A stretch of DNA of 43,599 nucleotides from Clostridia bacterium. Lineage in GTDB: Bacteria > Bacillota > Clostridia > Christensenellales > UBA1242. The translations under genes were made by a program, and so were the position numbers. The notes below the pieces were generated by a model that was not told the DNA's origin, did not search any database, and was given only the letters and a program-made list of their open reading frames with translations. This document shows positions 1-43,599 of this stretch, one piece after another. The stretch covers positions 1 to 43,599 of the forward strand of contig JAAWCQ010000005.1 of assembly GCA_022793335.1 (NCBI GenBank). Direction: 5' to 3'. Numbering within the stretch: position 1 is the first letter of the stretch; each line of letters starts with the position of its first letter.

Positions 1-64
1 ATAAGACAAAGTTTTCTTAAAAACAAAAATCAGAAAGCTTGCTTTCACAAACGAGGTAAAAATT

Positions 65-160
65 ATGTTATATGCAATGATAGCTGTAATCGCAGCACTG
101 CTCCTGTTTATGCTCATTTCATTCTTACTTACATCAAAAAAACTATTCATTCAATATTGA
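65..160 (+). CDS. Possible 31-residue single-pass membrane peptide
   Basis: A short frame opens with ATG after a plausible ribosome site (GAGG at 53-56) and encodes a very hydrophobic peptide (MLYAMIAVIAALLLFMLISF, then LLTSKK and a short tail): one membrane helix of about 23 residues followed by lysines, as expected for a small inner-membrane protein. A small inverted repeat (GAAAGC/GCTTTC, 33-46) lies just upstream. I do not recognise the peptide. The overlapping frame from base 1 to about 255 is also open without a start in the window, and the opposite strand is open to the window edge, so the coding assignment is uncertain. No partner gene follows; the next clear element is a promoter at 255. 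Confidence 0.35.
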   Translation: MLYAMIAVIAALLLFMLISFLLTSKKLFIQY

Positions 161-241
161 CAACAATGAAATTCGTGTGCAAAAGGGGCTTACCTGAAAA
201 TTTCCAAAGGTCGTTTTATAATATCCGCAGAAAACGGAAAT

Positions 242-270
242 CCCCGAAAAATACTTGACATTTTTCGGGG
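242..270. repeat. Perfect 11-bp inverted repeat overlapping the G11 promoter
   Basis: CCCCGAAAAAT (242-252) and ATTTTTCGGGG (260-270) are exact reverse complements around a 7-base loop. The right arm runs straight into seven further G, making a run of 11 G at 267-277. No U-run follows on either strand, so it is not an ordinary terminator. The loop and right arm contain the -35 box and most of the spacer of the promoter at 255-283, so the palindrome could be an operator. Confidence 0.7.
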
Positions 271-283
271 GGGGGGGTAAAAT
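255..283 (+). promoter_or_regulatory. Promoter with an 11-G tract as spacer; candidate phase-variable switch
   Basis: A perfect -35 box TTGACA (255-260) and a -10 box TAAAAT (278-283) are separated by exactly 17 bases. Eleven of these are an uninterrupted G run (267-277), very unusual in this AT-rich sequence. Homopolymers placed between -35 and -10 are known in other bacteria (for example Neisseria porA and Mycoplasma lipoprotein genes) to switch transcription as their length changes by slippage. At 17 bases this copy is in the optimal, ON configuration. Predicted +1 is near 290. The first ribosome site downstream is AGGAG at 333, before a broken frame at 345; the first intact gene starts at 951. 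Phase variation itself is inferred. Confidence 0.6.
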
Positions 284-344
284 AAGAATATACTTTTTGA
301 TGATATAATCTGTTTTAAGGTGGTTGTCATTTAGGAGAATAAAA

Positions 345-511
345 TTGAAATATAGAAAGTTTTGTTTTATCTTAAAGAAAAAAGGAAACTTTTAATAATA
401 TATTTAAAGAAATGTTTTGTAGAAATTAAGCAAGTATAAGATTAAGAATATTTGGTATGGTTGTTTATTATGGTTATGATTGGTGCGTTTTACTCTAGCC
501 AATATACATAG
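345..511 (+). pseudogene. Possible decayed 5' end of a surface-protein gene
   Basis: An SD-like AGGAG (333-337) precedes a TTG start at 345. The frame begins L-K-Y-R-K-F and stops after 17 codons. Further on, in another frame (452-508), there is a hydrophobic stretch LVWLFIMVMIGAFYSSQYT ended by TAG. Together these resemble the start of the gene at 951, which begins A-K-I-Y-R-K-L-T and continues into a membrane helix ending G-V-F-Y-L-S-N. The match is short and made by eye, so it could be chance in AT-rich DNA. If real, it would be the original client of the G11 promoter. Confidence 0.25.
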
Positions 512-950
512 GACTGTTATAATTATTCAGTTGGATAGGGCTAGTATAGTTTTTCAGAGGGATTGTTTTAATAAATCTTTTCTTGAAAGTTTTAAATTCT
601 TAAAGTAATTTTAAAAAACAGTGTAATAAATTTACGAGAAATCGGTTGTTAGCCGAGATGTAAAAAACTGATTAGTAATTTTATTGTATAGTTTAATAGT
701 GGTAAGAAGTAGCACAAATCTTGAGTTGTTTAGTTTATAAAGAAACCTTGGATTGTTTGGTTTTATATAGAGAATCAAATAGCATAAGCATTATACAATG
801 TGCTTAATGATAAAGAAGGTTTAAATAAAATTTAATCAATATTTAACTTGTAATTATACATTTAAATTAAGTTTTAAATAAAGCTTCAAATTAAAGATAT
901 AAAATAACATACATAAAAATATTGTATTGAACATGAGAAAAAGGAGGGTT
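512..950. other. AT-rich region without a recognisable gene
   Basis: All frames are closed at short intervals. A short imperfect hairpin (TCGGTT/AGCCGA, near 642-656) lacks a U-run, so I see no terminator between the G11 promoter and the gene at 951. No good -35/-10 pair lies immediately before 951, so that gene may be reached by read-through with a leader of about 660 bases, or by a weak promoter near 900. Confidence 0.5.
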
Positions 951-3900
951 ATGGCAAAAATATATAGAAAACTGACGATTATTTTTTCAGCTATCCTCTT
1001 TGCTTTTATAAGCTTTCTTTTGGGGTTGTCTTATTTTGGTGTTTTTTATCTATCAAATGCAGTGTATATTTCAAGTACATCCACCTATGCAGAGGTAGGA
1101 GAAATTTATAATACAAGTACAAAAACCTTTAAGGCAGACGAATTGAATAAGCTTATTCGTTATGTTTGCGGAAGAGGTGGAGTAGATACTTTAGCATATA
1201 TTGATTCGATGGCTACAGGGGTTACTGATGATGGATTAACTGGCGCAACGGCAAAATCTATAAGAAATGTTTCTTATGACAGTGTAAAGACCTCTGGTAA
1301 AGATGTGGTTGTTTCTTTTGGTGGGCTGAAATGGCAGGTTTGTTATTTATCAAAGGTGAATGGCGACATCGTTATGACGCTTTGGCTTACAAACAGCATT
1401 CAAGACGCATGGAAATCTGGTCGAAGTCAGACTGAAGGTGATTATTACGGCTTTATAGATGGCTCGTTATTCTCTGACTGGTCAAATAATATTAAAGAAA
1501 AAAGTTTTAAAGTTCAAGCTGGTCCTACAAACATGTATGGTACGAGTTATATTCGCGCAGTAACTTTAAACAATGGTGGTCAATATTTAAGCAGTATTGG
1601 TAGTCCTTACAAAAGTTTTACTTCAACTTCATCAAGCGCTTTTGCAAAGTTTACCATGCCGAGTGTGACTGGAAGTTTGACAAATTATATAGTTAAGCCA
1701 ACAAATGTTAGTTGGCAGGCAAGGCAGGATTCTTCAAAAAAGTATGGTGTAAATTATACATACACCTTACCAAACGATGCTTTTACAGAGCTTTCAAGTT
1801 TCAACTGGTATACAAGTTCGACTTATGGCAGTGCAAGCGTTATGTGGGATTATTCTTATAGATCAAATTATACTACATGGCAAAATGATTATATTTGGCT
1901 TCCAAGCATTACTGAAATAGGGTCAAATACAACCTATGATGGAATTTGGCAACTGTCTAATACGCAAAGGGCAAATCATACAGGTCAATCTCTTTCAGTT
2001 TCTAAAAATGCTGGCAGCAAAAATACAAATGGGAGGGTTGAGACAGCTTCTTGGACGCGCACTGGGCATTACTATACTGGAGAAGGTGTTTTTGCCATTC
2101 GCAATACTGGAAATGACGGCGGAACAAACACTTTAATCGATATGTCACTGGCTGTGCGTCCTGCGATTCACTTCAATTTGTCAAAAGCTATTCAAAATTT
2201 AAATGAAACTCACATTTATTTAGTCAATGAAAATGCAGATTATGTAGGAACAACTTCAATCGATGTTGCGTTTGGCTCTGTTATGCCAAACATTACACCA
2301 CCTGGTAAAATGGGATGTGTATTTCAAGGTTATTACAGCGCAACAAATGGCGGTGGGATAAAATATTACAACTATGCAGGAAAGGCATACAATAATAAAA
2401 CTTGGGATAAAACAGATGAAAGATATAACCTTTATGCTTATTGGACAGGGGTTTTCTTTCAAAGCGACGGTGGAAGTAATATTCCAACAAGAGTTATCAC
2501 AACTTATGCAAGTCCAATGCCTAGACTAACGATCGTTCCGACATGGCAAGGACATACTTTTAATGGCTTCTATACAGGGAAAAATGGCACGGGAGTAAAA
2601 TATTACAACGCTGATGGAACAAGCGCTAGAAATTGTGATTTTACGAGTAATGTGACCCTGTATGCATATTGGACAGCCTATGAATACACGGTGACATTTA
2701 TTTACAATGGTGGTGCATTAAATGGCTCTACTACCTCTCATAGCGAAAATTTGAAGTTTGGACAAAATTACACTTTCCCAGTGCCTACGCGAGCTGGATA
2801 CAATCTCATAAAGTGGACTTGTAATTATCCTCAAGACCAACCATTAGGGCCATATAAATGTAATGACAGTGGAGGTTTAACAATAACGGTTCCATACTTA
2901 GGTGAAAATGGTAATAGTGTTACCTTCACAGCTCAATGGAGTGCAAAACCATATACAGTCACCTACAATGCAAATGGTGGAACGAGTCCAGTATCAACGT
3001 CAACGGTTGGATTTGGAGACACTTATGGTAAGAAGAATTTATACAATCCAGCATTGTGTGCTTTAAATGGACCAATAACATTACAGAACAACATTTTTAC
3101 AATAAACAGCAACAATACAGGAAGCAGTTATCAATGGGCAACTTTCTATCAAAGATTTTCAGGCAGCTTTGCAAGAAATACAAAATATACCGTTGTTTAT
3201 GAATGCTTAAGTTTTAGTGGAAGTTCTTTTGGAATTACGTTGACATCACCGGACGACGAAGGGACAAACGGAAATACTGATATTTCAAACACAGGGCAAA
3301 GCTATGTGTCAGTAAATGGAGTCGGAGTATATAAATCATCATTTACAACAAAAAATAGTTTCAATTTGTCAAACATGTATTATGATTTTAGGTCGTATGC
3401 TGCAGTAGCACCAGGAAGCAATGTTTCAGCGACAGTAAGAGTATCTGTTTTTATAGGAGATATCATATACAACTCTTTCAATTATGCAACTTATGGAAAT
3501 ACACCTTCAGGAAATGTACTTCCGACTCCGACAAAGACGGGATATAGTTTTACAGGCTGGTATACTGCAACAAGTGGTGGAAGTTTAATTTCAAACAGCA
3601 CAACGGTTTCGACGGCTGGAAATCATACAATCTATGCGCACTGGTCACCTAAGACTTTTAATGTAAACTTTTATTCAAATGGTGGCAGTGGAAGCATGGA
3701 TAGCTTGGGTGTGACTTACAATAGCGGCAGTAAATCTTTGACAAGCAATGCGTTTACTAAAACAAATAATATTTTCAAGTGTTGGAACACCAGTGCAAAT
3801 GGCAGTGGAACGACCTATTATGAAAATCAGAAAGTATCAAATTTATTATCCAATATAAACCTTTATGCACAGTGGGAAGAGACTTGGAATAATTCATCTT

Positions 3901-4913
3901 CGTTGTCATTAAGTACGGCGCAGGAAACAAATAAGGGTTCAATAAGCAATCCATATTTAGTTTCTTCCGCCGAAGACCTCGCATACATATCAAAAGAGGT
4001 TGAAAAAGTTAATAAAGTTTCAGGAGTAATTTTAGAAGGAACAGAATTTTCTGCAGTTTATTTTAAGCAGACTGGAAACATAGATTTAAGTGGAAAAATG
4101 TGGAAGCCGATAGGTTCAAGCAGCGATAAAGCTTTTAAAGGCAATTATGACGGCAATGGCTTTTGGATAAAAAATCTCACCACCTCAAGTGCGAGAGTAG
4201 TAAGTTCTTCAGGAAATTATCTATACTCAAACGTGGGACTTTTTGGTTATACAATTGGCGCAACGCTGAAAAACATCAACATTTTAAATGGAAATGTTTA
4301 TGGAAATAGCAATGTAGGTGCGATTGCAGGATACATTGAAGCAATATCAGCTGGCGGGGTAAAGACGGGCACTGTAGAAGGTTGTCGAAATCGTGCTAAG
4401 ATATATGGAATAAGCAGCTGTGGAATGATTGGAACAAGCATTGGTTGTGACATTATTTCATGTTTAAATTATGGTGATATTACTGCAAATAGCAATGTTG
4501 GCGGAATAGTTGGTGATAATCGTACAGAAAAGATTAAAGTTTTAAACAGTCTTGCTTGTTGCCAAATTTCAGGGTCGGATAGTGGTGGAATAATTGGCTA
4601 TTCAAGTGTAAGCGGCTCAGAGATTATATCTTGTGGCTTTAAAGGAAGCTTTAAGGCAAATGATGAAAATCAGGGTTTGATTGCTGGGCAAATGTATATG
4701 GGAAAACTCACCGATTGTCTTGCTTTGACTACGATGACAGGCAAAGGAATAGGCACAAATGGAACAACGGTTTCAAACTGCATTTACAATGACGGAAGCA
4801 TGCACAAGATAGGCAGTGATTTTTCAAATTGGTCAGAGCTTGCTTCAGGGCTCCCTCTGCCAAAAGGATTGGCATGGATCGGTTATGTCGGCATGGGAAC
4901 AATCTCTTTTTAG
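951..4913 (+). CDS. Membrane-tethered repeat surface protein (DUF6273-like, InlB/Flg_new repeats, GLUG)
   Basis: The start is ATG 951, five bases after AGGAGG (941-946 region), rather than the in-frame TTG at 927; this gives 1,320 residues. Residues 1-40 are a basic tail and one membrane helix with no clear cleavage site, so the protein is probably N-terminally anchored with its bulk outside. Residues about 118-413 resemble DUF6273-type surface domains (W-L-P-S, later A-V-R-P-A-I-H-F-N-L). About 424-980 holds five InlB-B/Flg_new-like repeats ending in Y-A-[YH]-W or A-Q-W; the fourth is split by an extra domain of some 145 residues. About 996-1,320 is a PYL/GLUG module (WKPIG, FKG, DGNG) of beta-helix type. 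No LPXTG or C-terminal anchor is present. Related proteins serve as adhesins or surface layers; the ligand is unknown. It shares modules with the giant protein at 15519. Confidence 0.85.
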   Translation: MAKIYRKLTIIFSAILFAFISFLLGLSYFGVFYLSNAVYISSTSTYAEVGEIYNTSTKTFKADELNKLIRYVCGRGGVDTLAYIDSMATGVTDDGLTGATAKSIRNVSYDSVKTSGKDVVVSFGGLKWQVCYLSKVNGDIVMTLWLTNSIQDAWKSGRSQTEGDYYGFIDGSLFSDWSNNIKEKSFKVQAGPTNMYGTSYIRAVTLNNGGQYLSSIGSPYKSFTSTSSSAFAKFTMPSVTGSLTNYIVKPTNVSWQARQDSSKKYGVNYTYTLPNDAFTELSSFNWYTSSTYGSASVMWDYSYRSNYTTWQNDYIWLPSITEIGSNTTYDGIWQLSNTQRANHTGQSLSVSKNAGSKNTNGRVETASWTRTGHYYTGEGVFAIRNTGNDGGTNTLIDMSLAVRPAIHFNLSKAIQNLNETHIYLVNENADYVGTTSIDVAFGSVMPNITPPGKMGCVFQGYYSATNGGGIKYYNYAGKAYNNKTWDKTDERYNLYAYWTGVFFQSDGGSNIPTRVITTYASPMPRLTIVPTWQGHTFNGFYTGKNGTGVKYYNADGTSARNCDFTSNVTLYAYWTAYEYTVTFIYNGGALNGSTTSHSENLKFGQNYTFPVPTRAGYNLIKWTCNYPQDQPLGPYKCNDSGGLTITVPYLGENGNSVTFTAQWSAKPYTVTYNANGGTSPVSTSTVGFGDTYGKKNLYNPALCALNGPITLQNNIFTINSNNTGSSYQWATFYQRFSGSFARNTKYTVVYECLSFSGSSFGITLTSPDDEGTNGNTDISNTGQSYVSVNGVGVYKSSFTTKNSFNLSNMYYDFRSYAAVAPGSNVSATVRVSVFIGDIIYNSFNYATYGNTPSGNVLPTPTKTGYSFTGWYTATSGGSLISNSTTVSTAGNHTIYAHWSPKTFNVNFYSNGGSGSMDSLGVTYNSGSKSLTSNAFTKTNNIFKCWNTSANGSGTTYYENQKVSNLLSNINLYAQWEETWNNSSSLSLSTAQETNKGSISNPYLVSSAEDLAYISKEVEKVNKVSGVILEGTEFSAVYFKQTGNIDLSGKMWKPIGSSSDKAFKGNYDGNGFWIKNLTTSSARVVSSSGNYLYSNVGLFGYTIGATLKNINILNGNVYGNSNVGAIAGYIEAISAGGVKTGTVEGCRNRAKIYGISSCGMIGTSIGCDIISCLNYGDITANSNVGGIVGDNRTEKIKVLNSLACCQISGSDSGGIIGYSSVSGSEIISCGFKGSFKANDENQGLIAGQMYMGKLTDCLALTTMTGKGIGTNGTTVSNCIYNDGSMHKIGSDFSNWSELASGLPLPKGLAWIGYVGMGTISF

Positions 4914-5465
4914 TCATTGAAAAAAATATTTTTTAGTTTTTAAGGTTTTAATATTATCAGCTTAGTTAAGTTTACTTTTAAGCTTTGAAAACTAAATTTT
5001 AGTGTTTACATTTTGCTATGATTTTTAAAGGAATATTTTAAGAATTTGACTGATTTTAGCAGTTTTATAAAACACAAAGAAGGCTTTTTAACAGGCCTTT
5101 TTTTGTTTGAGCTTTTTTCATAATATGTTGTTTTTGTGGACATAATTAAAGGTTATTGAAGTTTTTTAAACCCAAAAAAAGCTGAAAAAGATGTTGTTTC
5201 AAAAGCAAAATACGATGAAAAAAAGCAAATTTCGCCCCTTTTTATCATTGTTTAAGAAAGTAGTTTTGATAGGTTTATTATGCAAGCTTTTTAAGCTGTT
5301 TTTAGGCAAAATATACGCTTTATTTAAGCACAAAATAGACTTTATTTAGGAAAATTTTGTCCTTTTAAAGTAGATATTACAAGAGAAAAAACAGGTGTGA
5401 AAAAATAAAACGACATCTTTTGTAAATTTTCAAGAATTTTCCTTTAATTAAAAGGCAAATAATAA
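4914..5465. other. Intergenic region before the rpmH operon
   Basis: No coding frame. It contains a hairpin terminator at 5074-5106. A few one- or two-mismatch matches to the DnaA box TTATNCACA occur (TTAAGCACA near 5322, TGTGAAAAA near 5394, TGTGGACAT near 5133), no more than expected by chance in such AT-rich DNA, although the rpmH flank is a classical oriC location. Confidence 0.4.
5074..5106 (+). terminator. Intrinsic terminator downstream of the 951-4913 surface gene
   Basis: ACAAAGAAGGC (5074-5084) pairs, with one G-U and a slight slip, with GCCTTTTTTTGT (5095-5106), giving a short stem followed by a T-run. It lies about 160 bases after the stop codon. Confidence 0.6.
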
Positions 5466-5494
5466 TTGACAAATGCGTTATTTTTTTATATAAT
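5466..5494 (+). promoter_or_regulatory. Promoter of the rpmH-rnpA-yidD-yidC operon
   Basis: Perfect TTGACA (5466-5471) and perfect TATAAT (5489-5494) are separated by 17 bases. Predicted +1 is near 5501, giving a leader of about 96 bases. A full-consensus promoter suits a ribosomal protein operon. Confidence 0.9.
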
Positions 5495-5506
5495 ACACAT
5501 GTTTAG

Positions 5507-5565
5507 TTTTATCATGTTGAAGTGTCGGCTTTTTCAGATTGCTTGCAGTTTCACCTATGATAAAA
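5507..5565 (+). promoter_or_regulatory. Long-range inverted repeat in the rpmH leader
   Basis: TTTTATCAT (5507-5515) and ATGATAAAA (5557-5565) are exact reverse complements, extendable by G-U pairs on both sides, and enclose 41 bases. In the mRNA they would close a large stem-loop ending about 18 bases before the ribosome site AAGGAGG (5583-5590). A role in autoregulation of L34 would be inference; no known leader family is recognised. Confidence 0.4.
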
Positions 5566-5596
5566 TGGTGAGCCAGTTTTAAAAAGGAGGAATATC

Positions 5597-5731
5597 ATGA
5601 AAAGAACATATCAGCCAAAGAAAAAACAGAGAAGCAAAGTTCACGGTTTTAGAGAAAGAATGAGAACATCTACTGGAAGAAATGTTTTAAAAAGAAGAAG
5701 AAATCGTGGAAGAAAAAAATTATCTGCTTAA
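5597..5731 (+). CDS. rpmH: 50S ribosomal protein L34
   Basis: A 44-residue, highly basic protein reads [18 protein letters not shown], then [17 protein letters not shown] and ends KLSA. This is the full L34 signature (MKRTYQP, HGF, RMxT, GRxVLxRRRxxGRxxL). L34 binds 23S rRNA in the large subunit. The start ATG follows AAGGAGG by six bases. It heads the operon whose consensus promoter lies at 5466. The 3' end overlaps the rnpA start by 26 bases, which couples their translation. Confidence 0.97.
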
Positions 5732-6074
5732 GTCAAAAGAAAAGACTGACCATAGATTAAAAAAAAATAGTCAATTTAATTATATTTATCGTAAAGGGGA
5801 GCGCTCGTCAAGTAAAAATTTCACCCTTTACACTGTAAAAAGCAAATATAAAAGCTTTAAAATAGGTTATGCAATTTCAAAAAAAGTGGGCAAGGCGTGG
5901 CTGAGAAATCTGCTCCGTCGAAGGCTTAAAGAAATTGTAAGGTTAAACAATCTTACCCAAAATGGCTTTAATTATGTTTTGCAAGCTAAAATAGGTGCGG
6001 GCGAGCTTGACTATTATGAAATCGAAAGACAAATTTTGTCAATTTTTAAGAAAGGTAAAAGGGTTTCGCAATAA
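5706..6074 (+). CDS. rnpA: Ribonuclease P protein component
   Basis: This 122-residue basic protein is the RNase P protein subunit, which helps the RNA subunit bind and cut 5' leaders of pre-tRNAs. Visible family features are [16 protein letters not shown] near the N-terminus (usual form RLKK..dF..v...G) and the core [20 protein letters not shown] followed by RRLKE, matching the RNR-type RNA-binding signature. The start is GTG at 5706 inside the end of rpmH; no ATG gives the conserved N-terminus, and 122 residues fits the usual 110-125. It sits between rpmH and yidD, the standard bacterial order. The RNA partner rnpB is not in the window. Confidence 0.95.
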
Positions 6075-6112
6075 ATAAAATATTAAAAAGCTCGTTTACC
6101 TTTATTTTAAAG

Positions 6113-6337
6113 TTGCCTATTTATTTTTATAAAGGGGTTGTGTCGCCTTTTTTGCCGCATTCGTGCAAGTTTTATCCAAGTTGCTCAAGTTACTTTATTG
6201 GGGCGTTAAACGAATTTGGTTTTAAAGGGGTGGCGGTCGGCATTAAACGAATTTTAAGGTGCAGACCTTTAAGCAAAGTCTATGGTTATGACCCAGTTCC
6301 AATCAATATTAAAGGAGAGTCAAAATGGCTATTTTAA
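6113..6337 (+). CDS. yidD: Membrane protein insertion efficiency factor YidD (start uncertain)
   Basis: The core reads YKGVVSPFLPHSCKFYPSCS, then G(I/V)KRILRCRPLSK and DPVP, which is the YidD signature with its conserved cysteines. YidD is a small peripheral inner-membrane protein that aids YidC-dependent insertion. From the first conventional start (TTG 6113) it is 74 residues, but that begins only about six residues before the core and lacks most of the usual amphipathic N-terminal helix. The frame continues upstream to 6059 and encodes a fitting hydrophobic/basic stretch ([15 protein letters not shown]). The only candidate starts there are ATA codons at 6071, which overlaps the rnpA stop, and 6080. 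The 3' end overlaps yidC by 13 bases. Confidence 0.9.
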   Translation: MPIYFYKGVVSPFLPHSCKFYPSCSSYFIGALNEFGFKGVAVGIKRILRCRPLSKVYGYDPVPINIKGESKWLF

Positions 6338-7872
6338 GCAGTCTGCTTGGGGCAAGCGAGCCCACAGGGGTTTGGATAACCATCATCAAGGCTTTTGAAA
6401 ATGTAACAGGACGGTATGTTTTGGCAATCATTTTCTTGACGGTGGTGATTAAACTTATTACTGAAATTATCAGTATTGCCCAAAAGGTAAATTCACAAAA
6501 GATGAATGAAATCATGGCAAAGTCGCAGCCAGAGCTTGAAAAAGTGAGGGAAAAATATGCAAACAAGCCAGAGGTTTTAAGGCAAAAAGAAAATGAAATT
6601 CAAAAGAAATATTATGGCAATAAGGGTTATATAGGCGGTTGTTTAATCAACTTAGTGACTATGGCAATCAGCTTTGCGATTTTCTGGACATTGTTTCCAG
6701 CGTTAAACTCAATGGCTGCCTATAAGACGACTTCAAATTATGAAAATTTGAAATATACTTATGCAAATTGTTTGAATGTTATTGATAAATATTATGAGCA
6801 AGGTGCGGCTTCGGAAGAAGAAAAAAATGCCATGTTTGCCGATTATAAAAACTTAGTTTTCCAGATTGGGAAAAATGAAGAGGGCAAAAAGGAAATCGCT
6901 CTTGTTCATAAAGTGGAAGAAGGCGAGGCAGTAGTGCTCCACAAAACAGAATATTTGACAGATTTCAGTGAAACCGAGCAAAAGACCAATGAAGAAGGCA
7001 AGGAAGAAACTGTTGTTATCCTTTCAAATAATCAGTACATAAACAATCTTATAAACAGATATGTCATAGAGGCTGAGAAAGAAGAGGAAAATAAACCAGA
7101 AGCGCCAGATGAAAGCGGCGAGGCCACTCCAGAGGCTATTATGATAAAACCATTTGCTGATGAGGGCGATGGCGAGGAAATTCCTGTCACAGTCGAATAT
7201 ATTGGCGATAAAATCGTTGGTTATGAGACTAAAGAAAATGAGGAAGGTCAGCCAGAACAAGTGCCAATTCTTCTTGCTGATTCAATCAAATATTCTTCAA
7301 ATATTAGAGTGATTGAAGAATATGACCTTACACAAGACAAATTTTTATGGATAGAAAATATTTGGATTGCAGATTCACCTGCAAACAAGTCAATTCAAAG
7401 TTTTGCAACATTAAATGGACAAGTTCCTGGCGGCTTTGAAAAGGGCGAAGAGGCTATTTACAACGCATTTATGCCAGGCCTTAAAGATGCCAGAAATAAG
7501 ACAAACGGATATTTTATTTTGACATTACTATGTATTGCCGTGCCAATGCTTACCATGTTTCTTACCAAACTTTACAACAACAGAAAGTTTGCAAAGAAGA
7601 TGAAAAAAGAAGGCAAAAATGCTGTGAAACCAGCTCCAGCTGTTGGAATGGCAAAGTGGCTTCCAATTGTATTGCCTGTTGTTCTTGGCGTGTTTACCTT
7701 GCTTTACAACAGTATGTTTTCAATTTATTTGGTGACAGGGCAAGTGGTTTCTCTTGTTATTTCATATCCTCAAGCTCTGCTTGTAGATTTAATAAGTGAC
7801 AAGCTTAAAGGAAAGAAAAAAGAGGAAATTACATCAAGCAAGAACGATGTCGATTATTCAAGAAAATTCTGA
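6325..7872 (+). CDS. yidC: YidC/Oxa1 membrane protein insertase with a large extracytoplasmic insertion
   Basis: This 515-residue insertase places membrane proteins into the bilayer alone or with Sec. ATG 6325 follows AAAGGAGAG. Helix 1 is about 31-49. A cytoplasmic amphipathic hairpin follows at 55-100 (SQPELEKVREKYANKPEVLR), then helix 2 at about 104-125 (ends FWTLFPAL), helix 3 at 394-416, helix 4 at 446-466 and helix 5 at about 470-492, with a short basic tail. Gram-positive YidC is normally 250-290 residues. The excess is an acidic, charged segment of about 265 residues (127-392) between helices 2 and 3, on the outer face. The position usually occupied by the groove arginine in helix 1 appears to be Lys43. 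No lipobox is seen. Confidence 0.92.
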   Translation: MAILSSLLGASEPTGVWITIIKAFENVTGRYVLAIIFLTVVIKLITEIISIAQKVNSQKMNEIMAKSQPELEKVREKYANKPEVLRQKENEIQKKYYGNKGYIGGCLINLVTMAISFAIFWTLFPALNSMAAYKTTSNYENLKYTYANCLNVIDKYYEQGAASEEEKNAMFADYKNLVFQIGKNEEGKKEIALVHKVEEGEAVVLHKTEYLTDFSETEQKTNEEGKEETVVILSNNQYINNLINRYVIEAEKEEENKPEAPDESGEATPEAIMIKPFADEGDGEEIPVTVEYIGDKIVGYETKENEEGQPEQVPILLADSIKYSSNIRVIEEYDLTQDKFLWIENIWIADSPANKSIQSFATLNGQVPGGFEKGEEAIYNAFMPGLKDARNKTNGYFILTLLCIAVPMLTMFLTKLYNNRKFAKKMKKEGKNAVKPAPAVGMAKWLPIVLPVVLGVFTLLYNSMFSIYLVTGQVVSLVISYPQALLVDLISDKLKGKKKEEITSSKNDVDYSRKF

Positions 7873-8052
7873 TAATTTGCAAAAAAACAGCAAAAATATC
7901 AAAAAAATCATAAAAAACAGTGAAATTATTGGTTTTTAGTTGAAATTATTTTAATTTTAACAATATATAACTTTAATTTACAATAAAAATAAATATTAAA
8001 ATACTATTAAATTTAACACAAATACACACATTAAAAGTGGAGGGAGAAAATA

Positions 8053-8904
8053 ATGTTATCTGCAGAAGGAACAGGAAAAAATATCGAGCAAGCTATTGAA
8101 AATGCACTTTTTGAGCTTAAAGCACCAAGAGAAGATGTAGATATTAAAATCATCAACGAGGGTGGTTTATTCAAAAAAGCAAAGGTTGTTGTGACAATTT
8201 CCGAAGATGCAAGAGAAAAATACGAGAAGAAAGAGGCTTTAAAGAAAGCTGAAAAAGAAGCTGAAAAGGCGGAGAAAAAAGAAGCTAAGGCTGAAAAGAA
8301 ACTTGAAAAGAAGACAGAAAAAGCAGAAGCTAAACTTGAAAAGAAAGAAAGCGTTGTCGTAAGAGAAGCTCAATCAAAGACAAAGCTTAAAGCAAAAGCA
8401 ATGGAAGAAGAAGTTTCTGAAGAAGCTGCTTTGGCAAACGATGCTGAGGAGACTGAGACTTCTGATGTAGTCATGGATCCAACAGATTTCTTAAAAGGAC
8501 TTTTTGAAGTTGCTGGAAAGCAAGTTGAAATCAAAACAAGTGAAGATGATAAATATATCACTTATTCGGTGGAAGGCGAAAATCTTGGAGACATGATTGG
8601 CCACCGCGGAGATTGCTATTACGCAATCAACAGATTGCTTGCTGCAGTCACAGGCAAACAACACAAACGCATTTTGCTTGACATTGGCGGCTATAGAGAA
8701 AGAAGGGCAGAAACTTTGACAGCTCTTGCAAAACGCACTGCAGATAAGGTTGCAAAAACTGGCAGATATGCAAGACTTGACCCAATGAATCCAAGTGACA
8801 GAAGAATAATTCACAGCGCTCTTTCAGAAGATGAAAGAGTTGTCACTCTCAGTAAGGGTGAAGAGCCAAGACGCTATGTTATGATTTTCCCAAAAGATGA
8901 ATAA
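8053..8904 (+). CDS. khpB: RNA-binding protein KhpB (Jag/EloR)
   Basis: The 283-residue protein has the three Jag parts. A Jag_N domain (1-50) contains the G-G-L-F-K-K-A-K motif. A lysine/glutamate/alanine-rich linker (about 55-105) probably forms one long charged helix, followed by an acidic stretch. The C-terminal KH domain has MIGHRGD near 180-186, and the R3H domain has R-R-I-I-H after LDPMNPSD near 245. KhpB with KhpA binds many RNAs and influences cell elongation and division in Firmicutes. ATG 8053 follows GGAGGGAG. It lies 180 bases after yidC in the usual order; I see no terminator between them, so it may be co-transcribed. The linker is longer than in many homologues. Confidence 0.93.
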   Translation: MLSAEGTGKNIEQAIENALFELKAPREDVDIKIINEGGLFKKAKVVVTISEDAREKYEKKEALKKAEKEAEKAEKKEAKAEKKLEKKTEKAEAKLEKKESVVVREAQSKTKLKAKAMEEEVSEEAALANDAEETETSDVVMDPTDFLKGLFEVAGKQVEIKTSEDDKYITYSVEGENLGDMIGHRGDCYYAINRLLAAVTGKQHKRILLDIGGYRERRAETLTALAKRTADKVAKTGRYARLDPMNPSDRRIIHSALSEDERVVTLSKGEEPRRYVMIFPKDE

Positions 8905-8935
8905 TTAAAGCGTTTAAATACAGTTTAATAAAAAT

Positions 8936-8964
8936 AAAAAACTACCTAAACTGGTAGTTTTTTT
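8936..8964 (+). terminator. Terminator after khpB
   Basis: AAAAAACTACC (8936-8946), loop TAAACT, then GGTAGTTTTTTT (8953-8964): an 11-bp stem with a T-run, 32 bases after the khpB stop. The A-rich left arm means it could also work against transcription coming from the dnaA side. Confidence 0.85.
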
Positions 8965-9402
8965 GTTGCAATAAAATGGTCTATAAAAAAGTTTTAGCTT
9001 TGTTTTTAACATCTTTTCTAAAGTCTTTTCAAAGTGTTTTAATCAAAGTAAAAAAAGATTTTTTAATTAAAATATAAAAACAAATTTTTAGTCAAAGTAA
9101 AAAAAGATTTTTTAGTTTAAGCATTATTATTCAAGTTATATAATTTAAGTGGTGTTGTCTTGGTCAATGGTTGAAATTTAAAGTAAGAGATTGTTATAGT
9201 GGTCGCCTTTTAAAATGTTAAAATAAATGTGAAAATTTAGAAAAAATTGCTGATTTTAATTATATAAAATTTCGAGGGTAATGCAATAATTAAATTAAAA
9301 ATGGTCGAAAATTTGAAAAAAATACGATATTTTTGCGTTTTTTTTGGTAATTTTGTTTAATTTTTTCTTAATTTTAAATAAAAACATTAAAAATAATCTG
9401 CT
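8965..9402. other. AT-rich khpB-dnaA intergenic region with tandem direct repeats
   Basis: No gene is seen. It lies between two convergent terminators, so it is probably untranscribed. It is rich in A- and T-tracts and holds an exact 23-bp direct repeat. No TTATNCACA DnaA box is seen. It is one of three candidate origin segments near dnaA. Confidence 0.5.
9043..9114. repeat. Exact 23-bp direct repeat, two copies 49 bases apart
   Basis: The sequence beginning TCAAAGTAAAAAAAGATTTT and ending TTA occurs at 9043-9065 and 9092-9114. Each copy contains an A7 run, GA and a T6 run, likely to bend DNA. The start-to-start distance is 49 bases. Confidence 0.85.
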
Positions 9403-9432
9403 AAAAAAATAAAAAACTGCCAAGGGCAGTTT
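9403..9432 (-). terminator. Terminator of dnaA
   Basis: On the minus strand AAACTGCC (9432-9425) pairs with GGCAGTTT (9421-9414) around a 3-base loop and runs into T6-A-T7. The dnaA stop codon (9433-9431) overlaps the first arm, so termination follows directly on the end of the gene. Confidence 0.85.
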
Positions 9433-10786
9433 AGTTATTTTGAGATAAAAGCTTTTTTATTTCGCTTATATAACCTTGAATTTTATGTGAGGTTTTAAGC
9501 TGGTCAGTGATTTTGTCTCGTGCATTTATGATTGTATGATGGTCTCTTCCACCAAACATTTTACCAATAGAAACAAGTGGAATTTCAAGAATTTCGTTTA
9601 TAAGATAGATGGCAATCATTCTTGGCTCAACGACATCCTTGCTTTTCTTTTTGCCAACAATGTCTTGTCTTGTTATGTCAAAATAAGAGCAAACGGTATC
9701 AATAATTTGGTCGGCGGAGAAGCCTTCATTTTTTTCTTCTTCAAGTTGACCATTGAACGCTTCAAGAGCCTCTTCCATTGTTGCAGATGGCTTATTTGAA
9801 ACCATTGCGAGAAAGTGTATTTTTGCAAGCATGCCTTCAAGGTCACGCACATTTGAGCTTATTCTTTCTGCGACCAGCTCAATTACATCATCATCGATAG
9901 AATACTTTTCAATTTGACATTTTTTTCTGAGAATGGCAATTCTGGTTTCGAGCTCTGGATGTTGAATGTCTTGTGTAAGACCGCTTGAAAAACGAGAACG
10001 AAGTCTGTCAGCAAGGGTTTCAATTTCCTTTGGCGGACGGTCAGAGGTGATGATGATTTGTTTTGAATTTTGATATAACTCATTAAAGGTATAGAAAAAT
10101 TCTTCTTGAGTGGAGGTCTTCTTTGAAATAAACTGAATGTCATCCACCATAAGCACATCAAGATTGCGATATTTTGTTCTAAACTCAAGCACGGCCTTGT
10201 TTTTGGCTGGTGAGCCAAGAGACTCGATATAATCATTTGCAAACTGTTCGCAGGTGACATACATTACATTAAGATGTGGAAAATATTCTTTATAGTAGTT
10301 TCCAATAGCATGCAACAGGTGGGTTTTGCCAAGCCCTGAGCCGCCATAGATAAACAGAGGATTGAATTTTACACCAGAGTGTTCGGCAACCGCGCGGCAG
10401 GCGGTGTAAACAAATTTATTTGAGTCGCCAACAACGAAATTGTCAAAGGTATATTTTGGATTGAAAGGATTTTTTTTGACATTGACTTCCTTTTCAGTGT
10501 TTTTGTCGCCATGAAGATTTATATATTCAATCTCTTCGGTAGGGTCAAGAATTTCAATAATGAGGTCTGTGCCGAATATGTCTGAAACGGCTGACGAAAG
10601 CTTTTCAAAATAGTTTCTTGACAACTGATTTTTTGCTGAAGTGGTGTTGGCTGCCAAAATAAGAGTTTTATTGTCAACAAAGTCAATTACTTTAATTGGT
10701 CGAAACCACATCACAAATGACACATTTGAAACGGTAAGTTCAAGCTTATCAAGCACAGCTTTCCAAAGGGTAGATAAATCTTTCAT
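9431..10786 (-). CDS. dnaA: Chromosomal replication initiator protein DnaA
   Basis: This 451-residue AAA+ ATPase binds DnaA boxes, forms a filament and melts the origin. Domain I (1-80) is followed by a short linker II (about 85-108). Domain III has Walker A GGSGLGKTH (148-156), Walker B VLMVDDIQF (211-219), the Sensor/arginine region LADRLRSRFSSGL (258-270) and Sensor 2 near SNVRDLEG. Domain IV ends with the recognition motif FGGRDHHTIINARDKI (411-426). This differs from the common GGRDHTTVxHA at two positions that normally include DNA-contacting residues (T to H, H to N). The upstream ribosome site is weak (AGGA, about 13 bases from ATG). It is convergent with khpB and divergent from recF; dnaN is absent. 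The promoter is at 10982-11010. Confidence 0.97.
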   Translation of the reverse strand: MKDLSTLWKAVLDKLELTVSNVSFVMWFRPIKVIDFVDNKTLILAANTTSAKNQLSRNYFEKLSSAVSDIFGTDLIIEILDPTEEIEYINLHGDKNTEKEVNVKKNPFNPKYTFDNFVVGDSNKFVYTACRAVAEHSGVKFNPLFIYGGSGLGKTHLLHAIGNYYKEYFPHLNVMYVTCEQFANDYIESLGSPAKNKAVLEFRTKYRNLDVLMVDDIQFISKKTSTQEEFFYTFNELYQNSKQIIITSDRPPKEIETLADRLRSRFSSGLTQDIQHPELETRIAILRKKCQIEKYSIDDDVIELVAERISSNVRDLEGMLAKIHFLAMVSNKPSATMEEALEAFNGQLEEEKNEGFSADQIIDTVCSYFDITRQDIVGKKKSKDVVEPRMIAIYLINEILEIPLVSIGKMFGGRDHHTIINARDKITDQLKTSHKIQGYISEIKKLLSQNN

Positions 10787-10981
10787 AGTTTTTTTGTATT
10801 TCCTTTTTTTCTTTTATAATTCTTTTTTGAAGATAATTTGTTTAAAATCGCATAAAAAACTATAAAAATATCGAAAATTTGCATTTTTTTGATATTTTTT
10901 AGCATTTTTTCATAAAATTATTAAATTTTAATATAAAATTATCATCTTTAAAAAGATTATTTTTATGTAGTTTATGAATTT

Positions 10982-11010
10982 AGTATAATGTTCTTTTTTT
11001 AAAAAGTCAA
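10982..11010 (-). promoter_or_regulatory. dnaA promoter
   Basis: On the minus strand, TTGACT (11010-11005), a 17-base spacer, then TATACT (10987-10982): five of six matches in each box. Predicted +1 is near 10975, giving a leader of about 190 bases. The -35 box lies inside the left arm of the palindrome at 11001-11038. Confidence 0.75.
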
Positions 11011-11038
11011 GTGGGCGGTGACGCTTTTTTGACTTTTT
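11001..11038. repeat. Palindrome with GC-rich core between dnaA and recF
   Basis: AAAAAGTCAA (11001-11010) and TTGACTTTTT (11029-11038) are exact reverse complements around an 18-base centre containing GTGGGCGGTGACGC, the only GC-rich island in the 317-base divergent region. Each arm carries an outward-facing TTGACT; the left one is the dnaA -35. It could be an operator, an origin element or, on the plus strand, a terminator-like hairpin followed by T-runs. Confidence 0.7.
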
Positions 11039-11067
11039 TGTCTTTTTTAAAATTTATATTATTTTGA

Positions 11068-11096
11068 TTGAAAATTATTCTTTAATTTGGTAAAAT
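11068..11096 (+). promoter_or_regulatory. recF promoter, likely giving a leaderless mRNA
   Basis: TTGAAA (11068-11073), a 17-base spacer and TAAAAT (11091-11096). The usual +1 would fall at about 11103, next to the recF ATG at 11104. No ribosome binding site is present upstream, consistent with a leaderless start. Confidence 0.7.
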
Positions 11097-11103
11097 ATAT
11101 TTG

Positions 11104-12165
11104 ATGCAAATAAACAGCCTTACATTAAAAGATTTTCGCAGTTATAAAGAAAAAAAGATTGAATTTTCACCACAGGTAAATGTCATTGTCGGCAAAAATG
11201 CAATGGGCAAGACAAACATTCTTGAGGCTGTATTTTTTATGGTGCTTGGCAAAAGTTTCCGCACCTCTCGAGAAAAAGAGGTAGTGAGATTGGGCGAAGA
11301 AAATGGTTATATTAAAGGGGAGTTTCAAAAGAAATATCGCGACATTGATATTGAAATGTTTTTCAATACCTCGCGAAAAAAGGCGGTCAAGGTTGACGGC
11401 ATAGGGCTGAGAAAGATTGGTGAGCTTTTAAGCTCGGTCAATGCGGTATTCTTTTCCCCAGACGAGCTTAAACTTATTAAAAACAGCCCAGACGAGCGGC
11501 GAAGGTTTATGAATATAATTTTAAGTCAAACCAGCAAAAGTTATTATTATTTGGTTGCGCGTTATGAAAAAGTGCTGGCAAACAGAAATAAACTGCTTAA
11601 GACCAGTCATGATATGACGTCGCTTAGTGAAACAATTGATATTTGGAACAGGGCACTTGCCGACCTTGCTGAAAAGATTTATAAACAGCGGGCAAAGCTT
11701 ATAGAAGAGTTGTCTCCGTTTGCCAAAAAGGCACAGGATTATCTTTCGGGCGGAAGAGAAGAGATTGAAATTGAATATATAAGCTCTTTCCAAGGGGAAG
11801 ATTATGCGGCGAAAATGCTTAAGGGGCTGGAAAAGAGCCTTGAAAAAGATTTCAAACTTGGATACACCACTCTTGGTGTGCATAGAGACGAAATTGACAT
11901 TTATTTAAATGGGAAAGAGGTGAAAAGTTTTGGCTCACAGGGGCAGCAAAGAACGGTGGCACTTTCACTTAAACTTGCCGAGCTTGAGGTTATGAAAAAT
12001 AGAGTGGGCGAAGAGCCGGTGCTGCTTTTAGATGATGTTTTCAGTGAGCTTGATAAAGAGCGAAGAAAAAAACTTTTAAAGTTTACATCAAAAGCCCAGA
12101 CCATAATCACCTGCACAGATTTTGATGATAGTGAAATCGAATGCAATGTAATAAGGCTTCCTTGA
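11104..12165 (+). CDS. recF: DNA replication and repair protein RecF
   Basis: This 353-residue SMC-like ATPase loads RecA at gaps with RecO and RecR. Walker A is GKNAMGKTN (30-38), the ABC signature is FGSQGQQRTVALSLKLAE near 277-294, and Walker B is VLLLDDVFSELD near 306-317. The length is typical. I take ATG 11104; the TTG at 11101 would add one residue. There is no Shine-Dalgarno sequence, and the promoter at 11068 predicts a leaderless message. In most Firmicutes recF follows dnaA and dnaN on the same strand; here it is divergent from dnaA, with dnaN missing and no gyrB after it. Confidence 0.96.
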   Translation: MQINSLTLKDFRSYKEKKIEFSPQVNVIVGKNAMGKTNILEAVFFMVLGKSFRTSREKEVVRLGEENGYIKGEFQKKYRDIDIEMFFNTSRKKAVKVDGIGLRKIGELLSSVNAVFFSPDELKLIKNSPDERRRFMNIILSQTSKSYYYLVARYEKVLANRNKLLKTSHDMTSLSETIDIWNRALADLAEKIYKQRAKLIEELSPFAKKAQDYLSGGREEIEIEYISSFQGEDYAAKMLKGLEKSLEKDFKLGYTTLGVHRDEIDIYLNGKEVKSFGSQGQQRTVALSLKLAELEVMKNRVGEEPVLLLDDVFSELDKERRKKLLKFTSKAQTIITCTDFDDSEIECNVIRLP

Positions 12166-12346
12166 TAGGTGATGCTTGAAAAACTTTTAGGTAAAAACGA
12201 CAGCATATTTTAATTTTTATATAGATTTATTTTTAATAATAATTACTGTAAAAGACTTAAATATTTAGCTTTTTATATAACTTAGCTTGATTAAGACTTT
12301 TTCAAAATAACAATGATTTTTAGTTTTTTAAGAGGAATAATATAAT

Positions 12347-12389
12347 AAAAAACACAGTCATCTTTCTTAGTAAACTGTGTTTTTTTTTT
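12347..12389. terminator. Bidirectional terminator between recF and the lipoprotein gene
   Basis: AAAAAACACAGT (12347-12358) pairs with ACTGTGTTTTTT (12374-12385), followed by four more T. The 12-bp stem has A-runs and T-runs on both sides, so it can serve both convergent genes. The rest of 12166-12522 is AT-rich with no gene. Confidence 0.88.
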
Positions 12390-12522
12390 GATTATTTAGA
12401 CATTTTAAAAAATCAGCAATTTTGATTTTGTTTTACAATAATTTAATAAAAAATCTTGAAATTTGATGAAAAATCATTGTTTTTTCGACATTTTTGCACA
12501 TTTTTAATAAAATTTCTTTTAA

Positions 12523-13746
12523 TTATACATTATTTGTGTATGTGCAATTACTGAAAGTGATTTCAATAGGATTTCCTGCTGGAACAAGGAGTGCATCAGT
12601 TTGAGTGGCATTGAAGGTCATATCTTTGAAGGTGATTGTTCCACCAGTGCAAGCTGAGAAATCTACTAAATGAGCGGCAGGGCTTTCTCCAGTTGAAGAA
12701 ATGGTGAAATTGATAAATTTTACATTTTCAACCTTTCCTACAATTTTGATTGGAATTATTTCTTGACCATTAAGTGAGTTTGTTGAACGCTCTGAATAAA
12801 TGGTTAAGTTTTTTACATTTTCAAGTACCAATGGGCTTTCAAAGGTGCTGGTAAAGCCGTGTGCGAGCATAACGCTGTCAATACCTTCATCAATGGCACT
12901 TTGAAGGTCAGCGAATGATCTTACAATTCTTCTTGCGTTTGAAGTAATTGAGATTTTAGTTTGATAATCACCATATTTTATGGTTATCTCTTTTTGGCCA
13001 GGTTGAATAACTGCATTTTCTATTGTGAAGTTTTGCACCTCTTCGGTTTTTCCGCTTCTATATTTAAGAGCAACCTTCATTCCGCTTTGGTCAAACCTTT
13101 CTCCAAAATAATATTCGGTCTTTGTTGGGGAAGTGGTGACTTCAAGTCCTTCAACACCATCTTTTAAAATGGTGAGGTTTACTTCCTGTGCGTATGCACC
13201 TTCATATTCTACTACAATTTTTGCACCTTGAACGGCGTATTCTGGATGAGTAATCTTGCATGCGGCTAAATCAAGCTCTTCTTCTTTGCCTGATTGATAT
13301 TTTCCAAATACTTTAAGGCCGCTTATGTCAATTCTATCATTTTCATAATAGGTGGTTTTAAGTCCGGCAGTGTTTAAAGAAATTTCTGTAATCTCTCCAT
13401 CGCCAACAGTGACTGTGCAACTATCAGAAAGCTCGGTATCAGAAATGGCGATTGTAATTGTCGCAGTGCCATAATTGACACCCATCAAATAGCCGGAGCT
13501 GTTGAGTGCAACTATTGACTTATCAGAGCTTTTAATGGTAAGTGTGTAGTTGTTTGCATTGTTTGGCAAAACATCGTAATCAAGTGGCACAACTTGACCT
13601 TTGTAAATCTCAATTGAGTCATAGTTTATTTTTACCTCTTTGACAGGAACATCCTTGCCGCAGCCTGCCAGTAATATTGCAGTCATTGCAATGGTAATAA
13701 GTAAAAATATTGGTAAAAATACGCTTTTTTTCGCTTTTTTTGTCAT
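12523..13746 (-). CDS. Surface lipoprotein with bacterial Ig-like domains and a C-terminal beta-helix
   Basis: This 407-residue protein starts at an ATG behind AAGGGGTG. A basic N-terminus and hydrophobic helix end in the lipobox LLAGC, so Cys29 would be lipidated and the protein held on the outer face of the membrane. About 36-115 is a BIG_2-type Ig domain (SDKSIVALNSSGYLMGVNYG, then TATITI). About 116-195 and 196-268 are two Big_3-like domains (Y-Y-E-N-D-x-I-D-x-S-G-L-K-V and Y-Y-F-G-E-x-F-D-Q-S-G-M-K-V). The last 135 residues resemble a right-handed beta-helix (VENVKFINFTIS, GGTITFKDMTFNATQ, ITFSNCTYTNN). It is probably a surface adhesion or carbohydrate-interacting protein; no catalytic motif is visible. 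It stands alone between recF and trpS. Confidence 0.8.
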   Translation of the reverse strand: MTKKAKKSVFLPIFLLITIAMTAILLAGCGKDVPVKEVKINYDSIEIYKGQVVPLDYDVLPNNANNYTLTIKSSDKSIVALNSSGYLMGVNYGTATITIAISDTELSDSCTVTVGDGEITEISLNTAGLKTTYYENDRIDISGLKVFGKYQSGKEEELDLAACKITHPEYAVQGAKIVVEYEGAYAQEVNLTILKDGVEGLEVTTSPTKTEYYFGERFDQSGMKVALKYRSGKTEEVQNFTIENAVIQPGQKEITIKYGDYQTKISITSNARRIVRSFADLQSAIDEGIDSVMLAHGFTSTFESPLVLENVKNLTIYSERSTNSLNGQEIIPIKIVGKVENVKFINFTISSTGESPAAHLVDFSACTGGTITFKDMTFNATQTDALLVPAGNPIEITFSNCTYTNNV

Positions 13747-14086
13747 TTTTCACCCCTTTTTAATAAATTTTCTTATGATTTCAAGAAATTACATTAAATT
13801 TTATCTCTTTTATTTTGCTGAAAAAGATAAGCTGATTTTTGGTTGTTGTAATGTTAGTTTGTCCAATTTTTCTTTAATTAGGCAGAATATTTTTGAAATT
13901 TTTGCTTTTATTATTTGACTTTAAAAAGCTGATTTTAAATCAATTTTTCAGAAAATTTTCCAGCCAAATTTTTAGTATAAACTTAGTCTAAATAAGGTCA
14001 AATTTGTGTCTAAATTTTAATAAATTTAAGTTGAAATTAAGTTGATTTTAAGTCAAATTTTTGACTGTTTCTAGATATTTTTTTGC
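13747..14086. other. AT-rich gap between trpS and the lipoprotein gene
   Basis: No gene is seen. A small palindrome AGTCAAA-TT-TTTGACT lies at 14051-14066 just after trpS, without a T-run. I could not assign a convincing promoter for the lipoprotein gene. Confidence 0.4.
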
Positions 14087-15151
14087 CTATTTTTCGATAA
14101 ATTTTTTGTAGTTTATTCCGATTGCATCCTTCATTTTTTCAAGGCGTTTTGCAGCTTCTTCGCTTGCAAGAAGGGAGTTTTTGAAAAGCATTTCATAAAT
14201 TTCATCAACATGTTTAAGGCATTCTTCTCTGCGTTTGCGAATAGGTGTAAGCAGCTCTTCAAGTACTTTGATGAGAAAGTTTTTTACTTTGACATCGCCA
14301 AGTCCGCCGCGAGTGTAGTGTTCTTTAAGCTGGTCAAGATTTTCATATTCAGGCAGATAACGGCTGAAATGTTCATCTTTACAAAAGGCATCAAGATAAG
14401 CAAATGCGATGTTGCCTTCAATTTGGCCAGGGTCGCTTACTTTAATGTGATTTGGGTCGGTGTAGGCTGACATAACCTTTTCGCGCACCGTCTTTTCATC
14501 ATCGCAAAGATAAATGGCGTTTCCTGCAGATTTCGACATTTTGATTTTTCCGTCGATTCCAGGCAGTCTTTGGCAAAGTTTGCTTTCAGAGACGATTGCT
14601 TTTGGAAGCACAAACACCTCTTCTTTTGGGTTGTAAGTGAAATTGAAGGAATTTACAACCTCTCTTGCTTGTTCAAGCATAGGAAGCTGGTCATTTCCAA
14701 CTGGTACTAAAGTTGTTCCAAAGGCAAGAATATCAGCGGCCTGTGATACTGGATAGTTGATAAACCCGATTGGCAGTGAGCTGTTGAAACCTCTCAGCTT
14801 GATTTCTTCCTTGATGGTAGGGTTACGCTGCAGTCTTGAAAGGGTGACAAGATTCATAAAATAGGTGGTAAATTCGTGAAGCTGGGGCACCATTGACTGA
14901 ATAAAAATGTTCACTTTGCTTGGGTCAATGCCGGCAGCTATGTAGTCAATTGCCACTTGAATAATGTTGTTTTTGACTTTGTCAACCTTGTCAGCGTTGT
15001 CGGTGAGCGCCTGTGTATCGGCAATCATGATATAAAATTTGTCATAATCAAGGGTGTTTTGCATTTCAACACGCTTTTGCAGTGAGCCTACATAGTGACC
15101 AAGATGCAAATTTCCGGTGGGTCTGTCACCTGTTAAAATAATATCTTTCAT
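14087..15151 (-). CDS. trpS: Tryptophan--tRNA ligase
   Basis: This 354-residue class I aminoacyl-tRNA synthetase charges tRNA-Trp in the cytoplasm. The first signature is RPTGNLHLGHYVGSL (10-24, HIGH type). The active-site region includes SQAADILAFGTTLVPVGNDQ (136-155) and the KMSKS loop is KIKMSKSAGNAIYL (202-215). The length is slightly above the common 330-340. ATG 15151 follows GAGGA. Its promoter is at 15187-15215 and the leader is only about 30 bases, so there is no room for a T-box riboswitch and none is seen. It is single-gene and divergent from the giant surface-protein gene. Confidence 0.96.
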   Translation of the reverse strand: MKDIILTGDRPTGNLHLGHYVGSLQKRVEMQNTLDYDKFYIMIADTQALTDNADKVDKVKNNIIQVAIDYIAAGIDPSKVNIFIQSMVPQLHEFTTYFMNLVTLSRLQRNPTIKEEIKLRGFNSSLPIGFINYPVSQAADILAFGTTLVPVGNDQLPMLEQAREVVNSFNFTYNPKEEVFVLPKAIVSESKLCQRLPGIDGKIKMSKSAGNAIYLCDDEKTVREKVMSAYTDPNHIKVSDPGQIEGNIAFAYLDAFCKDEHFSRYLPEYENLDQLKEHYTRGGLGDVKVKNFLIKVLEELLTPIRKRREECLKHVDEIYEMLFKNSLLASEEAAKRLEKMKDAIGINYKKFIEK

Positions 15152-15186
15152 AAAATCCTCGTTTTTAATAATTTCTTTTCAAAATC

Positions 15187-15215
15187 AGTTTAGGGCATTG
15201 CAAAAGTTTTGTCAA
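15187..15215 (-). promoter_or_regulatory. trpS promoter
   Basis: On the minus strand, TTGACA (15215-15210), 17 bases, TAAACT (15192-15187). Predicted +1 is near 15180. The divergent promoter for the giant gene is at 15428; the 212 bases between them hold nothing I recognise. Confidence 0.75.
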
Positions 15216-15427
15216 GCAAACTTTATTACAATCTTTTTCAACATAGCCTATTTTTAGTCGAATTTTATATAATTTTTTATCCCATTTTTTCAATTTGTTG
15301 GCATTTTTTTGCAATTTATTGAGGATACTAAACTCAAAATTCATAGGAAAAGTTAAACGAGGCCTTTCATATACATGAAAAGCTTTATATTAAAGGGCAA
15401 AAAATATTTTTAATTGCATAATTTTAT

Positions 15428-15456
15428 TTGCCTTATGTAAAATAAACTTGTATAAT
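15428..15456 (+). promoter_or_regulatory. Promoter of the giant surface-protein gene
   Basis: TTGCCT (15428-15433), 17 bases, perfect TATAAT (15451-15456). Predicted +1 is near 15463, with a leader of about 56 bases that ends in the ribosome site AAGGAGG (15507-15513). Confidence 0.7.
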
Positions 15457-15518
15457 ATATTTAAGAGTTTATTACGCTTAAATATTTCAAAAGCGAAGCC
15501 ACTAAAAAGGAGGCGTTT

Positions 15519-18500
15519 ATGTTGAAGAAAATGTGTAAAGGGGTTTACTTAATTCTGTTTGTTCTGTTTATGGCAGGCAGTTTTTGTTTATTTCCAAGCT
15601 TAAAAGGGGCAAAAGCTGACACAAGCAGCACTACAGAAAAGGTGGCACTTCAGCCACTGGCTGCTTCTATGCCAGACAAGCTTTGGTCAAGCGGAAATGT
15701 AAGCGAAATGGCAGTAAGTAGAGAATCGGTTTATGGGCATGATAATGCTTATGTGGTTTCTGACGCAGCTGGGCTTGCAGAAATTGCTTATAATGTAAAC
15801 CACGGAGTGCAAGATTTCACAGATAAAGTGGTGATTTCACTGAATAGCGACATTGACCTCAATGGCGCTTTGTGGACTCCTATTGGCACAGAAGCTAAAC
15901 CTTTTAAAGGAATTTTCTATGGAAACGGCCACACAATTTCAAACATATCAATTGACGAAGTCTCTTGTGAAGGGGGCTCTAGCGCTAATTCAGGAGCTGG
16001 CTTATTTGGCGTAACTGAAGGCGCAGTTATCACAGATGTAAGACTTACTGGCTGGCAACAAATTTATACAGGCGGCGCAAAGGGTGCGCTTATCGGAATT
16101 ATGAATGGCGGTTATGTAATCAACTGCTATGACGAATGTACAACAAAAACTGACCAATCTGGAAATAACATTAGTAGCATTGGAACAGCTGGGACTTCTT
16201 CTTACATATTTGACGGCTATGCTTATTTAAGCGGAGGAAATCTTAATACTTTGACAGAAACTGAGGCGTCTAAGATTCATATAAAAGCAAGCACGGGCGC
16301 AATCACAAGAGGAAAGGTTGGTTTTTACCAGTCTGGATCAGGTGCTTTCAAATTTGGAAACAAATCGTGGTATGAGCCAAACCTTTTGAGAGTGCTTTTA
16401 AATAATGATTTAACAGATTACACCACTAAAGTTTGCAATCTTTATTACAATACAAACCCAGTGAAAAGAGTTGAAGCTTTGGGAGATGTAAACACAGTTT
16501 ATGTTCTTTTAAATGGGAAAGAGCCTAATATAGCACGAATAACAAACGATGATGCAAGTAATAGTTTTGTAAAATCTATTACTTATGGAGATAAAGAAAT
16601 CTCTGTTCCTTTAAATTATGGTTATGGAACAAGAGGAACGCAAGGAAATGAAATAACTGTTGTATTTAATTATGACCAAACTTTTGCAGATTTCTTCAAA
16701 GATAACGAACAATACAAGACAAGACTTGGTTATGCTTTTGAAGGGCTTTACAGAGGAAGTGAGTCGGGCAGCAAAGTTAATGTCGAGAATGCAGACGACT
16801 ATAACCTTTCTTATCCTCAAATTAGTGGGGAAATTCCTACATATTGCTTTAAATGGAATTGGATTGACGTAATAGAAAATGAAACAGAAAATAAAAATAT
16901 CAGAAACTTTGCTGCAAAATTTGCTTATGCAAGCGATGAAGGTGGAAAAATTGTTCCATTATTAAATGACCCATTTACAAATGTTGTCAAAAGCATGTCA
17001 AGCTCTATGAGCTGGGATGGCAAAGATAAGTATATTACAAACAACGCTTTCACAGGAGACAGCTATACATTCACTGTTGTGTTGAAACAAGGTTTCATGC
17101 TTGCTGACATTGCTTCACAAAGCGAGCCTCACACAGTTTTAAATCAAAAGGGACAGTTGGCAATTGAAAACTATGCTCAAGGCACAATTGTTTTAAACGG
17201 AACAAAAGCTGATGTGACAAGTGGTCTTTATACACACTTTAAAGAATACACAAACATAGGCGGAAGCTATGATATAAGCGGAAAAAACAATGATATTTAT
17301 CAGCCAGTTTCTGTTTATGCAACCAAGTCAAAGACAGAAGATGGGCTTAATCAATATGAGGTCACTGTAGACCATGTTGTTAGTTATGGTGGAACACTTT
17401 ATCTGGTTGTTGAAAGAGAATTTGTCGATGTTGATATCACTCCTGTTGATGTTGATGGAAATTCAATAAATGCAACTTTACCTGCATTCAGATTAAACAT
17501 TTTGCCTTATGCTGACGACAATGCGAGCGGCTTCGTTCATGCAAAGATTATGGTGCAGAAGGGCGGAGAGACTGCTGAATATTCTGTAAATGGCGACTAT
17601 GGTTTTACAACGGGAGAGTTTAATGAAGGCGCTCCACAGGTTGCAGTCGGTGTAATTGACGAGACAAACAGACCAGTTTTCCTTGTAAGATACAACGACA
17701 ATGCAAGTTTCAACATTTCAGTGGTTGATGCATTGAAAGATAACAAGCATTCTGGAAGCAAGTATATCTTGAATGTTGACAGCAAAAACTTCAGTGATAA
17801 CCCAGATGTTCAAGGCTTGCAGAAATACACAACAGAGTTTGTTGCAGGCACAAATGGTGGCTTCAACAGCAATCCAAGCCTTGATTATTATTCAAGTTGG
17901 AACATTAAGCTTCAAGGCGTATATATGACTGGAAGCAAAATTACCACATTTATCGGCACAGTTAGGACAAGAGTAACTATCAACTTCCTTGACTATGCAA
18001 AATATCAACAAAACCCAAATGCAAGTGATGAAGAATTGGCGTTGAACGTCTCTTCAAATGTAATCAAAGCAACAATCAATGCTGGCCAGGCTCTTGGAGT
18101 AAATCTTCAAGGAGTGTTTATTCCTATTATTTCTGGAAAGGATGAAAGTGGGCAAACTCAGGCAAAAGATGATAGTATTGTAATTTCAAAGAATGGCAAA
18201 TATCAAGCTGCAAAAGCTGTCATCATCGAGACAAAAGACGGCACTACAAAAGAGATTGAAGCGAACAATGGAAAAAAATATTTTGAAGGAACAACTGATA
18301 TTGACAGCGCTTATTATCTAAGTGAATACTATAAATCTTCAGTTGTATCTGCAAAAGAGTTGTTCAAGACAGCTTACAGTCATGCTGACGAGATAAACTA
18401 TGAAATCAAGATCTATTTTGAAGAACGCAGTTATGACTTAAAAGTTGAATATTATGTATCTGACGGCAGTGTTGAAAATGTTGTTCAGGTGACTGATGAA

Positions 18501-21500
18501 AACAAAGCGGTGCTTTTTGATAGTTTCTATCAAGGTGCTGTTGGGCTTAAACCAAACAGTGAAGGCAGAGAGTTTGATGTAAATTATGCTCTCACAACTA
18601 TCGGCTCTGGTGCAATATATCGCACAGCAAAATATGAGCTTTGGCAGGACGGAAAGAAGGCTCTTTATAATGACGGAGCTGACCATGACGACTTTGCAAA
18701 CGAAGATGAATATCAAAAGGGCGGCTATAACAGCTCTGAGGCAAAGGTTAGCATTGGTGACTATGACACAGTTTTAAAAGTTTATTTTGAATATAAGCAA
18801 GTTGAGCTTAACATCAACAAATTGTTTGTAAGAGATGACTCAAGCTTGGTAGATATTGACACACCTCATCTTGCAACACTGACTTTCAGTTTCTCAAGCG
18901 AGGGCGTATTAAGCTTAAGCGGTGAGATTGGAAGCATTGCACTTGACTCGCAATATTATCTGCTTGGCTGGTATCTTAAAAATGGTGAAGTGGTAAGCAC
19001 AGAAGAGGGTTCTTATGACGGGCTTAAAGCAAATCAAGCTTTCGTTGACGCTATTGCGACAGCGGGCAGCAGTCAAGGCAATACTGTGGTGTTTAATGAT
19101 TTGGCAGCACTTGTTGCGAGAAGGACTGTTTCTGTAAAATACAATGCCGGTGAAGCGGGCGAAGGCAAGCTTTACGAAAATACTGACAGCGGGCTTACTC
19201 TTGAAAATAAAAACCTTGTTGAAACTACTTCTGGTGCACTGAATGTAATCAAGGCTGATGGCGCACTTACCTTCAACACAAAAATCAATCTTTCAAATTA
19301 TAGTTTCTTCAATCTTGGATATGCTTTCAATACATATTCAGTTAAATACGGCACCGTTGCTGATGAAAACGGAGTGCTTACCTTTATTCTTAATGGAAAG
19401 GGCTGGATTGACCTTTTCAATGAAGCGGGCAACAATATTTCAGCAACCAGCGTTCAGACATGGAACAAGTTTGCTTCAACTGACGGCGAAAAGTTTGCCA
19501 CTGTTGACCTTGTTGCACAATGGAACATTATAAAATATATCTTAAGCGTTGATGACGGTTATGGCACACCAAAAGAGCTTTCAATTGGTGACAAAATTTA
19601 CTTCAACGAAACAACAGAAAAGACAGGCGTTGCAAACTATACAATTTCAGACACCTCATCTCCTGTTGTAACTCAAACTTTCTCAGGTGCTACTAAAAAC
19701 GGTTATGTTGCCAAAGGTTTCAGTCTTTCTCAAGATGGAAAGATTACCAAGCTTGGTGGCGGTGATACAAATTATAAACTCACTCCAGAGCTTTTCTTGC
19801 AATTTATTGCTGAAGATTATAAGTTTGCAATAAATGACAATGACAGCCCAATCATGCTTACAACCGAGCGTGATCCTGCAAGATATATCATCAGTCTTGT
19901 TAATTCAGACGGCGGATATTACACTTATGCTTGGGACGAAACTAAGGACGGCGGCGACTGGGGACAAATTGACGGAAATGGTCAAATTACAATCAATGCA
20001 ACTTATGATGCCCTTCCATCAAATATTCTTGATGCTGTAAGTGGTGGAGCGCTCAGCGTAAACAGACTTGGCTATCGCTTGGTTGGCTGGGCTTATTCAG
20101 CACTCGACGGCGACAACAAGGGTGTTCAAACTGGCGTATTTAAGACAGACGAAATTTTCAAATCATTAAGTGATATTGCAGTTGTTCCTGTTTGGGAAAA
20201 GGTTGACAATACAACCACTGCACAAATCAAGTTTAGTGATGATGTGACTGCTTCTGGAAAACCTATCTTCTATCTGCTCAACTCGCACGATGTAATAAGA
20301 GGCTTCCTTGGCGGAAACAATGTTGACGGAAACAACAATTCAGCTTCAGACAAAAATCTGGTGCTTAAAAATGGCGAGAAGGTGACAGGCTTTAAATTCA
20401 TTGTCACTTCAGCTGACGGCACAGTTTCCTTTGAGACTGTTGACCTGTTTAATATAAACAAACTGTTAAAAAATGGCGATTATTCAATTAAGTTTGAAAT
20501 CACAATTGCCGATACTCTTACAAGATATGGCCTGAAAGATGATGGAACAATCGGGCTTGGAACAATTTCTTATTCAGCCACTAGTGCAATGCTTGACTTC
20601 ACTATGGCTAAAAACGAGCTTTATTTCTTCGACAACAACTTCGCAACTATATATAATGGCACAAAGGAATTTGTTGAGGGCGTAAGCAATGATTATGGTC
20701 AGTTTATCTATAAGTTTGACTGGGATGGAACAGACAGGTCACAACTTGAGACTAAACCAGAGCCAAAGGCTACAGAAGATTATTTCAATCCAAGTGCTTA
20801 TGAAGTGCTTGACAGTGACGGCAGCGGCAAGTTTAACGCTGGCAGCGGCAAATCACTTAAAATTAAAGTTGATACAGACAAACTTGGTGACATGCTTTAT
20901 GAAAATCTTGTATCAAATGTTGTAGAAGAGGGCGGAAGTTACTATGTAACACTTGACGGCGTTCTTACAATTGAAAAGGCAAGATTTACTGTTGACTTTG
21001 TTGACGGAACAGCTTATTACTTTGACGGCGTTGAAACCACCGTTTATGTCAACAAGGCAAATGAAATTTCTTTCAATGTTGGAAAGGTTACATTCAAATA
21101 TAGTTATTCAAAACTTACTCTCAAGATGGGCTCTCCAGCAGGGGTCTACACAGGCACATTAAATCATGATGAGGATGCAAAAGTGTTCAACATCTATGAC
21201 CTTGCAATTGAAGGACATGTTGATGACCGCGACACAAACTTTGAGTGGAATGTGACAAATGAAAAAAGATTTACCCTTCTTGACTCAAGAGATGCGCTTG
21301 GGCTTGACTACAGCACAAGATATCTCACTGCAAATGGTGGAGTGCTTGCCAATGCTCTTTCATCATTATATAAAGATAAGTCTGACAACTTGTTTATCTC
21401 AAATCTTTTGATTGACAATGTTTCAAAAGAATTGCCAGAAGGCGAGCAGGGAAGTGTAATTTCTGATGACAATCAAGTTGTGCTTTCATTCGTTGGAAAT

Positions 21501-24500
21501 GGCACTCAAGACCTTAAGCTTTTCTTCAACAAAAACTATCTTGCTTCTCACACAGTTTCAGTCAAAGTAAATATTGACATGAGCGTGGAAAGAGAAAATG
21601 ATTTGACTTTGCTTTCATTTGTTTCAAATAGTGCAAACATGACTTCAATTGCAGCTCTCTTCGATGATGGGCTTGTAAGTGGTTATAGTTTGGAAGTTGC
21701 TCCAAATGGCGGCGACGCAAATGCAAGTTTCTATGGCGTTTTGACCGATGTTGTTAAAGTCAATGTGAATTACAATGGCGGAGCAAATGGGGAAGGCGCT
21801 AAAAATGAGACAATCTATACATCTTCAAGCACAGGCGAAGTCGTGCTTAACAATCCAGTGAGAGAGGCTGATTATCTTTCATTCAATGGTTATAACAAAG
21901 AATCTTCAAAAAGCAACATTACAATAAGAGAAGACAGAGACAATGGAAAATGCTTCATATCAAATGCTAAGGCTGGTCAAACAGAGACTATCACTGCGAA
22001 GTGGAAATTCGACCGCTTTGACTTTGAGGTGACAAAGGCACTTGAATATTATGCAAGCGTTTCATCAATCAAATTGCCTCTTTCAGAATTTACTCAAATT
22101 CAAGCACCAAGCGGAGTGACTGGTTTCACTGCGACAATGGTGGGCAAAGATAAGGGTGCAAGCTTCATATTCTCAAGCGTTGACAACTCATTTACAATCG
22201 TGGATAAAAATTCACAGGCAAGCTTCAGCTTAAATGATGTTTATACTGTGACAATTACCTACACCTTCTCTGACGGGTTTGCTCCACAAAGCGTTACTCA
22301 ATCAGAGGAAGTTGGGCTTACCATCAACAGAAATACAATTTCTCTTTCATACAATGGCGGAGACCTTACTTTCAACAACGCCGATCAGAAGGGAAATATA
22401 ATTCTTGACTTTATTATCAATAATAATGAAGAAAGCAAGGGTCAAACAACCCTTCTCAATGTGCCAAACACAGACAACAGCAATGGCGCACTTCGCTTCT
22501 ATGCAAGCGTATATGGCAGCAATGGTCAAATTGCAACTTCTGTAAGAAATGTTGACACATACACAATCAAGGCAAGCATTGACAGCAATATGAAGGGTGT
22601 CTATCAGTTTGCTGATGGCATTTATGAACAAGACCTTGATGTAAATATTATTCAATATGTTATCAATCTATCAAACTATGCTGACGGCTTTGAATTCTTC
22701 AAGTATTTCGGTCTTGAAGACCCAAGCCCAATTAAGGCAACAGTTACAATAAGAGAAAACTCAAATGACACTGTTGACATCTCGTTTGACAGAGTGGCAG
22801 GCGAGGCTATTGGACAATATGCACTTACTGCGGCAAATCTTATGAGCAGTGAGGACAGACAAAACTATGCAATTGATGCAGAAGATTTTGCAAATGTATT
22901 TGATGTTAAATTTGAAATCCGCACACCAAGCGGAAAACTTCAGGTAAGCTTTGATGAAAAGATTATCTATACATACAATGGCTATGCCGCAACCGGCTAT
23001 GCAATTACTTACAACGGCACAAATTATACTCTTACAATCACTGCAGGAAGCGAAAGCTATTCAACCACTTTTGATATTTATTACTTAAGCGGTGACAAAC
23101 AAATCGCAATTCCAGCAGAGGAAAAAGAGCATTATACCCAGTTTATCACCATGACCTCATCGGCTGAAGCAGTATTTGGTGAATATCCACTTTCTGTGGT
23201 GCTCACTCAAGAAGCTGTTGACGCAAATTGGTCTGGCGTAGAATTTGCAAATGCTGACAAAGCACAAATTTCAGTTGAAAAACGCACACTTACAATCAAT
23301 TCAATCGACAAGGTTTATGACGGAACAGTTGACTTTGTTTACAACACTGTAAATAAAGATAAAAACAGCTGCGAAATAAATCTGTCAGGTCTTGTTTCAG
23401 TAAATGGCGTCGATGACGAAGTTTCAATCAGCGGAAAAATTTCGCTTAAGAATGCTGGAAAGAGAAATCTTTCAAATGTTGCGCTTTCAAATGTGGGCAG
23501 AGGCGGAAGCTATACTCTCGTGTATGCTGATGACCTTCAAGCCACAGTTATTGCTGACAGCACAAGCACAGTTTCATTCAATACCACTCTTACAAATCTT
23601 CCTTATGGAGACTTAAAAGAGGATACAAGCCTTGAAATTGTGATAAACAAGTTTGCTCCAACTTTCAGCTATGCAGGCGGAAAGACTGGCGAAATTGACA
23701 AAAACTGCTTTGTTATCACAGACTATGAGATTAAGGATGCAGTTTACTCAACAGGCAAATATCTCAAAGCTGGCACTTACACAATCGTGTTTACAGTGAC
23801 ATCAAAAGATTTCACTTTCAAAGGTGCACTTGGCGGACTTGACGAGGTTTATACAACAACTTATGAAAAGACCATTGTTGTTGATAAGAAGGTAATTGAA
23901 ATCACAAATTCAACCCTTACTATCACAAAACAATATGATGGAAACAATGAATTGCTTGGCAAGTTTGTTGGGCAAAATGTAAATGCTGTTGGTGGCTTCT
24001 ATTCATCAAACGGCGTGCTTAGTGGTGATATTATCACTGTGACAAGCGGAACATATTCTGACTCACTTATCGCAAGTGGAAAGAAGGTGACTCTTGTCTA
24101 TAACTTAAGTGCTGATGACAGCGAAAACTATACAATTACAACAAATGTTACTGGCGATATTACAAGCACTCCACTCATCTTCAACAAGAATGGAAATTCT
24201 GGTGATATCTACAACCCAGTTTCAGACAAATATGAGACAACCTTCGCAAATGACGGAATTACCTCATTTGAAAATGCAGACCCAATGTCACTTTCTTACA
24301 ATGGAAACATTGACAGTCTTATCGGAGACATTCTTGCAAGCGGAAATCGTTTGATAAGAAAAGGCTATACAAATACAGGCTGGAAACTTGGAGTTGGCGA
24401 AAGTGCAATCACAATTTCAAGAGATATGAGCGCTGAAGATAAGGCAACTCTGCTTCAAGCGGCAGTTGACGGCGGCTCTATTGGAATTGAAATCAATGCA

Positions 24501-27500
24501 ATTTGGGAAAGAAATTCTTATACTGTCACCTTTGCAATTGCAAACGGACAGTTAAGCATTGACGGCAGCGGGGCAGGCACAACTTTAATTCTTCCTTATT
24601 ATAATGAAGGGAATGAAGTTGTCACTCTTGTTGTAACTGCAGATGAAGGCTACAAATTTATTGGCAGAACGCTTTCTGCGGCAAACATAGACGCAGTAAT
24701 TGCAAGTGGCCAAAACGACAAAAATGCAACTATTACTCTTGCAAGAATTACAGACAATGTCACTCTTACAGTAAACACTTCTGAGATTGTTGTGAGAATT
24801 ATTGTTGACTACAACAAGCCAGGAAGCGACTATGTCGTTTCAACAGAGACTGAAGGCTGGATTGGCGTTCAATCTCGTGACCTTAAATACAGCGAAATGC
24901 TGGCTGGAGACCTTCCAGAGCTTACCCTCAACCATGGTTATATTTTTGACCGCTGGACAACTGGTGGAGTTTTGGGCGAAGCTGGCGGCGTTGTAAATAC
25001 AGGCGAAAACATCTGGCAAAGAATAAACGGAGCCTCTCTTGAAAGAGACAACTTGGCAGGAATTACCTTCTATGCAAGTTGGAAAGAGGACGAAATTGAT
25101 GTAAACATTTCTTATTCAAATGCAAGCATTGCTGTGTTTGACATTGACGAAGACAGAGAAATCGCTCCAACAAATGTTGACGGAAAGGATGTTTACAAAG
25201 TTTTATACACACACGATATCAGAATTGAAATCACTTCAAACGATTTCTATAAGTGGACTGGTTTTGAAGTAACTCCGGAAAAGAGCTTTGGCTTTACTGA
25301 GTCTAAGCCAAATAATCACAGAACTGGGGAAGCAATCATTGATACAATCAAAGATACAACAAATGTAAAAATTACAATTTCACCAATGAAATTCTCATTC
25401 GCGACAAGTTATGTTACTCCAGACGGCACTGAAATCGCCGAAAAGAGCGGTGACATAAGTGGCGAATATGACATTACAAAAGGTGAAAACTTCACTCTTA
25501 GTGATTTATTTGCAAACAAGACATACACTGCAGCCATTGGCACTTACACTCAAGAAGCTTGGGCAGAAGGCCTCGCAAACAACTTTGCACTCAATGCAAA
25601 ACTTGTTGATGTCATCAAAGCAATCTGCGGCGGCGTGCCAGAAGAGGAGCGTTATGACAAGAATGGAATTACCTTAAAAGCGGTGTTTAAAGGTGTAATT
25701 TACACAGTTACTTTTGATAAAACCGACAGAGAAGGGGTTGACTTTGCAGGGGCAGAAGCTGGACAGCAAACTGTGACAAGACAGTATGAATACGGCAAGC
25801 CAATGACAAACATTCCAACTCTTACTCAATCAGACGATGAAGAATATGTATGGCATAAGATTGAAAACCAAGGCACACAAGCTCAAATTGTTGAGACTTT
25901 CGCTGAAGGTCAACTTCTTATCAGTCAGCATTTCAGAAGCGCCAGCCATACTCTTGACCTTAAAGCTGCTTGGGGACTTGTTTACGACCTCGTAATCGAT
26001 ATTACAGGCAATGTTGACAAGTATAACTCAGTCAAATATGACGGCTTTAACGAAAGCGGAACAAAGATCGAAGTGCGCTATTTCAATGGTGCAACAAAAC
26101 TCTTTACCTTCAGCCTTGCAAAAGGTTATGAACTTGGCGAAGTTTCAGGCCTTGAAAGTGAAAAGTATATTCTCACCGAAAATACTCTCACAATTTTGGG
26201 TCTCGAAGATCATACAAATATTACAGTCAGCATTGTGGCAAAAGCTTACAATGTGACAATTGAAACAAATGAAAAAGGCTATTACACAATTTCTGGAACA
26301 ACTCAGTTTGAAATCAGATATGATGAAAACATAGCAGCAAAATTCAATTCTCTCATCTTTACAAGACCAGGCTATGACCTTAAAGCTTTGATGTGGGGGA
26401 CAAGAACATTTGCAACCTTTGATGGCTCTGCTTTCACTTTCGCAAGCGAGTTTATCAATGGCACAGGCTTCATTGTAAGCGATGATGAGCTTTATGAAAT
26501 TGTTAATGGAACAAGAGACATCACGCTCAGCCCAGTATGGCAGGTTAAGGCAGATTATTCTTATATCAGCCTTGTGACAACAGGCGCAACTCTCACTTAC
26601 AATGGTGCAGAGCAAGCTGTTGCAACTTCTGGCATTTATGTGGATGGCACTGAAGTATTAAGTATTGGCGTTCAGGGCAATGGTGATGAGATAACTGGCT
26701 ATTACTATATGCTTGACGGCGTGAGAACAAACGCTGCAAGTGATTTCAGTCTGATGCAAAAGAATGTTCTTTCTGGAAAGACAATTTTCGTAATCGAAAT
26801 TAAAGATACCTTGACAGGTCAGACAAGAACGCTTTCATCAAGCGAGGTAAATGTAGAGATAGTTAAGTCGTCGATTGCTATTTCGGATGCAAAACTTTCA
26901 ACCTTCTATTCAGGTACAAAGGTTTACTATCCAACATCTGATGACGCTCAGCTCAACAGTCTCGGAAAGGTGACTTATGCGGCTGACGGCGCAGACAACA
27001 GAGAATTGAGCATTGACAGAGTAGAGCTTATTGATGATAATGGCTTGTATGAAGCCGGAAACAGCTTTACAGTTAAATACTATTTAAATAATGCTGGCGG
27101 TTTTGATATTTCAAACTACAGCGGACTTTCAATCGAGGGTGGTTTCGTCACATTCGTGACTGATGACAGCCTCAAGGCAAAGGTTGAGAAGGCTCAAATC
27201 ATCCTTTCATTCAGAGAAAAGGGTTATTACAAAGATGCCGCTCACACTGTGAGGAATTTGGAATTTGTTACCTCAGCTGGCGTGGAAACCTTTGATATTA
27301 AAGTTAACAAAGTTACTACAAACGACAAAGTTATTAAAGTTTATGACCTTGCATCAGAGTTTGTTTATGAATACTCAGCTGTGGATGCTATGGGCGTAGA
27401 AAGAAAGAATAACTTTGAAATATTGCTTGCAGAAGATAGTTTCTTTGAAATTATCTCAACTGACCAAGCTTACAGAATTGACCTTCAAACTAAATATTTC

Positions 27501-30500
27501 AACGCTGGCGACTTCACACTTGCTGACAATAGTGCAAATGTGGTTAAGGCAACTGGCTTTGAACAGACAAATGTAGGTATTAAAGGCACTCTTGAAAACG
27601 GAGACCTCAACTTCATGACCAGCGAAGGCGAGCTTTTATTCTCAATCGTTGGAAATGGACAAAGCGGTGCATACATTCTCATTCAAAAGGGAGTTTCACT
27701 TTCACTCAGTCTTGAAATTGGCGGCACAATGAATGTGCTTCAATGGAACGAGCTTAGCGAAAATGAAGCAGAACAAATTGCAGAGCTTACCACCGTTCTC
27801 AACACTCTTGAAGGGGCAGCAGCTCGCACAGAGACTAGAGAGGTGAGTGACGATGCAACCATTGTTGCGTTTGTGACTGATTACAAAGCAATTATGCTCA
27901 GACTTGGTGATATTGCAAGTGAAGGCAAGGGTGACACAGGTTATGTTTATGTCAAACTTGGCTCAAGCGTTTCACTGCCAAGCCCAGAAGCAGACGACCA
28001 TGAGGGTGACATTAAAGGTTTTGAATTTGAAAGCTGGATAAGCGCAAATGACAAACTCACCATTGCAGGAAGCACTCTTACAGCTTCAGCTGATGCTGGA
28101 ATTGCTACAGACAGCGTGACTGCAAACTGGTTGCTTGAAACTCCAGACGGAGTAAGTCAAGATATAACCTTCTCTGCTAAGATTGACCTCAACGGCAAGG
28201 AAGAAATCACACTTGACAGAATGCTTGGTGGCGAGGGTGATATTACAAACAGAAATGGTCTCATTTCTTACACATACCGCATTACAAAGGGCGGAGTTGA
28301 AGTGGCAACTAGTGACACCTTCACTCTTCCAACAAATACATCGTCAAACGGAGAATATATTCTCACAATTACAGCAAGCAGGTCTGGCTATCAACCAAAA
28401 TCACTTGAGCTTAGCTTCAATGTGACTGTTGAAAGACTTGTGCTTGGCGCTATGGAGCTTAGTGACATCAAATTTGTTTACCAAAACAAAGATTTCCTTC
28501 CAGAGCTTTATGTGACCTTCACTGGCGCAGGGCTTGGCAGAGAAAAGGTTGCTGACCTTCTTGGCAAAGCTGACAGCTCATACAGCCTTACACTCACTGA
28601 AGATAAGACTGGTGTAAATGTTGGCGAAATCAAACTTGCGGGCACATACACTGTTGCTCTTGTTGCAGACGAAACAATCTTTGACCTTTCTTCTGCTTCA
28701 CTTGACAGTGAAATTCAAATTGTTGTTGCTCAGGCAGAAATCGTTGTGGGCATGGATGACATTCCAAGCGCGTTCAGGTCAAAACTGTTTGGCAACACCG
28801 ACCCAGAATTTAACATTGATACAACCATGTTTGAAGGTGACGCTCAACAAGAGCTCACAATCTCTCTTTCAAGAGAAAGCGGAGAAAACATTGGCACTTA
28901 CAGATTTACTGTAGGCAGACCAAGCAATGACAACTTCTATGTTACTATCACTGAGGATGCAATCTTCACAATCAACCAATCTGATGTTGAAGTTACCATC
29001 CGCGTTGACAACCCTCTTGTTGTCACATACACTAAAAAAGCACCAACAATCACTCTTACTTATGACAACCTTGCTGGAAAGTGGGTTATCACTCTTGGCG
29101 AGGCAAGCTCAACCATCACTCTTACTTATGTTGATGGAGATGAAGTGAAAGAGCTTGATGGCTTCCTTAAAGTGCTTGCTCTTGAAAATCTTACCTTGAC
29201 AGCAGATGGTGCAATCAATGCAGCTTCTTACAGCGAGGCGGACATCACCATCAGCGGAAGAGGAAACTTCTCTTCATATCTGCTTGATGTTGATTTCACA
29301 ATCGAAAAGGTAGTGCTTAATCTTGACAGCACAAGCAAAGTGTTTGACAGAAATGACACAATCAATAAAGAAGACGCAAACTTTACAAATGTTGTTGAAG
29401 GTGACGAGGTATATCTTACAGGAAGATATGCTCAAGTTACAGCAGGTCAAAACATTGACCTCTTAGGCATTGCTATTGCGGGCGCAGACATTGCAAACTA
29501 CATCTTGCCAGAAGGCAAATATGTGGGCTCAATCACTCCAGCCGTAGTTGAAAGCGTATCATTTGATATTACAAACAAGACTTTCACTTATGGTCAGATT
29601 GGCGTAAATACTGCAATTGAAGATGTGCTTGCTCTCATTGAAGGCTTCACTCTTTCAATTGGCGGAGTTACAACCGATGTAGAAAATGGCTTTGCTTCAA
29701 TCAGCTCAATCTTGCTTGATAATGGCAGCATTTCTGGTGCTGGACTTCTTAAAGCGGGCAGTGACATGACTATTTCATTTGTCATCACTTCTTCAAACTT
29801 TGTTGGGCTTATGTCAAACGGCTACAGCATAACAGTTGAAATCAAAGTGAAAGACCTTGACCTTTCAAGTGTTGAAGTTGTGAAACAATATGATGAAACA
29901 AACAAACTTCCTGCTTCATTCGATACAAATATTGACGCTTATATTGAAAGCGGAGACAGGGTTGAAATTGACCTTGACAACAGTGGCTTCTATGATGCTG
30001 AGGTTGGCACAAACAAACCAGTGCTTCTTTCAATTAAGGGCGAAGATAGTGCAAACTACAAAGTGCTTAATAATGTGAAAGGTGATATCAACAACTTCAC
30101 AATTGAAATTGTTGTAAATGCTTCAACAGAGCACGCAGACCTTGTAAGTGGTGGCAAGTTTGTAAGTGACGGAATTGTTGCTGAAGGCTTTACATTCAAA
30201 GTGGGCTATCCACTTCAAAATATAACAGCCGAAGAACTTCTTGCTTCATTCAGACAGCCAACAAGAAAAGGTTATAAATTCGCAGGTTATAAACTTGCAC
30301 AAAATGGTGGATATATCACTCTTGACAGCTCAAATATTGTAGATGTGCTTAAAGAGGTTGTTACAACCCAATCTGGCGAAAACTTGACTTTAAATATTTA
30401 CGCTTCTTGGACAATTGAAAAATATTCAATTACATTAAGTGGAAACAATGTTGAAGATATTACAGTCACAGCAAACCCAGCAAACGCACTTACAAACGTT

Positions 30501-33500
30501 GACGGAGTTTATTATGTTGAATATTTCACCGATGTTGAAATTGATTTCGTGGGTGAAAGAGGTTTCAAAGTAAGGTCTTACAACCTTGCAAGTGGAGAAA
30601 CAAAAGACAAAGATTTGACTGATACTGGCAATTTGAGAGGAAAGGCAATCTTGAAGGGCATTGCTTCAGCCGTTGTGCTCAGCGTGACCTATGATGAGAT
30701 GGAAATTACATTAAGCATCAATCTCAACCTTCCTGCAAATACAAACAGAACAGACTCAAATTCACTTTCTCCAGTTTATAAATACTCAGAGCTTGCTTCA
30801 ATTACAGAAGAAAATCTACCAAGACTTACTGCTACTGAAGGTACTTACACCTTAGAGCGTTATACCTACTCAAATGGCTTGAGACTTGGTGAGAAAAACT
30901 TCCAGCAAATTGTTGATGAGCTTTTCCCAGACCTTGACGGCGACAAGACTGTTGTGCTTGACGCAGTTTGGACAAGTGCAGTTTATAAGATTACCTTTGA
31001 CGCAACCGATGGTGCAATCAATGGCTCGAATGTAATTTCTGCTCGTTATGGTCAGGCGCTTGGCGCATTCCCACAAGCAGTGCTTGCTGGAAAGAATGCT
31101 CAGTGGAACGATAAAGATGGAAAAATTTATAATGAAGGTGACATTTTAGAGACAATCGGCGTTTATGACGCAAACGAAAATGTATTCACACTTACCTTTG
31201 CTGCAACTTGGACAAATGCTCCATTCGACCTCACACTCGTGTTTGACGATGGACTTACTGTCAATGTAAACGGCAACAATATCTTAAGTGGTCAGACCTT
31301 CACACTCGTTTACAACGAGACAAATCTTCAAGTGGCTGTTACTCCAAAACAGGGCTACACCTTTGAAGTGAATGATGAAAATCTTCATGGAGAAATCACA
31401 AACAATGGTTACTTCATCATTAAAAACTTAATCGCAGACAGCTCAGTTGTCTTCAACATTTTGCCAGATGACAATACTCTTCAACTCTTCAATGAAAACA
31501 TTGCAAATTATCAAGTGTTCATTGATGACGAAGAAGTGACAATTTCAGGCACAACTGTTGTTGCTAAGACAGAGCAAAGAGTGAGAATTGTCTACACTGC
31601 TAAGAAGGGTTATGAATTTACCGAATCAAGCGTTGTATTTGCTGGAAACGGAAAAGTCAATGCTCCAATCATCAGCGAAGACAAGAAGACTCTTACTTAT
31701 GTTTGGGAAGAGTTTGTAAGCGGTGCTTCACTTTCAGTGCGCGCTCAGGCCGCTCTCAATAAAGTGACTGTAAGCGATGTGAGAAACATCTTCTTAAGAC
31801 TTTCATTCAATTCAACAAATATTACACTTTCAGGCGACACCTTCTTAATCAGAACAGGTGAAACCTTCACAGTAAGCGGCGTTATGGCCTATGGCTACAC
31901 TGCTGGCAACCTTGCAACAGGACAGAACAACTATGTTGTTGAAGGCAGCGTGTCAAATGTGCTTAATGCTGACGGCTATTATTACTTCTCAGCTTCACTT
32001 GCAGGCTTTGATGAAGACTTTGCAATTGAATTTACAGCTACCCCTCGCACATACACCTTCAGTGTAAATGTGGCTGAAGGTCAGGGCGCGTATGGTGAAA
32101 TCACAAGTGACAGCGTTCAAGTTGTTGACTTTGGCAAGCCAATCACTCTTACTCAGAGAGAGCTTGTTGAAAATTATGAGTTTATCGGTTGGAAAATCGG
32201 TGAGAATGTAATTTCAACAGAGCCAAACACAAACTATGTTGTTTCAAGTGACATCAGAGATGCCTTAGAGGCAGCTGGTGAAGAGGGAATAATTCCAATC
32301 TTTGCATGGTATGCAAGAAAAGAACGCAACATCACCTTTGTTGCTACTGGAAAGGGCAGCTTCACAGCTTCTCAAGAAAGTGAAGAGATTACTGTTGATG
32401 TAATCGGTCAAAACAATGGAAACTTCTTCCTTGGACTTAATGTTGACCTTGTGCTTGCCGCGCAAAATGGTTATGAGCTTTCAGAGATTTTACTTGATGG
32501 AGTTAAGGCAGGCGAGGGTGACTTTGAAATTGACGGAAACAAGATTTCAATTTACCTTGACCTCTATGACCCAATCACACATATTGAAGTGGTGTTTACA
32601 CCAAGCGAAATTGAAGTGGTTGTTCAGTCATCAACTCAAGTAAACTACATTGACAACCTTGGCTCTACTAAGGGCGGAAAGGTATTTGCGACAAACAGTG
32701 ATGGCGAAAGATATTCAGAGGATAAATATCATGAATATCAAGGAAACCTCATAATTGGCGGAAACTACACAATCATTTCTTACACAGATGAAGTGCTTTA
32801 CTTTGAAGTGGTTGCAGAAAAAGGCTTTACAGCTTCAGTTGTCACATCATCTGGAATGATACAAAGCCAGACAACCATAAATGGAAAAGTAATCTATGTA
32901 ATCACTGGCGCGACAAAGGGCTCACAAATTCTTGTACGCTTTATCGCAAAAGAGAACAATATTAAAATTATGTTCGTCAATGAAGGCGAAGATATTACAA
33001 AGGGTGTTCACGGCGGAATTTTCACTGTTGACACATCAAACGAGCTTGTTTCTTCAAGACCAAGCCGTGGTGACTCAATCAATGTTGCAGTTGTCACTGG
33101 CGCAGGCCTTAGAGTAGACATTGCTTCACTCATTTCATACAGCCTCCTTACAGGCGATGACGGATTACTTAAATATCACATTATCTACTCAGGTGACGAA
33201 ACTTTCAACAATATTCAAGTTTCACAAGTTACTGCTGAAGATCCACTCAGCTCAGGCTTCACAAACAGCGCTTACTTTATCATTGATGAAGTGACAGCTG
33301 GCGCAACTATTGTGGTTTATGTAGAGCCAAAAGAATATACTTTGAAATTCGTGGTTGATGAAAACACCTCAGTGACAATGGAAAAGAAAATCCGCTTTGG
33401 CGAAGAGTGGGATTTAAGCAGTCTTTCAGCCAACGATTATGGCACTGTATTTGCAAAGAAGAAGGGCTTCACTTTTGCAGGATATTATTACTACACAAGT

Positions 33501-35357
33501 GACGAGAATGCAATTCAATACATTGACAAATACAATGACATTATGATGAATTGGCAAAACACTGGTTACACTCATAAGGGCTCTATGTATGAACAAGATA
33601 GAAGCTTTGACGCAACAACTCAAACTTTCACACTTTACGCACGCTATGTGTATGACAGGGCAAAAGTAAGAGTGGAAGTGTCACCTTCAAAATATCTTGA
33701 AGACCCAAATTACTCAAACTTCAACTTCATTACAAACCTTGCAGCCCTTGGCTCAAGTGCTTGGACTGGACAGGAAAATCGCTGGTATAGCGAAATTGCT
33801 GTTGGCTCTACCTTAGAGTTTGCAGCTCCAGAAATTGAAGGCTATGAATTTGTTGGCTTTACTGTTCAACTCGATGGCGGAGAAATCACCGAACGCGGTA
33901 AGAGCTTTACAATAAAAGATCTTGTTATGGGTGAATATGTTGTCAGAGCGCTTTACAACCCAACAGTTAAATTCACTATTAAAAACAATAATAATGACTT
34001 TGCAAATGGCGGCGAAAGCTTTGCAAGACAGGATGGCGGAATTTTAAGCGGCAGTTTTGACGCTGGAAAACTCCTCACACTTGTTGCAGTGCCAATTGAA
34101 GGTTATAAATTCTTATACTGGGAAAACAATTCAACAGGCGAGCAATACATTGGCAAGCCTGGAGTTGCTGGCGAAATCGTATATGAATTTACAAACCTCA
34201 TTGATTATCCACTTGACCTTACAGCAGTGTTTGAAGGCCGAAATGTCGCAGTAAACTTCAATGCTGGCGAGCTTGGCTCACTTCACACAATTGTAAAGGT
34301 GCTTGTAAATGGAAAGCAGTGTGATTACAACAGCGTATTCAATGCAGCTGTCGGTGATACTTTGGTGGTTGTTGTTCAGAAATCAAGAGGCTATGGCTTC
34401 GGTCAAAGCATATTTGAATCTGTTTATGACAGCGAAACAAATACTTATGTATTCAGTTATGTCTTAGATGTAAAAGACCTTACTGAAGTTGAGGGCGGAG
34501 ATTACACAATCAAGCTTTCAATTCCAGTCACAAGAGAAGACATAACGCTTGCCTTCAATCTTGCAATGACTGCGCCACTTGATAATGCCGAAATTTTGAA
34601 GTCTGGAACACTCTATTTCATAGACGGCTCTGGCTCTTCAATTAAGGTGAATAATGGTGACCGCAAGACTGTCAAGTATGGCGACAACTTCTCTATGAGA
34701 ATAATCGCAAATGCAAACTATAAGTATGAAAAGACTTATGTGGTTGTTGATGGCATAACCTTTGACGCTTCTGAATATGTGGTAAATGGCACACTTTCAA
34801 TGGGCAAAGATTTCATGGATAGATTCTTTGGTTATCAAATAAACATCTATGTATACTTTGCAAGAGTGCTTTGGACTGATGAAGATGCAAGGGCGTCTGG
34901 ACTTAGCGGAAGCGGTACAGATGAGGACCCATATCTCATCAAAACGGCAAGAGATTTTGCCTTTGTTGCTTATGCAGTAAATAATGGCGAAACAAATGAC
35001 GAGGGCATTCCTTACAGCGAGTGCAGCTATAAAGTAACAAACAGTATCGGCTTTGAAGGCAGATATTGGGAGCCTATCGGCACAAAAGAAAATCCATTCA
35101 AGGGCAAGATAGACCTTGGCGCACATGAATTTAAGAATGTGCTTCATTACAAGAGCTATCCAGAACCAAGACTTAGCTACAGTGGACTTTTCTGGTGCGT
35201 TGATAAAGATGCTCAAATCACTGTCAATACCAAGACAATGACAACAATCATTATTGTAATTGTAGTAGTTGTCGTAGTTGTAATCTTAATAATCATTTTG
35301 ATTATCCTTCTTGCTAAGAGAAGAAAGAAAAAACTTGATAAACTTGCAAATCAATAA
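15519..35357 (+). CDS. Giant secreted repeat protein, 6,612 residues, C-terminal membrane anchor
   Basis: One uninterrupted frame, roughly 0.7 MDa. ATG follows AAGGAGG. A signal peptide is clear (basic start, hydrophobic core, likely cleavage A-K-A|D at 32-33). A GLUG/PYL module follows at about 75-210 (WTPIG, FKG, GNGH). Most of the protein is beta-rich repeats. InlB-B/Flg_new anchors of the form G-Y-x-F-x-G-W/Y recur (near 1517, 2948, 3139, 4918, 5552, 5982, 6107, 6195). MBG/YDG-type blocks lie near 2590, 2800, 4605 and 4785. A second, shortened PYL/GLUG module is at about 6460-6560. Residues 6574-6600 form an Ile/Val-only membrane helix followed by KRRKKK, so the chain is anchored by its C-terminus with no LPXTG. 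Cysteines are very few. The likely role is a long fibrous adhesin or surface layer; the ligand is unknown. Confidence 0.9.
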   Translation: MLKKMCKGVYLILFVLFMAGSFCLFPSLKGAKADTSSTTEKVALQPLAASMPDKLWSSGNVSEMAVSRESVYGHDNAYVVSDAAGLAEIAYNVNHGVQDFTDKVVISLNSDIDLNGALWTPIGTEAKPFKGIFYGNGHTISNISIDEVSCEGGSSANSGAGLFGVTEGAVITDVRLTGWQQIYTGGAKGALIGIMNGGYVINCYDECTTKTDQSGNNISSIGTAGTSSYIFDGYAYLSGGNLNTLTETEASKIHIKASTGAITRGKVGFYQSGSGAFKFGNKSWYEPNLLRVLLNNDLTDYTTKVCNLYYNTNPVKRVEALGDVNTVYVLLNGKEPNIARITNDDASNSFVKSITYGDKEISVPLNYGYGTRGTQGNEITVVFNYDQTFADFFKDNEQYKTRLGYAFEGLYRGSESGSKVNVENADDYNLSYPQISGEIPTYCFKWNWIDVIENETENKNIRNFAAKFAYASDEGGKIVPLLNDPFTNVVKSMSSSMSWDGKDKYITNNAFTGDSYTFTVVLKQGFMLADIASQSEPHTVLNQKGQLAIENYAQGTIVLNGTKADVTSGLYTHFKEYTNIGGSYDISGKNNDIYQPVSVYATKSKTEDGLNQYEVTVDHVVSYGGTLYLVVEREFVDVDITPVDVDGNSINATLPAFRLNILPYADDNASGFVHAKIMVQKGGETAEYSVNGDYGFTTGEFNEGAPQVAVGVIDETNRPVFLVRYNDNASFNISVVDALKDNKHSGSKYILNVDSKNFSDNPDVQGLQKYTTEFVAGTNGGFNSNPSLDYYSSWNIKLQGVYMTGSKITTFIGTVRTRVTINFLDYAKYQQNPNASDEELALNVSSNVIKATINAGQALGVNLQGVFIPIISGKDESGQTQAKDDSIVISKNGKYQAAKAVIIETKDGTTKEIEANNGKKYFEGTTDIDSAYYLSEYYKSSVVSAKELFKTAYSHADEINYEIKIYFEERSYDLKVEYYVSDGSVENVVQVTDENKAVLFDSFYQGAVGLKPNSEGREFDVNYALTTIGSGAIYRTAKYELWQDGKKALYNDGADHDDFANEDEYQKGGYNSSEAKVSIGDYDTVLKVYFEYKQVELNINKLFVRDDSSLVDIDTPHLATLTFSFSSEGVLSLSGEIGSIALDSQYYLLGWYLKNGEVVSTEEGSYDGLKANQAFVDAIATAGSSQGNTVVFNDLAALVARRTVSVKYNAGEAGEGKLYENTDSGLTLENKNLVETTSGALNVIKADGALTFNTKINLSNYSFFNLGYAFNTYSVKYGTVADENGVLTFILNGKGWIDLFNEAGNNISATSVQTWNKFASTDGEKFATVDLVAQWNIIKYILSVDDGYGTPKELSIGDKIYFNETTEKTGVANYTISDTSSPVVTQTFSGATKNGYVAKGFSLSQDGKITKLGGGDTNYKLTPELFLQFIAEDYKFAINDNDSPIMLTTERDPARYIISLVNSDGGYYTYAWDETKDGGDWGQIDGNGQITINATYDALPSNILDAVSGGALSVNRLGYRLVGWAYSALDGDNKGVQTGVFKTDEIFKSLSDIAVVPVWEKVDNTTTAQIKFSDDVTASGKPIFYLLNSHDVIRGFLGGNNVDGNNNSASDKNLVLKNGEKVTGFKFIVTSADGTVSFETVDLFNINKLLKNGDYSIKFEITIADTLTRYGLKDDGTIGLGTISYSATSAMLDFTMAKNELYFFDNNFATIYNGTKEFVEGVSNDYGQFIYKFDWDGTDRSQLETKPEPKATEDYFNPSAYEVLDSDGSGKFNAGSGKSLKIKVDTDKLGDMLYENLVSNVVEEGGSYYVTLDGVLTIEKARFTVDFVDGTAYYFDGVETTVYVNKANEISFNVGKVTFKYSYSKLTLKMGSPAGVYTGTLNHDEDAKVFNIYDLAIEGHVDDRDTNFEWNVTNEKRFTLLDSRDALGLDYSTRYLTANGGVLANALSSLYKDKSDNLFISNLLIDNVSKELPEGEQGSVISDDNQVVLSFVGNGTQDLKLFFNKNYLASHTVSVKVNIDMSVERENDLTLLSFVSNSANMTSIAALFDDGLVSGYSLEVAPNGGDANASFYGVLTDVVKVNVNYNGGANGEGAKNETIYTSSSTGEVVLNNPVREADYLSFNGYNKESSKSNITIREDRDNGKCFISNAKAGQTETITAKWKFDRFDFEVTKALEYYASVSSIKLPLSEFTQIQAPSGVTGFTATMVGKDKGASFIFSSVDNSFTIVDKNSQASFSLNDVYTVTITYTFSDGFAPQSVTQSEEVGLTINRNTISLSYNGGDLTFNNADQKGNIILDFIINNNEESKGQTTLLNVPNTDNSNGALRFYASVYGSNGQIATSVRNVDTYTIKASIDSNMKGVYQFADGIYEQDLDVNIIQYVINLSNYADGFEFFKYFGLEDPSPIKATVTIRENSNDTVDISFDRVAGEAIGQYALTAANLMSSEDRQNYAIDAEDFANVFDVKFEIRTPSGKLQVSFDEKIIYTYNGYAATGYAITYNGTNYTLTITAGSESYSTTFDIYYLSGDKQIAIPAEEKEHYTQFITMTSSAEAVFGEYPLSVVLTQEAVDANWSGVEFANADKAQISVEKRTLTINSIDKVYDGTVDFVYNTVNKDKNSCEINLSGLVSVNGVDDEVSISGKISLKNAGKRNLSNVALSNVGRGGSYTLVYADDLQATVIADSTSTVSFNTTLTNLPYGDLKEDTSLEIVINKFAPTFSYAGGKTGEIDKNCFVITDYEIKDAVYSTGKYLKAGTYTIVFTVTSKDFTFKGALGGLDEVYTTTYEKTIVVDKKVIEITNSTLTITKQYDGNNELLGKFVGQNVNAVGGFYSSNGVLSGDIITVTSGTYSDSLIASGKKVTLVYNLSADDSENYTITTNVTGDITSTPLIFNKNGNSGDIYNPVSDKYETTFANDGITSFENADPMSLSYNGNIDSLIGDILASGNRLIRKGYTNTGWKLGVGESAITISRDMSAEDKATLLQAAVDGGSIGIEINAIWERNSYTVTFAIANGQLSIDGSGAGTTLILPYYNEGNEVVTLVVTADEGYKFIGRTLSAANIDAVIASGQNDKNATITLARITDNVTLTVNTSEIVVRIIVDYNKPGSDYVVSTETEGWIGVQSRDLKYSEMLAGDLPELTLNHGYIFDRWTTGGVLGEAGGVVNTGENIWQRINGASLERDNLAGITFYASWKEDEIDVNISYSNASIAVFDIDEDREIAPTNVDGKDVYKVLYTHDIRIEITSNDFYKWTGFEVTPEKSFGFTESKPNNHRTGEAIIDTIKDTTNVKITISPMKFSFATSYVTPDGTEIAEKSGDISGEYDITKGENFTLSDLFANKTYTAAIGTYTQEAWAEGLANNFALNAKLVDVIKAICGGVPEEERYDKNGITLKAVFKGVIYTVTFDKTDREGVDFAGAEAGQQTVTRQYEYGKPMTNIPTLTQSDDEEYVWHKIENQGTQAQIVETFAEGQLLISQHFRSASHTLDLKAAWGLVYDLVIDITGNVDKYNSVKYDGFNESGTKIEVRYFNGATKLFTFSLAKGYELGEVSGLESEKYILTENTLTILGLEDHTNITVSIVAKAYNVTIETNEKGYYTISGTTQFEIRYDENIAAKFNSLIFTRPGYDLKALMWGTRTFATFDGSAFTFASEFINGTGFIVSDDELYEIVNGTRDITLSPVWQVKADYSYISLVTTGATLTYNGAEQAVATSGIYVDGTEVLSIGVQGNGDEITGYYYMLDGVRTNAASDFSLMQKNVLSGKTIFVIEIKDTLTGQTRTLSSSEVNVEIVKSSIAISDAKLSTFYSGTKVYYPTSDDAQLNSLGKVTYAADGADNRELSIDRVELIDDNGLYEAGNSFTVKYYLNNAGGFDISNYSGLSIEGGFVTFVTDDSLKAKVEKAQIILSFREKGYYKDAAHTVRNLEFVTSAGVETFDIKVNKVTTNDKVIKVYDLASEFVYEYSAVDAMGVERKNNFEILLAEDSFFEIISTDQAYRIDLQTKYFNAGDFTLADNSANVVKATGFEQTNVGIKGTLENGDLNFMTSEGELLFSIVGNGQSGAYILIQKGVSLSLSLEIGGTMNVLQWNELSENEAEQIAELTTVLNTLEGAAARTETREVSDDATIVAFVTDYKAIMLRLGDIASEGKGDTGYVYVKLGSSVSLPSPEADDHEGDIKGFEFESWISANDKLTIAGSTLTASADAGIATDSVTANWLLETPDGVSQDITFSAKIDLNGKEEITLDRMLGGEGDITNRNGLISYTYRITKGGVEVATSDTFTLPTNTSSNGEYILTITASRSGYQPKSLELSFNVTVERLVLGAMELSDIKFVYQNKDFLPELYVTFTGAGLGREKVADLLGKADSSYSLTLTEDKTGVNVGEIKLAGTYTVALVADETIFDLSSASLDSEIQIVVAQAEIVVGMDDIPSAFRSKLFGNTDPEFNIDTTMFEGDAQQELTISLSRESGENIGTYRFTVGRPSNDNFYVTITEDAIFTINQSDVEVTIRVDNPLVVTYTKKAPTITLTYDNLAGKWVITLGEASSTITLTYVDGDEVKELDGFLKVLALENLTLTADGAINAASYSEADITISGRGNFSSYLLDVDFTIEKVVLNLDSTSKVFDRNDTINKEDANFTNVVEGDEVYLTGRYAQVTAGQNIDLLGIAIAGADIANYILPEGKYVGSITPAVVESVSFDITNKTFTYGQIGVNTAIEDVLALIEGFTLSIGGVTTDVENGFASISSILLDNGSISGAGLLKAGSDMTISFVITSSNFVGLMSNGYSITVEIKVKDLDLSSVEVVKQYDETNKLPASFDTNIDAYIESGDRVEIDLDNSGFYDAEVGTNKPVLLSIKGEDSANYKVLNNVKGDINNFTIEIVVNASTEHADLVSGGKFVSDGIVAEGFTFKVGYPLQNITAEELLASFRQPTRKGYKFAGYKLAQNGGYITLDSSNIVDVLKEVVTTQSGENLTLNIYASWTIEKYSITLSGNNVEDITVTANPANALTNVDGVYYVEYFTDVEIDFVGERGFKVRSYNLASGETKDKDLTDTGNLRGKAILKGIASAVVLSVTYDEMEITLSINLNLPANTNRTDSNSLSPVYKYSELASITEENLPRLTATEGTYTLERYTYSNGLRLGEKNFQQIVDELFPDLDGDKTVVLDAVWTSAVYKITFDATDGAINGSNVISARYGQALGAFPQAVLAGKNAQWNDKDGKIYNEGDILETIGVYDANENVFTLTFAATWTNAPFDLTLVFDDGLTVNVNGNNILSGQTFTLVYNETNLQVAVTPKQGYTFEVNDENLHGEITNNGYFIIKNLIADSSVVFNILPDDNTLQLFNENIANYQVFIDDEEVTISGTTVVAKTEQRVRIVYTAKKGYEFTESSVVFAGNGKVNAPIISEDKKTLTYVWEEFVSGASLSVRAQAALNKVTVSDVRNIFLRLSFNSTNITLSGDTFLIRTGETFTVSGVMAYGYTAGNLATGQNNYVVEGSVSNVLNADGYYYFSASLAGFDEDFAIEFTATPRTYTFSVNVAEGQGAYGEITSDSVQVVDFGKPITLTQRELVENYEFIGWKIGENVISTEPNTNYVVSSDIRDALEAAGEEGIIPIFAWYARKERNITFVATGKGSFTASQESEEITVDVIGQNNGNFFLGLNVDLVLAAQNGYELSEILLDGVKAGEGDFEIDGNKISIYLDLYDPITHIEVVFTPSEIEVVVQSSTQVNYIDNLGSTKGGKVFATNSDGERYSEDKYHEYQGNLIIGGNYTIISYTDEVLYFEVVAEKGFTASVVTSSGMIQSQTTINGKVIYVITGATKGSQILVRFIAKENNIKIMFVNEGEDITKGVHGGIFTVDTSNELVSSRPSRGDSINVAVVTGAGLRVDIASLISYSLLTGDDGLLKYHIIYSGDETFNNIQVSQVTAEDPLSSGFTNSAYFIIDEVTAGATIVVYVEPKEYTLKFVVDENTSVTMEKKIRFGEEWDLSSLSANDYGTVFAKKKGFTFAGYYYYTSDENAIQYIDKYNDIMMNWQNTGYTHKGSMYEQDRSFDATTQTFTLYARYVYDRAKVRVEVSPSKYLEDPNYSNFNFITNLAALGSSAWTGQENRWYSEIAVGSTLEFAAPEIEGYEFVGFTVQLDGGEITERGKSFTIKDLVMGEYVVRALYNPTVKFTIKNNNNDFANGGESFARQDGGILSGSFDAGKLLTLVAVPIEGYKFLYWENNSTGEQYIGKPGVAGEIVYEFTNLIDYPLDLTAVFEGRNVAVNFNAGELGSLHTIVKVLVNGKQCDYNSVFNAAVGDTLVVVVQKSRGYGFGQSIFESVYDSETNTYVFSYVLDVKDLTEVEGGDYTIKLSIPVTREDITLAFNLAMTAPLDNAEILKSGTLYFIDGSGSSIKVNNGDRKTVKYGDNFSMRIIANANYKYEKTYVVVDGITFDASEYVVNGTLSMGKDFMDRFFGYQINIYVYFARVLWTDEDARASGLSGSGTDEDPYLIKTARDFAFVAYAVNNGETNDEGIPYSECSYKVTNSIGFEGRYWEPIGTKENPFKGKIDLGAHEFKNVLHYKSYPEPRLSYSGLFWCVDKDAQITVNTKTMTTIIIVIVVVVVVVILIIILIILLAKRRKKKLDKLANQ
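23281..23555 (+). repeat. YDG-type block 1 within the giant protein
   Basis: It encodes TINSIDKVYDGTVDF followed by GLVSVNGVDDEVSISGK and a closing Y-T-L-V. The K-x-Y-D-G start and D-x-V strand are typical of YDG/MBG stalk domains. Borders are approximate. Confidence 0.6.
23919..24175 (+). repeat. YDG-type block 2 within the giant protein
   Basis: It encodes ITKQYDGNNELLGKF, then LSGDIITVTSGTYSD and E-N-Y-T-I-T, with the same order of elements as block 1. Borders are approximate. Confidence 0.6.
29310..29545 (+). repeat. YDG-type block 3 within the giant protein
   Basis: It encodes STSKVFDRNDTINKED, then VVEGDEVYLTGRYAQV and A-N-Y-I-L-P. F-D-R replaces the usual Y-D-G. Borders are approximate. 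Confidence 0.55.
29869..30100 (+). repeat. YDG-type block 4 within the giant protein
   Basis: It encodes VEVVKQYDETNKLPASF, then IESGDRVEIDLDNSGFYD and A-N-Y-K-V-L. Y-D-E replaces Y-D-G. Borders are approximate. Confidence 0.55.
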
Positions 35358-35370
35358 TTGATTGAGAAAG

Positions 35371-35409
35371 AAAGCAGATTATCTTTTGATAACCTGCTTT
35401 TTTCTTTTG
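35371..35409 (+). terminator. Terminator after the giant gene
   Basis: AAAGCAG-A-TTATC (35371-35383), loop TTTT, GATAA-C-CTGCTTT (35388-35400) and a T-rich tail. The 12-bp stem with one mismatch starts 14 bases after the stop. The remainder of 35410-35822 is extremely AT-rich and I see no gene there. Confidence 0.88.
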
Positions 35410-35822
35410 TTAAGAGTTTATATGCTGTTATTTTTCTTTTGTTTTAATTGCTTTTTCTTTGATTATTTTTCTTTTGTTGAAATATTTATTGTCATGGATT
35501 TAAAAACAATTTCAAAGAAAATAGCAAAATTTAAGCAAAAATTGGTTAAAAACAGCGAAATTTCTATTAAAAATGTTAAATTATTGCCATTATCAATCAT
35601 TGTCTGTTTAAATTTAAGGTATTTTTCTCTTTTTAATTTTAATGATTTTTTCCAAAATTTTAAACAAAAAAAATTACAGTAAATTAAAATTTATTATTGT
35701 TTTCGATTTTATTAAAAAAGGACTATTATAGTGAATGAATAAAAATTTAACAAAAAGGTTGAAAATAAATTCAATAAAAAATCGAGGATAAAAAAGCCAA
35801 CAAAAAAGTGCGATAATCCCCC

Positions 35823-35857
35823 AAAAAAAAGAAAGGGGATAATTCCCTTCCCCTTTA
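35823..35857 (-). terminator. Terminator of the HExxH-protein gene
   Basis: On the minus strand AAAGGGGA (35856-35849) pairs with TCCCCTTT (35839-35832) and is followed by C-T8. The stop codon (35857-35855) overlaps the first arm, the same arrangement as for dnaA. Confidence 0.8.
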
Positions 35858-36884
35858 AATATCTCGTTCTTCTTTTATGTATTCTTCTTTGCGCTCTGAA
35901 AGTTTCTTTTCTTTGATAAGTTCTTCGCTCTTTTGCTTTTCTTCCTTTTTTGCAATTCTTCTGTTTTTGCGACGGATCCTGTCTTTTTCGGCAAGTGTTT
36001 TTAAGAAATCAGTATAGGCAGCTTTTTCTTCGCTGATTTTTGCTTCAATCTCATCAGTGTTTGACTCAAGCACAAATTCATCACGATAAAACTCTGGTGC
36101 GATTTCTGCATTTACACGGCTTGAAAGAATTAAGTTTTCAATTTCATCCATTTTTGTCTCAACTTCTGGACGCTCTTTAATGCCAACAAAGCTGAGTTTA
36201 TTTTTAAGCGCAATTTCTTTTACAGACTCTTCAATTTCTTTCACCTGTTTGCTTACAAGTTTAAGTCCGCGAAGATCGGGGTCTTTAAGCAGGGCAACAT
36301 AGTCAAGTTGCGCCTCAATTTCACCAGTTGTTTCAAACTCGACATAATCTTCATGTTTGTAATAAGGCTCAAAAACTTTTGCGTTGCTTTTAAGTGTCTT
36401 ATAAGCAAAGTGTCTTGCGTCAAGCTCGACTGGGTTGAAAAAGTATGAGTGAGAGTCAAAAATTTCTTCCCCTTTAAAGCGGCGCATAATCTGCATGGTG
36501 TTTTTTACGATTGGGTGAGCGTCTTTAAGGGCTCCAACAAACTGTTCATGGTGGCGAAGCTCATGCAAGATTGTGTCAAAATATTCTTGAACATAGAAAA
36601 AAATTGTTTTTCTCTTTAAACTCGGCAAAGCTTTTTACAAGCAGGTTGTTGACTTTAAGCTGCCCTGAGTAGTGCATGTATGTCGCATAATGACCATATT
36701 TATACTCGACAGAGGTGAGTGTAACTGGTGCAAGGTTGCGCTCTTCACAAAATTTGTCAAGGAAAGCGCGTGTGAAATTCATGAGTTTGCGCTTTGTGTC
36801 AACGCGTTTGAAAAAGTTTTCATCAATATAAGAAAGCATTTCGATTGCTGTAGGATTACTTCCGTTAAAAAAGTCTCTTGCCAT
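35855..36884 (-). pseudogene. HExxH (zincin-like) protein interrupted by a one-base frameshift
   Basis: Two overlapping minus-strand frames join into one protein of about 340 residues. The first (from ATG 36884, after AGGAG) runs to a T7 tract (36603-36597). Removing one T continues F-F-Y-V-Q-E-Y-F-D-T in the second frame, which ends at 35855. Just after the join is HELRHHEQF; HELRH (36565-36551) is a zinc-metallopeptidase HExxH motif. About 40 residues later ELDARHFAYKTL offers a plausible third ligand, as in gluzincin-like ImmA/IrrE or DUF955 proteins. The C-terminus is a charged coiled coil rich in Lys and Glu. There is no signal peptide, so it is cytoplasmic. The break may be a true mutation, a homopolymer sequencing error or programmed slippage. 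Substrate unknown. The promoter is at 36905-36933. Confidence 0.65.
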
Positions 36885-36904
36885 ATTAAAAATCTCCTAA
36901 CTTA

Positions 36905-36933
36905 AGTATATCACCTTTTGAAAGACATTTCAA
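36905..36933 (-). promoter_or_regulatory. Promoter of the HExxH-protein gene
   Basis: On the minus strand, TTGAAA (36933-36928), 17 bases, TATACT (36910-36905) with an extended TGA just before the -10. Predicted +1 is about 14 bases before the start codon, so an intact promoter still serves the frameshifted gene. Confidence 0.75.
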
Positions 36934-36975
36934 GAGCAAAATAAATTTCTTTTGAATGAATTATCTTGCTTTTGT

Positions 36976-37005
36976 TTGACAAAATAATTTATGATGTGAT
37001 AAAAT
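36976..37005 (+). promoter_or_regulatory. Promoter of the phosphoribosyltransferase gene
   Basis: Perfect TTGACA (36976-36981), 18 bases, TAAAAT (37000-37005) with an extended TGA before it. Predicted +1 is near 37012. It is divergent from the promoter at 36905-36933. Confidence 0.75.
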
Positions 37006-37030
37006 TTTTTTGAGTAATAGGGGGAATTTT

Positions 37031-37603
37031 ATGGAATATTATGTTTTAAATGTTTTAGGGCTTGAAAGAAAATTGCCAGTGTTGCCAGCGCCAAATGGTG
37101 ACATGATTGCTGGCTTTAATCCTGTTGGGGATATGCAACTCTTGAAAGCAGCAGGAGCTGACCTTGTAAGACAAATCAAAAAGGGCGGAAATAAGTGCGA
37201 TATCATTCTCACTACAGAGCTTAAGGGCGTTCCAATTGCACAAGAGGTGGCAAACCTTATGGGCGTTGACTATGTTTGCCTCAGAAAAGATAAGAAGTGC
37301 TATATGGCAAATCCACGCCAAATTGACGGCGAAAGTATAACCTCTGGTAGAGTGAATTATTACATATCAGAAGATGATGAGCAAAAACTTTTGGGCAAGA
37401 ATGTTGTTTTTGTTGATGATGTATTTTCAACAGGAAAGACATTAAGGTCAATTTTCCACTATGCAAAACGCGCAGGCTTCACAGTGACTTGCTCGGCAAA
37501 CATTCTCAAAGAGGGCGAAAAAATCATTGAGGATAAAATCGAGACAGGATTCATTTTTGGTGACATTCCAAATTATTTCTGCGGATTTGTGCCTCTTCAA
37601 TAG
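37031..37603 (+). CDS. Type I phosphoribosyltransferase, adenine/xanthine PRTase-like
   Basis: I choose ATG 37031, six bases after AGGGGGA, over the upstream TTG at 37010; this gives 190 residues. The PRPP-binding signature is VVFVDDVFSTGKTL (125-138). Upstream, CDIILTTELKGVPIAQEVA (56-74) and VCLRKDKKCYM (82-92) match the purine PRTase pattern in which a T-x-E-x-[KR]-G loop binds pyrophosphate and R-K-x-x-K binds substrate. Such enzymes join a free purine base to PRPP to make a nucleotide (salvage). Which base is used cannot be told. No neighbour belongs to purine metabolism. The next gene follows after 79 bases with no terminator, so co-transcription is possible. Confidence 0.8.
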   Translation: MEYYVLNVLGLERKLPVLPAPNGDMIAGFNPVGDMQLLKAAGADLVRQIKKGGNKCDIILTTELKGVPIAQEVANLMGVDYVCLRKDKKCYMANPRQIDGESITSGRVNYYISEDDEQKLLGKNVVFVDDVFSTGKTLRSIFHYAKRAGFTVTCSANILKEGEKIIEDKIETGFIFGDIPNYFCGFVPLQ

Positions 37604-37682
37604 AAATATTGGTAAAACTATTTAAAAAACTTAATATGTTAAACTGATTTTAATTTGTTTATTTTAATGCTTAGGAGATTAC

Positions 37683-39374
37683 ATGAAAATTGCTTTATTA
37701 AAAAGTTACCCAAAAAATACCGACAATCTTGAAGAACTTTACAAAAGTGTTGGAATGAATTCTGGAAACATTGTTTATTGGGAATCTATTATCAGACTTT
37801 TTAGTCCAGATATAGTTTCCTATGAAGATTCTTGCAAGTTTGAAAAATATGATGCTGTCATAATCACCGATTTATGTTGGATAAGAGAGGGTGCTGAATA
37901 TAGCTATCTGGAAAGTTATGTTGATGAATATCAAATTCCTTTCATTCCGCTCAGTATTGGATTGCAAAACAACAACTTTAATCCAGATTTTAAGTTGAGT
38001 GCTCAGCTTGAAAGAATGTTGAAAAAAATGCAAGAGAGAGCTGTTTTGGGTGTGCGTGGCGAATATACAGCTTCAATTTTGAGAAAACATGGCATAACAA
38101 ATATAGCTGTAATTGGTTGCCCATCCATGTATTATTGGAACAATCGCAATTTAAAGATTGAAGATAATCAAACACCTGTCAACACATGTTGCAATTTTAA
38201 AAGCCTTGGTGAGCCGCTGAGCGAGAAAGAAGTTTTAATTTTGAATTATTTTGCCAAGAGAGGCTTTTTGTTTATCGAACAAACCAGTGGAAATTTGGAA
38301 AGCGGGCATATTAAAAATAAATCTAATTTCAAATTTTTGCACGAATATCTGCTTGAAAATACTTTGCTTGAGTTTAATTATCAAAAATGGGTAAATAGGC
38401 TTAAAGATTACAATTTTTCAATTGGCTTAAGATTTCATGGGAATATAATAGCTTTGCATCACAATATAAAAGCACTTTTTATTACCATTGATTCAAGAAC
38501 GCAAGAGATGATTGATTTATTTCATTTGCCTTATATCAAAAAGGCCGACTTTGACGAAAGCAAAGCTTTGGATTATTATTTCAAGCTTGCCGATTATGAG
38601 AAGTTTAACGAAAATTATCCAAAAATGTATGACAGGTTTATTGATTTTGTTTCAAAAAACAAGCTTGAATTCAGTAAAACTGCAAAAGCTTTAAGCTTTG
38701 AAGCCAAGAAAAATGTTAAAGTAATAAACAATCAGACAAAAGAAGATAAGTTTAAAAATAAGCTTGAAGAGATTTTACAAAGCATTTCAAACAAAGAAGT
38801 GGATTTAAATCAGCTTTTTATTGAAATCGGGAATTTGTTTATTCAAAGCAAAGACAAAGAGGATTATTATAATATAATTCAGCATTACTTTAATAATTTT
38901 TCTTTGGAAGAAATAAGTGAAGATTTATACGGCAAAAAAAATCTATTAAAAAATCCAAATTTAGAAAAGTTGGGGATAAATGGGGGATGGACAACCTCTC
39001 ATTCTCCTAAATCTTATTATGATGATGGAAGCAAGATGTTTGTTTGTGGTAATGAGAAGGAATGCTGGAACATTTTATCACAAAAGATAGAACATCAAAA
39101 GTATATTGGCAAGACTTTTAATTTTAAAGTAGAAAATAAAACTGTTGGTGGCGTTGAATTGCACATATTCGCTCGATATAAAACCGAGACTGGCGAAATA
39201 ACCTATCTTGAAAATAAAGCGATAGTAAACAATGAAAAAAATATTGATGAAATATTGTTTAGCGTTTCGGATGATATTCCAGAAAATGCGGAATTGTTTG
39301 TTGGTGCATATATAAATCAGCCAGCTTCTCAAGCGTATGTTTACAACATGCAATTGAATATCAAAGATATTTAA
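37683..39374 (+). CDS. Polysaccharide pyruvyl transferase family protein with C-terminal beta-rich domain
   Basis: The protein is 563 residues; ATG follows AGGAGA. The first 330 residues fit the polysaccharide pyruvyl transferase family: G-N-I-V-Y-W near 28, PFIPLSIGLQ near 88, VRGEYTASILRKHG near 123, IGCPSMYY near 143 and IGLRFHGNIIALHH near 247. The family moves pyruvate from phosphoenolpyruvate onto sugars of cell-wall or capsular glycans, often as anchors for surface proteins. After a charged helical linker (about 330-410), residues about 418-563 begin KKNLLKNPNLEKLG and look like a CBM4/9-type jelly-roll domain, unusual for this family. No signal peptide is seen. The gene may share a transcript with the PRTase and ends at the terminator 39389-39418. 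The activity and the sugar acceptor are inferred. Confidence 0.75.
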   Translation: MKIALLKSYPKNTDNLEELYKSVGMNSGNIVYWESIIRLFSPDIVSYEDSCKFEKYDAVIITDLCWIREGAEYSYLESYVDEYQIPFIPLSIGLQNNNFNPDFKLSAQLERMLKKMQERAVLGVRGEYTASILRKHGITNIAVIGCPSMYYWNNRNLKIEDNQTPVNTCCNFKSLGEPLSEKEVLILNYFAKRGFLFIEQTSGNLESGHIKNKSNFKFLHEYLLENTLLEFNYQKWVNRLKDYNFSIGLRFHGNIIALHHNIKALFITIDSRTQEMIDLFHLPYIKKADFDESKALDYYFKLADYEKFNENYPKMYDRFIDFVSKNKLEFSKTAKALSFEAKKNVKVINNQTKEDKFKNKLEEILQSISNKEVDLNQLFIEIGNLFIQSKDKEDYYNIIQHYFNNFSLEEISEDLYGKKNLLKNPNLEKLGINGGWTTSHSPKSYYDDGSKMFVCGNEKECWNILSQKIEHQKYIGKTFNFKVENKTVGGVELHIFARYKTETGEITYLENKAIVNNEKNIDEILFSVSDDIPENAELFVGAYINQPASQAYVYNMQLNIKDI

Positions 39375-39388
39375 AAGAAATGTAAAAT

Positions 39389-39418
39389 AAAAACGACCTT
39401 ATAAATGGTCGTTTTTTT
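39389..39418 (+). terminator. Terminator after the pyruvyl transferase gene
   Basis: AAAAACGACC (39389-39398), loop TTATAAAT, GGTCGTTTTT (39407-39416) and more T. The stem is 10 bp, 14 bases after the stop. Confidence 0.9.
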
Positions 39419-39423
39419 GTAAG

Positions 39424-39453
39424 TTGACATCAAAAGAATTTAGATAGTATAGA
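39424..39453 (+). promoter_or_regulatory. Orphan promoter-like sequence facing the 3' end of rplI
   Basis: Perfect TTGACA (39424-39429), 18 bases, TATAGA (39448-39453). No plus-strand gene follows, so any transcript would be antisense to rplI or a short RNA ending in the T-rich stretch at 39477-39496. Chance occurrence is quite possible. Confidence 0.3.
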
Positions 39454-39507
39454 CTTCGATTGTCAGATTGTTATACTTTTTTTATTATTTTTTTTAATAG
39501 GTCAAGT

Positions 39508-39951
39508 TTATGCGGCAGAGACAACGATTGTCAGTTTGACTGAAACCTCGCTGTGCAGTTTGACATTCACTTGATAGTTGCCTACTGTGCGGATTGGCTC
39601 TTTAAGTTCAATCTTGCGTTTATCCACATTAAATCCCTGTTTCGCAAGGGCGTCTGCAACCTCTTTCGCGGTGACAGAGCCAAAAGTCTTTCCGTTTTCA
39701 CCACACTTGATTTTGATGTTTACGCTTTGGCCTTTAAGTAGCTCGCCCAGTTTTACTGCGTCTTGGCGTTCCATCTCTTTGTGGTAGTCATTTGCTGCCA
39801 TTTTGTTTTTGTTTTCGCTTAAGGCGCTGTTGTCAGCCCGCCTTGCCTTGCCTGTTTTAATCAAAAAATTGTTTGCATAGCCATCAGCGACTTCTTTGAT
39901 TTCTCCCTTTTTTCCAGTGCCTCTTACATCTGCAAGTAATAATACCTTCAT
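39508..39951 (-). CDS. rplI: 50S ribosomal protein L9
   Basis: The 147-residue protein has the L9 N-terminal domain [20 protein letters not shown] followed by [11 protein letters not shown], a long central helix (about 41-75) and a C-terminal RNA-binding domain ([36 protein letters not shown]). L9 spans the base of the L1 stalk and helps keep the reading frame. ATG follows AGAGGTGA. In many Firmicutes rplI lies with gdpP and dnaB or with rpsF/rpsR; here it is alone, with its own promoter at 39982-40010, divergent from the Cys-rich gene. No clear terminator is seen after it. Confidence 0.97.
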
Positions 39952-39981
39952 GATTTCACCTCTTTATTTTACTTTAATTTA

Positions 39982-40010
39982 AGTTTATTAAAAATTACTC
40001 TCTTTGTCAA
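39982..40010 (-). promoter_or_regulatory. rplI promoter
   Basis: On the minus strand, TTGACA (40010-40005), 17 bases, TAAACT (39987-39982). Predicted +1 is near 39975. The -35, spacer length and -10 are the same as at trpS. Confidence 0.75.
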
Positions 40011-40029
40011 ATAAAAAAGAGAAAACAAA

Positions 40030-40059
40030 TTGATTAAATTTTTGTTTATTGTCAATAAT
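40030..40059 (+). promoter_or_regulatory. Possible promoter of the Cys-rich gene
   Basis: TTGATT (40030-40035), 18 bases, AATAAT (40054-40059). It is weaker than the other promoters here but in the right place before the ribosome site at 40068. Confidence 0.4.
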
Positions 40060-40076
40060 GCTTCTGTGAGGTGATA

Positions 40077-40394
40077 ATGGATATTAGATGCAGAAAGGGT
40101 CTGTGCAAATATAACGACAGATTTACATGCAAGGCTGAGAGAGTGCTTGTGGATGACGAGGTTGTATGCAGCAGTTATCAGCGTGATGAAAATAAAGAAG
40201 AGGTGCAGGATGTCACCAAGAATATGTTTACAAAGGTGCCAGACTATGCTCCGCAGCGAGACAGCAAGGCGCTTGAAATAAAGTGCAGGGCAGATTGTCT
40301 TTTCAATCACAATGGACTATGCGTTTCCAATGGCATAACTCTCAATTCAATCAAAGAAAAACCATACTGCGTATCATATTTAAAGAAAAACTGA
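40077..40394 (+). CDS. Small Cys-rich protein with two DUF1540-like metal-binding repeats
   Basis: I choose ATG 40077 after GAGG rather than GTG 40071, giving 105 residues. Two similar halves are visible: C-R-K-G-L-C-K-Y-N-D-R-F-T-C-K-A with a later C-S-S-Y, and C-R-A-D-C-L-F-N-H-N-G-L-C-V-S with a later Y-C-V-S-Y. Each holds four cysteines in the DUF1540-type order (C-x3/4-C-x-[YF]-N-x4-C-x-A/S ... C), which suggests one metal ion, probably zinc, per half. The charged linker between them (about 40-65) looks flexible. No signal peptide or membrane segment is present. Function unknown. It is divergent from rplI and 109 bases upstream of the next gene, which has its own promoter. Confidence 0.7.
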   Translation: MDIRCRKGLCKYNDRFTCKAERVLVDDEVVCSSYQRDENKEEVQDVTKNMFTKVPDYAPQRDSKALEIKCRADCLFNHNGLCVSNGITLNSIKEKPYCVSYLKKN

Positions 40395-40468
40395 CAGCGC
40401 TAGTGAAGGGGAGCTTGCTGAAAGCAAGGAAAAACAAAGAAAAATCGGTGGTTTATAGAAAATATATT

Positions 40469-40497
40469 TTGACAAATGAAGATATTTAATATATAAT
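40469..40497 (+). promoter_or_regulatory. Consensus promoter giving a probable leaderless mRNA
   Basis: Perfect TTGACA (40469-40474), 17 bases, perfect TATAAT (40492-40497). The normal +1 (seven bases after the -10) is 40504, the A of the start codon. No ribosome binding site lies before that ATG. Confidence 0.88.
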
Positions 40498-40503
40498 GAA
40501 AGC

Positions 40504-41946
40504 ATGGTAGAAAATGAAATAGAGCAATTTGCCAGCGCACAAAAAGGTGGCGGCGATAAAGCTGAGGAAAAAGAGCTTGAAATGAGTGCCGGGCAGGAAG
40601 AAAACAAAGTTGCCCAGCCTCAGCCTTATCATGTCTTTGGCAGTGATATGACTGTCACAAAGGCCGAGTTTATTACCTATTATAAATATCGCATGAAAAT
40701 GATGATAATGAAATATAAGCTTGTGGGAAGAGTTGGCGACGATGGTCAATACAGAATTGCTGATGAAATTCGAAGAGACCTTGTCAAAATGGAAAAGGAA
40801 ATTGAAGACCAAAACGAATTTTATTACAAAGCCATTGCTCTTTACATGAAAAAACATTTCTATTACAGCATAAGAATACAGCTACTAGATGATGGCACTG
40901 CAAAAGCTTCATTATACTTGTCGGAATTTGTCGATAATTTTCTTGGGCATGAATACATAGTCACTCATGTTGCCGATTTTGTTGACATTTATGATGATGA
41001 ATATAGGGTTAAACTGAGAAAGGCTTTTCATCTTGTAGATGTTGAGACTAAGGTGGACGACATGGCTGTGCCAGAGCTTGCGGTGGTTATGCAAGACGCC
41101 TTTGATTTCGAGCTTATTGCGGGTGACCTTTACGACATGGCTTCTCAGGTTTATCTGATGAGCATGCTTAAAGAGCTTGAAGCTTCTGGGCCTATTGGGG
41201 CGGAAGTGCTTGCAAGATATCGTCAACTTTTGGCAGAAGGCAATATTGAAGTTGATGAAAAATTTAGATATACAAGCTATAAGGCTTTGCTTGACAGGGT
41301 TATGGATGAATTTGGCGGACTTGAAGGAATTGGGCTTGACCCAGTCAAAGTTTCAAAGATTGTCAGCGATATGAATAAGATGCTTCAGCAGGTTGACAAG
41401 GCGTCTGTAAGAGGTCCACTTGAAATGCAGACCATTCATCCAGATGCAAAAGATGGCATGAAAAAGGCGGCGGGAGCCAAGAAGGCTGCACAAAAGAAAC
41501 CACCAGAGAAAAAGCCAGAACAGAAAAAAGATGCCAAAAAAGATGATAAAAAGAAGGCAGAAGAAGAGGCAAAGAAAAGCAGCTATTATACACCATCAGC
41601 AGTCAAACCTGTTGATGTAAGTGATATTGATTTGGGACTGTTTGAAAAGGGAGCCATTTTTATTTCCGAAGTTGCGTCAAAAGTTGTTGAAAATGTTGTA
41701 AAAGCAATAGAAGATGACTTCATGCGCGGAGGGGATATTCAAAAAGAGCAGCCTGCTCCTCCAAAAGAGCCAGAGAAGCCAGGAAAAGAAGATGTATTTG
41801 CTGCAATGGATGATATAGATATAGCATCTGAAAATCAGGCATCATCATCAGAACAAGAAGTAAGTGTTGAAGATGAAAAAAATGCTGTTGGAAGTGCCGA
41901 AAATTTGGAATTGCATGTTGATGATAATATTGAAATGGGAACATAA
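40504..41946 (+). CDS. Unrecognised 480-residue protein with helical core and charged low-complexity tail
   Basis: I do not recognise this protein. Residues 1-40 are acidic and probably disordered. About 45-300 is a mostly helical domain with many charged and aromatic residues (ITYYKYRMKMMIMKYKL near 57, YYKAIALYMKKHFYYSIRIQ near 107). About 315-365 is Lys/Pro/Glu/Ala-rich, with runs such as KKPPEKKPEQKKDAKKDDKK. About 380-410 is a short helical segment (GLFEKGAIFISEVASKVVEN). The end is acidic and Ser-rich. There is no signal peptide, membrane helix or catalytic motif, so it is cytoplasmic, perhaps a scaffold; that is only inference. Its start coincides with the predicted transcription start. 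It ends at the terminator 41951-41983. Confidence 0.75.
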   Translation: MVENEIEQFASAQKGGGDKAEEKELEMSAGQEENKVAQPQPYHVFGSDMTVTKAEFITYYKYRMKMMIMKYKLVGRVGDDGQYRIADEIRRDLVKMEKEIEDQNEFYYKAIALYMKKHFYYSIRIQLLDDGTAKASLYLSEFVDNFLGHEYIVTHVADFVDIYDDEYRVKLRKAFHLVDVETKVDDMAVPELAVVMQDAFDFELIAGDLYDMASQVYLMSMLKELEASGPIGAEVLARYRQLLAEGNIEVDEKFRYTSYKALLDRVMDEFGGLEGIGLDPVKVSKIVSDMNKMLQQVDKASVRGPLEMQTIHPDAKDGMKKAAGAKKAAQKKPPEKKPEQKKDAKKDDKKKAEEEAKKSSYYTPSAVKPVDVSDIDLGLFEKGAIFISEVASKVVENVVKAIEDDFMRGGDIQKEQPAPPKEPEKPGKEDVFAAMDDIDIASENQASSSEQEVSVEDEKNAVGSAENLELHVDDNIEMGT

Positions 41947-41950
41947 TAAC

Positions 41951-41983
41951 AAAAAACTCTAAGTTAATCTCTTAGAGTTTTTT
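41951..41983. terminator. Bidirectional terminator
   Basis: AAAAAACTCTAAG (41951-41963), loop of seven, CTTAGAGTTTTTT (41971-41983): a perfect 13-bp stem with A-run and T-run, between two convergent genes. Confidence 0.92.
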
Positions 41984-41996
41984 ATTTCTAATTATT

Positions 41997-42674
41997 TTAT
42001 TCTAATATATCCTCGTCGTCAAGTTCTGCTTCTTTTTCTTTTGGATTGTAATAGTTTCTTTTAAATCTTTCGTTGTTTTTAAGAGATTTAATTTGAGTGC
42101 TGATTGCTTCATCCATAGCAATTTCTTCTTCTACAGTATAGCTATCTTCTAAATAATAGTTTCCATTTTCATCTGTTTTTACAATTGAATCAATAAGTTT
42201 TGAATAATCAAGCCCAAGTGGAGCTTTCAAGTCTTCTCTTTGACAAACAATAGCTGCTTCTACACTGCTTTTGTTTTTAAAAGTTTGCTCATAATTTGAA
42301 GTGTGCTTATAGTTTGGCCATGTTTTGTTATCGTCCAATATAGCTCCAGCAGCGAGAGCTTTAAGAATATTGTTATAAAAGAATGAATTTTTAAATTGTT
42401 CAAGCTTTTTTGGATCGCTTAATGAAATAGTTAAAAATTTAAGTTTACCACCAAGACCATTAGTATCCACTCCAGTAGCAGAGTCACTGTTTTTAAGCTC
42501 TCCTCCAAGTAAAGCAGCACGAAGAGCCCCGCCTATTTTTGCATCGTTATCTCTTGCTGTTTTATAAATTTGGTTTAATGCTTTAAAAAGATAATAGTTG
42601 TTTTGTTTTGCAAGGGCAACCTGCTTATCATTGAGACCCAAGTTTCCGTCTATAAAATATGGATTTTTTTTCAT
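41997..42674 (-). CDS. Unrecognised 225-residue cytoplasmic protein
   Basis: ATG follows GAGGTGA with good spacing, and a promoter with an extended -10 lies at 42709-42737. The protein has no signal peptide or membrane segment. The N-terminal half includes LNDKQVALAKQNNYYLFKAL and a Gly/Ala/Leu-rich stretch, KIGGALRAALLGGELKNSDS. The C-terminal third is strongly acidic (DSYTVEEEIAMDEAIS) and ends EAELDDEDILE. I recognise no family. It is convergent with the 480-residue gene and shares its terminator. The regulatory signals support a real gene. Confidence 0.65.
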   Translation of the reverse strand: MKKNPYFIDGNLGLNDKQVALAKQNNYYLFKALNQIYKTARDNDAKIGGALRAALLGGELKNSDSATGVDTNGLGGKLKFLTISLSDPKKLEQFKNSFFYNNILKALAAGAILDDNKTWPNYKHTSNYEQTFKNKSSVEAAIVCQREDLKAPLGLDYSKLIDSIVKTDENGNYYLEDSYTVEEEIAMDEAISTQIKSLKNNERFKRNYYNPKEKEAELDDEDILE

Positions 42675-42708
42675 AATTCACCTCACATGAAGATTTTTTT
42701 ACACCTTA

Positions 42709-42737
42709 ATGATATCATATTCTTTCTCGTTTGTAAA
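42709..42737 (-). promoter_or_regulatory. Promoter of the 225-residue gene
   Basis: On the minus strand, TTTACA (42737-42732), 17 bases, TATCAT (42714-42709) with TGA directly before the -10 (extended type). Five of six matches in each box. Confidence 0.75.
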
Positions 42738-42827
42738 TAGTAATTCTTAAAAATTTATTGAATTTTTCCTGCTGAAAGTTAAAAACCTTGCTTTATATAT
42801 GAAAAAATTCGACAGCTTGACACTTTT

Positions 42828-43599
42828 TTAAAAATTTTTAATCAATTCTTTGGCGGCGCGGCTTAAAAGTTTGGGATTATAATAAAAACCAAAGTTTATA
42901 TTGGGCAGTGGATAATCGCTATACACCAGCTCAAGCGTGCCAGCCTTGACATATTTTTCAGTCAGGTATGCAGGCGCAAGGGTGGTGCCAAGTCCGTTTA
43001 AAGCAAGCTCTATTGCAAAATTATAGCCGGACACTTGAATGTTTGGAACATCCTCATAGTGATAGTCCTTAATAAACTGACTGAAAATCTTTTGTGCGTA
43101 AGAGCCCTGTGAAAAGGAGATAAACCTTGTAGTTTCAGCGTTTGGCGAGCGGACGAAGGCGTAAGGCTGATTGTGAAGAGGCTTGAAAACAAGCTCGTCT
43201 TTAATTTCATTGTATTGGGAGATGATGAGGTCGATTTCGCCCTTTTCAAGTTGGCTAAACATTTTGGCTTGCACATCTTCAATCTGTTTGATTTTGATTT
43301 GAGGGTGAATATTTAAAAACTTCTTTAAGGGCTCGACAAGTGTTTGTCTTGCAATATGCGAGCCGCAGCCAATCACAATTTCGCCACGAAGCAGTTGGTC
43401 TTCTTCCTCAACAATTCCGCCTATTTGGCTGAGTTGCAAAAAAGCACTGTCAACCTTATTGAAGATTTTCTCGCCAAACTTTGTAAGGGTCACTCCTCTC
43501 TTGCTTCTTATAAACAATTTGTTGCCAAGATTTTCTTCAAGATTCTTTATTGTCATAGAAACGGCTGGCTGCGAAATATAAAGTTTCTCTGCAGCCTTG
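42828..43599 (-). CDS. LysR-family transcriptional regulator, 5' end beyond the window
   Basis: The frame is open to the window edge, so the true start lies outside; the ATG at 43556 is internal. The visible N-terminal part reads KAAEKLYISQPAVSMTIKN then LEENLGNKLFIRSKRGVTLT, the second half of the winged helix-turn-helix of LysR regulators, with the Q-P-A-V-S recognition helix. About 257 residues are present, missing roughly the first 15-20. The remainder is the two-lobed effector-binding domain (GEIVIGCGSHIARQTLVEPL near 75; GTTLAPAYLTEKYV near the end). LysR proteins usually control a divergent neighbouring gene, which would lie beyond 43599. The effector is unknown. Confidence 0.88.
   Translation of the reverse strand, partial: KAAEKLYISQPAVSMTIKNLEENLGNKLFIRSKRGVTLTKFGEKIFNKVDSAFLQLSQIGGIVEEEDQLLRGEIVIGCGSHIARQTLVEPLKKFLNIHPQIKIKQIEDVQAKMFSQLEKGEIDLIISQYNEIKDELVFKPLHNQPYAFVRSPNAETTRFISFSQGSYAQKIFSQFIKDYHYEDVPNIQVSGYNFAIELALNGLGTTLAPAYLTEKYVKAGTLELVYSDYPLPNINFGFYYNPKLLSRAAKELIKNF

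Follow-up and report, generated by a model that had tools for sequence, protein, structure and literature searches.

The closest described counterpart of the gene studied here is the set of giant proteins of Apilactobacillus kunkeei, Giant1-5 (PMC12863079), which are alike in scale and would, if a weak model of the tip of our giant holds, be alike in having a solenoid tip. According to that report, the A. kunkeei giants carry DUF5776/SH3b-like C-terminal domains without a predicted transmembrane (TM) segment, Giant1-3 and Giant5 have alpha-helical middles where our giant has a beta-type stalk, and they are encoded by five genes in a row where we find one. Compared with what is described there, our protein has a TM anchor, caps at both ends, and a block of ~2,000 residues that has been duplicated and lost. 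The giant ORFs of the Omnitrophota (PMC10066038) are also similar, in that they exceed 20 kb in reduced genomes and have been proposed to act in adhesion or predation; according to that paper, most Velamenicoccia giants are poorly conserved and most Omnitrophia ones have multiple TM segments, whereas ours has one TM segment and is clearly conserved. It differs from the serine-rich adhesins (SRRP/SraP), having only 8.0% serine overall and neither LPxTG motif nor sortase, and from sortase-anchored surface proteins for the latter reason. In its stalk it resembles proteins with InlB B-repeats and YDG and MBG domains; in contrast to these, it is far longer, TM-anchored and colinear among species. 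Our literature search, from which bioRxiv preprints fell outside coverage, found no description of this giant-protein family. Giant surface proteins encoded by small genomes are already known as a kind, and size alone is not new; the interesting part is the bracketed architecture together with repeated one-block changes in length, and what is new here is the ~2,000-residue internal duplication and the existence of short orthologues with a single chimeric block.

The giant gene (15519..35357, + strand) comprises 6,612 codons plus a stop, as defined by reading-frame analysis and colinear orthologues. It starts with ATG, is free of internal stops, and is preceded by a good ribosome-binding site, a Shine-Dalgarno-type AAGGAGG read from the sequence at 15507..15513 (+), 5 nt before the start codon, so that an earlier note on this DNA was right to call the 19.8-kb gene intact. 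The protein has a computed mass of 723 kDa and is anionic, with a net charge of -365. The window (the whole 43,599-nucleotide stretch analyzed) is one entire contig (G000:C4) of a 17-contig draft assembly of 1.406 Mb; the earlier figure of 45% of the window is correct, but 1.4% of the genome is therefore the better one. At the DNA level we found no tandem array in the gene and only 2 weak families of direct repeats (25-34 nt), which bears out the claim that the repeats are divergent and led us to reject recent tandem copying. A draft genome in 17 contigs might produce an artificial assembly, a fused gene or a decaying one, but intact orthologous frames in many separate genomes and dN/dS values well below 1 already argue strongly against this, and we consider the chance of it negligible.

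The gene had also been described as origin-proximal, which is right only in part. Genes that we take, by eye, to be rnpA, yidC, jag, dnaA and recF do lie close to it, yet GC skew stays positive across all 2-kb bins and shows neither a flip nor a sign of an origin within the window. Nor did we see a conserved dnaA neighborhood: dnaA was near the giant in 2 of 59 loci searched, whose flanks were of unequal length and often short; both belong to the 18 named trpS loci. The conserved neighbor is instead trpS (named by eye; 14087..15151, - strand), which lies at most about 1.5 kb from the giant in 22 of 30 genomes, our own included, and was absent from the upstream stretch examined in the remaining 8. 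Adjoining trpS is a lipoprotein gene (12523-13746, -) whose product is BIg-domain-like by eye and which recurs in several trpS loci (e.g., L009, L010, L011 and L012). The named relatives found via trpS are assemblies of uncultured Clostridia, one of which is labelled Christensenella.

Several features absent from the earlier note, namely a cap domain at both ends, an internal duplication of ~2,000 residues and length switching, emerged from profile comparisons and from relatives. The N-cap (15684..16031, +; residues 56-171) and the C-cap (34872..35219, +; residues 6452-6567) are paralogous: they match each other at E 2e-22 (hhalign, profile self-comparison) and are recovered by HMMs, the C-cap also by alignment A1 (17 rows covering cap, hydrophobic helix and basic tail), while the caps gave no further match at E<1e-3 to the rest of the giant. 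In all 4 inspected giants of other genera with a homologous C-terminus, caps are likewise found at both ends, with the N-cap scoring weakly in one of them (16 bits, G371). These observations invite the idea that the two caps dock, either in cis, giving a loop, or in trans, linking molecules into chains or one cell to another. We regard such pairing as improbable, given that the cap also occurs in 13 smaller surface proteins (584-1,326 aa) in the stretches of the same genome that were read, and may be a mere folding cap.

These smaller proteins are encoded at 927-4913 (+) of the window and at loci L174-L177 and L202-L204, and most share a C-terminal motif like DFSNWxxLASGxPLPxGLAW. Across the genome, Flg_new matches at E<=0.01 number 91, of which the giant contributes one. 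Segments of ~0.6-1 kb are 89-96% identical among the paralogues L001 (end of contig C6), L175 (C12), L202 (end of contig C2) and L203 (start of contig C9); with three of these at contig ends, the breaks in the assembly are probably due to recent exchange among family members. For the giant, no such near-identical copy was found among the stretches compared.

Between the caps, profile self-comparison and HMMs delimit super-block copy 1 (19836..26210, +; residues ~1440-3564) and super-block copy 2 (26211..31508, +; residues ~3565-5330); by these comparisons, the stretch spanning residues ~1440-5330 consists of an anciently duplicated block of ~2,000 residues. Each contains YDG/MBG beads. Those of copy 2 (28566..30173, +; residues 4350-4885) match Pfam YDG (PF18657; 50.5 bits, E 2.5e-13) and MBG_2 (PF18676; 34.6 bits, E 2.9e-8) above the cut-offs of 25, whereas the YDG/MBG-like beads of copy 1 (22476..24218, +; residues 2320-2900) are seen by profile self-comparison and HMMs with no Pfam YDG hit. 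The four YDG-type blocks reported earlier are thus backed by Pfam in the second block only; since the modules of the first block are equivalent in profile self-comparison, the count of four is fair. A divergent InlB/Flg_new-like array follows (31509..34871, +; residues 5331-6451), defined by mutual profile matches and by Flg_new_2 (29.4 bits, E 8e-7, cut-off 23.6); the many InlB/Flg_new repeats claimed before are there in this sense, but mostly score below Pfam cut-offs, as does Flg_new itself (22.9 bits, E 9.6e-5, cut-off 27). No family besides YDG, MBG_2 and Flg_new_2 passed its cut-off in any segment of the giant. DUF5776 gave no match at E<=1 in the C-terminal 612 aa, and no NCBIfam model passed its cut-off, the best rows covering the TM region only.

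Weak structure models suggest a distal beta-solenoid head (predicted at 15687..16571, +; residues ~57-351) on an all-beta stalk, the stalk model covering one part of 1,071 residues. The best match of the head model is a putative IgA1 protease solenoid, which might point to a giant enzyme or attack protein, related to IgA1 protease and directed against host or microbial targets. This is very unlikely in our view, as none of the 10 segments searched against Pfam gave a peptidase family at E<=1 and the only families over cut-off are the three stalk families. Foldseek gave no match to the head model at E<=0.001. Sequence searches of the PDB returned nothing at E<=1 for the N-terminal profile, TM helices as best rows for the C-terminal profile (best E 0.0092), and only 3n6z (E 0.17) for the cap.

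At the N-terminus, residues 1-33 (15519..15617, +) form a signal peptide with an A-K-A|D type site judged by eye, and its basic start, hydrophobic core and PS motif recur in orthologues. At the other end, a TM helix assigned by eye (35244..35315, +; residues 6576-6599), whose hydrophobic stretch is kept in 17 of 17 rows of alignment A1, is followed by a presumably cytoplasmic basic tail, KRRKKKLDKLANQ (35316..35354, +). The tail consensus in the same 17 rows is RRxRKKKxEELANx; 4 rows, all from a second clade of giants, have the basic part but lack ELAN. The last 120 residues contain no LPxTG-like motif, and neither sortase nor SLH was found in the genome, in agreement with the earlier reading of a signal peptide and a C-terminal membrane helix without a sortase motif. 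A penicillin-binding protein (PBP) transpeptidase is present. Among 31 genus genomes, sortase matches were found in G004 alone, which has three (L180-L182). In another genus of the family, G322 and G425 (L193-L196) have a long polar tail after the TM helix, which in G322 is strongly acidic, in contrast to the short basic tail of our giant.

The giant is a hallmark of its genus. At E<=0.001 its C-terminal 313 residues are matched in every genus genome but G013 (60 of 61), and in 56 the match runs approximately to the query end (position >=303 of 313); G012, G023, G032 and G071 show weak, partial matches only. No stops occur inside the C-terminus match among the matches listed. A stop-free frame of at least 4,000 codons is present in 44 of the 56 genomes with a full match, and the shorter frames of the other 12 (262-3,150 codons) are taken to be contig ends. 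Large size is therefore normal for this genus and not exceptional, which corrects the earlier view of the protein as very large for a bacterium with such AT-rich DNA. In 10 of 30 compared orthologues, BLAST segments chain colinearly with our giant for over 5,400 residues, the longest single segments reaching about 6,250 residues (G029, G079); for G018 the alignment spans residues 774-6611, with 35% identity. BLAST cover is 1,811-3,752 residues for 11 short forms, 968-1,634 for five second-clade giants, about 2,400-2,500 for G076 and G026, and just 412 and 657 for the long forms G067 and G084, in which block HMMs still find both blocks. More widely, the C-terminal profile has matches at E<=1e-10 in 112 of the 297 genomes of the order. 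Inside the family, the threshold of E<=1e-25 is passed in 34 of 147 genomes, belonging to 8 of 42 genera, and the frames reach up to 8,682 codons; a universal length was rejected, frames in other genera measuring 5,267 to 8,682 codons, for example. Outside the family, among the matches listed, the match ends by position 131 of 162, and so comprises nothing beyond the cap; the frames concerned have 413-4,366 codons.

Comparing lengths among relatives, as the earlier note had suggested, revealed two classes among the 44 frames of at least 4,000 codons: measured stop to stop, 30 have 6,039-6,875 codons and 12 have 4,312-4,925 (one of them, G007, apparently split between contigs), with G026 (5,669) and G079 (7,067) outside both. 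HMMs of the block copies found a pair of copies in 13 of the 20 long forms and a single copy in 9 of the 11 short forms, with no hit in the short forms G011 and G021. The other long forms are G076 and G026, with arrays of ~190-residue YDG modules instead of block copies, and five members of the second clade (L160, L167-L170), whose internal repeats are of another kind (~385-420 residues), which carry a pair of cap domains close to the N-terminus, and whose total lengths are ~6.2-6.45 kaa. If the classes are divided at 5,000 residues, a tree of the C-terminal part (31 rows) requires at least 7 changes of length class, and a tree of TrpS (22 rows) at least 5. In the short forms G062, G010, G083 and G078 the single block begins like copy 1 and ends like copy 2 of the long forms, with one switch at about 1,000, 1,000, 1,300 and 1,200 residues into the block, respectively. 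This gives three different switch points among the four tested short orthologues; as G062 and G010 are sisters, their switch may be one event. In the long-form controls G000, G018, G008 and G004, both copies keep their identity along the block without a switch, leaving independent duplications as the origin of long forms unsupported inside the inner clade. G077 shows a clean switch in comparison with its sister G002, though not when the mean over all long forms serves as the reference, and the pattern in G028 and G082 is only suggestive. Outer long-form controls (G002, G067, G084) have mixed windows, G084 copy 1 leaning to copy 2 in its first half, which makes the age of the duplication less sure there.

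Length thus apparently jumped repeatedly between about 6,400 and 4,400 residues by loss of one large internal block. Repeated loss of one block in frame is the simplest explanation, alongside length changes of a different nature in G076, in G026 and in the second clade. Block loss may have proceeded by in-register recombination in the YDG/MBG beads, a mechanism for which the chimeric pattern is the evidence. Chimeric short forms and repeated changes of length class together indicate that reach is edited stepwise, and it would be tuned in steps of ~2,000 residues by loss of one of two ancient paralogous blocks. We tentatively entertain the further idea that length itself is selected, the protein being a stepwise-adjustable molecular ruler or tether with two settings of tip height, toggled by excising exactly one ~2,000-residue block in register through crossovers in the YDG/MBG beads; a further clade attains equal length with different internal repeats.

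Codon use was compared with that of 19 ribosomal-protein genes and 87 other ORFs sampled from seven genome stretches and the window. By its likeness to the ribosomal set the giant comes 6th of 88, its score of 0.016 falling just below that of the lowest ribosomal gene (range 0.017-0.250, leave-one-out). Values for the giant, the ribosomal set and the others are 0.48, 0.47 and 0.22 for TTC, 0.56, 0.53 and 0.40 for GAC, 0.60, 0.63 and 0.46 for CTT, and 0.46, 0.30 and 0.34 for GGC. The observation that the gene uses more GGC, GAC, TTC and CTT than its neighbors is accurate with respect to the flanking genes. For TTC, GAC, CTT, ATC, TAC and AGA the shift fits an expression-type bias, and the giant is probably well expressed; judged by the same counts, the GGC excess is not explained in this way. 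Foreign origin was rejected as a source of the odd codons, the gene being genus-wide and the shift mostly towards the ribosomal-protein set. In four pairs, dN/dS was 0.41, 0.14, 0.20 and 0.14, dS being unsaturated only in the first (G022/G029) and saturated in the other three; with the colinear orthologues, these values uphold the proposal of old, selected repeats. In G022/G029, the interval 3500-4000 of G022 stands out with a dS of 2.4, the other 12 intervals having 0.15-0.74, and this suggests that a segment was exchanged.

A structural coat or spacer is an alternative: many copies would form a brush or layer that sets the distance to neighbors, phages and immune molecules without a specific ligand, with length rather than the head under selection. 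The expression-like codon bias, the anionic character, the persistence of length classes in the genus despite low identity, and the second clade with its different repeats at similar length all favor it. However, relatedness may partly account for the length classes, residues ~1-640 at the N-terminus form a separate segment of the alignment in many relatives, and the head model resembles ligand-binding solenoids, so that we think a pure coat or spacer rather unlikely. We favor a C-terminally membrane-anchored giant adhesin or tether, with a probability of about 0.6. Such a protein would be exported by Sec and, from its predicted topology, held in the membrane by one C-terminal helix and a short basic cytoplasmic tail. 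It would cross the peptidoglycan, for which a penicillin-binding transpeptidase is encoded in the genome, and its stalk would consist of perhaps 70 all-beta beads of Ig/cadherin-like, YDG/MBG and InlB-like types, while the beta-solenoid head at the far tip may bind glycans on a host surface or on neighboring microbes. A bead of this kind has about 90 residues and spans 4 nm. A long reach is plausible by this estimate, roughly 250-300 nm for the full form and roughly 170-200 nm for the short form.

Genomes in this genus measure 0.7-1.5 Mb, and a protein of 4,300-7,000 residues that is kept in most species of a small-genome genus, with such codon bias, implies that the genus probably depends on the giant. 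The one-block and two-block forms amount to a natural experiment on the control of surface-adhesin reach in bacteria, and the crossover data offer a concrete, testable route by which a giant protein may change its length while frame and domain register are kept.
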